A stretch of DNA of 44,805 bases from Candidatus Saccharimonadia bacterium (GCA_023262335.1 JALRBE010000002.1:296-45100); one strand, 5' to 3'; shown: positions 1 through 44,805, counted from the stretch's first letter. Numbers and translations are program-made. Notes: generated by a model from the letters alone, not told the origin.

Positions 1-236
1 CCGCGTGCCTCCCATAGCTTAGGGTTCTGTATGATTGCACCGTCAATACCAAAGATATTACGGTGTTCATACACCATAGCCCGCCACCACTGCTTTTTTA
101 GATTGTTTGCAAGTTCAACACCGTATGGACCGTAGTCCCAGAACCCTGCAAGACCACCGTATATTTCAGAGGCTTGGAATATGAAGCCTCGTCTTTTTGC
201 TAAGTTTGCGATTGTATCAAGAGAAATATCACTCAT
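1..236 (-). CDS. glyQS: Glycine--tRNA ligase (class II, GlyQS type), N-terminal part, truncated by window edge
   Basis: Reverse-strand translation from ATG at 236: [79 protein letters not shown], the typical GlyRS N-terminus. Confidence 0.92.
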
Positions 237-630
237 TGTTTGATTACCTTTCAGAAGTATTATAATTGGAATGGTTAAAAAGGGGTTACTGTAGGCTTAC
301 GCCAGTACCGCGAGTAGAACCAAGACCAGTCAATACTTTGAATGAGTGCATTGTAAGCTAATTTTACCACAACTTTACAGGTACGGCTAGGCGTTATGTG
401 GCTCGATATTGTATAATATAGTTATAGGTACTGGACAACTTGTCCCAGCCACTAGCTCTACTTAATACAAGATATATAAGCCCGAAAATAAGACTAGATA
501 CGCTATAGGTGCTAGACTACGCAGGGAGAGGTAATGACCACTGTCCACCCTTGAGTATCTCTACCCAGCGTAGTATTTCATTACAGATAAGGTTCCAGTT
601 CGCCTCTATCAGGGTCACCAAGATAGAACT

Positions 631-689
631 ACAGATATAGAAAAGTGCCTTGAAGCCATATAGAGCTTTGAGGCATTTTCTATATCTGT
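631..689. terminator. Long hairpin, terminator-like (possibly bidirectional)
   Basis: ACAGATATAGAAAAgTGCCT ... AGGCATTTTCTATATCTGT: 14 bp plus 5 bp stem with one bulged G, between glyQS and the HD-domain gene. Confidence 0.6.
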
Positions 690-750
690 TAAATCATTCG
701 ATTCTTCTTTGCTGTCAGGCTTAAAAAGGTTATTTGTTACAATATAGGAT

Positions 751-1359
751 ATGAACAAACTCCATCTCGATGTCGTAAATCACTTTAATAATCGCCAGCA
801 TATCGCACACGGTATGGACCACGCAGAGCGTGTCGCTGCGCTGGCGCGACATATTGCACTCAAGGAGAATTACGACCCCGATGAGGCAGAGATTGCTGGT
901 ATATTGCATGATATTGGGCGAACAGTGCAAGAAGAGGAAAAAGGTCATGGCCCAGCCGGTGTTCCGCTCGCCTCTGAATTGCTTGACAAGCATATGGACT
1001 ATGATAGTGGCACAAAAGAACGTATCCTCAACGCCGTTCGTGACCATAGTGACCTTCATACGGAGGGTCACTTAACTCACATCTTACAAGATGCCGATAT
1101 GCTCGACGGATTAGGCGCAATTGGAATAATGCGAGCGTACACGTCAAAAGCACATCTGCCATGCTATGACCCTGCAAATATCGCACCCACTGTAGGCCAA
1201 CGAAATACAAATATCCATGACCAAATAGCTTTTCAGATGGAATGGCTAGACATGATGCACACCAAAACAGGAAAAGAAATTGCCGAGCGGCGGCACGCCC
1301 TGATGGCAAAATTCTTAGATAATTTCAGGTTGGAGGTTCTAGGCGAGGATTATCAATAG
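751..1359 (+). CDS. HD-domain phosphohydrolase
   Basis: 202 aa; HGMDHAERVAALARHI ... GILHDIGR HD signature. TACAAT -10 at 738-743, 7 nt before ATG. Confidence 0.85.
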   Translation: MNKLHLDVVNHFNNRQHIAHGMDHAERVAALARHIALKENYDPDEAEIAGILHDIGRTVQEEEKGHGPAGVPLASELLDKHMDYDSGTKERILNAVRDHSDLHTEGHLTHILQDADMLDGLGAIGIMRAYTSKAHLPCYDPANIAPTVGQRNTNIHDQIAFQMEWLDMMHTKTGKEIAERRHALMAKFLDNFRLEVLGEDYQ

Positions 1360-1444
1360 CCGTATTGCTATATTCGTTAATAGCTCGTTCCACTTCATAA
1401 TTTCAGCCACAACTTCCTTATAAATCGAAGGCTCAAGGGTCACC

Positions 1445-1485
1445 ATAGAAAATAGCTCATGCTCTCGGTATGAGCTATTTTCTAT
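1445..1485. terminator. Bidirectional rho-independent-type terminator
   Basis: Perfect 16 bp stem ATAGAAAATAGCTCAT-gctctcggt-ATGAGCTATTTTCTAT, with A/T tracts inside the stem. Confidence 0.75.
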
Positions 1486-1596
1486 CGCGCGGTTCTGCGC
1501 TGAGGGTTCGACCGCTGTCATGATCGACTGATTTAACAGGCTAGCCAACGTTCGCCGCTAGAACAGCGAAGCGTGGGCTCGTATATACTTTATGTA

Positions 1597-2184
1597 ATGG
1601 ACTTTTCTTTTTTCATGCAATACCTTCGGAACGTACGCAGCGTCGGGGCGGTCGCGCCGAGTTCGCGTTTTTTGGCCCGCAAAATGGTCGAGACGATTGA
1701 CTTCGAACGCGCGGGTACGATCGTTGAGTACGGCCCGGGGACCGGTGTTTTTACCAAGGAAATCCTTGCCAGAATGCGGCCCGGCACGAAGGTGCTCCTT
1801 ATAGAATCGAACGACGATTTTTACGAAAAGCTACGCACCGAATACGAAGATAGGAGCGACGTGCATGTGGCGCATGATTCGGCGGAACATGTGGCGGAGC
1901 TGCTTGCGGAACGGGGGCTTGGTCGGCCGGATTACGTTGTTTCCGGGCTGCCGTTCGCGGCGCTTCCGGCTGCCGTGTCCGAACGGATTCTGACTGAGAC
2001 GGCCCGACTGCTCAGCGACGGTGGTGAGTTCGTGACGTTCCAATACACTCTGCTTAAGAAGGGTGTGATAGGCTGTCATTTTGGCACCGTGCGCGTGACC
2101 CGCGAACTTCGCAACCTGCCGCCGGCGTACGTTTTGCGCTGCCGAAACCAAAACGGTCCGCGGCGTTCCCACAAACAAGCATAA
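1597..2184 (+). CDS. SAM-dependent methyltransferase, phospholipid N-methyltransferase-like
   Basis: MDFSFFMQYLRNVRSVGAVAPSSRFLARKMV...IVEYGPGTGVFTKEIL. Start placed at 1597 (track gives 1573) because TATACT at 1584-1589 is 7 nt upstream. Confidence 0.75.
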   Translation: MDFSFFMQYLRNVRSVGAVAPSSRFLARKMVETIDFERAGTIVEYGPGTGVFTKEILARMRPGTKVLLIESNDDFYEKLRTEYEDRSDVHVAHDSAEHVAELLAERGLGRPDYVVSGLPFAALPAAVSERILTETARLLSDGGEFVTFQYTLLKKGVIGCHFGTVRVTRELRNLPPAYVLRCRNQNGPRRSHKQA

Positions 2185-2221
2185 GTGGTATCATGGTGAC
2201 ATCATTAATGGGGTGACTTAG

Positions 2222-3442
2222 GTGGGCTTTACGAAAAAAACGATCCGCGACGTTCCGCTTAGCGGACAAACAGTGCTGGTGAGGGTTGATTACAACGTAC
2301 CGTTGGCAGATGACGGCACGATACACGACGACTTGCGCATTCGCGCGAGTTTGCCGACGCTGCAGTTCCTGTTGGCGCGCGGCTGCAAGCTCGTGCTTAT
2401 AAGCCATATGGGCCGGCCCGAAGGTCACGACCCTAAGTTAAGCCTGGAGCAAGTCGCGAACAGGCTTGGCGAGCTGCTCGAAAAGCCAGTGGTGTTCGTT
2501 GACGACGTAACTGGCGAGGACGCGTACCAAGCGGTCAGGAAAGCACCGAAGAACGGCGTGGTCATGCTGCAAAACCTCAGGTACTACCCCGAAGAAGAGG
2601 CGGATGATCTTGAATTCGCCAAAGCGATCGCCCACGCGTCGCAGGCGGCGTTCTTCGTGCAAGACGGCTTTGGCGTGGTACATAGGGCGCACGCCAGCAC
2701 GCACGCCATAACGTTGCAGTTGCCAAGCGTGGCAGGGTTGCTGCTCGAACGCGAAGTGGCGACGATCACCGACGTGATGGAGAACCCGAAGCGACCGCTG
2801 GTGGCCGTGCTCGGCGGCGCGAAGGTGAGCGACAAAATAGGCCTGGTCGAACGGTTCGTGCACGTCGCCGACAAAATCCTGATCGGCGGTGCCATGGCGA
2901 ATACGTTTTTGCGCTACAAAGGCATCGACGTGGGCGCGAGCAAGGTAGAGACCGACCAAGACGAGACGTTAAACAAAATATACGCCGCGGCCAGGGAAAA
3001 GGTCGGCGAGAACGTCGAGGATTTCATCGTGCTTCCGAGTGATGTCGCCGTCGCGAAAACCGTCGGTGCCGACGAACCTCGGGTGGAACGGGGACTGTCG
3101 GGCATCGCCAAGAGCGAAATGGCGCTCGATATCGGCGCGGGCAGCATCGAGCGGTACTGCGATATCGTCGGCTCGGCGGGATCGGTCATTTGGAACGGCA
3201 CCATGGGCATGGCAGAACATGCGAATTTCGCGCACGGTTCCGCCCGGATCGCCCTCACGCTCGCGACCCACCCGGAAGTGACGTCGATCGTTGGCGGTGG
3301 CGACACCGCGGACTTCATACTCAAATGGGACGGCAAGAAGGGCGGCAGCTTTTCGCACGTATCGACCGGAGGCGGCGCAGGGCTGGACCTCATGGCAGGC
3401 GAGAAGCTGCCCGGAGTCGAGAGCCTGCTCGACGCCGCATGA
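2222..3442 (+). CDS. pgk: Phosphoglycerate kinase (GTG start)
   Basis: VLVRVDYNVPL, LISHMGRPEG, AVLGGAKVSDKI, GTMGMAEHANFAHGS and IVGGGDTADF motifs; 406 aa. Confidence 0.97.
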   Translation: MGFTKKTIRDVPLSGQTVLVRVDYNVPLADDGTIHDDLRIRASLPTLQFLLARGCKLVLISHMGRPEGHDPKLSLEQVANRLGELLEKPVVFVDDVTGEDAYQAVRKAPKNGVVMLQNLRYYPEEEADDLEFAKAIAHASQAAFFVQDGFGVVHRAHASTHAITLQLPSVAGLLLEREVATITDVMENPKRPLVAVLGGAKVSDKIGLVERFVHVADKILIGGAMANTFLRYKGIDVGASKVETDQDETLNKIYAAAREKVGENVEDFIVLPSDVAVAKTVGADEPRVERGLSGIAKSEMALDIGAGSIERYCDIVGSAGSVIWNGTMGMAEHANFAHGSARIALTLATHPEVTSIVGGGDTADFILKWDGKKGGSFSHVSTGGGAGLDLMAGEKLPGVESLLDAA

Positions 3443-3481
3443 AAAATAGGCTACACTAAAGCACAAGAAAGCATAACCGTT

Positions 3482-4270
3482 ATGTCATCCACCAAGAAAC
3501 TCATCGTCGGCAACTGGAAGATGAATCTGACCGTTCACGAGGCCAGTATCCTCGTGCATGACCTTGAAAAAGCTATTGCCGTCCACCGCGACGTCGAGGT
3601 TGTCGTGGCGCCGACGCTGCTTGCGTTGCAGTCCGTCAGCTTGCAAATCGACCGGCGCGTCTTGAAGCTCGCGGCACAGAACTTTTACTGGCAAGACCAC
3701 GGCGCGTACACGGGCGAGGTGTCGGCAACGCAACTTCGCGGCCTGGTCGACTATGCCATCGTTGGCCATAGCGAACGGCGGCACGTATTCCATGAACATG
3801 CCAAAGATCTGCGCAACAAAGTGCAAGCGGCGCTGCGCAACGGTATCAGCCCGATATTGTGCATCGGCGAAACGGCGCACGAGCAGGCGCTTGGCGAAAC
3901 GCTGGATGTCATTCATGACCAACTGCTCGGCGGGCTCGCGAACGTGACAAGCGAAGAAATCAAACGGGTGGTCGTTGCCTACGAGCCCGTATGGGCGCTG
4001 AGCAACGGCAAGGACTTCGGCAAGCACAAGGTTCCGACTCCTTATGACGTCGAAAAGGCGGCAAGGGCGGTTCGCAGCCAAATAAAACACTTGTACGGCG
4101 AAGAGGCGAGCAGGCAGATCCGAGTCCTGTACGGCGGCAGTACGAGTCCTGACAACGCGAAAGGCTTTTTGGCAGTGCCAGGAGTCGACGGCCTGCTTGT
4201 AGGGGGCGCCAGTTTGTCGGCGCACACGTTCGTGCCTATCGTCGCTGCCGCTCATTCGGAGCGCGCCTGA
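3482..4270 (+). CDS. tpiA: Triosephosphate isomerase
   Basis: GNWKMNLT, AIVGHSERR, VVAYEPVWAL, VLYGGST and LLVGGASL motifs. Confidence 0.97.
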   Translation: MSSTKKLIVGNWKMNLTVHEASILVHDLEKAIAVHRDVEVVVAPTLLALQSVSLQIDRRVLKLAAQNFYWQDHGAYTGEVSATQLRGLVDYAIVGHSERRHVFHEHAKDLRNKVQAALRNGISPILCIGETAHEQALGETLDVIHDQLLGGLANVTSEEIKRVVVAYEPVWALSNGKDFGKHKVPTPYDVEKAARAVRSQIKHLYGEEASRQIRVLYGGSTSPDNAKGFLAVPGVDGLLVGGASLSAHTFVPIVAAAHSERA

Positions 4271-5322
4271 TGGCCGGCGAGATAGATTTTGACGAACTGG
4301 ACAAAGCGGTCGCTTCGCTTATGGGGGGCGCGACTCCTCAGCGGCAAGACGAAGGACCGAAACAGAAAACATTGACTATTTCCAGCACGCTCAAGCCTGG
4401 CGAAGACCCGGCGTACGCCAAACTGGACGAAGTCGCCAAAGCGATCGGCGACGAAATCCTGACGACAGACGGCGAAAGGACGGTCGACGTCGACGAGGCG
4501 GCATCGTCGCAAGCGCCAAGCGAGCCTGTCGCGGTACGGACCGAGTCGCCGGCGGTAGCGTCGCAGCCGATTGTTCCTCCGGCGCCGCAAGCTCCCGCGC
4601 CAACGGCACCCGCGGCACCAGCTGCCGTCCAGGCGCCCCGTCCGACGACGGGACGGTTCATGGACGTCGTGCATCCGTCATCGGTCATGAAGAGTCCTGC
4701 CGCGCTTGACGCCACGCCGCCTATCCGCGCGAATACCGGAGCCCAGCCGGTATCTGCGGCAAGTCCTGAAGCAAACGTGCCGCTGACACCGTTCATTCCT
4801 GACGCCAAAGTCGAAAAACGGCCGCTTGGCGGGTCGGGTGCCATCCCGTCGCCTTTCGAGGACGACAAGCCGGTGGCAGCCGTGACCACGGAGTCGCAGC
4901 CCGCCGAGACGGCAGCGGAACCTGTCGTGCAGGAAACCGTGACGATCAACTCGGAGCCTGCGGAAGGTGCGAAGCCGATTGACGCCCAGCCGGTACTTGA
5001 CGCGAGTACGTTCGAAAATACGACGCCCGCCGAATCCCCTGAGATAGCGGCGATCGAATCGACCGAAGTGTCCGCGGACGCGCCGAAAACCGAGGACAAC
5101 ATAGCCGCGGTTGAATCGGGCGATACGGAAATCTTGAAAACCACTCCGGCCCCGCCGAACAAAGAGGGGACGATTTATGACGTTTCGAACCAGGCACAGC
5201 CGCTCGCGCACGCGAAAAAGCAGAAGTCGGGTTGGGGAACGGTCGTTGTCATCGTGGTCGTGATCGCGGTGGCCGCAGCGCTGGCCGTCGCCGCTTCCTT
5301 CATTCTCGGCGTCGGCGTCTGA
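4270..5322 (+). CDS. Low-complexity acidic/Pro-Ala-rich protein with C-terminal transmembrane anchor
   Basis: 350 aa; P/A/E/T-rich, C-terminal TM (WGTVVVIVVVIAVAAALAVAASFILGVGV). TGATG overlap with tpiA stop. Confidence 0.7.
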   Translation: MAGEIDFDELDKAVASLMGGATPQRQDEGPKQKTLTISSTLKPGEDPAYAKLDEVAKAIGDEILTTDGERTVDVDEAASSQAPSEPVAVRTESPAVASQPIVPPAPQAPAPTAPAAPAAVQAPRPTTGRFMDVVHPSSVMKSPAALDATPPIRANTGAQPVSAASPEANVPLTPFIPDAKVEKRPLGGSGAIPSPFEDDKPVAAVTTESQPAETAAEPVVQETVTINSEPAEGAKPIDAQPVLDASTFENTTPAESPEIAAIESTEVSADAPKTEDNIAAVESGDTEILKTTPAPPNKEGTIYDVSNQAQPLAHAKKQKSGWGTVVVIVVVIAVAAALAVAASFILGVGV

Positions 5323-5341
5323 GTCTTGTATACTGGATATA

Positions 5342-7459
5342 ATGAATAGTCTTGAGGGCCTTAATGACGCGCAGCTTGCCGCGGTACAACAAACGAGCGG
5401 TCCGCTTTTGATTCTTGCGGGCGCGGGGAGCGGAAAAACCAAGACGGTCGCGCACAGGATAGCGTACCTCGTGCAGCATGAGGGCGTTTGGCCCACGGAA
5501 ATCCTCGCCGTGACGTTCACGAACAAAGCCGCGCGCGAGCTTCGTGAGCGCGTATGGAAACTGACTGACGATCGCGGCGACGAGGTGCCGCGCTCCTACA
5601 TGCCATGGATGGGAACGTTCCATGGCATTTGCGTGCGCATGTTACGGCAAGATGGTCACGTGATAGCGATCGCGCCGAACTACGTGATCTACGACGAGGA
5701 TGATCGGCAGGGTTTGGTCAAGCAAGCCATGAAAGAACTGTCGATCGATAGCCAGCAAATAAAGCCGCGGGCGATCAGTAGCGTCATAAGCAACGCCAAG
5801 AACGAACTGAAGACCCCCGCGGATTTTGAGGCGTCTGCCACGTATCCGCAACAGCAGGCCATCGCGAAGGTCTACGCGCGCTACGAGTCGCTGCGCAAAA
5901 AAGCGGGCGCCCTTGATTTTGACGACCTGCTTATCGAAACCGTTCGGCTGCTACGCGATCATCCGGAAGTCCGGGAGCGGTGGCGCCAGCACTTCAAGCA
6001 CGTGTTCATCGACGAGTACCAAGACACGAACGCGGCTCAATACGCCATCGTCAAATATTTAGTGAACGATGAGCAGAACGTCTGCGTGGTCGGTGACGAC
6101 TGGCAGTCCATTTACAGTTGGCGCGGCGCTGATTTCACGAACATCCTGAACTTCGAGCGCGACTACCCGAACGCGACCATAATCAAACTCGAGCAGAACT
6201 ACCGGTCGACGAACGCGATCCTGACCGTCGCGCAATCAGTCATCAGCAAGAACAAGGTACGTACGGACAAAAAGCTGTGGACCGACCTTGGCGAAGGCAG
6301 CCCGGTCGAGGTGCATCAGGCGTATGACGAGGCCGAGGAGGCGAGCTTGGTGGCTGGCCGAGTCGGTACTCACGTCAGCATAGGGGCGAGGTCATACAGC
6401 GACTTTGCCGTGCTGTACCGCATGAACGCGCAGTCCGCGCCGCTCGAACGCGCGTTCAGGTTGGCGCGCATTCCCTACCAGCTTGTCGGTGGCGTCAGGT
6501 TCTACGACCGCAAGGAAATCCGCGATATCATTGCGTACCTGCGACTTATTTATCAGCCGAACGATCGGTTAAGCTTCAGTCGTATTGCTAACGTCCCGAC
6601 CAGAGGCATCGGCGCGACCAGCTTGGAGCGGTTTTTGCAGTGGCAGGGCGAACAAGGGAGCGACATTCTGACCGCGCTCGAGACCGTGCACGAAGCGAAC
6701 GTGCTGACGCCGAAGGCGAAGAAGGCGCTTGGCGGATTGGGCGTACACCTGCGAGAACTGAAAACCATGCTGGACGAACACAGCGCGCCGGCGGACATCA
6801 TTGAGCGGCTGCTGCAAGTAACCGCGTACCGCCAATTTTTGCGCGACGGCACGCCGCAGGCGGAAGAGCGCGAAGAAAACGTTGGCCAGCTGCTCTCGGA
6901 CGTGAAAATATTCGCCGATTTGCCAGAGTTCCTCGAAGAAACGGCACTTATCGCGAGCAGCGACACCGCGGCAGGCGACGAGAAGGTCACGTTGATGACC
7001 CTGCATGCGGCCAAGGGCCTGGAATTTCCGGTGGTATTCATGGTCGGCATGGAAGAAGGCGTGTTCCCTCACGGCAGGGTGTACGAGTCGGGGCCGGCCG
7101 AACTCGAAGAGGAGCGGCGACTGTGCTATGTGGGCATGACGCGCGCCAGGCAGGAGCTTCACCTTACGTATGCCCGTTCACGCTTGCAATTCGGCCAAAG
7201 GGCGTACAACCAAGTGTCACGGTTCATCGGCGACATGGGCAACCAGATCGCCATGGTCGACGAACCGTCGTACGTCCCGGATTACGATGACAGATTCGTG
7301 AGCGACGAGTTGCCGTTCGGCGTCGGCGACAGGGTCCGTTCGGCCGCGTTCGGCACCGGAGAAATCCTTGACGTCGACGGGTTGGCGGTCACGATCAGGT
7401 TCGACAAGGGCACGACGCGCAAGTTGAACGCGGAGTACGCGCGTCTCGAGAAATTATGA
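5342..7459 (+). CDS. pcrA: UvrD/PcrA-family superfamily 1 DNA helicase
   Basis: GLNDAQLAAV, AGAGSGKTKTVAHRIAYL, VFIDEYQDTN, VGDDWQSIYSWRGAD, TLMTLHAAKGLEFPVVF, EERRLCYVGMTRAR. Confidence 0.95.
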   Translation: MNSLEGLNDAQLAAVQQTSGPLLILAGAGSGKTKTVAHRIAYLVQHEGVWPTEILAVTFTNKAARELRERVWKLTDDRGDEVPRSYMPWMGTFHGICVRMLRQDGHVIAIAPNYVIYDEDDRQGLVKQAMKELSIDSQQIKPRAISSVISNAKNELKTPADFEASATYPQQQAIAKVYARYESLRKKAGALDFDDLLIETVRLLRDHPEVRERWRQHFKHVFIDEYQDTNAAQYAIVKYLVNDEQNVCVVGDDWQSIYSWRGADFTNILNFERDYPNATIIKLEQNYRSTNAILTVAQSVISKNKVRTDKKLWTDLGEGSPVEVHQAYDEAEEASLVAGRVGTHVSIGARSYSDFAVLYRMNAQSAPLERAFRLARIPYQLVGGVRFYDRKEIRDIIAYLRLIYQPNDRLSFSRIANVPTRGIGATSLERFLQWQGEQGSDILTALETVHEANVLTPKAKKALGGLGVHLRELKTMLDEHSAPADIIERLLQVTAYRQFLRDGTPQAEEREENVGQLLSDVKIFADLPEFLEETALIASSDTAAGDEKVTLMTLHAAKGLEFPVVFMVGMEEGVFPHGRVYESGPAELEEERRLCYVGMTRARQELHLTYARSRLQFGQRAYNQVSRFIGDMGNQIAMVDEPSYVPDYDDRFVSDELPFGVGDRVRSAAFGTGEILDVDGLAVTIRFDKGTTRKLNAEYARLEKL

Positions 7460-7932
7460 GAAAGGCGTATCTTCGGTTCGCGAAGGTCATCAGTCCGCTC
7501 ATGATCGCCGGGCTGCGTGCGTACAGCCTCGTGACCCGTCGGCCACGGGCACGGGTCGTGCTCATGAACGAACGGGCGGAGGTCCTGCTCATGAAGGGCG
7601 TGATCGCGCATAACGACCACTGGACATTGCCGGGAGGCGGCGTCGGGTTTCGGGAATCGTCGCTGCATGCGGCGCTACGCGAAGTTCACGAGGAGACGGG
7701 CATACGCCTGGCGACTGGAGACCTGACGTTCGTGCGGCGCGTCGAAAAGCCGGAATTCGGCCTGCCGTTCGCGGCCGACGTTTTTACGGGACGCTGCGCG
7801 GCGGGCGCGTTGCCGGACACTATTCATAATCCGTACGAAGTCGCGGCGATCGAGTGGTTCCCCGTGGCGTCCTTGCCGCCTGACACGGGGCGGCTCGCAA
7901 GGAAATTGGTGCGGGAAGTGAGCGCCGACTAG
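7456..7932 (+). CDS. NUDIX hydrolase
   Basis: Nudix box GGGVGFRESSLHAALREVHEETGI; ATGA overlap with helicase stop. Confidence 0.88.
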   Translation: MRKAYLRFAKVISPLMIAGLRAYSLVTRRPRARVVLMNERAEVLLMKGVIAHNDHWTLPGGGVGFRESSLHAALREVHEETGIRLATGDLTFVRRVEKPEFGLPFAADVFTGRCAAGALPDTIHNPYEVAAIEWFPVASLPPDTGRLARKLVREVSAD

Positions 7933-8001
7933 CTGCCCGAGCGGTTTGCAGCGGGCGGCCACATTCGGTACAATCATATGAGGCCACAAGGCTTGTTATC
8001 A

Positions 8002-9150
8002 ATGAGCATTCTTGAACACGTACGACAATCCAGAGGGTACCAGCTGCTTGCTATGGCGGCATTCTTTACGCTGACCCTTTTTGTACTTATCGCGTCCGCC
8101 GGAGCGTCGAACGACGACCAGGCCAAGGGCGGCAGGCTCGTCACGTTCCATGACCGAGGGCAAGAGAAGGTCATCCTGACGCATGCGCGTACCGTCCGTG
8201 ACGCGCTTGGTGACGCCGGCATACGCGTCGCTCCGAAGGATCAAGTCGAACCAGGAATCGACGAAGAACTGATCGCGGCCGATTGTACCGTCAACGTTTA
8301 CAGGGCCCGCCCGGTGATCGTGGTTGACGGATCGGTACGCCAAAAGATCATGACCGCGGCGCAGACCGCCCGAAGCATGGCTGCCGATGCCGGGTTGCAG
8401 CTGCAAGACGAGGACACGACGAAGATAGCGCGTACCGATGACGTGCTTGCCGACGGGGCGAGTACCATGCTGACTATCGACCGCGCGACGCCGTTCACGT
8501 TGAACCTGTACGGCACGCAGGCGCCAGCATACAGTCAGGCGGCAACGGTCGGCGACATGCTCCGCGCGAAGAATATCGCTCTTGGGCCGGACGACAGCGT
8601 GTCGGTTGACGAATCGTCGCCCTTGGTGCGTGGCATGACCGTCGCGGTATGGCGCAACGGGATCCAAACTGCGACGGTGGAAGAAAAGATCCCGTTCGCA
8701 GTAAGGCAAATCCAGGACGCTGACCAAGCGGCAGGATACAAGAAGGTCCAGACGCCGGGGACTGATGGCCGCAAAAACGTCACGTACGAAATCGTCATGC
8801 GTAACGGCAAGGAGGTCTCGCGCAAAACGATCCAGAGTGTGACGCTTGAGCAGCCGAAGGAGCAAGTAGAGGTCGTCGGCGCCAAGCCATCGTTCAGCGG
8901 TGATTTCGCGGCGGCTCTGGCAAAACTCCGGGCCTGTGAATCCGGTGGCAACTACGCCAACAAGAAGAATCCGAAGTACAGGGGCGCGTACCAGTTCGGC
9001 TACGGCACGTGGGCCAACAAGTATGGCATATACGATCCGGCCGATGCGACGCCGGCGCAGCAGGACCAAGCGGCGCGCGAGTTGTACGTTCGGCGCGGTT
9101 GGCAGCCATGGCCGCATTGCGGTGCCAATCTCCCTGACAGCTATCGGTAG
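8002..9150 (+). CDS. G5/DUF348 protein with C-terminal resuscitation-promoting-factor (Rpf) transglycosylase-like domain
   Basis: N-terminal TM; DUF348 repeats (VNVYRARPVIVVDG...); G5-like region; Rpf domain ALAKLRACESGGNYANKKNPKYRGAYQFGYGTWANKYG...GWQPWPHC. The track starts at 7978, only 3 nt after TACAAT 7969-7974, so ATG 8002 is preferred. Confidence 0.87.
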   Translation: MSILEHVRQSRGYQLLAMAAFFTLTLFVLIASAGASNDDQAKGGRLVTFHDRGQEKVILTHARTVRDALGDAGIRVAPKDQVEPGIDEELIAADCTVNVYRARPVIVVDGSVRQKIMTAAQTARSMAADAGLQLQDEDTTKIARTDDVLADGASTMLTIDRATPFTLNLYGTQAPAYSQAATVGDMLRAKNIALGPDDSVSVDESSPLVRGMTVAVWRNGIQTATVEEKIPFAVRQIQDADQAAGYKKVQTPGTDGRKNVTYEIVMRNGKEVSRKTIQSVTLEQPKEQVEVVGAKPSFSGDFAAALAKLRACESGGNYANKKNPKYRGAYQFGYGTWANKYGIYDPADATPAQQDQAARELYVRRGWQPWPHCGANLPDSYR

Positions 9151-9214
9151 CGCGGTTTGCCGCCTCCAGTCATGCTTTGCTACAATGAAACGAGTCCCGT
9201 GAGGACGCTCACAC

Positions 9215-10426
9215 ATGCAGAATTCATTCATTCAACTCTTTTCATGGCGACGCGCGCTTCTTTGCCTTGCCGGACTGCTCGCGGCCCTGGGGTTGTTCGT
9301 CGCCACCGCGCGAGCTGCCTCGGCTGATTCGACAGAGGCAGGGAAACTGGTGACCGTGTATGACCGCGGCGAAAAGCGCGTGGTTCTGACCCAGGCCGCT
9401 ACCGTAAAGAACGCGCTGGCGTCGGCAGGGATTGCCGTCTCCGCGAACGATGCCGTCGAGCCGCGCAGGGAAACCGAACTGACGGCGGCAAATTACGTCA
9501 TTAACGTTTACAGGGCTCGGCCGGTTACCGTCGTTGATGGTGCCATCCGCCAAAAGGTGATGACATCCGCGCAGTCGGCGAAAGAAATCGTCGCGGCGGC
9601 AGGCAGCGAACTGCGTGAAGAGGACGACGCCGTCATGACGGCCAGCCGCGACATCACGGCAGACGGCATGGGCGTGGTGCTGACGATAGACCGCGCGACG
9701 CCGTTCAAGCTGACGCTGTACGGCAAACCGATCGTCGCCTATACGCAGGAGGCGACAGTGGCTGACATGTTGCGGGCGAAGGGCGTGAAGCTTGCACCGA
9801 ACGATAGCGTTTCCGTGCCAATGGACGCTTCCATCGCAGAAAACATGGCCATAGAGGTATGGCGCGAGGGCGTACAGACGGCGACGGTCGAAGAAGACGT
9901 GGCGTTTCCTGTCCGTATCGTTCAGGATGCCGACCGTCCGGTCGGATACGCCGCCGTAAAGACCCCAGGTATCAAAGGCAAGAAGGACGTCGTGTACGAG
10001 ATTACCGCCAAAGGTGGCAAAGAGGTAGCGCGCAGCGCCATCCAAAGCGTCGTTACCAAGCACCCCGTCGAAGAAGTGCGAATAATCGGCACGAAGCCAG
10101 GACCAAAAAGCTTGACCAAGTCGAAGGGCGCGCAGTATTTCGTTGACAGCAAAGGCGTGTCGCACCGTGAAACCTACTACGACTTGCCAATGAACGTCGT
10201 GATTGGCGCATGCGGCGGCGGCGGGTACACTGTGCGGGTCGACGGCGCGAAAGTAGACAAAGACGGCTACATACTGGTGGCGGCGAACTACGGCAATTAT
10301 CCGAAGTGCTCCGTGGTAGAAACCAGCATGGGGCTCGGCAAAGTGTATGACACTGGTGGGTTTGCCGCCAAGCATCCGCACGGGTTCGACTTGGCGACCG
10401 ACTGGACGAAAGGCGACGGTCGGTAA
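9215..10426 (+). CDS. G5/DUF348 protein, paralogue of the preceding gene, with C-terminal 3D-like domain
   Basis: VINVYRARPVTVVDGAIRQKVMTSAQSAKEI parallels the previous gene; C-terminus VVETSMGLGKVYDTGGFAAKHPHGFDLATDW replaces the Rpf domain. Confidence 0.8.
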   Translation: MQNSFIQLFSWRRALLCLAGLLAALGLFVATARAASADSTEAGKLVTVYDRGEKRVVLTQAATVKNALASAGIAVSANDAVEPRRETELTAANYVINVYRARPVTVVDGAIRQKVMTSAQSAKEIVAAAGSELREEDDAVMTASRDITADGMGVVLTIDRATPFKLTLYGKPIVAYTQEATVADMLRAKGVKLAPNDSVSVPMDASIAENMAIEVWREGVQTATVEEDVAFPVRIVQDADRPVGYAAVKTPGIKGKKDVVYEITAKGGKEVARSAIQSVVTKHPVEEVRIIGTKPGPKSLTKSKGAQYFVDSKGVSHRETYYDLPMNVVIGACGGGGYTVRVDGAKVDKDGYILVAANYGNYPKCSVVETSMGLGKVYDTGGFAAKHPHGFDLATDWTKGDGR

Positions 10427-10428
10427 TA

Positions 10429-11190
10429 ATGGTGGCGCCGAACAAATCGCTGGGGCAACATTGGCTACGGGACCGGTTCGTTTTGGAACACATCGCGGAT
10501 TGCGCGGATATCGACGCGAGCGACACCGTGCTCGAGATCGGACCTGGGCTCGGGACGCTGACATCCGAATTGTTGCGACGGTCCGAGCGGGTCATCGCGG
10601 TAGAGTTCGATGCCGAGCTCGCGAAAAAACTGCCAGGGCAGTTCCCGGGCAAGGCGCTCGAAGTCAAGAACGAAGACATCTTGCTGTTCGATCTCGACTC
10701 GCTGCCCGCTGGTTACAAAGTGGTCGCGAACGTCCCCTATTACATTACGAGCAAAATAGTCCAAAAACTTATGACAGCCGCGAACAAACCGTCGGCAGCG
10801 GTACTGCTGGTGCAAAAAGAGGTTGCCGAACGGATCGCGGCGGAACCGGGCGACATGAGCATTCTTGCCATAAGCGCGCAGGTATACGCCGAGGCATCGC
10901 TCGGCGACGTGGTGCCGGCCGAACTGTTCACGCCGCCGCCAAAAGTCGACAGCCAAGTGGTCATCCTTAAAACCCGCGAAGCCCCGCTCGTCGCTCCCGA
11001 AGACGAAAAGGCGTTCTTCCGAGTGGTCAAGGCAGGATTCTCGGCCAAACGCAAAAAACTCCGCTCGTCATTGGCGGGCGGTTTGGGCATCTCGAAGCAG
11101 GAAGCCGAAACGATGCTGGCGAAAGCCGCTATTTCGCCCGACGCGCGCGCCGAAGACCTGGCGATCGCCGACTGGTTGCGACTCGTTTAG
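10429..11190 (+). CDS. ksgA: 16S rRNA dimethyladenosine transferase
   Basis: PNKSLGQHWLRD, VLEIGPGLGTLTSEL, VVANVPYYITS, LVQKEVAERI, FTPPPKVDSQVV. Confidence 0.96.
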   Translation: MVAPNKSLGQHWLRDRFVLEHIADCADIDASDTVLEIGPGLGTLTSELLRRSERVIAVEFDAELAKKLPGQFPGKALEVKNEDILLFDLDSLPAGYKVVANVPYYITSKIVQKLMTAANKPSAAVLLVQKEVAERIAAEPGDMSILAISAQVYAEASLGDVVPAELFTPPPKVDSQVVILKTREAPLVAPEDEKAFFRVVKAGFSAKRKKLRSSLAGGLGISKQEAETMLAKAAISPDARAEDLAIADWLRLV

Positions 11191-11846
11191 GCAGGCTGAT
11201 GGCAGTCGCACGGCGCGGCAGCGGCTTGTGACAAAACGGTAAACAACGCGATACGGTCGTGCTCGTCCGCGAGCGTGAGGGGAGCGGACTGCAATTCTAC
11301 CGTCGTGATGTTCATGGCCATTTCCGCGGCCTCGACCGGGTCCATGGAAGGGTCGAGCCGTTGCGCCGCGATCGCTCCCATGCGGAGGTCTTCTTCGTCG
11401 GCAGGGTAGGCGGTCTCCGTGTACCCGACTGTCTCTTCCCTGATGATAACCGCGCGACCTTCGGCCGTTCGGAATATTTGGTAATAAACCTGGCCATTCA
11501 TGACGGAGCCGACTTCGTAAAGCAGGGTGTTCTCAAACAGTTCCTGGGGTAGCTGCGACACGTCTTTGTCGCTATAGGCGTCACGGTCGAGCACGAAAAG
11601 GTCGCTGCCGTCTTTCGGCGAAAAATCCTCGGTGACGGAGCAGGACTGCCCCTCTAAGGCGACCTGGCAGTGGCGAACGCCTCCGTCGTACAGCAGTTCG
11701 TCGTGCCAGTTATGGGGGCCGGAGGGCTTGTTCGCGAAGAAGGCGTGCATGCCGCCAAACAGCGCTGCCGACTCATTGGTATCCGGCAACAACTCGGCAA
11801 GGGATTGCCGAGGGAAGTTGCCGAATTGTTCGTGAGTAGCACTCAT
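11187..11846 (-). CDS. Uncharacterised protein
   Basis: 219 aa; TATAAT at 11853-11858 (minus) 6 nt before ATG; converges with ksgA with a 4 nt overlap. Confidence 0.6.
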   Translation of the reverse strand: MSATHEQFGNFPRQSLAELLPDTNESAALFGGMHAFFANKPSGPHNWHDELLYDGGVRHCQVALEGQSCSVTEDFSPKDGSDLFVLDRDAYSDKDVSQLPQELFENTLLYEVGSVMNGQVYYQIFRTAEGRAVIIREETVGYTETAYPADEEDLRMGAIAAQRLDPSMDPVEAAEMAMNITTVELQSAPLTLADEHDRIALFTVLSQAAAAPCDCHQPA

Positions 11847-11883
11847 ACTATAATTATAGCATAAGAATTAAGAATAGTCAATA

Positions 11884-12354
11884 TCAAGCGATCGGATTCG
11901 TCAGGTTGTTGACGATCGTGACGGGGAGGTCGCCGCTAATATGGGCTTCTATATCGATGGTCTGCAGGAACTCGGGCAGGATACGCTCCCTGCGCGGGTC
12001 GATGAACTCGCAGCGGTCCAGCTCGATGGCGCCATGGCTCGATTGCGTCAAGTCGATTGACGCGTACGCCTCGGGGTTGGTGACATGATAAAAGAACTCG
12101 AGCTCTTCGTCGTAGCGGGAGCGTCCTGAAAGCAGTTGTTGGCCGAACAATAGCTTGCCTATCTTCGGGGCGATGCCGGTTTCTTCCAGTAGTTCGCGTT
12201 TTACTCCGTCCTCGAGCGATTCGAGCGGGTCGAGGCCGCCGCCCGGCAGTGCCCAGTAATCCGCCTCCTGGCCGCTTTTCGTTTTGTGTTTGACGGCGAG
12301 CAGTTTGCTTCCGTCCCAAATGATCGCCCGCACGTTAACGCGTCGTTTGTCCAT
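11884..12354 (-). CDS. NUDIX hydrolase
   Basis: GGGLDPLESLEDGVKRELLEETGI; AAGGAG ribosome-binding site upstream of ATG. Confidence 0.88.
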   Translation of the reverse strand: MDKRRVNVRAIIWDGSKLLAVKHKTKSGQEADYWALPGGGLDPLESLEDGVKRELLEETGIAPKIGKLLFGQQLLSGRSRYDEELEFFYHVTNPEAYASIDLTQSSHGAIELDRCEFIDPRRERILPEFLQTIDIEAHISGDLPVTIVNNLTNPIA

Positions 12355-12510
12355 GAAATCTCCTTGTTGTTAGTAGTGATGAATTGGTTGAGGCGCTAGC
12401 GGTTCGGCCCGTCCGAACGTGCGCGCGTAGAGGATTCCGAAGAATCATAGTGCTTTTAGTATAGACCACGGCGAACCGGCTGGCAATCCAATCTGTTATA
12501 ATAAGCCTCA

Positions 12511-14040
12511 ATGGGAAAGAATCTCTATGTCACAACCGCTATTCCGTACGTCAACGGCGCGCCGCACATCGGCCACGCACTGGATTATTTGCTTGCGGAC
12601 GTTTGGGCGCGGTACCAAAAGCAAAACGGCAAAACCGTGAGGTTCCAGGTGGGCACCGACGAGCATGGCAACAAAATCGCCGCCAAAGCAGCCGAAGCGA
12701 ACATGGCACCGAAGCAGTATACCGACCAAATGGCGACCGTGTTCGAGAGTTTCATCAAGAAGGTCGGCGCTGAGTATACTGATTTCGTTCGGACGACCGA
12801 CCCGCACCACGAAGCGGCGGTACAGTGGATTTGGCAAAAATTGCAGCCGTACATTTACAAGGGCTCCTACGAAGGCTGGTACTGCACCGGGCACGAGGCG
12901 TTTTTTACTGACAAAGAGGTCGAAGCGACGGGTGGCGTTTGCCCGGACCATCAGAAGCCATACGAACGTATCAGTGAAGAGAACTACTACCTCAAGGCGA
13001 GCGCGTTTACCGACCAAGTCCGCGAGGCGATCGAAAAGAACAAGATGCGCATCGTTCCCGAGTTCCGCAAGAAGGAATTCCTGGAGCTCATGAAGGACGG
13101 CCTGAAGGACGTCAGTATCAGCCGGCCGCGCAAGACCTTGACATGGGGCGTGCCCGTGCCGGGCGATCCGGAGCAGGTCATGTACGTTTGGCTTGATGCG
13201 TTGGCGAACTACATAACCGTGCTTGGATACCCCGACAAAGAAGGGTGGCAAGAGTATTGGCCGGCCGACGTGCAAGTGATCGGCAAGGACATTTTGCGTT
13301 TTCACGCGGGTATTTGGCCTCCGATGCTGCTTGGTCTGGGCATATCGTTGCCCAAAACGCTCTTGACGCATGGCCACGTGAACGTCGGCGGCGCTAAGAT
13401 GAGCAAATCCGTCGGTAACGTCGTGGACCCGAACGGGATCATGGACACCTACGGCGTCGACGCGTTCCGTTACTTCTTTGCCAGGCACATACCGACGCAG
13501 GATGACGGCGATTTTACCTGGGAGAAGTTCGAGACGTCGTACAACACGGAGCTTGGCAACGATCTTGGCAACGTGGTGCAACGCGTCGCGAGCATGCTCG
13601 TCCGCTACCAGGCAGGCGTCATAGGTGAGGCGCCTCAGTCGGAGCACGACATGCGCCCGTACCGCGAGGCAATGGAGAATCTGCAGTTCAACGTGGCGCT
13701 CGACCAAGTTTGGCTGATGGTCCGGAGCTTGAACCAATACATCGACACGGTAAAGCCGTGGGAAATCGCGAAAACCAAGGACACCGACCAAGATGCCGCG
13801 GAACATTTGGCGGAAGTGCTTGCGACCAGCGTTGGCAATTTGTTGCAAATCGCCGACTTGCTCGTGCCATTCATGCCGAGTACCGCTAAAATCATTCACG
13901 ATACGTTCGGCACGGGTGTCGTTACCGCCGTGCCTGCCGTCATGTTCCCGAAGCTCTACGTCCATACGCCCGACCCGCGAGGCGGTTCGCAGCCAGCCGC
14001 TCCTACGGTAGCGAATGAACAACCTGCTGATCATGCGTGA
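12511..14040 (+). CDS. metG: Methionine--tRNA ligase
   Basis: TTAIPYVNGAPHIGHALDYLLADV, KMSKSVGNVVDP, DAFRYFFAR; 509 aa. Confidence 0.96.
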   Translation: MGKNLYVTTAIPYVNGAPHIGHALDYLLADVWARYQKQNGKTVRFQVGTDEHGNKIAAKAAEANMAPKQYTDQMATVFESFIKKVGAEYTDFVRTTDPHHEAAVQWIWQKLQPYIYKGSYEGWYCTGHEAFFTDKEVEATGGVCPDHQKPYERISEENYYLKASAFTDQVREAIEKNKMRIVPEFRKKEFLELMKDGLKDVSISRPRKTLTWGVPVPGDPEQVMYVWLDALANYITVLGYPDKEGWQEYWPADVQVIGKDILRFHAGIWPPMLLGLGISLPKTLLTHGHVNVGGAKMSKSVGNVVDPNGIMDTYGVDAFRYFFARHIPTQDDGDFTWEKFETSYNTELGNDLGNVVQRVASMLVRYQAGVIGEAPQSEHDMRPYREAMENLQFNVALDQVWLMVRSLNQYIDTVKPWEIAKTKDTDQDAAEHLAEVLATSVGNLLQIADLLVPFMPSTAKIIHDTFGTGVVTAVPAVMFPKLYVHTPDPRGGSQPAAPTVANEQPADHA

Positions 14041-14806
14041 CGTGCCACCGGCACTGATCGACACGCATTGCCACGTGCATGAGGCGGAGTATCCGCTTGA
14101 CAGCGTGGAAACCATGCGACGTGCCGAGGCTGCTGGCGTGTCGACCGTTTTGTGCGTGGGGACGAGCGAACGGAGTTCGGAGGAAGCGATTGCATTTGCC
14201 GAGGAACATGACGCGGCATTTGCCGTGGTGGGCGTTCATCCTCACGATACCAAGGATGGGTACGGCGCGATTGTCGGACTCGCCCGGAAAAAAAGCCCGA
14301 AGCTTGTCGCGATCGGAGAAATCGGGCTGGATTACTACTATGGCCACAGCCCTCGGGACGTTCAGATACGAGCGCTCGAGTCGCAGATCCAAACGGCGCT
14401 TGATAACGACTTGCCGATCGTGTTCCATGTTCGGGAGGCCTTCGAAGATTTTTGGCCGGTGTTCGACAATTTTCATGGAATAAGAGGTGAGTTGCACAGT
14501 TTTACTGATACGCAGGTGAACCTCGACAAAGGCTTTGAGCGCGGATTGTACGTCGGGGTGAACGGAATCAGCACGTTTACGAAGGACCCGGCACAGCAGC
14601 AATTGTTCGCGAACATTCCTCTGGACCGTTTGCTGCTCGAAACCGACGCCCCCTTCTTGACGCCAACCCCTTATCGTGGTACTATAAATGAGCCAGCATA
14701 TGTTAGTGAGGTAGCACGACATCATGCATCGCTTCGGGGTATATCACTGCAAACGGTCGCACAAGCGACCACCGACAACGCGACGTCTTTGTTTCGCTTG
14801 AAATAA
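14033..14806 (+). CDS. tatD: TatD-family metal-dependent hydrolase
   Basis: LIDTHCHVHEAEY, VGVHPHD, AIGEIGLDYYYG, FHVREAFEDF, LLLETDAPFLTP. Start ATG 14033 overlaps the metG stop. Confidence 0.92.
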   Translation: MRDVPPALIDTHCHVHEAEYPLDSVETMRRAEAAGVSTVLCVGTSERSSEEAIAFAEEHDAAFAVVGVHPHDTKDGYGAIVGLARKKSPKLVAIGEIGLDYYYGHSPRDVQIRALESQIQTALDNDLPIVFHVREAFEDFWPVFDNFHGIRGELHSFTDTQVNLDKGFERGLYVGVNGISTFTKDPAQQQLFANIPLDRLLLETDAPFLTPTPYRGTINEPAYVSEVARHHASLRGISLQTVAQATTDNATSLFRLK

Positions 14807-14858
14807 CGGACCGCGTGTCACTTGAACGTATAACACGCCGAAAGGCTACTTACTACCC

Positions 14859-15233
14859 ATGTCACCAGTCAATTCAACATTACAATACAGCGAAACCGCG
14901 CTCGTACAGCGCGGAACCGCTGACATAAACGCTGCCGCGGCGATACCGGCGAGCAAACTTGCCACGCGCGAAAGCAAGGACACGTACCGGTTTCCCGGTG
15001 CTACGCCTGAACGGCAGCGGGTGCGCCGGACTGTCTCGAACGTCACGGGCGCAGCCAATGCCGACACGATCCGCCAGCAGCAGATAGCGAGCGCCAAAGA
15101 AAACGCGTACAGCCAGTTCAAGCGGCGCGATCTCGAGCTGACACCACAAGAAGTCAGCGCGTATGCCCAGTGGATATTGCAGGCCGACACGGTCATCGAG
15201 TCGATGCGTCTTGCCGCCGAAAGGGGCGAATAA
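14859..15233 (+). CDS. Uncharacterised small protein
   Basis: 124 aa ORF immediately upstream of the next co-directional ORF. Confidence 0.5.
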   Translation: MSPVNSTLQYSETALVQRGTADINAAAAIPASKLATRESKDTYRFPGATPERQRVRRTVSNVTGAANADTIRQQQIASAKENAYSQFKRRDLELTPQEVSAYAQWILQADTVIESMRLAAERGE

Positions 15234-15234
15234 G

Positions 15235-15621
15235 ATGGGTCTGTTCGGCAAAGCGGCCAAACTGCTCACGGGTTCTTCGCGGCCAACCAGGAGGCAGCTG
15301 ATCCAGCGCGAGAGCGAAATCGGCGGCCAGTTGTTCGGAGAAGTGCCACAGGGTCACCATCGCCAGTTCTTCAATTTGGACAAGACGACGTGGATTTGGT
15401 ACGAGGAGTGGACCGACGAATCAGGTAAGCCGCATTCGAAGACGACGCGATACGAAATTCATGACAACGGGGTTTTGAAGGTGCAAGACAACGCGCCGTA
15501 CTATTTCATCGAAGGCCAAGAGCTGATCAATCTCATGGCGGCTATCCGGTCGTATTACGAGCGGGTGAGTCGCGAAATTTATCATCGCGATCCGGCGACT
15601 GCCAAGCCGCTTGCGGCATAA
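15235..15621 (+). CDS. Uncharacterised protein
   Basis: Internal ATG 15235: MGLFGKAAKLLTGSSRPTRRQLIQRESEIGGQLFGEVPQGHHRQFFNLDKTTWIWYEEWTD..., 1 nt after the previous stop. Confidence 0.6.
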   Translation: MGLFGKAAKLLTGSSRPTRRQLIQRESEIGGQLFGEVPQGHHRQFFNLDKTTWIWYEEWTDESGKPHSKTTRYEIHDNGVLKVQDNAPYYFIEGQELINLMAAIRSYYERVSREIYHRDPATAKPLAA

Positions 15622-15638
15622 TTGGTATAATAGGGAAA

Positions 15639-16784
15639 ATGACGGTATATCTCGATCATGCGGCGGCGACGCCGATGGACCCGGAAGTGACCAAGGCGAT
15701 GCTGCCGTACTTTTCGGACGCATTTTTTAACCCTTCCAGTCCGTATGCTCCCGCAGTGACGGTCCGTCGTGACTACGATGCCGCGAAAGTGCGGATAGCC
15801 GCGATCCTCGGCGCTCAGGCGGGCGAGCTGACGATGACCGCTGGCGCGACAGAGTCTGTCAACCTGGCCTTCGCAGCCGGCAGCGGGCACGTGGTGACAA
15901 CGGTCATTGAACATCAGGCGGTGCTTGCTGCTGCGGACAGGTCCGACAACACGAAGGTCGCGGTCGACGCTCATGGACGGGTCGACCCCGAGGTCATACG
16001 AAACGCTTTGCAGCCTGACACGTGGCTCGTGAGCGTCGGTCTGGCGAACAACGAAATAGGGACCGTTCAGCCGCTCGCAAAGATCGCGGAAGTTATTCGC
16101 CAAGAGCGGGCGAAGCGGCGAGACGAAGGTAACGGCCAGCCGATCTACTTGCATACCGACGCGTCACAAGGCGTCGGTCAAATCGACATCAATGTCGCTC
16201 GGCTCGGTGTTGACCTGCTGACGATGAACGCGGCAAAGATTTACGGTCCGAAACAGGTCGGTCTTTTGTACGCCGAACGCGGCGTAAACCTGACGCCGCA
16301 AATCGTCGGTGGCGGTCAAGAGCAGGGCAGGCGCAGCGGCACAGAGAACGTCGCCGGCGTGATCGGCATGGCGGAGGCACTTGCGCGTGCCGACGCGGCG
16401 AGGAAAACCGAAACGCGCAGATTGTTTGATTTGAGGAATTCGTTGCTCAGCACGCTCGAGGCCGCGTTCCCGGAAATGGTCGTGTCGGGTCACCCTAAGC
16501 ATCGGCTATCTGGTCACTTGCACGTGTCGTTTCCGGGCATTGATGCCGAACGGCTGGTATTCGGGCTCGAGACAAAGGGCGTCTTAGTAGCAACGGGTAG
16601 CGCCTGCGCCGCGAACAAAGGAACCCGTTCGCACGTGCTGACCGCGATCGGCCTTGCACCCGACGTCGCTGACGGCAGTTTGCGATTGTCGCTCGGCAAG
16701 TCGACGAACGCCGATTCCATCGCGTACGCGGCAGACGCTATCATCGAAGTGGTTGGCAAAGAAATGCGGAGAGTGAACCGATGA
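15639..16784 (+). CDS. iscS: Cysteine desulfurase (NifS/IscS family)
   Basis: VYLDHAAATPMDPEV, LHTDASQGVGQI, TMNAAKIYGPKQVGLLY, GTENVAGVIG, SACAANKGTRS. TATAAT 15626-15631, 7 nt before ATG. Confidence 0.93.
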   Translation: MTVYLDHAAATPMDPEVTKAMLPYFSDAFFNPSSPYAPAVTVRRDYDAAKVRIAAILGAQAGELTMTAGATESVNLAFAAGSGHVVTTVIEHQAVLAAADRSDNTKVAVDAHGRVDPEVIRNALQPDTWLVSVGLANNEIGTVQPLAKIAEVIRQERAKRRDEGNGQPIYLHTDASQGVGQIDINVARLGVDLLTMNAAKIYGPKQVGLLYAERGVNLTPQIVGGGQEQGRRSGTENVAGVIGMAEALARADAARKTETRRLFDLRNSLLSTLEAAFPEMVVSGHPKHRLSGHLHVSFPGIDAERLVFGLETKGVLVATGSACAANKGTRSHVLTAIGLAPDVADGSLRLSLGKSTNADSIAYAADAIIEVVGKEMRRVNR

Positions 16785-17392
16785 GAATCATTGCCAGTCT
16801 GGCAGGCCTTGTCGTCATTGTCGGCCTTGCCGTTTCCGGAATTAGCGCGTACTTAGCACCAGACGGCTTGAGTCACTGCGACCAAACGCCGTCTGCAAAG
16901 CAGGATTGCGGCAAGGTTGACGCCATCGTGGCGATAAGCGGCGGCGACACGTCGGCGCGCACCGGTCAGGCTATCGAGCTGTATAAAAACGGTTGGGCTG
17001 ACACGTTGATATTCTCGGGCGCTGCCCAAGACAAATCCGGCCCAAGCAATGCCGAGGCCATGAAGCGCCAGGCGGTTTTGGCAGGGGTGCCGCTCGCGAA
17101 CATTCTTATAGACGAAACGAGCGAAACGACGAAACAGAACGCCGCCAACGCGACGGGGCTCTTGCAAAGCAATGATATCCATTCCGTTATTCTCGTGACA
17201 TCGGCCTACCATCAGCGCCGTGCCGGTCTTGAATTCGGCCAGCGCGCGGGAAGCGCCATTCGTATCGTCAATCATCCGGTCGCGGCAGACAACCAATGGT
17301 CTCCGTGGTGGTGGACGACCCCAACGGGATGGTGGCTGGCCCTCAGCGAGCTTTTCAAGGTGACCGTGTTTTATGCCGGGGGCACGCGATGA
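16781..17392 (+). CDS. YdcF/SanA-like DUF218 protein
   Basis: N-terminal TM; DAIVAISGGDTSARTGQAIELYKNGWADTLIFSGA...ILIDETSETTKQNAANA...VILVTSAYHQRRA. Confidence 0.8.
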   Translation: MRIIASLAGLVVIVGLAVSGISAYLAPDGLSHCDQTPSAKQDCGKVDAIVAISGGDTSARTGQAIELYKNGWADTLIFSGAAQDKSGPSNAEAMKRQAVLAGVPLANILIDETSETTKQNAANATGLLQSNDIHSVILVTSAYHQRRAGLEFGQRAGSAIRIVNHPVAADNQWSPWWWTTPTGWWLALSELFKVTVFYAGGTR

Positions 17393-18429
17393 CGAAAGTG
17401 TATGTTGGCATGAGCGGTGGCGTCGACTCGAGCTTGACGGCCGCGTTGCTTGTTGAGCAGGGGTACGAGGTAACCGGCGTCTACATGAAGAACTGGACCC
17501 AGGATCTTCCGGGCCTCAAGTGCCCATGGGCGGACGATTTGGCGGACGCGAAACGGGTGGCGGTGCAGCTCGGCATCGACTTCGAGGTGTTCGACTTCGA
17601 AAACGAGTACAAGCAAAAAGTCGTCGAGTACATGATAGACGAATACAAACTCGGCCGAACGCCGAATCCGGACATCATGTGCAATCAAGAAGTAAAGTTC
17701 CGTTTGTTCCTTGACGCGGCGCTTGCCCATGGAGCGGATATGATCGCGACGGGGCATTATGCCCGGGTTCAGGATGGAATACTGCAGTTGGCGAGCGACG
17801 CCAATAAGGATCAGACGTACTTCTTGTACCGCGTTACCAAGGAAGCGCTCGACAAGACGCTGTTTCCGCTTGGGGAATACTCGAAGCCGGAGGTGCGAAA
17901 AATGGCGGAAGAACGAAACTTGTACACGGCAGCAAAGAAAGACAGCCAGGGTATTTGCTTCGTCGGGCAGATCGGCATACGTGATTTCTTGCGACAGTAC
18001 GTTGACCCTGAACCGGGTGATATCATCGACAAACAAACGGGCAAAAAATTGGGGCGTCATGACGGAGCGATATTTTACACGCTCGGTCAGCGTCACGGCT
18101 TGGACATCGGCGGCGGGTTGCCGTACTACGTGGTCGGCAAAGACATGGCTTCGGGCGAGGTATACGTCACCCGTGATTTGAACGATGACAGTCTTTGGAG
18201 AAAAACCATCGAACTATCGTCGGTGCATTGGATCGGCCGCGAAGCGCCTGACGGCAGGTATCAGGTACGTATCCGGCATCGGGCACCACTCGTAGGTGCC
18301 GAACTGAAGGCCGGGACGCTTGTTCTGGACGAGCCGCAGCGTGCGGTGACCGCGGGGCAATCCATCGTCGTGTACGACGGCGAAGAATGCCTCGGTGGCG
18401 GTATCGTTGGGTTCGCGCCTAGCCGGTAA
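17389..18429 (+). CDS. mnmA: tRNA-specific 2-thiouridylase
   Basis: MTKVYVGMSGGVDSSLTAALL, GRTPNPDIMCNQEVKF, ATGHYAR, KDSQGICFVG. ATGA overlap with previous gene sets the start at 17389. Confidence 0.95.
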   Translation: MTKVYVGMSGGVDSSLTAALLVEQGYEVTGVYMKNWTQDLPGLKCPWADDLADAKRVAVQLGIDFEVFDFENEYKQKVVEYMIDEYKLGRTPNPDIMCNQEVKFRLFLDAALAHGADMIATGHYARVQDGILQLASDANKDQTYFLYRVTKEALDKTLFPLGEYSKPEVRKMAEERNLYTAAKKDSQGICFVGQIGIRDFLRQYVDPEPGDIIDKQTGKKLGRHDGAIFYTLGQRHGLDIGGGLPYYVVGKDMASGEVYVTRDLNDDSLWRKTIELSSVHWIGREAPDGRYQVRIRHRAPLVGAELKAGTLVLDEPQRAVTAGQSIVVYDGEECLGGGIVGFAPSR

Positions 18430-19741
18430 TTTTCTTTGCTGCCACGCGTGCCGGATAAAACGCGGCAGTCACGGCAATAAGGACCGACAGCGCCATGCAA
18501 GCCGCAAGAACGGCGAGCGATGGGGGCGGTAATTGCAATGATTCAAGACCCTGCGACGAGAGTACCGTCTCGATGCGCGCGTTGATGAGCCGGCAGGCGA
18601 AATAGCCGATAAGACCGCCCGCTACGGCACCAACGACGCCTATGATGAACGCTTGAATGAAATAAAGGCGCGAGATCATGCGTTTGCTGGCGCCGCAAGC
18701 CCGCCATATTTGAATGACTTGTTTTTGCTCGGATACCGACATAAGTAGCGTGTTCACGATGCCGAGTGACGCGCTGATAAGGCTGATAAGGGCGACCGAG
18801 CCGAGAATGATCCAGACGACCGTCGACAGTTGGTTGATTTGGTCGATTTGCTTTTGATACGTAATGGCGCCAAGACCGAGACCTTCGATATCCTTCGCGA
18901 TGCCGGGCACCGCGTCCTGCGACGCGGCGGTGACCAATACGTTGGAGTAGCCGTTCTTCGCGATGGAATCGGTCATGGTTTCGCCGGTCGGCGTCGAAAC
19001 GCGCGGTGACTGGACGGCGCGGCCCCATTCGAGCGGCACGTAAACCTGATTGTCGTTTGCCGACGGTCGCGTGACGCCGACTATCGTTGCCGCGATGGTC
19101 GTGCGGGACCGGTCGAAGGTCGCCTTTGCCTGGCTGGATGCGTTCCAAGCGGGTATTTGCGCGGTGGTGCCACGATACCCCTGCACGCTCGTGAACGCGA
19201 CCGTACGTCCGACCGCGGACTGCGCGTCCTTGATGCCGAGCGCCTTCAGGTATCCGTTCCCAAGCACGATGTTCGGTGTTTTGTCCGCGTTATCGAACCA
19301 CGTGCCAGCAGCAAGCGGTTTTGCCGTGCCGGCATTAGACGTTGCTATGGTGTTGGAGACGTAAGACGTCGGATTGCCGTCGAACGCAAAGCTTCGGAGT
19401 TCCCATATGGATACCTGCGGCGTGGCCGACGTGACACCGCGCAGCTTTTCGAGCCGCGAAACCGTTTCGTCCGTCAGTTTTTCCGCGCTGGTATCGGTCG
19501 CTTGTATGGAGCTGCCGAAGAAACCTCCTCCGACCGAACTGTTGGCGCTGACCATGATCGTTGACAGAGTGTCTCCTTGTTCGAAGTGCCCTACGACGGC
19601 CTCGCGCGTAGTGATGCCTATGGAAACGAGCGTGACCAAAAGCGCGCTGCTCAGCGTAATGGCGGCAACGGTCAGTACGCAGCGAACTGGCTGCGTGATG
19701 ATGTCGCGGAATGCTGTGCGGACGTAATCAAGCGGCCGCAT
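18419..19741 (-). CDS. ABC transporter permease, MacB/FtsX-like
   Basis: Four predicted TM segments with large extracytoplasmic domain; MRPLDYVRTAFRDIITQPVRCVLTVAAITLSSALLVTL; directly follows an ATPase gene. Confidence 0.85.
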   Translation of the reverse strand: MRPLDYVRTAFRDIITQPVRCVLTVAAITLSSALLVTLVSIGITTREAVVGHFEQGDTLSTIMVSANSSVGGGFFGSSIQATDTSAEKLTDETVSRLEKLRGVTSATPQVSIWELRSFAFDGNPTSYVSNTIATSNAGTAKPLAAGTWFDNADKTPNIVLGNGYLKALGIKDAQSAVGRTVAFTSVQGYRGTTAQIPAWNASSQAKATFDRSRTTIAATIVGVTRPSANDNQVYVPLEWGRAVQSPRVSTPTGETMTDSIAKNGYSNVLVTAASQDAVPGIAKDIEGLGLGAITYQKQIDQINQLSTVVWIILGSVALISLISASLGIVNTLLMSVSEQKQVIQIWRACGASKRMISRLYFIQAFIIGVVGAVAGGLIGYFACRLINARIETVLSSQGLESLQLPPPSLAVLAACMALSVLIAVTAAFYPARVAAKKITG

Positions 19742-19742
19742 G

Positions 19743-20411
19743 CTATCCTATCAGCCTTCCGTCTTGCATGCGGATTATCCTGTCGGCCCGTTTCGCGACC
19801 GTTTCGCTATGGGTAACGACAATGAGCGTCGTGCCGAGCGATTTGTGGATCGTCGTCAAGATTTTCAAGATTTTCTCGCCGGTTTCGGAGTCAAGGTTGC
19901 CCGTCGGCTCGTCGGCGATCAGTAGCTTCGGCTGCATGGCGATCGCACGGGCGATGCCTGCCCGTTGTTGCTGGCCACCGGACAAATCGCTCGCTTTCCG
20001 TTCGAGGACATCACCTAGTCCGACAAGCTTCAAAAGCTCACTTGCCCGTTTTTTGCGCTTTCGAGGGCTGATGCCATTGATCTTCAAAGGAACGCACACG
20101 TTTTCGAGCACGCTGTAGTGCGGAACGAGTCTGTAGTCTTGGAAAACGAAGCCGATCGCTTCGTTCCGTAGCCGCGAAAGCGCGCGGTCTCCTTTGGGCA
20201 AGCCAGTCCCAAAGAGCTCGAGGGTGCCTCCCGACGGTTGGTCTAAGAGGCCTAGTATACGTACGAGCGTTGATTTGCCAGACCCTGACGGGCCTGTGAT
20301 GGCGACGAACTCGCCAGTCTGCACGGTCATGTCTGCGCCGTGAAGCACGGCATTGCCTTTTCCGTACGACTTCACTATGTTTTTTGTACTTACCACCGCT
20401 TGAGTACCCAT
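19743..20411 (-). CDS. ABC transporter ATP-binding protein (MacB/LolD-like)
   Basis: GPSGSGKSTLVRIL, LSGGQQQRAGIARAIAMQPKLLIADEPTGNLDS. Start reset to 20411 from TATACT 6 nt upstream. Confidence 0.93.
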   Translation of the reverse strand: MGTQAVVSTKNIVKSYGKGNAVLHGADMTVQTGEFVAITGPSGSGKSTLVRILGLLDQPSGGTLELFGTGLPKGDRALSRLRNEAIGFVFQDYRLVPHYSVLENVCVPLKINGISPRKRKKRASELLKLVGLGDVLERKASDLSGGQQQRAGIARAIAMQPKLLIADEPTGNLDSETGEKILKILTTIHKSLGTTLIVVTHSETVAKRADRIIRMQDGRLIG

Positions 20412-20452
20412 ATATCTAGTATACAAGAACCAGCCGACGTATAATGGAAAGG

Positions 20453-21601
20453 GTGGAGAAGATACGCCCCCTCAAAATCGTTCACTTTCATCATAACGAC
20501 AAGAACAACCTGAACATTGGCGACCAGGCGCATGTGCTGGCGATACAAGAGGCTTTGACGCCCCGTTCAAAACGCCCCGTTCAATTCATCGAAAAATCAA
20601 TCCAGTTGCTGGGCCGCCAAGTCATTCCGAACAAGTTTTATTATCCGAAATCAAAATATTATCCAACGGTTTTTCATAACGTCTACCGCATGTTGATTGG
20701 TGACGGTTTTTACAAAGTGCTTCAAGAATGCAACGATGCCGATTTGGTGATTATTGGCGGCGGCGGCGTTTATATGGGATACTTGTTCCCGTTGAACAAT
20801 TCGTTCATCCGAAAAATTACCACCCCTATAAGTATCGTCGGCGTCGGCTACAATCACAATCTTGGTTCGCCTGATTTCTCAGAACGTCAGCTGGAAAGCG
20901 TCAGGACGATTTCGTCACAAGCGACGCTGCAGTCCGTGCGTGATTCACGGACCGTCGATTTTTTGAAAGAGCAAGGCATAGAGGCGGAACTGATGTGCGA
21001 TCCAGCGATCTTTTTAAGCGAGCGCGACACGGGCCTGGTCACGCGACGAGAGGGTACCGTAAACGTGGGTGTGAACATTGCCAGGCACGGCTGGAATAAC
21101 CAGGACAAACTGAAGGACGCGCTCGTTGACGCCTACTACGAGGCGATCAGGCGCATAGGGTCCGCGCAAAAAGCACGGTTTTATTATATGATGCACCAGC
21201 CGAACGAGCGGTATTACGTCGATGCCCTGCGACAACGAGGGGTCGAATTCGCGGGCGTCATCAACGTGTCTGACGCCCGTGAATTGAAGGGTGCATATGC
21301 GAACTTGGATTTTACCATTTCGATGATGTTGCATTCGACCATTTTGGCGTTCGGGGCGGGCGTGCCGTCAATCAACGTCGGCTACGACGACAAGAACATC
21401 GCTTTCATGCGGATGACCGGCCAGGCGCACCGCTACGTCGGGGTCGATGCGTTGTCGTCGCGAAAGCTTAATAAAATCATAGACGATACTTTGGCGAGAT
21501 TGCCGGCAGAAAAGAAAAACCTTGAAAAATACAAAATGGAGTTTTCGGGCAGATTCGATGATTATATGCAACGGACGCTTGCGCTGGTTACCGATCGATG
21601 A
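20453..21601 (+). CDS. Polysaccharide pyruvyl transferase family protein
   Basis: FHHNDKNNLNIGDQAHVLAIQEAL, LVIIGGGGVYMGYLFPLNNSFIRKI, HSTILAFGAGVPSINVGYDDK. The track ATG 20444 lies inside the TATAAT -10 (20440-20445); GTG 20453 is 7 nt downstream and in frame. Confidence 0.8.
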   Translation: MEKIRPLKIVHFHHNDKNNLNIGDQAHVLAIQEALTPRSKRPVQFIEKSIQLLGRQVIPNKFYYPKSKYYPTVFHNVYRMLIGDGFYKVLQECNDADLVIIGGGGVYMGYLFPLNNSFIRKITTPISIVGVGYNHNLGSPDFSERQLESVRTISSQATLQSVRDSRTVDFLKEQGIEAELMCDPAIFLSERDTGLVTRREGTVNVGVNIARHGWNNQDKLKDALVDAYYEAIRRIGSAQKARFYYMMHQPNERYYVDALRQRGVEFAGVINVSDARELKGAYANLDFTISMMLHSTILAFGAGVPSINVGYDDKNIAFMRMTGQAHRYVGVDALSSRKLNKIIDDTLARLPAEKKNLEKYKMEFSGRFDDYMQRTLALVTDR

Positions 21602-22763
21602 TCGTTTTGAAGTAATCTTCGTGCATCCGCGCGTACTGTTCAAGCGTGAATTCACGGGCCGTTTTCGCGGCATTCACGCCGAGCTCCGCAAGCTTTTTGG
21701 GATCGTTCAATAGCGATACGATTTTTTTCGCGTATCCTTCGGGGTTGCCCATCGGGATGAAATAGCCGTTCTGGCCGTCGCGTAACCAGTCGCCGATTCC
21801 GCCGATGTCGGGCGCGAGCACGGGTGTTCCGGTACTCATGGCTTCGACGCCGACTTTGCCAAAGGTTTCGGCGGGGCTGGATGCCATGAGGAACAAATCG
21901 ATGGTCGCGTAGAACGTTTTTATGGCATCGCGGGACAAGTGACCTGCAAACGTCACGACTCCCTCCAGTCCGAGTCTGGCGACCTGGTCAACCAAAGTGG
22001 CCTTGTAGCTGCCTTCGCCTGCAATCACGAACCGGATATCGGGATCGTGTTTTACGGCGATGGCAACAGCATCGATCATGTAGTCGACGCCCTTGTGTTT
22101 TTCCAGTCGTCCGGCAAAACCAAGCGTTTTTGATGGCGCTGTCTTTTTCGGCTTGACCGGCAGCGGAGAAACTCCCTCTGGAATGTAAATGCTGTCAATG
22201 CCTTCGCGCCGCATCATCGCCTGCGTGTAGTGGCTGTACGAGATAACATGAGGTATTTTTTTGATTCTTCGCATGTAGAGCGGTCGGATGAGATACCGAA
22301 AATAAACGAAGTGCAGTCTGCCGATAGCAGAAAGATCGTTCAGGTCGTAGGGTCGTGATTTGTAATCGGCCAGGGTCAGGCCCCATGGGAGAAGCCATTT
22401 CGTATAGCCCTCCGGACCGTGCACGCAGACGACCAAACGGTAGCCTTTGAGCGCGTACAGCACGGAAGCGCTTGGCTGGTGAAGCGTATGGAGCGTGACG
22501 ATATCGGGTTGGAACGACCGGGCAACTTTTTTGGCTAGCTTGTACGCATCCATGTTAAACGTCGTTCGCAGCAGCTTGCTGAGGCCGCTATCGGGTAGCT
22601 GCTTGAATTCGTGGTCGCTATAATGCGGCAAATCAGGCCGTGCATCGCTGGATATCGTTAGCACCTCGTGACCGCGTGATCGCAATATGTCGTTCGTTAT
22701 GACCAAAGCGTTTTCAACTCCGCCTTGCTCGTACCCTGAACTCACGATTCTTAGTATTTTCAT
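21588..22763 (-). CDS. Glycosyltransferase, GT4-like
   Basis: MKILRIVSSGYEQGGVENALVITNDIL...GFAGRLEKHKGVDYMIDAV...AETFGKVGVEAMSTGTPVLAPDIGGIGDWL. ATG 22763 overlaps upstream stop. Confidence 0.9.
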   Translation of the reverse strand: MKILRIVSSGYEQGGVENALVITNDILRSRGHEVLTISSDARPDLPHYSDHEFKQLPDSGLSKLLRTTFNMDAYKLAKKVARSFQPDIVTLHTLHQPSASVLYALKGYRLVVCVHGPEGYTKWLLPWGLTLADYKSRPYDLNDLSAIGRLHFVYFRYLIRPLYMRRIKKIPHVISYSHYTQAMMRREGIDSIYIPEGVSPLPVKPKKTAPSKTLGFAGRLEKHKGVDYMIDAVAIAVKHDPDIRFVIAGEGSYKATLVDQVARLGLEGVVTFAGHLSRDAIKTFYATIDLFLMASSPAETFGKVGVEAMSTGTPVLAPDIGGIGDWLRDGQNGYFIPMGNPEGYAKKIVSLLNDPKKLAELGVNAAKTAREFTLEQYARMHEDYFKTIIDR

Positions 22764-24058
22764 GATGCCTGCCTTTCTTTTCGTGCTACGTGGCTCCTGT
22801 GTATGACGACCATGATGCCGCCGGCAAACACGGCGAGGAAGCTTCCGATGAGCCAGCCCCAGCCTACGCCCAGTAGTCCGTACGGCTTGGCAAGCAGCCA
22901 GCATAAAACAATGACGCCAATGGCGTTAACGATAGGGGCGACCAAAAGGAAGAAGAGGTTTTTCGTCAATTTGAAGTATGCACCGATCGCGGCGTACAGC
23001 GATACGGCAATGCCGCTGACGCTAAGAAGGCATACGAGAAGATACGAGCCGTCACGGTACCCGGGCCCGAACGCGCTCAGCACGAACGGTGCGACGATGA
23101 TGATCGCGAAGATTGCCGGTATCGTGATTGCCATGACGATCTTGATGCCACGCTTCAAATGCAGCATCATGTTTTCTTCGTCATGAGTCGCTTCGGCCAT
23201 GATCGCTTGGACCGTCGAAAACGCGATGGTATAGAGCAGGCTGGCTATGGTGAACGCTATGTAGAAATACGCGGCAGCGCTCGGTCCGATTTCGTTGACG
23301 ACGATTAACGGCAACAGCGAATCAGGCGCGAGGTTAAGCAGACTGGCAACATATGTCGCGAATCCGTAGCGGTAGGTTTGCTTCAGTACGTTGCCTGAAA
23401 CTTTGAAAGAAGGCCTATATCCTGTCTTCGCGATGATTACCCACATGCTGAGCACGACGTTGATGACCTGCGCGATACCGACGATGATGAATATGACCAT
23501 GGGGTCGTCACCGCCAATGACGAACGGTAGTACTAACTTGGCAAGACTGAATACGATATTGATTATCAGTACGGGTCGGCTGTTATGGTTGGCAACGAGT
23601 ATCGCGGTCGTCAACGTGTTCCATGCGGTGAATATGGTGAACACGGCAAACGCCGCGATCGTCAGCGGCGATTCGGCAACGAACGCGATAGACGGCGATA
23701 TGAACGGAACGATCATGCAAAATGCCACGGATAGCAGGCCTGTGATGATCGCGTTGACTAACAGTCCTGTATTGATAAGCTCGTTTCGATTGTCGGCGCG
23801 AGCGAAGAACCGCGCGAATATCGTATCGAATCCTATCAGCCCGAACAACGATACGAACATCGACATGGACAGCAGGGTCGTCGCCAAGCCGACTGTCTCG
23901 GTATCGAACATCCGCGCGACGATGATCCAGAATACGAATCCAGCCAACGAAACCGCCGCCATGGACAGCATGAGGTAGAGGGAACTTGACAACAGGCGGT
24001 CTTGTCGCAGTGCCTTTAGTCGGTGAATGCTTTGTCGTATCATTTCTGGATTACCCAT
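22760..24058 (-). CDS. Polysaccharide flippase/Wzx-like membrane protein
   Basis: About 12-14 hydrophobic segments; SLYLMLSMAAVSLAGFVFWIIVARMFDTETVGLATTLLSMSMFVSLFGLIGFDTIFARF. Confidence 0.85.
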   Translation of the reverse strand: MGNPEMIRQSIHRLKALRQDRLLSSSLYLMLSMAAVSLAGFVFWIIVARMFDTETVGLATTLLSMSMFVSLFGLIGFDTIFARFFARADNRNELINTGLLVNAIITGLLSVAFCMIVPFISPSIAFVAESPLTIAAFAVFTIFTAWNTLTTAILVANHNSRPVLIINIVFSLAKLVLPFVIGGDDPMVIFIIVGIAQVINVVLSMWVIIAKTGYRPSFKVSGNVLKQTYRYGFATYVASLLNLAPDSLLPLIVVNEIGPSAAAYFYIAFTIASLLYTIAFSTVQAIMAEATHDEENMMLHLKRGIKIVMAITIPAIFAIIIVAPFVLSAFGPGYRDGSYLLVCLLSVSGIAVSLYAAIGAYFKLTKNLFFLLVAPIVNAIGVIVLCWLLAKPYGLLGVGWGWLIGSFLAVFAGGIMVVIHRSHVARKERQAS

Positions 24059-26259
24059 GCCGTACTCGTACCGTTTGAGTATATTTGGTTTATCTCCTGT
24101 TCTGGTCGAGTCACTTTGTAATAGTAGAGGTTACTGTTTAGGTTGATCATATACGCATTTTTAGCTACATTGATGCCATCATTAAAAACGTAAAGTCCAT
24201 CAGTGTTAACCATCGGGCTTGCAATTATCAACTTTTTTTCGCAGTTATTAAGGAATCGCGAGATCGCGTATTTGTCTGCAGCAACAGAGCGTTCATTGTC
24301 GCGGTTGTCACACAGCCATTTACCTGCCTTCTTTTCTGCATCTGTAGAATAGTAAGCGTCATATTGAAATCCGTTATTATTTAAAGCTAGTTGGGGTGCC
24401 GCTCCACCAGTTATCTGCGGGATAAAACCACTCAAATGTAAGAACATAAGTGACATAAACCCGGCTGCAGCTATGTATGTTTTATGATTGTGGCGGATGA
24501 ATCTTGATAGGATCCATAAAATTGCTCCAAGAATTAAAATTGCAAGCATAGTAAGTAATTGTTGAAACATTCGTAAAAGACCGTACTCTACCGACAATTG
24601 GGGCAAGACTGTTATAAGTATGAGTAGTGCCACGCCGGATCCGCAAACAGAGAGGATGAAAAGACTGTAGCGGCTTGATGGTCTGCGTAATAAATCATAA
24701 GAAAGTACTACGAATCCTATAACTAAAAGTATTTGAAACAGCCTCGATATTCCATTTCTAATGTTTGTGTTGAGACTTTCTATAGATACTATGTCGTCAA
24801 GAGGTTTCAACGTATCTGACACCGGTAATTTCTGTTCATTGATTGCTTCGACTTTAATCCCTCCTTTTAAGTATGGCTCAGCATAACTTTGGAGTACGTT
24901 CTGAATATCAAACGATTTTCCTGATAGAATATACTGAACTTCAGATGCCTGGCTCCATTGTCCTGATACAAGACTTGTGAACGTCTTTGTAACTGTATTC
25001 CCTAAGCCGCTCGTGGTTTTGGTGATAACGCCATTCCAAAGTAGCACAAAGACACAAGCAATAATTATCAGAGGAAGGTTTAGAATGGGCAGGGTACGCA
25101 ATTGGCCCTTTCTATCTTCTTTTTTCATCATACGAATGAGAATTTTACTTAGGAGCCAAGCAATGATTAGCAAGCCTAGAGTTACGTATGTAGTTGAATA
25201 GTGGGAAAGAGTCAGGCCAAGGAATACGAAGCCTGTCAAAATGAATAGTTGTTTTCTATCCACATTTAACATCATGAGAAGAAGGAGCATTCCAAAAAAT
25301 AGAAATGCTATTTCTTGTCTGTTAAGCATCGGCATGTCATTTAGGAAAGTGGGAAATGATATAAAAAGAAAACCTGCGAGTAGGGCAAAAGTAGCTCCCC
25401 CGAAACGCTTGGCGATTGAGTAGACAGGAATTACAGATACGGCAAAAATGAGCTGAAATACTACCTTATATATGTATGGATCATAAATGCCAGTTATCTT
25501 TGCCAGAATTGTTGGAAGGATCGTAATACTAAGACAGGCGTTATACGTGTCTCTCAAGCTTCCGATATTCCAAAAGCTATTTTGCATGGTCATTTGAAAG
25601 ACATTGAATTCATGTTGAATGTCATGTCCTGTGATGCCCCACCCTCTCAGTGATATTGAGAACAAAATTGACAACGCGAACATTACAAGGGCATAGGGAT
25701 AATAATTCGAAAGATTCTTTTTTATTATTAAAATAATAAAGATAATGGCAATCGACGCGAACATGATTAAAGTCAAGATATTTGATGCGCCGTTGTTGAG
25801 TCGCATAGCACCTAAGACGCCAAGAAGAGGTAATAGACTCAAAAGTAAAATGATCAAAGCTTGTTTGCCAAAACCACCGTTCCTTTTTAGAGTAGTCGGT
25901 AGGTTGATGTCATATTTTCTTATGCCGAAACAGAGCATTGCGATAACTAGCGAAAGGCTAATAAAGATAGGAAGTGTATCGAGTGGTCGTTGTAGGCCGA
26001 TATAATAAAGTGAGTTTAATATCAGGCCTGTTAGCATTAGGATAAGAATGCTAAAGCCAAGCGAGAAGGAGAATGTCTCCCATTTTCGCCAGTGTGTTCT
26101 ATTGAAATGTAATACGAAAAGCCATCCAGGTACAAAAAGAAAGAAACCAAGAATTATAGTCCAGCTGATCATGTTCTGCAGAGGAAATGAAAGCACTGAT
26201 ACTAGCAAGCCGATCGCGACCAGTTTCCAAGCCCTAATTTTATTATCACGCAGTATCAT
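24040..26259 (-). CDS. Large polytopic membrane protein, DUF2206-like (possible GT-C-type glycosyltransferase)
   Basis: 739 aa, many TM helices; RGWGITGHDIQHEFNVFQM...FPTFLNDMPMLNRQEIAFLFFGMLLLLM; markedly AT-rich. Confidence 0.75.
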   Translation of the reverse strand: MILRDNKIRAWKLVAIGLLVSVLSFPLQNMISWTIILGFFLFVPGWLFVLHFNRTHWRKWETFSFSLGFSILILMLTGLILNSLYYIGLQRPLDTLPIFISLSLVIAMLCFGIRKYDINLPTTLKRNGGFGKQALIILLLSLLPLLGVLGAMRLNNGASNILTLIMFASIAIIFIILIIKKNLSNYYPYALVMFALSILFSISLRGWGITGHDIQHEFNVFQMTMQNSFWNIGSLRDTYNACLSITILPTILAKITGIYDPYIYKVVFQLIFAVSVIPVYSIAKRFGGATFALLAGFLFISFPTFLNDMPMLNRQEIAFLFFGMLLLLMMLNVDRKQLFILTGFVFLGLTLSHYSTTYVTLGLLIIAWLLSKILIRMMKKEDRKGQLRTLPILNLPLIIIACVFVLLWNGVITKTTSGLGNTVTKTFTSLVSGQWSQASEVQYILSGKSFDIQNVLQSYAEPYLKGGIKVEAINEQKLPVSDTLKPLDDIVSIESLNTNIRNGISRLFQILLVIGFVVLSYDLLRRPSSRYSLFILSVCGSGVALLILITVLPQLSVEYGLLRMFQQLLTMLAILILGAILWILSRFIRHNHKTYIAAAGFMSLMFLHLSGFIPQITGGAAPQLALNNNGFQYDAYYSTDAEKKAGKWLCDNRDNERSVAADKYAISRFLNNCEKKLIIASPMVNTDGLYVFNDGINVAKNAYMINLNSNLYYYKVTRPEQEINQIYSNGTSTAWVIQK

Positions 26260-27352
26260 AAACGCCTCCTACTTGTATGGCGACTTTTCCCCAACTATAC
26301 TCATCGGCAAGGCTCCTGGCTGAACGGCTCATTGATTGGTATGTGTCGGGATCGTGAACAAGCGTGTCCACGGCTTTGGCGAAGGCGTGCGCATCGTTCA
26401 GGCCAACAAGCAGTCCTGTCTTTGATTGCTTGACGACGTCTCGCGTGCCTTCGACGTTCGTCGCGACGATGGGCAGCCCCATCGCCATCGCTTCGAGCAG
26501 TACTAACGGCATACCTTCGCGGTCTGACGTCAGGACGAATATATCGGCGTTTTTGTAGAGCGATAAAAGTTCGGGGCCGTTTTTGCGCCCGACAAAATGA
26601 ACGTTAGTAAACTGCGACGTTTTGACTTTTGCAGATAGCTCCGCTTGTTTGTCGCCGCTTCCCACGAGCGTCGCGGTGACGCCGGACGTGACATGTGACA
26701 AGCTGTCGATGAGCATGCCGACGTTCTTTTGCGCTTCTAATCTTCCCACGAACAGCAGCCGGGCAGGCTCGTGAATCGTTCGAGGACTGTCGTAAAAGAA
26801 CTCGGGCGCCACGCCATTCGGCACGACATGGACGTTCTTTTTTGCAACTCCGTATTTGTTCATGACAAGCGACGCGTGAGCGTCGGAAAAAACGATGATG
26901 GCATTGGCTCTGCGCAAAGTGAGAGGGAACAACAACTTTTTATACAGCGAAAACAAAAAACCGAAAGGCCCTGACGCTGCGGCATCGACATGAAAATGAA
27001 TGATGAATTTCGAACGCCGCAAGCGCGCGGCGATAAGCGCGATTTCGGGAACGAATGCCTGCGCGACATGACAGTGAAGTACCGATGCGACCGGTTGCGC
27101 GAGCAAACGGAAAAGGAGGCCAGGTATGATCGGCACGTTCGCGATCTTTGCTCCGGCTAGACGAGATACCTTGTAGCCATTTACTTTTTTGTCGGAATAG
27201 GTAGCGTCGTACCCGACGTTCGACGTCACGACTTCGACCGAATGACCTGTCCGCGCTTGTTCGACGGCCAGATACTCAACGACCTTCTCCAAGCCCCCGA
27301 GCGATGGCGGATAGTACGCGCTCACGTGGATTATCTTCGGCTTGCTCGTCAC
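26246..27352 (-). CDS. Glycosyltransferase, GT4-like
   Basis: KPKIIHVSAYYPPSLGGLEKVVEYLA...LLFVGRLEAQKNVGMLIDSL...DREGMPLVLLEAMAMGLPIVATNVEGTRD. GTG at 27352 overlaps the upstream TGA (GTGA). Confidence 0.9.
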   Translation of the reverse strand: MTSKPKIIHVSAYYPPSLGGLEKVVEYLAVEQARTGHSVEVVTSNVGYDATYSDKKVNGYKVSRLAGAKIANVPIIPGLLFRLLAQPVASVLHCHVAQAFVPEIALIAARLRRSKFIIHFHVDAAASGPFGFLFSLYKKLLFPLTLRRANAIIVFSDAHASLVMNKYGVAKKNVHVVPNGVAPEFFYDSPRTIHEPARLLFVGRLEAQKNVGMLIDSLSHVTSGVTATLVGSGDKQAELSAKVKTSQFTNVHFVGRKNGPELLSLYKNADIFVLTSDREGMPLVLLEAMAMGLPIVATNVEGTRDVVKQSKTGLLVGLNDAHAFAKAVDTLVHDPDTYQSMSRSARSLADEYSWGKVAIQVGGVYDTA

Positions 27353-28305
27353 GACGCAAGCTCCGCTCTGAGCGTTTGCCTGAACGACGGCCTGCTCGCA
27401 AGCTTCGCCAGGCCTATGCATATGCCGATGCTCCAATACGTGTTTTTGATGCACCAAGCCAGAAATGACAAATGCCAGAGTCGCAGGGATAGGCGCTGCG
27501 TAACGATCGTTACGCCGGTCTGTGCGATTGGCAGCAAGAAAATCATCACGATAGCTGGCGGATACAAACACGCGAGCGCAATGCTGAAAAGACCGTACGC
27601 CAAAGGGACCGCGTCGACAGGCCGGAACGCACGGGTCGCGTAGGAGAAATAGAGCTTCCATGTGCCATACAAATACGTCTGCTTGCCGTAGCCTGGAATC
27701 GTGTCCCGCGTCGAATGGAACACTTCGAGGTTCTCGATGAATTCCCACGCGTGGGTCCGCTCCACCCGAGCAGCGAACTCGATGTCTTCGCCATTGACGA
27801 ACGCCTCGTTGAAATACGTGTCGGTCAGGACGTCACGATTGATCGCGCTGTTGCAGGTGCAAAATTGTAAGATGCCTCCGCCAAAAAGCGAGCGCATCGT
27901 ATCGTCGTTAGCTGCGATGGCTTGGGCGAATTTTGTGCGGTAGGACGTCGTTTGTTTGCCAGAAATCATCGCCAAATCCGGCTGTGTCGCGAACGTATGG
28001 CGTATCGTCGCGACCCAGTCGGTACTGACGGTGTCATCGGAATCGACGAACGCGCAGATTCCTTTCTTGACCTTTTCAAGCGCGATGTTGCGTCCATGGG
28101 GTATGTTGTGCGTACCGTTTTTGTACACCGTAATGGCTAGTGACGCGCGATAGTCGCGGACTATCTTTAGCGTGTCATCGGTCGATGCGTCGTCGATGAT
28201 ATGAACGGAAAAGCCAGGGTCGGTTTGGGTGACCAGCGAATCCAAGCAGGCGCGGATGGTCTTGCTGCTATTGTACGTAAGGATAGAGACGGTAATCGAT
28301 TTCAT
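27349..28305 (-). CDS. Glycosyltransferase family 2
   Basis: MKSITVSILTYNSSKTIRACLDSLVTQTDPGFSVHIIDDASTDDTLKIV...FVDSDDTV. Confidence 0.9.
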   Translation of the reverse strand: MKSITVSILTYNSSKTIRACLDSLVTQTDPGFSVHIIDDASTDDTLKIVRDYRASLAITVYKNGTHNIPHGRNIALEKVKKGICAFVDSDDTVSTDWVATIRHTFATQPDLAMISGKQTTSYRTKFAQAIAANDDTMRSLFGGGILQFCTCNSAINRDVLTDTYFNEAFVNGEDIEFAARVERTHAWEFIENLEVFHSTRDTIPGYGKQTYLYGTWKLYFSYATRAFRPVDAVPLAYGLFSIALACLYPPAIVMIFLLPIAQTGVTIVTQRLSLRLWHLSFLAWCIKNTYWSIGICIGLAKLASRPSFRQTLRAELAS

Positions 28306-29414
28306 CGTCGTACCTCTTCGTATAACGCGGCCAATCGTTTGGCATGGACATCGAGGCTGAAATGCTTTACGGCATACGACCGAGCATGGCTGCCTATTTT
28401 CGCCAAGCCGTCGTTTTCGAGTACTGACTGCAGCGTCGATACCGTCGGTTCAATGAGGGTAATCTCGCGCTCAGACAAACGGTAGAGGTCGTACGCAGGG
28501 TCGTTCGTCGTGACGACGGACAATCCGCTTGCCATGGCTTCTTGGATTGTCATTGGAAACCCTTCGCCTTCGGAGGGAAGGATGAACCTGTCGACGGCTC
28601 GGTAGAGGAGCGGCATTTCGTCGTGATCAACTTTGCCAAGGTACATGTGATTCGCCCTTGCCGTTCCGGCAGGCGCGTCGCCGCCGGCAAAGGCGAGCAC
28701 CGAGCCGGGTTTGACAGAAAGTTTTTGGAGCTTCGTAAATCCTTTTTTGGGAACGAACCTACCGACGAAAAGCGTGACGGTTTTATTGAGCGGCAACCGG
28801 AATTTTTTCCGTAGTTCAGTCACTTCTCGTTCGTTTTCGGCAGGCCTGTACAAGGCGGTGTCTATGCCGTTGGGTAAGAACGTTATTTTCGCCTCTGGAA
28901 CGTTTTTACTTCGTAAGAAATCATGGACGCGTGAATTAAGCACGACGATCCGCTTGCTCGTGGCGAATATGAATCGCCCCGTCGTCGCGTAAACGGCCTT
29001 TTGGACGAACATGACAAGCGACGAAGGGTGTGGCACAAGGTCGACATGTTGAGTCATGACCATGGGTGTTCGCAGAACTCGGCACCAAAACGCGGCAACG
29101 AGCGAGGTCAGGTAAAAGCCGTCATGCACATGTACGATGTCGGACTCTTTGACGACGCGATAGGACGCGGTAATGAGCGACGGCGCGAACAGCGGGAACA
29201 CTGCCCCCATTTTTTCTTCGAACCAATTCCAGACCGGAATACGCGAAATAACAACATGCGGGTCCTGCTGGCTTTCGCTTGGCGTGCCGTACGCGCTGGT
29301 AACGACGCGCACGGAATGGCCCTCCGCTGCAAGCGCGCGGATCTGGTTTTCGGCGACCGTTTCGATGCCGCCGATATGCGGGGGGAGGAAAGTGACGAAT
29401 ATTCCGATTTTCAT
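28302..29414 (-). CDS. Glycosyltransferase, GT4-like
   Basis: MKIGIFVTFLPPHIGGIETVAENQIRAL...VTLFVGRFVPKKGFTKL...PSEGEGFPMTIQEAMASGLSVVTTNDPAYD. Confidence 0.9.
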   Translation of the reverse strand: MKIGIFVTFLPPHIGGIETVAENQIRALAAEGHSVRVVTSAYGTPSESQQDPHVVISRIPVWNWFEEKMGAVFPLFAPSLITASYRVVKESDIVHVHDGFYLTSLVAAFWCRVLRTPMVMTQHVDLVPHPSSLVMFVQKAVYATTGRFIFATSKRIVVLNSRVHDFLRSKNVPEAKITFLPNGIDTALYRPAENEREVTELRKKFRLPLNKTVTLFVGRFVPKKGFTKLQKLSVKPGSVLAFAGGDAPAGTARANHMYLGKVDHDEMPLLYRAVDRFILPSEGEGFPMTIQEAMASGLSVVTTNDPAYDLYRLSEREITLIEPTVSTLQSVLENDGLAKIGSHARSYAVKHFSLDVHAKRLAALYEEVRR

Positions 29415-29456
29415 GCGGGAGCAGGGACTTTCTGCCGTTCGGGCGGTTAGGTAGTA

Positions 29457-30245
29457 TTACGCTTGTTCAGCGTTCCGTGATTCGGACCTCGCTTGCTGCC
29501 TGCCGGACGGCCGCCACTGCAAGGTGCTAGCGAACATGCGCAGGATCCTCGCGCCGTCACTTATTGGGTTGAGGTTGGATTCGCCTGCCCGGGGCGTGTA
29601 GCTGATAGGCACCGAATAAATGTCGTACTTCATGCGTGCCATTTTGGTGATCATTTCCATTTCGATCGCGAACCCGTCCGAGCGCAAATGCGGACGCAGT
29701 TCGTCGAGTGCTTGCTTGGTCCAGGCAAAATAGCCGGTCAGCACGTCGGTCACGGGCACCTTGTGCGTGACGCGGACGATGTTCGTGAAGAACCAGTTGC
29801 CGACGAAACTCGTGAAGCTCATCGAGTCTGCGGTGCGTTTGCCGCCCATGCGCGAACCGATGACGACGCTGCAGAACTCGTTGTACAGCGGCTCGATCAT
29901 TCGGAGTACTTCGCCTGAATCATACGTGTCGTCCCCATCGAGCATGACCACGAAGTCCGTGGTTTCGGGCAAACTGGCAAAGCCGGTCCGCAGCGCGTTG
30001 CCCTTGCCTTTCTTTGGCTCGTGGATGACCGTCGCGCCGGCTTGCCGGGCGACTTCGGACGTGTTGTCGCTCGAGTTGTTGTCGATGACATATACATGGA
30101 GATTCCAGTGATTGCGCTTCGCCCGCTTGTAGGGCATTTTCTTTATGACGTCAGCGATGCCTTTGGCTTCGTTGTAACAAGGAATGATGACCGCTACTTC
30201 GTACATTTTTTGGTCGTTTCGTTTTATGCGTGCGATTCTAGCCAC
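29457..30245 (-). CDS. Glycosyltransferase family 2, polyprenyl-phosphate glycosyltransferase-like
   Basis: MYEVAVIIPCYNEAKGIADVIKKMPYK...VIDNNSSDNTSEVARQAGATVIHEPKKGKGNALRTGF...VMLDGDDTYDSGEV. Confidence 0.9.
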   Translation of the reverse strand: MARIARIKRNDQKMYEVAVIIPCYNEAKGIADVIKKMPYKRAKRNHWNLHVYVIDNNSSDNTSEVARQAGATVIHEPKKGKGNALRTGFASLPETTDFVVMLDGDDTYDSGEVLRMIEPLYNEFCSVVIGSRMGGKRTADSMSFTSFVGNWFFTNIVRVTHKVPVTDVLTGYFAWTKQALDELRPHLRSDGFAIEMEMITKMARMKYDIYSVPISYTPRAGESNLNPISDGARILRMFASTLQWRPSGRQQARSESRNAEQA

Positions 30246-30742
30246 TAGTTCACCTCCTTCGTATTATTTAACCAATATGAAATTTCAAGGTTTCTGTCTT
30301 TGTTCGGGTCGTTGGTCGGAGCGCTAACGATAACCCTGAGGCGGGTCGGCGTGCCCATGTCCTGCGGTATGACGGCCGGGCTGTTCGTTCGTCGCTCGGA
30401 CGTATCCAGCTGAAGGTCTCCGGTAAGAAGCCGTACGGTCTTTTTTGCTTCCGGGTCGGTTTGCTCGATGACATACGTGTACCGTGCGGGCGCCGACTCA
30501 CGGTTGCGCAGCGTGAAGTTAACGGTCATTGCCGTCCCGGGAGTGTAGGTGCTTGGGATGGCTGTCGGATCGGTAAAATAGAGCTCGCTGACGTTCTCTT
30601 GTTCCGGCCACGCGCCAATCGCGCTCAACGCGGATTGCGTCACGCCGCCAGCGTTCATGACCGCTGCTATCACGATGCATGGAATAATGACACCTGCCCC
30701 AATAGAAACGGCTCTCGCCGGAAGTTCCTGCTTCCGTTTAAT
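30245..30742 (-). CDS. Membrane-anchored protein resembling the extracytoplasmic part of DUF1616; proposed ATT start
   Basis: The frame stays open upstream of the track GTG (30673): IKRKQELPARAVSIGAGVIIPCIVIAAVMNAGG..., preceded by GGAGGAGGGAGAA. The GTG start would cut the TM helix in half. Confidence 0.55.
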   Translation of the reverse strand: MKRKQELPARAVSIGAGVIIPCIVIAAVMNAGGVTQSALSAIGAWPEQENVSELYFTDPTAIPSTYTPGTAMTVNFTLRNRESAPARYTYVIEQTDPEAKKTVRLLTGDLQLDTSERRTNSPAVIPQDMGTPTRLRVIVSAPTNDPNKDRNLEISYWLNNTKEVN

Positions 30743-30932
30743 TTCTCCCTCCTCCGTTTTTAAGTGGTGTTGTCGCGGTGGGGAGCTGCTGCTCCGTAGC
30801 TACACCCCAAGTCTACCTGTAACGCCGAGCGCGTAATATGAAATAAATCACACTATTCAGGTATGGCGTGATCCGGCAGAGCATGGTATCGCGCATGCGT
30901 ATAGGTTAGTTGCGAACGTTCCAACGCAACCG

Positions 30933-30946
30933 ACCGTGCTCACGGT
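30933..30946. repeat. Short inverted repeat ACCGTG-ct-CACGGT
   Basis: Perfect 6+6 bp dyad between the divergent glycan operon and the tail-fibre-like gene. Confidence 0.5.
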
Positions 30947-31063
30947 TGCATCCGATGGGTGCCGCTTGTGGTAAAATAAGACGCACAATCAGTGACGAGG
31001 GAATGAAAGAACTACTACCGGGACGGCATCATAGGAGCACTCGTTTTGACTACGGAGGTTTTC

Positions 31064-32953
31064 GTGGCTAGATTACCGATGCCTGGCAGCGATAACGGCA
31101 CTTGGGGTGACATTCTTAACGAGTATTTGTCGCAAACGCTGAAGTCGGATGGCACGATCAAAGACAATGCCGTGACGACGGCGGCGATCGCTCCGAATGC
31201 CGTGACCGCGACTGAGATCGCGCCGAACTCCGTGACCGCAACGGAAATCGCCGCGGACGCGGTGAGCGCGACGCAGATACAAGACGGCTCGATTACCGAA
31301 GCGCAATTGGCAGCGGCGGTACAAACCAAACTTAATTCGGTCGCAGGCACGTCGGAATGGGGCGATATAGGCGGTACGCTTGGCGACCAGGCCGATCTGG
31401 CTTCGGCGCTCACTGCCAAGGCGCCCGTGGCCAACCCTTCGTTCACCGGTACCGTGACGACGCCGTCCCTTACGCTGACGGGTGGTACTCCGGGTAGTGG
31501 CAAAGTGCTGACGAGTGACGGCAGCGGCAACGCTACGTGGCAGACGCCGTCCGCGAGCGGAGCGGTGACATCGGTGGCAGGCAAGACCGGGGCTGTCGTG
31601 TTGGCGCAGTCGGACATCACGAATTTGGCGACCGATCTGGCAGGCAAAACGAGCGCCGCGATGCTGACGAACAAAGGCGACATGTACGCAGCGACCGCGA
31701 CCGCGACGCCTGCTCGCGTGGGCGTGGGATCAGACGGCCAAGTACTGACTGCCGACAGCACGCAGGCAGCCGGAGTCAAATGGTCAACGCCCGCGAGCGG
31801 CAGCGGTGCCGGGTATGCCGCGAACGTCGGCAACGGTACTTCCGGACCTTATACAATCACGCATAATCTTGGCACGAGAGACGTTTCGGTGCAGGTATAC
31901 AAGAACAACGGCACATACGAACAAATAATGGTGCGTACTGACCGCGTGACACCAAACACCGTGGTGCTGAGGCCGGATGAAACATGGACGACGAACCAGT
32001 ACCGGGTTTTGGTGACGTTCGTCGCCCAGTCCGACGTGACCGCTCCAACCGCGCCGACGCTTGCCATGACCGGATCGACGATCTCGTCCGTGTCGGTCAT
32101 CGCGTCGGGCGCCTCGGACGCGAGCGGCATTGCCGGGTACAACTGGTTCGTCGGCGCTTCGTTCGTGGCGACCACGACCGGGACTTCGTATACATACACC
32201 GGTTTGAACGCGGCGACGTCATACGACTTCACCGCGACGGCCATCGATCATGTCGGCAACGAGTCCGTCCCGTCGGCAACGCTCACGCAGGCGACCGAAT
32301 CGCCGTCGAACGTGGTCTTCGATGCCAAAGGCGCGGGCGGGACGTCCACCTCGACTGCCGCGGCAAGCAAAACGACCAACTGGACCCACGTGGTCAGTGA
32401 CGGCGCGAACAGGTATCTTGTCGTCGGAGTCGTCGTGAGCCACTCGAATTCAATCGATCCGGCAGCATATAGCACGATGACTGTCACGTCGAACCAAGGC
32501 GGCACGTTCACGCGCCTGGGGTATAGGGTGATCGGATCGAACCAGGGCAGTGTGAACCTGTTCGGCTTGGCGAATCCGACGGTCGCGACGCATACGTTGA
32601 CGGCAACGGTCAGCAATACGCAGTGGAGCGACAGGATAATGGGCAATTCGCTGTCGTATTTCTTCGTTGGCAGCGTGGGTACGCCGGTAACGGCGGGCGC
32701 GACGAACGCAGCCATGAACCTGAGCGTTTCGAGCGCCACGGGCAACATGGCCGTCGGCCTCGGCGGTTTCAGCGCGAGTCCTACCGGGTTCAACCAGACT
32801 TTGCAGCATAGCGCGGGCAGTTCGGTGAACGGCATGGGTGACTACATGATTCTGGGCCATGCCGCTGGCGCGTCAACGGTCGCGTTCACTACGAGCAGTG
32901 CCGCGCATACGTACGGCGCTATCGGCATCAACCTCATAAAGGCAGGGGTATAA
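31064..32953 (+). CDS. Phage tail-fibre-like / fibronectin-III-like modular protein
   Basis: MARLPMPGSDNGTWGDILNEYLSQTLKSDGTI; decapeptide repeats; VTSVAGKTGAVVLAQSDITNLATDLAGK; YTITHNLGTRDVSVQVYKNNGTYEQIMV; FN3-like segment DVTAPTAPTLAMTG. GGAGG 5 nt upstream of GTG 31064 (track uses TTG 31046). Confidence 0.75.
   Translation: MARLPMPGSDNGTWGDILNEYLSQTLKSDGTIKDNAVTTAAIAPNAVTATEIAPNSVTATEIAADAVSATQIQDGSITEAQLAAAVQTKLNSVAGTSEWGDIGGTLGDQADLASALTAKAPVANPSFTGTVTTPSLTLTGGTPGSGKVLTSDGSGNATWQTPSASGAVTSVAGKTGAVVLAQSDITNLATDLAGKTSAAMLTNKGDMYAATATATPARVGVGSDGQVLTADSTQAAGVKWSTPASGSGAGYAANVGNGTSGPYTITHNLGTRDVSVQVYKNNGTYEQIMVRTDRVTPNTVVLRPDETWTTNQYRVLVTFVAQSDVTAPTAPTLAMTGSTISSVSVIASGASDASGIAGYNWFVGASFVATTTGTSYTYTGLNAATSYDFTATAIDHVGNESVPSATLTQATESPSNVVFDAKGAGGTSTSTAAASKTTNWTHVVSDGANRYLVVGVVVSHSNSIDPAAYSTMTVTSNQGGTFTRLGYRVIGSNQGSVNLFGLANPTVATHTLTATVSNTQWSDRIMGNSLSYFFVGSVGTPVTAGATNAAMNLSVSSATGNMAVGLGGFSASPTGFNQTLQHSAGSSVNGMGDYMILGHAAGASTVAFTTSSAAHTYGAIGINLIKAGV
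31169..31318 (+). repeat. Five tandem decapeptide-coding (30 bp) degenerate repeats
   Basis: AVTTAAIAPN/AVTATEIAPN/SVTATEIAAD/AVSATQIQDG/SITEAQLAAA. Confidence 0.75.
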
Positions 32954-32954
32954 C

Positions 32955-34340
32955 ATGGCATCAATCCATTCCGCGTCGAATATCTCCTCGCCGTCCGGCA
33001 CACTGCTGACTGCCGCTACCATACCGAAGCAGCGCATCGCGCTCGGGTCGCTCATGCGTCCGATGAAGGGCGTTTGGCCAGCTCCGGACAACACGAACGG
33101 ACCGCTGACGGGAGACACGGGCATCGCGTCCGGCACGCCGACGACGACCGGCATGACGTTGTACGGTTGGGATTCGGGAGCGTTCAATACGCAGTCGCAG
33201 CATTGGGTCGTGACACCCACGGGTACCGGTCAGAACACGTCAGGATATTCCGCGTGCATCAATGCCAGCACGCCGCGATTCTACACGTACGGCTACATGC
33301 AAAACCAGCCTCAGGAATCGAACATCGATTTCAGTTTCGTGACCGATTCGACGAAGGTGACGATCATGTATTACCGCAACAACTCGTATCAGAACTTCAA
33401 TTATCCGAACCACCAAGACATGCAGGTGTACGCCGAATATCAGGGCGAGATGCGCAAGCTGAATCAATTGCCGATCACGTACTCTGGCGGCAGTGGCATT
33501 TATTACCGGACGCTGACCATGCTCGAAGCACGTACGTTGGAATACCGCGTGATGCTGCCTATGGACTGTTGGCTGATTGGCGTATACATAAATACCACCG
33601 CGTCGATCCGCAAAGCGCCGAACAAGCCGTTCATCATTACGAACGGCGACTCGTGGAACGAGCCGAGCGGCAACGCCATCAAGGACCCGGTTGGCGGGGC
33701 GTACCCCACGGGAACGTACAGGGTTGCCGGCCTTTCGCAGATGATCGCCGAAGCGACGGGGTTCGCGGTAGCGCTCTGCGCCCAAGGTGGATCCGGCGAA
33801 TTCAACGTGAACGACGGCGTGTCGCATGACCAGACGTACGTGTCATCGACGGGCATGAGTACCTTTCATGGCCAAAGCCGTATCGACGACATGAGCGCGA
33901 AGTTCTTCGCGCGGAGTCCTATAGTATGGACCATTGGCGGGTGGAACGACGATACGCTTGCCGGCGTACCGTACCGGACGAATTACCGTGACCGCGTCGT
34001 TGCTGGCATTGACCGTATGGTTGCCGCCAAGTCTGACATTCAGCTCATGTACAGCAGCGTGCAACCGGTCAGCATAACGCCGGGCGACGCGCACGAGCTC
34101 GGCGCGCTCGGTCAGGCGGACGCGTGCGCATTGCGTCCGAACAATGTCATCGGGTTCATCAACCAAATGCCAATGTGGCCGAACACGACCATGAGCGGCC
34201 AGCGCGGAGCCAATGTCAATTCCACCGACACGATCCACTTGCATATCAAGGGATCCGAAATGGTGGCTAACTGGAACCTGGCTGAGGCTGCCAAGTTCAC
34301 GATTCCGCTCGACTATTACAATGCCATGCTCGCCGCCTGA
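32955..34340 (+). CDS. SGNH/GDSL-type hydrolase with N-terminal beta-rich region
   Basis: Block I NGDSW (GDS codons 33645-33653), block III GWND (33939-33950), block V DTIH (34227-34238). Starts 1 nt after the preceding stop. Confidence 0.75.
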   Translation: MASIHSASNISSPSGTLLTAATIPKQRIALGSLMRPMKGVWPAPDNTNGPLTGDTGIASGTPTTTGMTLYGWDSGAFNTQSQHWVVTPTGTGQNTSGYSACINASTPRFYTYGYMQNQPQESNIDFSFVTDSTKVTIMYYRNNSYQNFNYPNHQDMQVYAEYQGEMRKLNQLPITYSGGSGIYYRTLTMLEARTLEYRVMLPMDCWLIGVYINTTASIRKAPNKPFIITNGDSWNEPSGNAIKDPVGGAYPTGTYRVAGLSQMIAEATGFAVALCAQGGSGEFNVNDGVSHDQTYVSSTGMSTFHGQSRIDDMSAKFFARSPIVWTIGGWNDDTLAGVPYRTNYRDRVVAGIDRMVAAKSDIQLMYSSVQPVSITPGDAHELGALGQADACALRPNNVIGFINQMPMWPNTTMSGQRGANVNSTDTIHLHIKGSEMVANWNLAEAAKFTIPLDYYNAMLAA

Positions 34341-34379
34341 CGGTTGGATTGATTCTTTACCTCTGTTACAATGGACGTA

Positions 34380-36329
34380 ATGAATACCGAAACCATCCGC
34401 AACGAATACCTGAAGTTTTTTGAAGAGCGCGGCCATGCCGTGATCAAGCGTGCGCCGCTGGTGCTGCACGACGACCCGACGACGCTGTTCACTGGCAGCG
34501 GCATGCAGCCGATCATTCCTTATCTACTGGGCGAGCCGCACGCCGAAGGCAAGCGCTTGGTCGACAGCCAAACGTGTCTGCGCGCGCAGGACATCGACGA
34601 CATCGGCGACAACCGCCATACGACGTTTTTCGAAATGCTCGGCAACTGGAGCATGGGCGATTACTTCAAAAAACAACAGATCGAATGGATGTTCGAGTTC
34701 CATAAGGACGTCGTTGGGCTGGACCTGAGCAAGCTGTACGTGACCTGCTATATCGGCGACGACCGTTACGATATTCCAAAGGACACCGAAGCGGCGGACG
34801 TGTGGGCAAAGCTGTTCGCGGACGCAGGCCTGAGCAACGGCGTGCAGGATATCGGCAGCGAAGACGACGGCTATGCCAAGGGCATGGAAGACGGCGCCCG
34901 CATATTCTTTTACGACGGCAGCAAGAACTGGTGGTCGCGGAACGGCGCGCCCGAAAGCACGCCGATCGGCGATCCATGCGGCCCCGACAGCGAAATGTTT
35001 TATTTGTTCGACCAAGTCGAGCACGACCCGTCGTTCGGCGAGCACTGCCACCCGAACTGTGACTGCGGCCGGTTCATGGAAATCGGCAACAACGTCTTCA
35101 TGGCGTACAAAAAGGTCGCCGACGGCAAGTTCGAGGCGCTCGAGCACCCGAACGTCGACCACGGCAGTGGCCTGGAGCGCATCGCTGCTGCCAAGCTGAA
35201 TGACCCTGACGTGTATAAAATCAGCCTGCTATGGCCGATCATCGAAAAACTGCAAACGATCAGCGGCAAAAAATACGAAGATAACCTGGAGTCGATGCGC
35301 GTGATTGCCGACCACCTGCGAGCTGCGACGTTCCTGGCCGTTGACGGCTGCGTGCCGAGCAACAAGCAACAAGGGTACGTGATGCGCCGCCTCGTTCGCC
35401 GTGCCATGGTAAAGGCATTCGACCTTGGTGTTGAGCAGAACTTCATGGAGCAGATCGTGCCGGTCATTGCCGACCTTTACGTGAATGATTACCCGGAAGT
35501 CGCGGCAAAGCGTGAGGAAATTATTGCAGTGCTGATTAAGGAGGAGAAGGCATTTCGCCAGACGCTTCGCAAGGGCTTGAAAGAGCTTGAAAAAGTTGCG
35601 AACAACAAGACTTTCAAAGACGACTCTCCGCACGAGACGGTTCCAACTGAAAGTTGGGTGAACGGCGACATACTGTTTACACTGTATGACACGTACGGAT
35701 TCCCGCTTGAACTGAGCGTTGAGGAAGTCGCCAAGCAAGGAATTACTTTGTCTGAGGATTGGCAGCAAGAATTCGACGCCAAAATGGCCGAACAACGTGC
35801 TCGTAGCCAGACCGCGGCCAAAGGTACCTTCAAGGGTGGCCTTGGCGGGCAGACGCTCCAGCACAAGAAATATCACACGGCCACGCACCTTATGTATCAA
35901 GCCCTTCGCGACGTTTTGGGTGACCACGTGGTGCAGCGCGGCAGTAACATTACCGAAGAGCGTCTGCGTTTTGACTTCAGTCATGATCAAAAAGTGACGC
36001 CTGAGCAAATCGCTCAGGTAGAAGAAATCGTCACCCGCGAGATTCAAAAGGATCTGCAGATCAGTTGTGCTGAATACCCAACCGAAGAAGCAACCGGCCC
36101 GCTCGGCGCGCTTGGCCAGTTCGGTGACCGCTACGGCGACACGGTAAAGGTATATAGCATGAAGGACCCGAACGCGGACTCTGCGGACCGGCCGTTCAGT
36201 TTTGAGATTTGCGGCGGCCCTCATGTAGATCATACGCACGAGCTGATCGAAGACGGCAAGAAGTTCGTGATTCTCAAAGAAGAAGCTTCGAGCGCAGGTA
36301 TTCGCCGTATCAAAGCGGTACTTCGTTAA
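34380..36329 (+). CDS. alaS: Alanine--tRNA ligase lacking the C-terminal C-Ala/DHHA1 region
   Basis: RNEYLKFFEERGHAVIKRAPL, TCLRAQDIDDIG, FFEMLGNWSMGDYFK, HTATHLMYQAL, EICGGPHVDHT; 652 aa. TACAAT 34367-34372, 7 nt before ATG 34380. Confidence 0.96.
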   Translation: MNTETIRNEYLKFFEERGHAVIKRAPLVLHDDPTTLFTGSGMQPIIPYLLGEPHAEGKRLVDSQTCLRAQDIDDIGDNRHTTFFEMLGNWSMGDYFKKQQIEWMFEFHKDVVGLDLSKLYVTCYIGDDRYDIPKDTEAADVWAKLFADAGLSNGVQDIGSEDDGYAKGMEDGARIFFYDGSKNWWSRNGAPESTPIGDPCGPDSEMFYLFDQVEHDPSFGEHCHPNCDCGRFMEIGNNVFMAYKKVADGKFEALEHPNVDHGSGLERIAAAKLNDPDVYKISLLWPIIEKLQTISGKKYEDNLESMRVIADHLRAATFLAVDGCVPSNKQQGYVMRRLVRRAMVKAFDLGVEQNFMEQIVPVIADLYVNDYPEVAAKREEIIAVLIKEEKAFRQTLRKGLKELEKVANNKTFKDDSPHETVPTESWVNGDILFTLYDTYGFPLELSVEEVAKQGITLSEDWQQEFDAKMAEQRARSQTAAKGTFKGGLGGQTLQHKKYHTATHLMYQALRDVLGDHVVQRGSNITEERLRFDFSHDQKVTPEQIAQVEEIVTREIQKDLQISCAEYPTEEATGPLGALGQFGDRYGDTVKVYSMKDPNADSADRPFSFEICGGPHVDHTHELIEDGKKFVILKEEASSAGIRRIKAVLR

Positions 36330-36378
36330 TCAGTCTTCTTCACAGCATAAGCTTCTCTGGTATAATGGATGACAACCT

Positions 36379-37641
36379 ATGGTATTCGAAAAACTCCGGG
36401 CCGTGGCCAAACGCGATGCTGACGACGATTATATCGTCGGTCTCGATATAGGTACCGAGTTCGTCAAGGCGTTGATTGCCAAAGTGAACGGCGAAACGCT
36501 TGAGATCGTCGGGGTCGGTCGTGCCAGGCAAGACGTCAGCGACATGCACAGCGGCGCGATTGCCGACATTGCCGGTGTTGTCCGCAATTGCGAGGAAGCG
36601 CTTGCCGAAGCGGAAGACCAAGCTGGCCTTCAGGCGAAAAAGGCCGTCATCGGCATAGCAGGCGAACTGGTCAAGGGCATGACGAGCACCATAAAATATC
36701 GCCGCCCGCAGCCCGACAAAGCGCTCGACGTCGCCGAAATGGAACTGATCATCGAAAAGGTACAAGAGAAGGCCCAAGGCAAAGCCCAGCAGCAGATCGC
36801 CCTTGAGACCGGGAACGAAGACGTTGAAGTCAAATTGGTCAACAGCGCGCTGGTCAGCATACATATAGACGGTTATAAGATAAGCAATCCGATCGGGTTT
36901 CAAGGTCGGGATGTCGCGGTCCAGATTTACACTGCTTTTGCCCCGATGGTGCACATCGGCGCGCTCGAACACGTGGCTGAGGATTTGGCGCTTGAGCTGG
37001 TCGCCGTCGCGGCCGAGCCGTTCGCCGTGAGCCGCAGCGTGCTCGGTACCGATGCCAGCAGCAGCTTCACGGCTATTCTTGCAGACGTCGGCGGCGGTAC
37101 GACCGACATCGCCGTGGTCAACGACGGCGGCGTCGAAGGTACGCGCATGTTCGGTATCGGTGGCCGGAGTTTTACCCGTACGATCATGGCAGACATGGAC
37201 CTGACGTACTCGGATGCCGAGAAGCTGAAGGTTAATTTGACGCATGACAAAATAAAAGCCAGCGTTAAAAAACAGGCAGAAGATGCGATCGACAAAACGC
37301 TGGAAGTCTGGCTGGCAGGGGTCGAGCTGGCGCTTAGCGAATTCGATTCCGTTGATCACCTGCCGAATCGCATACTGCTTTGTGGCGGCGGCTCAAGCCT
37401 TGACCAGCTGGTCGAAGCGCTTGGCAGCAGGGACTGGTACAAAGAATTGCCGTTCACGAAGAAGCCGACCGTGCATCATATCCAGCCGTCGGAAGTCGTT
37501 GGCATACGCGACGAAACGGGGTCGGTACAGGACCATACGTTCATTACGGCCATGGGTCTGCTCAGAGTCGGCTATGATACAATCAGTGGTAACGAAGGCG
37601 ATACGATCAAAGACAAAGTAAACCGCCTGTTGAGAATATAA
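36379..37641 (+). CDS. FtsA/PilM-like actin-fold ATPase with SHS2-type insertion
   Basis: IVGLDIGTEFVKALIAKV, NPIGFQGRDVAVQIYTAFAP, ADVGGGTTDIAVVNDGG, NRILLCGGGSSLDQL. TATAAT 36361-36366. Confidence 0.82.
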   Translation: MVFEKLRAVAKRDADDDYIVGLDIGTEFVKALIAKVNGETLEIVGVGRARQDVSDMHSGAIADIAGVVRNCEEALAEAEDQAGLQAKKAVIGIAGELVKGMTSTIKYRRPQPDKALDVAEMELIIEKVQEKAQGKAQQQIALETGNEDVEVKLVNSALVSIHIDGYKISNPIGFQGRDVAVQIYTAFAPMVHIGALEHVAEDLALELVAVAAEPFAVSRSVLGTDASSSFTAILADVGGGTTDIAVVNDGGVEGTRMFGIGGRSFTRTIMADMDLTYSDAEKLKVNLTHDKIKASVKKQAEDAIDKTLEVWLAGVELALSEFDSVDHLPNRILLCGGGSSLDQLVEALGSRDWYKELPFTKKPTVHHIQPSEVVGIRDETGSVQDHTFITAMGLLRVGYDTISGNEGDTIKDKVNRLLRI

Positions 37642-37646
37642 AAACC

Positions 37647-39299
37647 ATGCAAAAAGACGTAATATACATCGATGTCGAAGACGACATCACCGCCATCATC
37701 AGCAAGGTCAAGGCCTCGAAAGAGAAAATCGTCGCCCTGGTGCCACCAAAGCGCATCGGCGTCTTGCAGTCGGCAGTCAACTTGCGCTTGCTCGCGCGGA
37801 CCGCGGACGGCGCGAACAAGCGCTTGGTGCTGATAACGGGCAATGCCGCACTCGGGAGTCTTGCTGCCAGCGCGAAAATACCCGTTGCCAAGAATTTGCA
37901 GTCGAAACCGGAAATCATCGCGGCTCCGGCCGCAAAAGCCATTGGTGATGACGATGTGATTGACGGGGAAGATGTGCCTGCGAGCAGCGGCGCGGACGAC
38001 GACGATGTCATCGTCGGTGCAGTGCCTCCGAGCAAGATCGAAGGTCTCGACATTGACGGCGAGAAGGACGCGCCAGCCAAACCCGCGAGCGCGCGCAAAA
38101 CGCCGGCCAAAAAAGGTATCAAGGTACCGGATTTCGGCACGTTCCGCAAAAAGGCGTTTTTGCTCGCCGGTCTCGGTATTTTTCTCATAGCGTTCCTTGT
38201 ATGGGCCATATGGTTCGCGCCTCACGCGACTGTCGTTATCAGTGCCAAAACGACCGATAGGGAGCTGAGCGTACCAGTGACGGTCGGTGCTTCCGTGACG
38301 ACCGACGTCGACCAGCAGCATCTGCAGTCGATCGAAAAGCAGAGCAAGGCGACGCAAACGATCGAGTTCGAAGCGACGGGCAAAAAGAACGTCGGCGAGA
38401 AGGCGACGGGCACGGTGAAGTTTTCTCAGCAGTCGTTGTCGCCCGCTACGGTCGCTGCCGGCACCCAACTGACCGCGACCGACGGCCACGTGTACGTGAC
38501 GAACGGCAGCGCTTCGATTCCTGCGAGCACTTTTGGCCCAGGTTGTTTCCCTGTGGCATGCCCTGGTACGGCGAGCGTCGGCATTACGGCTACTAACGGC
38601 GGTGCGGAGTACAACGGCGCAAGCGGTACCGTCACGGGTACGCCGTCTGGGGTGACCGCGCAAATCACCGGCTCGACGTCTGGCGGCACGGACAAAATGG
38701 CGGTCGTCGTGCTGCAGGCAGACGTCGAAAAAGCGAAGGCGCAACTTGCCGAACAGAACGCCGATGCCGAAAAGACGAAACTGAAAGACCAATTCGACGA
38801 CAAAGCCGTCGTCATCGATAGTAGTTTCAAAGTCACAGGCGGCGATCCACAATCATCGCCTGCCATAGGCCAGGAAGTCGCGTCGGGCAAGGCGAAGCTG
38901 ACCCAAGAAACGACATATACGATGGTTGGTATCGACGAGGCTCAACTGAAGGCATATCTTGATGAGGCACTGAAGAGCACGCTGACCGACGATAACGAGC
39001 AGAAAGTGTACGACAACGGCCTTTCTACGGTGAAGTTTTCGGAATTCGCGCAGAATGACGGCAGCCAAGCAGGCACGGTCAATCTTGAGGCGACGGCGCA
39101 GATCGGACCAAAAATCGACGACAGCGCAGTCAAGGAGATGGTCAAGGGAAAGCGCTATGGCGAAATCGAAGGCGACCTGAAGGCGATTGACGGCGTCAGC
39201 GGGGTTGAGGTCAAGCTATCGCCATTCTGGGTGCAAGCCGTGCCGGACGATATCAAAAAAATAACCGTTGATTTCAAGCTTTTGAAGAACGATGGCTAA
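37647..39299 (+). CDS. Membrane protein with baseplate-J-like extracytoplasmic region
   Basis: Cytoplasmic N-terminus, TM FLLAGLGIFLIAFLVWAIWFA, then VAAGTQLTATDGHVYVTNGSASIPAST...GTASVGITATNGGAEYNGASGTVTGTP, a baseplate-J-like pattern. Confidence 0.65.
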   Translation: MQKDVIYIDVEDDITAIISKVKASKEKIVALVPPKRIGVLQSAVNLRLLARTADGANKRLVLITGNAALGSLAASAKIPVAKNLQSKPEIIAAPAAKAIGDDDVIDGEDVPASSGADDDDVIVGAVPPSKIEGLDIDGEKDAPAKPASARKTPAKKGIKVPDFGTFRKKAFLLAGLGIFLIAFLVWAIWFAPHATVVISAKTTDRELSVPVTVGASVTTDVDQQHLQSIEKQSKATQTIEFEATGKKNVGEKATGTVKFSQQSLSPATVAAGTQLTATDGHVYVTNGSASIPASTFGPGCFPVACPGTASVGITATNGGAEYNGASGTVTGTPSGVTAQITGSTSGGTDKMAVVVLQADVEKAKAQLAEQNADAEKTKLKDQFDDKAVVIDSSFKVTGGDPQSSPAIGQEVASGKAKLTQETTYTMVGIDEAQLKAYLDEALKSTLTDDNEQKVYDNGLSTVKFSEFAQNDGSQAGTVNLEATAQIGPKIDDSAVKEMVKGKRYGEIEGDLKAIDGVSGVEVKLSPFWVQAVPDDIKKITVDFKLLKNDG

Positions 39300-39693
39300 C
39301 CTTATAGCGCTTGATGTCGGTACGAAACGGATCGGCGTTGCCAGCGCGTCGACCGCTATCAGGATTGCCATACCGTTCACGACGATTAGCGTGGATGGAG
39401 AAGAGATTAGCGTGATACGCAAGCTCGTGAAGGACGAATCCGTCGAAACGATCGTCGTCGGGTACCCACGCAACCAGGCGGGCGAGGCGACGGATCAGAC
39501 CGGATACGCCGAGGCGTTCGCCGCGCGGCTGCAAGACGTCGCTCCGGTCAGGTTCCAGGACGAATCCTTGACGAGCGTCATGGCCGAAGAGCGACTGAAG
39601 GCCAGCGGCAAGCCGTACGACAAGGGCGATATCGACTCGTATGCCGCGGCTATCATCTTACAAGATTATTTGGAGCAGAATTATGAATCCTGA
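39292..39693 (+). CDS. ruvX: Putative pre-16S rRNA nuclease / Holliday junction resolvase RuvX (YqgF)
   Basis: IALDVGTKRIGVASA, VVGYPRNQAGEATDQT, FQDESLTSVMAEERL. Confidence 0.92.
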   Translation: MANLIALDVGTKRIGVASASTAIRIAIPFTTISVDGEEISVIRKLVKDESVETIVVGYPRNQAGEATDQTGYAEAFAARLQDVAPVRFQDESLTSVMAEERLKASGKPYDKGDIDSYAAAIILQDYLEQNYES

Positions 39694-40930
39694 CGGCATG
39701 CCTTCACGGCCGAACCCGACCCAAGACGACACCGTGCCGGCGAAACGATCACCCGAGCTGCGATACGATCATGAGCTTCCGGCACCCGAACCGGTCGAGA
39801 AGATACCAGCAAAAGCTTCGCCGGTTTCGGCCGCCATGGCACCGAAGCCGATTCACGAGCCAGGTTCGTTCGCTCCGGCGCCTTCGGGCCGGTCGTTCGG
39901 CAAGAAAATCATGATCGCCCTGTTCGTGCTTTTGATCGTGGCGGCTGCTACGCTGGCCGGCGCCTACGCATGGTACCAGCAGGAGCTCACGCCGGTTTCA
40001 GGCAGTGATGACGAGCGTGTCCGCGTGGAAATCGAATCCGGTTCGACGCCCGCTCGCATAGCCGAACAGCTGAAGATACGAGGCGTCATACGGAGCGAGC
40101 TTGCATTCATGGTATATACCAAGATAACCGGCACTCAGGACATTCTGAAAGCAGGCGTGTACAACTTGCAACCAAGCGAGTCGACGCCGGCCATAGTCGA
40201 GCATTTGGTCAGCGGCAAGCAGGACACCTTCCGTGCCACGTTCCTCCCGGGCGACACCTTGGCCAACACCCGTAAAAAGATCATCAGTCTCGGGTTTTCT
40301 GAGGGCGAGGTCGACGCGGCGCTCGGCAAGTCCTATAACAGGCTGCTCTTTACGGACAAGCCGCAAGATGCCGACCTGGAAGGGTACATATACGGGGAGA
40401 CGTACGAGTTCGATTCGTCGGTGACGGTCGAAGGTATCCTGAGCAAGACGTTCGACGAATACGAGAAGGTCATCCGCGAAAACGATCTTATCGCTGCGTA
40501 CAAGAAGCGGGGCTTGAACTTGTATCAGGGTATCACGCTCGCATCGATCGTCATGCGGGAAGTGACAAACAAAACGCCGAACGTGCCGAACGATGACCAA
40601 AGGCAGGTGGCCAAGGTTTTTTACAACCGCATGGCGGCCGGCATGACGCTTGGATCTGACGTAACGTACCAGTACATAGCCGACAAAACAGGCGTCGAAC
40701 GTACGCCGACCCTCGATTCGCCGTACAATACGCGCCGGTATCCAGGCTTGCCACCCGGTCCGATCGCGACGCCGGGCGCCGGAGCGCTCATCGCCGTGGC
40801 TACTCCTGCGAGCAACGATTATCTGTTCTTCTTGAGCGGAGACGACGACGTGACGTATTTTGGCAAGACCGACGCCGAGCACCAGCGCAACATCGTCAAT
40901 CACTGCGCAAAGAAGTGCCTCATTAACTGA
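39683..40930 (+). CDS. mltG: Endolytic transglycosylase MltG
   Basis: TM, then FLPGDTLANTRKKI, LEGYIYGETYEF, TLASIVMREVTN, VFYNRMAAGMTLGSDVTYQY, SPYNTRRYPGLPPGPIATPG. Start ATG 39683. Confidence 0.94.
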   Translation: MNPDGMPSRPNPTQDDTVPAKRSPELRYDHELPAPEPVEKIPAKASPVSAAMAPKPIHEPGSFAPAPSGRSFGKKIMIALFVLLIVAAATLAGAYAWYQQELTPVSGSDDERVRVEIESGSTPARIAEQLKIRGVIRSELAFMVYTKITGTQDILKAGVYNLQPSESTPAIVEHLVSGKQDTFRATFLPGDTLANTRKKIISLGFSEGEVDAALGKSYNRLLFTDKPQDADLEGYIYGETYEFDSSVTVEGILSKTFDEYEKVIRENDLIAAYKKRGLNLYQGITLASIVMREVTNKTPNVPNDDQRQVAKVFYNRMAAGMTLGSDVTYQYIADKTGVERTPTLDSPYNTRRYPGLPPGPIATPGAGALIAVATPASNDYLFFLSGDDDVTYFGKTDAEHQRNIVNHCAKKCLIN

Positions 40931-40980
40931 CCCTGTTGGGCGTTGCTGGATTTGACAAAAACGTATTGTTAAAAAATATA

Positions 40981-41009
40981 TTGACATAATTAGCAATAGC
41001 GCGTAAACT
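40981..41009 (+). promoter_or_regulatory. Sigma70-type promoter upstream of LysM-CHAP gene
   Basis: TTGACA (40981-40986), 17 bp spacer, TAAACT (41004-41009); second candidate TTGACA 40952-40957 with AATATA 40975-40980. Confidence 0.65.
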
Positions 41010-41254
41010 GAAAGGTAGCACATTTGTGATTTCATCTACTACGTACGCCGGGAGCAACTCTTGAGCGTATGCGCGAGTGGGAGCAGTGAATCGCAGATGA
41101 GCCTGCCGACAAATGTCGCACGGGTACGAAAATGAACATTTTCAAATCTAAATACCAATTAATATGAAATCGGTCGATCCGTACCCCGTTCCCTCTGTCT
41201 ATTTGCGAGATAGCGAGAAGTAAGACAAAGTAAGGTAGACGCCCTCGTAGCAAT

Positions 41255-42460
41255 ATGAGCGGCAGGAGAAAGATTATTCGTAATCAACCACTTTCGGTCG
41301 ACGATTCGTCGTCAAACGCCGAGCTGAAGCAGCAAGTGCTCGGCAAGGTCAAGCGCCGAAAAACAAACAAGATGCCAAAAATGACTGTCTTCGCAGCCTA
41401 TTTCGGCGTCTTCATCTTCCTTGTTTCGGTCATCGCCGTTGGGTATCAGACCCCGCAGCCTGCTGGAACGACTCCTGTCGCGAACGTCACGCAGTCACCA
41501 TCTGCTACTCCTGTCAGTTCCAACTCGCCATCGGTCGACGAGCTCGTCGCGAACGATGTCGCTTCGAACCTTGCCGAACAGGTGAATATGCCTGTGGCAC
41601 GTAACGTCGCCAACCTTTCGGTGTCACTGGCTGCCAAGACCGAGCTCGCGCAGACTGACGATTCTGCCATCGTAAAGCCGCAAATCGTACAGCCGACCGT
41701 CTCGAGCCGCGAAATCACGCAGTACGTCGCCAAGGCGGGCGACACGGTTTCTTCGATCGCCGCTAATTACGGCCTTACTGCCGATACCGTCCGATGGGCG
41801 AACAATATCGTCGCCGAGAGCGTTCCGGCTGGCAAGTCGCTGACTATTCCTCCTGTTGACGGCGTGGTGTACACGGTCAAGGCCGGCGACACGCCGGACA
41901 GCGTCGCGGGTACGTACGCCGCAAGCAAAGAACGTATCATCTCGTTCAACGACCTCGAAATCAGCGGCCTGACCGCTGGCAGCAAGATCGTCATTCCAAG
42001 CGGTACTCTTCCTGAGGACCAACGTCCTGGCTACCAAGCGCCGGTCAACCGGGCAACGTCAAGCTACGGTGGAACATCAGGCTATCGTGTCAGCTCAAGC
42101 ATCGCGGGCATGCGATCGGGCAGCGTTGGCAACAAGTACGCATGGGGCTACTGCACCTGGTACGCGTACGAGCGCCGCGCGCAAATGGGTCTTTCTACCG
42201 GCAGTTATTGGGGTAATGCCCGCACATGGGCAATCTACGCCCGCGCAGACGGCTATCCTGTCAGCCGCACGCCGACCGTCGGGGCTATCCTCGTCGACCA
42301 AAGCGGCTATTATGGGCACGTCGCCGTCGTCGAAAGCGTCGGTCCTAACGGTGACATAGTCGTCAGCGAAATGAATAATGCTGCCTACGGTGGGTTCGGC
42401 GTCGTCAGCCGACGGACGATCACGGCTGGCCAAGCTGGCGTTTACCAGTACATCAAGTAA
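41255..42460 (+). CDS. Membrane-anchored LysM-repeat + CHAP-domain cell-wall hydrolase
   Basis: TM near N-terminus; two LysM (YVAKAGDTVSSIAANYGLTADTVRWANNI, YTVKAGDTPDSVAGTYAASKERIISFNDL); CHAP NKYAWGYCTWYAYERRAQMG...GHVAVVESV. Confidence 0.9.
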   Translation: MSGRRKIIRNQPLSVDDSSSNAELKQQVLGKVKRRKTNKMPKMTVFAAYFGVFIFLVSVIAVGYQTPQPAGTTPVANVTQSPSATPVSSNSPSVDELVANDVASNLAEQVNMPVARNVANLSVSLAAKTELAQTDDSAIVKPQIVQPTVSSREITQYVAKAGDTVSSIAANYGLTADTVRWANNIVAESVPAGKSLTIPPVDGVVYTVKAGDTPDSVAGTYAASKERIISFNDLEISGLTAGSKIVIPSGTLPEDQRPGYQAPVNRATSSYGGTSGYRVSSSIAGMRSGSVGNKYAWGYCTWYAYERRAQMGLSTGSYWGNARTWAIYARADGYPVSRTPTVGAILVDQSGYYGHVAVVESVGPNGDIVVSEMNNAAYGGFGVVSRRTITAGQAGVYQYIK

Positions 42461-42514
42461 TCGTTTTTATCTCAGGTAGCATTCGGTACGTCCTGCACGC
42501 GGCCTCACTATTCT

Positions 42515-42569
42515 TCACCGTCGTTCATGTGTCTTGCCTCTGGAGCGAAAGCTCCGCAAGAGTCGGTGA
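42515..42569. other. Nested RNA hairpin with GNRA tetraloop
   Basis: TCACCG/CGGTGA (42515-42520/42564-42569), CTTGC/GCAAG (42533-42537/42556-42560), GGAGC-GAAA-GCTCC. Confidence 0.45.
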
Positions 42570-42624
42570 GATCATGTGAGCAAAGTATTTTAAAAATAAT
42601 AAAAATATGGTATAATTAAAAGAT

Positions 42625-43914
42625 ATGTTCGTAGATACGGCGACGGTTTTCATTCAGGCAGGCAAGGGCGGCGACGGCGCGGTCAGTTTTCGGCATGAGA
42701 TTTACGTCGACAAGGGCGGACCCGACGGAGGTGACGGAGGCAGGGGCGGCGACGTGGTGTTCCGTGCGAGCGAGAACGTCAACACGCTGCTCGACTTCCG
42801 GTATCAGCCGGAACTCAAGGCGAAACCTGGCGGCAACGGCAGCAAGGCAAAACGGCACGGCAAATCCGGTGATCGCCTTGTCGTCAAGGTACCCGTAGGA
42901 ACGCTGATCAAACGTGACGGCGTTGCTATCGCCGATCTCGCGGCAGACGGTCAAGAAGTCGTCATTGCAAGCGGCGGCGACGGTGGGTTCGGCAACGCGC
43001 ACTTCAAGTCGTCCGTACGCCAAGCGCCACGAATGGCAGAGAAGGGTGAGCCTGGCGACACGTTCACTGCCGAGCTTGAATTGAAGCTGCTTGCTGACGT
43101 CGGGCTCGTCGGGCTGCCGAACGCCGGCAAGTCGACGTTTCTCTCCGTCGTGACGAACGCCCGTCCTGAAATCGCCGACTACGCGTTCACGACGCTGACG
43201 CCGAATCTCGGTGTCGCTGACATCGACGACGGCAGCTTGCTCATCGCGGACATACCCGGGTTGATCGAGGGCGCCGCTGAGGGCAAAGGTCTTGGCGATC
43301 AATTTTTGCGCCATGTCGAACGCACCGCCGTGCTGCTGCACCTTATCGATGCGTACGGCAACGATATCGCGGCGGACTACAAAGTGATTCGTGAAGAGCT
43401 TCGCCAGTACAGTGAAGAGCTGATCGGCCGCCCAGAAGTAGTCGTTCTGACGAAAATCGACGGCTTGGACGACGATATCATCGCGATGCAGAAGGATACC
43501 CTGCGGGAAGCGGCTGGGAAAGATGCTCAGATTTTGACCATGTCGTCTACGGCTCACAAGGGGCTGCAAGAGGTTCTCCGCGCTCTTAGGGCAAAGGTTG
43601 TCCAAGCACGCGCATTCGAGGCGGAACGAGACGCCGAAGAAGACGACGGACTGCCAGTCATATCGCTCAGCAGCGAAGCCTTGACGAAAGCATGGACGGT
43701 AGAGCGTGACGGTGACGAGTTCGTCGTGACGGGCGATAAAATCGAAAAATTCGCTCGTAGGACCAATCTCGATCAATTCGAAGGTGTGAACCGCCTGCGT
43801 GACATCATGAAGAAAATGGGAATCACCCATGAGCTCGTGCGCAAGGGCGCGGTCAGCGAAAGCGTTATTCGCATCGGAGACAGCGAATTTACTTTGGTCG
43901 AACAGCGCGATTAG
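42625..43914 (+). CDS. obg: GTPase Obg/CgtA
   Basis: GKGGDGAVSFRHEIYVDKGGPDGGDGGRGGDVVFRA, GLPNAGKSTFLSVVTNARPEIADYAFTTLTPNLG, IADIPGLIEGAAEGKGLG. Confidence 0.97.
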   Translation: MFVDTATVFIQAGKGGDGAVSFRHEIYVDKGGPDGGDGGRGGDVVFRASENVNTLLDFRYQPELKAKPGGNGSKAKRHGKSGDRLVVKVPVGTLIKRDGVAIADLAADGQEVVIASGGDGGFGNAHFKSSVRQAPRMAEKGEPGDTFTAELELKLLADVGLVGLPNAGKSTFLSVVTNARPEIADYAFTTLTPNLGVADIDDGSLLIADIPGLIEGAAEGKGLGDQFLRHVERTAVLLHLIDAYGNDIAADYKVIREELRQYSEELIGRPEVVVLTKIDGLDDDIIAMQKDTLREAAGKDAQILTMSSTAHKGLQEVLRALRAKVVQARAFEAERDAEEDDGLPVISLSSEALTKAWTVERDGDEFVVTGDKIEKFARRTNLDQFEGVNRLRDIMKKMGITHELVRKGAVSESVIRIGDSEFTLVEQRD

Positions 43915-43967
43915 CGGTGTACACATGGCACGATACACAAGTCTTGGACTTATTTTAAGCAAAAAGC

Positions 43968-43996
43968 TGGACAATAACCCGTAGGCATGGTAAAGT
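43968..43996 (+). promoter_or_regulatory. Candidate promoter for the secreted cysteine protein gene
   Basis: TGGACA (43968-43973), 17 bp spacer, TAAAGT (43991-43996). Confidence 0.5.
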
Positions 43997-44210
43997 ATTA
44001 CTAACGATCGGGCGGGACACTAATCAGGTCGGCATTTTAACACTTCTGGCAAGAATGAATACGAGGCATGGCTTCGTTTTGTTTCCGATAAGTACGGGAA
44101 GATTCCTGTGTTTTTCGGAAGCAAAACGCGGCCCCATTCCTCACAGCGCCGTAACGCGTCTTTGCGACTCGGGCCAAAAGGTCCGTCCCTCTAAGTAGAA
44201 AGGAGTGGCA

Positions 44211-44651
44211 GTGTCCACTCTCCGTAATTCCCGTGCGTTCATGCTGTTCGTCGGTTTGTTCGCTGCTCTCGCGATGTTCGCCGGCATCGGTGCCACCAGT
44301 GGTGCCGTCGCGACGTCGTTCGCCGCCACCGGCGAGGAGACCTCGCTCACGGCCGCCGAGTGCGACGCCAAGGCGGAAGACACCGGCGGTCGCGCCTACC
44401 CCTCCAGCAAGGGCGGCTGCAACTTCTTCGCCACCATCAAGGGCCCCATCAGTTTCGACGCGGGTCCCGGTGAGGTGGCGTCGGGCATCGCGGCCGACAT
44501 CGTGTCGCAGGGCGTCGGCGAGGCCCGCGGTTCCCGCGGATCGGTGATCTTCAAGCCGGGCACCTGCTCGCAGAAGGTCTGGGAGTCGTCGAGCACCGAC
44601 GGCAACACCTCCGCCGGCGGCGTGGACCGCGCGAAGTCGCCCTGCGACTGA
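44211..44651 (+). CDS. Small secreted four-cysteine protein, unknown function
   Basis: 146 aa from GTG 44211 with AAAGGAG upstream; signal peptide SRAFMLFVGLFAALAMFAGIGATSGAVATSFA|ATG; mature region has 4 Cys; GC-rich. Confidence 0.75.
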   Translation: MSTLRNSRAFMLFVGLFAALAMFAGIGATSGAVATSFAATGEETSLTAAECDAKAEDTGGRAYPSSKGGCNFFATIKGPISFDAGPGEVASGIAADIVSQGVGEARGSRGSVIFKPGTCSQKVWESSSTDGNTSAGGVDRAKSPCD

Positions 44652-44668
44652 CTCTTGCCAGGTACGAC

Positions 44669-44704
44669 CCCCAAGCGACATGCGCGCTTGGGGTTTTTAT
44701 TTTT
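44669..44704 (+). terminator. Rho-independent terminator
   Basis: CCCCAAGCG-acatgcg-CGCTTGGGG followed by TTTTTATTTTT. Confidence 0.9.
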
Positions 44705-44730
44705 CCAACTTTTCACCGTATACTGGAACC

Positions 44731-44805
44731 ATGCCGCAAACATTCTTTTTTTACGATCTCGAAACTTCAGGCCTGAACGGCAGGGAGGACCGGATCATGC
44801 AATTC
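44731..44805 (+). CDS. Exonuclease I-like DnaQ-fold exonuclease, N-terminus, truncated by window edge
   Basis: MPQTFFFYDLETSGLNGREDRIMQF; TATACT 44719-44724, 6 nt before ATG. Confidence 0.8.
   Translation, partial: MPQTFFFYDLETSGLNGREDRIMQF

What the first reader, a model, noticed from the sequence alone, without database searches (positions are those of the whole stretch)
31064..34340. Orphan tail-fibre-like protein plus SGNH hydrolase cassette in an epibiont-type genome
Two adjacent genes (1 nt apart) resemble phage receptor-binding modules. The first is a repeat/FN3-bearing tail-fibre-like protein; the second is a hydrolase with GDS, GWND and DTIH motifs. No other phage gene is in the window, and neither protein has a visible signal peptide or TM. 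They sit directly after the surface-glycan cluster. Hypothesis: a domesticated tail-fibre/esterase pair used in host-surface attachment or glycan deacylation, or a remnant tail module exported by an unknown route. This is my best candidate for an undescribed system.
Basis: partly seen in the sequence, partly recalled or inferred. Interest (0 to 1): 0.75.

Follow-up and report, generated by a model that had tools for sequence, protein, structure and literature searches.

The report
Phage-like fibres linked to Tat export
These two genes belong to a scattered, swappable set of phage-tail-fibre-like proteins in tiny epibiont bacteria; gene maps tie the set to the Tat machine that exports folded proteins, so the cells may use it to display fibres that recognise and modify the sugars of the bacteria they live on.

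Summary
The two genes are real: a fibre-like protein (31064-32953) and an SGNH-type hydrolase (32955-34340), with no leader or membrane segment. They are not an orphan and not a prophage. The fibre's first ~40 residues (MARLPxPGxDxGxWGxILNDYL...DGxLK) are a conserved head at Met1 of a multicopy family: about ten copies in this genome, 116 distinct members collected, with swappable tips (pectate-lyase and beta-helix folds, GDSL esterases, lectins).

The new result is the link to twin-arginine translocation. In 81 relatives, TatC and the fibre family coincide almost perfectly (35 both, 44 neither, 2 discordant). In a phylum-wide sample all 21 fibre-bearing genomes have TatC. Beside tatC, or directly upstream of fibres, sits a 55-85-residue protein: a Tat-type signal plus a GYGxxxYG tail. 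In a congeneric genome the orthologue of this very pair forms the operon tatA-tatC-small protein-fibre-SGNH.

Best reading: folded fibres are exported by Tat in trans, carried by this small "escort" (hitchhiker export), and displayed as glycan-binding or glycan-cleaving tools against host cells. The genetic link is well supported. Export, head-tail docking and host targeting are inferred.

The parts
31054..31058 (+). Shine-Dalgarno GGAGG of the fibre gene, 5 nt before GTG 31064
   Evidence: sequence
31064..32953 (+). ORF1: tail-fibre-like protein, 629 aa
   Evidence: one of 116 distinct family members
31064..31165 (+). conserved N-terminal head (residues 1-34, MARLPMPGSDNGTWGDILNEYLSQTLKSDGTIKD); R3 L4 P5 D10 W14 G15 L18 N19 L22 G30 invariant in 98 members aligned from Met1
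   Evidence: no significant Pfam, PHROG, NCBIfam or PDB match over this part
31166..31348 (+). shaft repeats of the type NAVTxxxIAxxSV
   Evidence: sequence
31349..32041 (+). tail-fibre-like shaft and knob; head-decoration-like stretch at about residues 251-323
32042..32317 (+). FN3 domain (residues about 327-418)
   Evidence: 1k85 1.7e-8; most confident part of the AlphaFold model
32318..32950 (+). C-terminal domain, probably beta-rich, shared with the orthologue in G006
   Evidence: (low confidence)
32955..34340 (+). ORF2: SGNH-type hydrolase/tip protein, 461 aa
33645..33653 (+). SGNH block I (G231-D232-S233, nucleophile Ser)
   Evidence: invariant
33936..33950 (+). SGNH block III (GGWND; N331 and D332 invariant)
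34227..34238 (+). SGNH block V (D425-T-I-H428)
17296..18429 (+). mnmA-like gene, left border of the variable site holding the cassette; in two congeners it abuts alaS directly
34371..36329 (+). alaS, right border of the variable site

Best explanation
ORF1 is a (probably trimeric) tail-fibre-like surface protein and ORF2 its esterase-like tip partner. They are one cassette of a genome-wide, swappable repertoire. Each fibre folds in the cytoplasm and carries no signal of its own. Its conserved N-terminal head is bound by a small 'escort' protein, a Tat-type signal followed by an aromatic-glycine tail (GYGxxxYG), encoded beside tatC or directly upstream of fibre genes. TatA/TatC then move the folded complex across the membrane in trans (hitchhiker export). 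The escort's uncleaved hydrophobic helix, or a neighbouring wall-type protein with the same YG motif, may hold the fibre on the surface. The exposed tips bind or edit the glycans of the bacterial host. Shown by computation: the family, its head, its multicopy dispersal, the absence of phage genes near it, the co-occurrence and linkage with tatC and the escort, the gene fusions, the SGNH residues. Inferred: trimerisation, Tat export, head-tail docking, surface display, host-glycan function.
For: Co-occurrence in 81 relatives: fibre+ 36, TatC+ 36, both 35, neither 44; Fisher 1e-20. Phylum sample: all 21 fibre+ genomes are among 35 TatC+ of 382. Present and absent together inside single genera: g8, g18, g36, g38. 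Linkage: fibre start within 1 kb of tatC in 16 of 51 tatC loci; escort within 500 nt of tatC in 37 of 51 against 1 of 12 TatC+/fibre- loci, and that one (G126) has a divergent head, MKQLPTIGDSNWGIPLNSYI, beside tatC. Escort directly upstream of 23 fibre genes. The orthologue of this very pair in G006 sits in the operon tatA-tatC-escort-fibre-SGNH. Own genome: escort, tatC and tatA at C3:13764-15278 and a second escort directly before another fibre; TatA confirmed by PF02416 2.7e-12. Escorts: first Arg and Phe of the Tat motif invariant in 36 of 36; TIGR01409 Tat-signal model above its cut-off in two; NF038009 'Tat system-associated protein' 2e-19 over the own escort. Tail type GFGxxKFG goes only with the second head type (6/9 vs 0/14). 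G058: the tail is grafted on a second TatA directly upstream of its only fibre. Tips: pectate-lyase 12, beta-helix 9, GDSL 7, DUF2961 5 of 77; partners LamG 5, GDSL 3 of 41.
Against: All functional links are genomic; nothing shows that a fibre crosses the membrane. Most escorts have RK or RQ, not RR; the own escort scores below the Tat-signal cut-off (13.6 vs 16.7 bits) and below the NF038009 cut-off (69.6 vs 100). A folded trimeric fibre of over 600 aa per chain would be a large Tat cargo. Most fibre genes, this one included, have no escort beside them and would rely on a shared one in trans. No escort was found in the stretches fetched for G016, G063, G088, G109 or L067, and only a degenerate one in G412. 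G076 has fibres but no TatC found; G008 has tatC and an escort but no fibre over threshold. TatC-negative genomes were not searched for escorts. The p-values ignore phylogeny. The AlphaFold models are poor (mean pLDDT 40 and 52).
Confidence: 0.7

Rival explanations
1. Domesticated or decaying prophage tail genes: phage receptor-binding modules acquired repeatedly, staying in the cytoplasm or released only on lysis, with no export system.
For: Tips and shafts resemble phage tail fibres and spikes; ORF2 is about 29% identical over 93% of its length to hydrolases of Gordonia phages Orla, Nodigi and Hexbug; related heads occur in three large Streptomyces phages; one own copy is frame-shifted.
Against: Intact multicopy family with a near-invariant head; the 25 best-represented Pfam families among 115 neighbours include no phage structural family; HK97 capsid absent in 18 of 18 genomes; Baseplate_J hits are partial matches to one conserved protein near alaS; strict association with tatC and the escort.
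Confidence: 0.08
2. The fibres are surface proteins but leave by another route (type IV secretion or type IV pili); Tat and the small protein are co-inherited for another purpose.
For: Some fibre genes lie beside type IV prepilin genes, and a pilin array occupies the same mnmA-alaS site in congeners; pilins flank fibres in Planctomonas and Sinomonas; TrwB-like ATPases lie near the Gordonia aichiensis and Solirubrobacteraceae copies.
Against: Pilins are abundant (3-45 per genome), so the adjacency in Saccharimonadia is close to what chance would give; pilins are present in fibre-free genomes (G024, G019); neither gives the near one-to-one profile that TatC and the escort give.
Confidence: 0.15
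3. The small Tat-signal protein is not a carrier but the fibre's membrane anchor, inserted by Tat or Sec, while the fibre reaches it by another route such as release from lysed siblings.
For: It is hardly more than a signal-anchor helix and a tail, and it pairs with head type.
Against: In G058 the tail sits on a TatA-like protein, whose C-terminus is cytoplasmic in known TatA (topology from general knowledge), which points to recruitment inside the cell; the linkage to tatC would then be unexplained.
Confidence: 0.07

Closest known systems
Tat hitchhiker export (signal-less subunits co-exported with a partner bearing a Tat signal, e.g. NiFe hydrogenases, PaoABC; PMC10924467, PMC4273604)
   Same: Cargo without a signal, partner with a Tat-type signal, TatA/TatC, folded cargo.
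   Different: The partner is a stand-alone mini-protein, one or two per genome, serving many dispersed cargoes that share one head; the cargo is a tail-fibre-like surface protein, not a cofactor enzyme.
Phage tail fibres and tail spikes (PHROG 892, 8780, 2234 etc.; pectate-lyase, GDSL and DUF2961 tips)
   Same: Shaft repeats, knob, enzymatic tips, bicistronic or fused tip proteins.
   Different: No virion, no tail; dispersed single genes in a bacterial chromosome; a head domain that no searched model covers; linked to tatC.
Gordonia phage Orla gp31/gp34 hydrolases
   Same: ORF2 is homologous over 93% of its length with the SGNH residues kept.
   Different: In the phage they lie downstream of the lysin and holin genes; here beside a fibre with a Tat-linked head.
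NCBIfam NF038009 (TatB_1, twin-arginine translocation system-associated protein)
   Same: Covers the escort over nearly its whole length (2e-19).
   Different: Below the model's cut-off; a held-library search for the accession found no paper.

Membership tests
Prophage / phage remnant | capsid or other structural genes linked to the fibre | tested here: not met
   no HK97 capsid in 18 genomes; the 25 best-represented Pfam families among 115 neighbours hold no phage structural family; dispersed copies among housekeeping genes
eCIS / tailocin | baseplate, sheath and tube genes | tested here: not met
   PF04865 only partial matches to one conserved ~550-aa protein near alaS; sheath and tube not searched separately
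Tat hitchhiker system | TatA and TatC encoded | tested here: met
   (own genome C3:14042-15278)
Tat hitchhiker system | cargo without a signal peptide | tested here: met
Tat hitchhiker system | linked partner with a Tat signal | tested here: inconclusive
   R and F invariant, hydrophobic stretch follows; TIGR01409 above cut-off in two escorts, below it in the own one
Tat hitchhiker system | co-translocation dependent on TatC and the partner | not testable with these tools
   needs an export assay
SGNH/GDSL hydrolase (ORF2) | catalytic Ser, Gly, Asn, His in blocks I, II, III, V | tested here: met
   G231-D-S233, G278-G279, N331, D425/H428 invariant; one relative reaches PF13472 at 1.9e-5
SGNH/GDSL hydrolase (ORF2) | SGNH fold | tested here: inconclusive
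   model pLDDT 40; no PDB profile hit
Phage tail fibre | sequence homology of shaft and tips | tested here: met
Phage tail fibre | part of a virion | tested here: not met
   no virion genes found

The most novel reading that the evidence does not exclude
A previously undescribed surface-display device: a Tat translocase, a stand-alone mini-protein consisting of a Tat signal and an aromatic-glycine tail, and an interchangeable repertoire of tail-fibre-like proteins that share a head recognised by that tail. Saccharimonadia would use it to put phage-like receptor-binding and glycan-editing fibres on their cells for host recognition, with two cognate head/tail classes.
Probability: 0.5. Interest if true: 0.93.

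Novelty: new variant of a known kind. Interest (0 to 1): 0.82.

Why it matters
How epibiotic Patescibacteria recognise their hosts is an open question; recent papers name type IV pili and a few adhesins and found no PrgB-type adhesin with their T4SS (PMC12206443, PMC10633639, PMC12102498). This gives a concrete candidate set of receptor-binding proteins per genome, with predicted glycan-active tips, and an export route that can be tested with two or three genes in a laboratory strain. It would also suggest what Tat is for in these reduced genomes (one paper called a soil species the only Saccharibacterium with a complete Tat system, PMC6031116), and it shows module sharing between actinobacteria, their phages and their epibionts. 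A stand-alone Tat signal working in trans on many cargoes would be new for the Tat field.

Tried and rejected
Prophage remnant: rejected. eCIS/tailocin: the Baseplate_J hits proved to be partial matches to one conserved protein about 4 kb past alaS. Type IV pilus link: looked promising at first but pilins are so numerous that the adjacency is near chance in Saccharimonadia. Conserved position of the cassette: rejected; the mnmA-alaS site is empty in two congeners and holds pilins in four. Plasmid origin: no match. Structure of ORF1 and ORF2: models too poor to use, so no fold search was run. Virus contigs: the search machine gave no answer four times, so uncultured viruses remain unsampled. 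Wide occurrence in Actinobacteria: only 1 of 300 genomes in the family of Planctomonas.

Full report
Observation. ORF1 most likely starts at GTG 31064, preceded by GGAGG, and ends at 32953; ORF2 runs 32955-34340; alaS follows at 34371. ORF1 is tail-fibre-like with an FN3 domain. ORF2 is hit significantly by no family model but is homologous over 93% of its length to the hydrolases of Gordonia phages Orla, Nodigi and Hexbug; the SGNH residues (S233, G279, N331, D425, H428) are invariant across eight relatives. Neither protein has a hydrophobic leader or membrane span.

Not an orphan. The first ~40 residues of ORF1 occur about ten times in this 1.13 Mb genome, in contigs C3, C22, C32, C36, C38, C43 and C44, each copy among housekeeping genes. 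In 81 related genomes 36 have the family, up to 13 copies each. I collected 116 distinct members; in 112 a start codon lies at the head domain itself, and no membrane segment or signal occurs near the N-terminus. Ten of the first 30 positions are invariant in 98 members, not counting Met1. Searches covering the head (Pfam, PHROGs, NCBIfam, PDB profile) found nothing significant for it. A second head type reads RLPIVxSDDGxWGDILRQYLxKEH.

Tips. Behind the head and shaft the proteins vary: among 77, 12 pectate-lyase/epimerase, 9 beta-helix, 7 GDSL and 5 DUF2961 matches, with PHROG tail-fibre, spike and minor-tail families throughout. Many fibre genes are followed within a few nucleotides by a partner without the head: LamG lectin-like, GDSL, CotH, polysaccharide deacetylase, GH26, esterases. 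The ORF2-type domain is fused to a headed fibre in three other genomes (L041, L111, L136), so the two genes very probably act together.

Mobility of the cassette. In the genus, mnmA and alaS abut in G003 and G006; four congeners carry prepilin arrays there; the window carries an ABC transporter, a glycan cluster and this cassette. The orthologous pair in G006 (57% and 67% identity) is on another contig than its alaS.

Not a phage. HK97 capsid is absent in 18 of 18 genomes, Baseplate_J matches are fragments of one conserved protein, and the best-represented Pfam families among 115 neighbours are housekeeping families, pilins and a few recombinases (only the top 25 of 85 families were listed). 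Heads like these occur in only four of 50,697 phage records, three large Streptomyces phages (BRock twice, pSt2308, GiJojo), and in single copies in a few Actinobacteria.

The Tat link. TatC turned up beside a Sinomonas copy and among fibre neighbours, so I tested it. In the same 81 genomes TatC is present in 36, of which 35 carry the fibre family; 44 have neither; G008 and G076 are discordant (Fisher 1.2e-20). In 382 genomes across the phylum all 21 fibre-bearing genomes are among 35 with TatC. Four genera contain both fibre+/TatC+ and fibre-/TatC- species, so the pattern is not only deep ancestry. These p-values ignore phylogeny.

The small protein. Next to tatC lies a protein of about 55-85 residues with a Tat-type signal ([DTS]R[KRQ]xF[LI] and a hydrophobic stretch) and a C-terminal GYGxxxYG. 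Arg and Phe are invariant in 36 of 36; two reach NCBI's Tat-signal model, and the own one matches NF038009 'twin-arginine translocation system-associated protein' at 2e-19 but below cut-off. It lies within 500 nt of tatC in 37 of 51 fibre-genome loci and in 1 of 12 TatC-only loci; that exception, G126, has a divergent fibre head beside tatC. Copies of it lie directly upstream of 23 fibre genes, including one in the window's own genome (C3, L014:4496-4708). The tail GFGxxKFG occurs only with the second head type (6 of 9 against 0 of 14; nominal p 8e-4). In G058 the tail is carried by a second TatA directly before the only fibre. In G006 the orthologue of this very cassette is the operon tatA-tatC-escort-fibre-SGNH. 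In Sinomonas, a cultured actinobacterium, tatC, escort, YG protein, fibre and SGNH gene lie together, as if moved as a unit.

Mechanism. The simplest reading is Tat hitchhiker export (known for hydrogenases and PaoABC; PMC10924467, PMC4273604): the escort tail binds the fibre head and the signal delivers the folded fibre to TatAC. Whether the escort is then an anchor, or hands the fibre to the wall-type YG protein encoded beside tatA, is open. Tips suggest binding and editing of glycans, which in this class would be those of the actinobacterial host; that last step rests on the lifestyle of relatives, not on data here.

Limits. No experiment; poor structural models; virus contigs unsampled; escorts not sought in TatC-negative genomes; many genomes are draft MAGs; the paper library is open-access only, and searches in it found no description of this association.

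Noticed in passing
window 18429-34371; L152-L158: The mnmA-alaS junction is a variable site in the genus: empty in G003 and G006, 4-5 type IV prepilin genes in G005, G007, G008 and G009, ABC transporter plus glycan genes plus this cassette here.
   Followed up: partly
window 37647-39299: Congeners' conserved ~550-aa protein starting MQKDVIYIDVEDD, about 4 kb past alaS, gives partial Baseplate_J (PF04865) matches; a likely source of misleading 'baseplate' annotation. G000 itself had no match over threshold.
   Followed up: partly
L013:15260-15592 (own genome), L182, L184, L186, L071:5413-5883: A wall-type protein with a YGxGxYG motif and a C-terminal anchor (APDTG-like, hydrophobic stretch, basic tail) is encoded beside tatA/tatC in many fibre genomes; it shares the aromatic-glycine motif with the escort.
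   Followed up: partly
L071 (Sinomonas cellulolyticus): Escort, tatC, YG protein, fibre, SGNH gene and a type IV pilin lie together in a cultured actinobacterium, apparently a transferred unit.
   Followed up: partly
L168:5280-5588 (G058): Second TatA-like protein ending GYGQQGYG, directly upstream of the only fibre gene, besides a normal TatA next to tatC.
   Followed up: partly
L015 (own genome C32:8725-8848): One fibre copy with an SGNH tip is frame-shifted within the head: pseudogene or assembly error.
   Followed up: no
L018, L019 (Streptomyces phages BRock, GiJojo): Lone fibre genes with a related head sit inside the tRNA gene arrays of these phages, away from the annotated tail module.
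   Followed up: no
L074:4924-5943 (Planctomonas deserti): A type IV prepilin with a carbohydrate-binding domain (CBM_4_9) lies directly upstream of the fibre-SGNH pair.
   Followed up: no
window 30245-30763: Fragment matching the C-terminal part of DUF1616 between the glycan cluster and the cassette.
   Followed up: no
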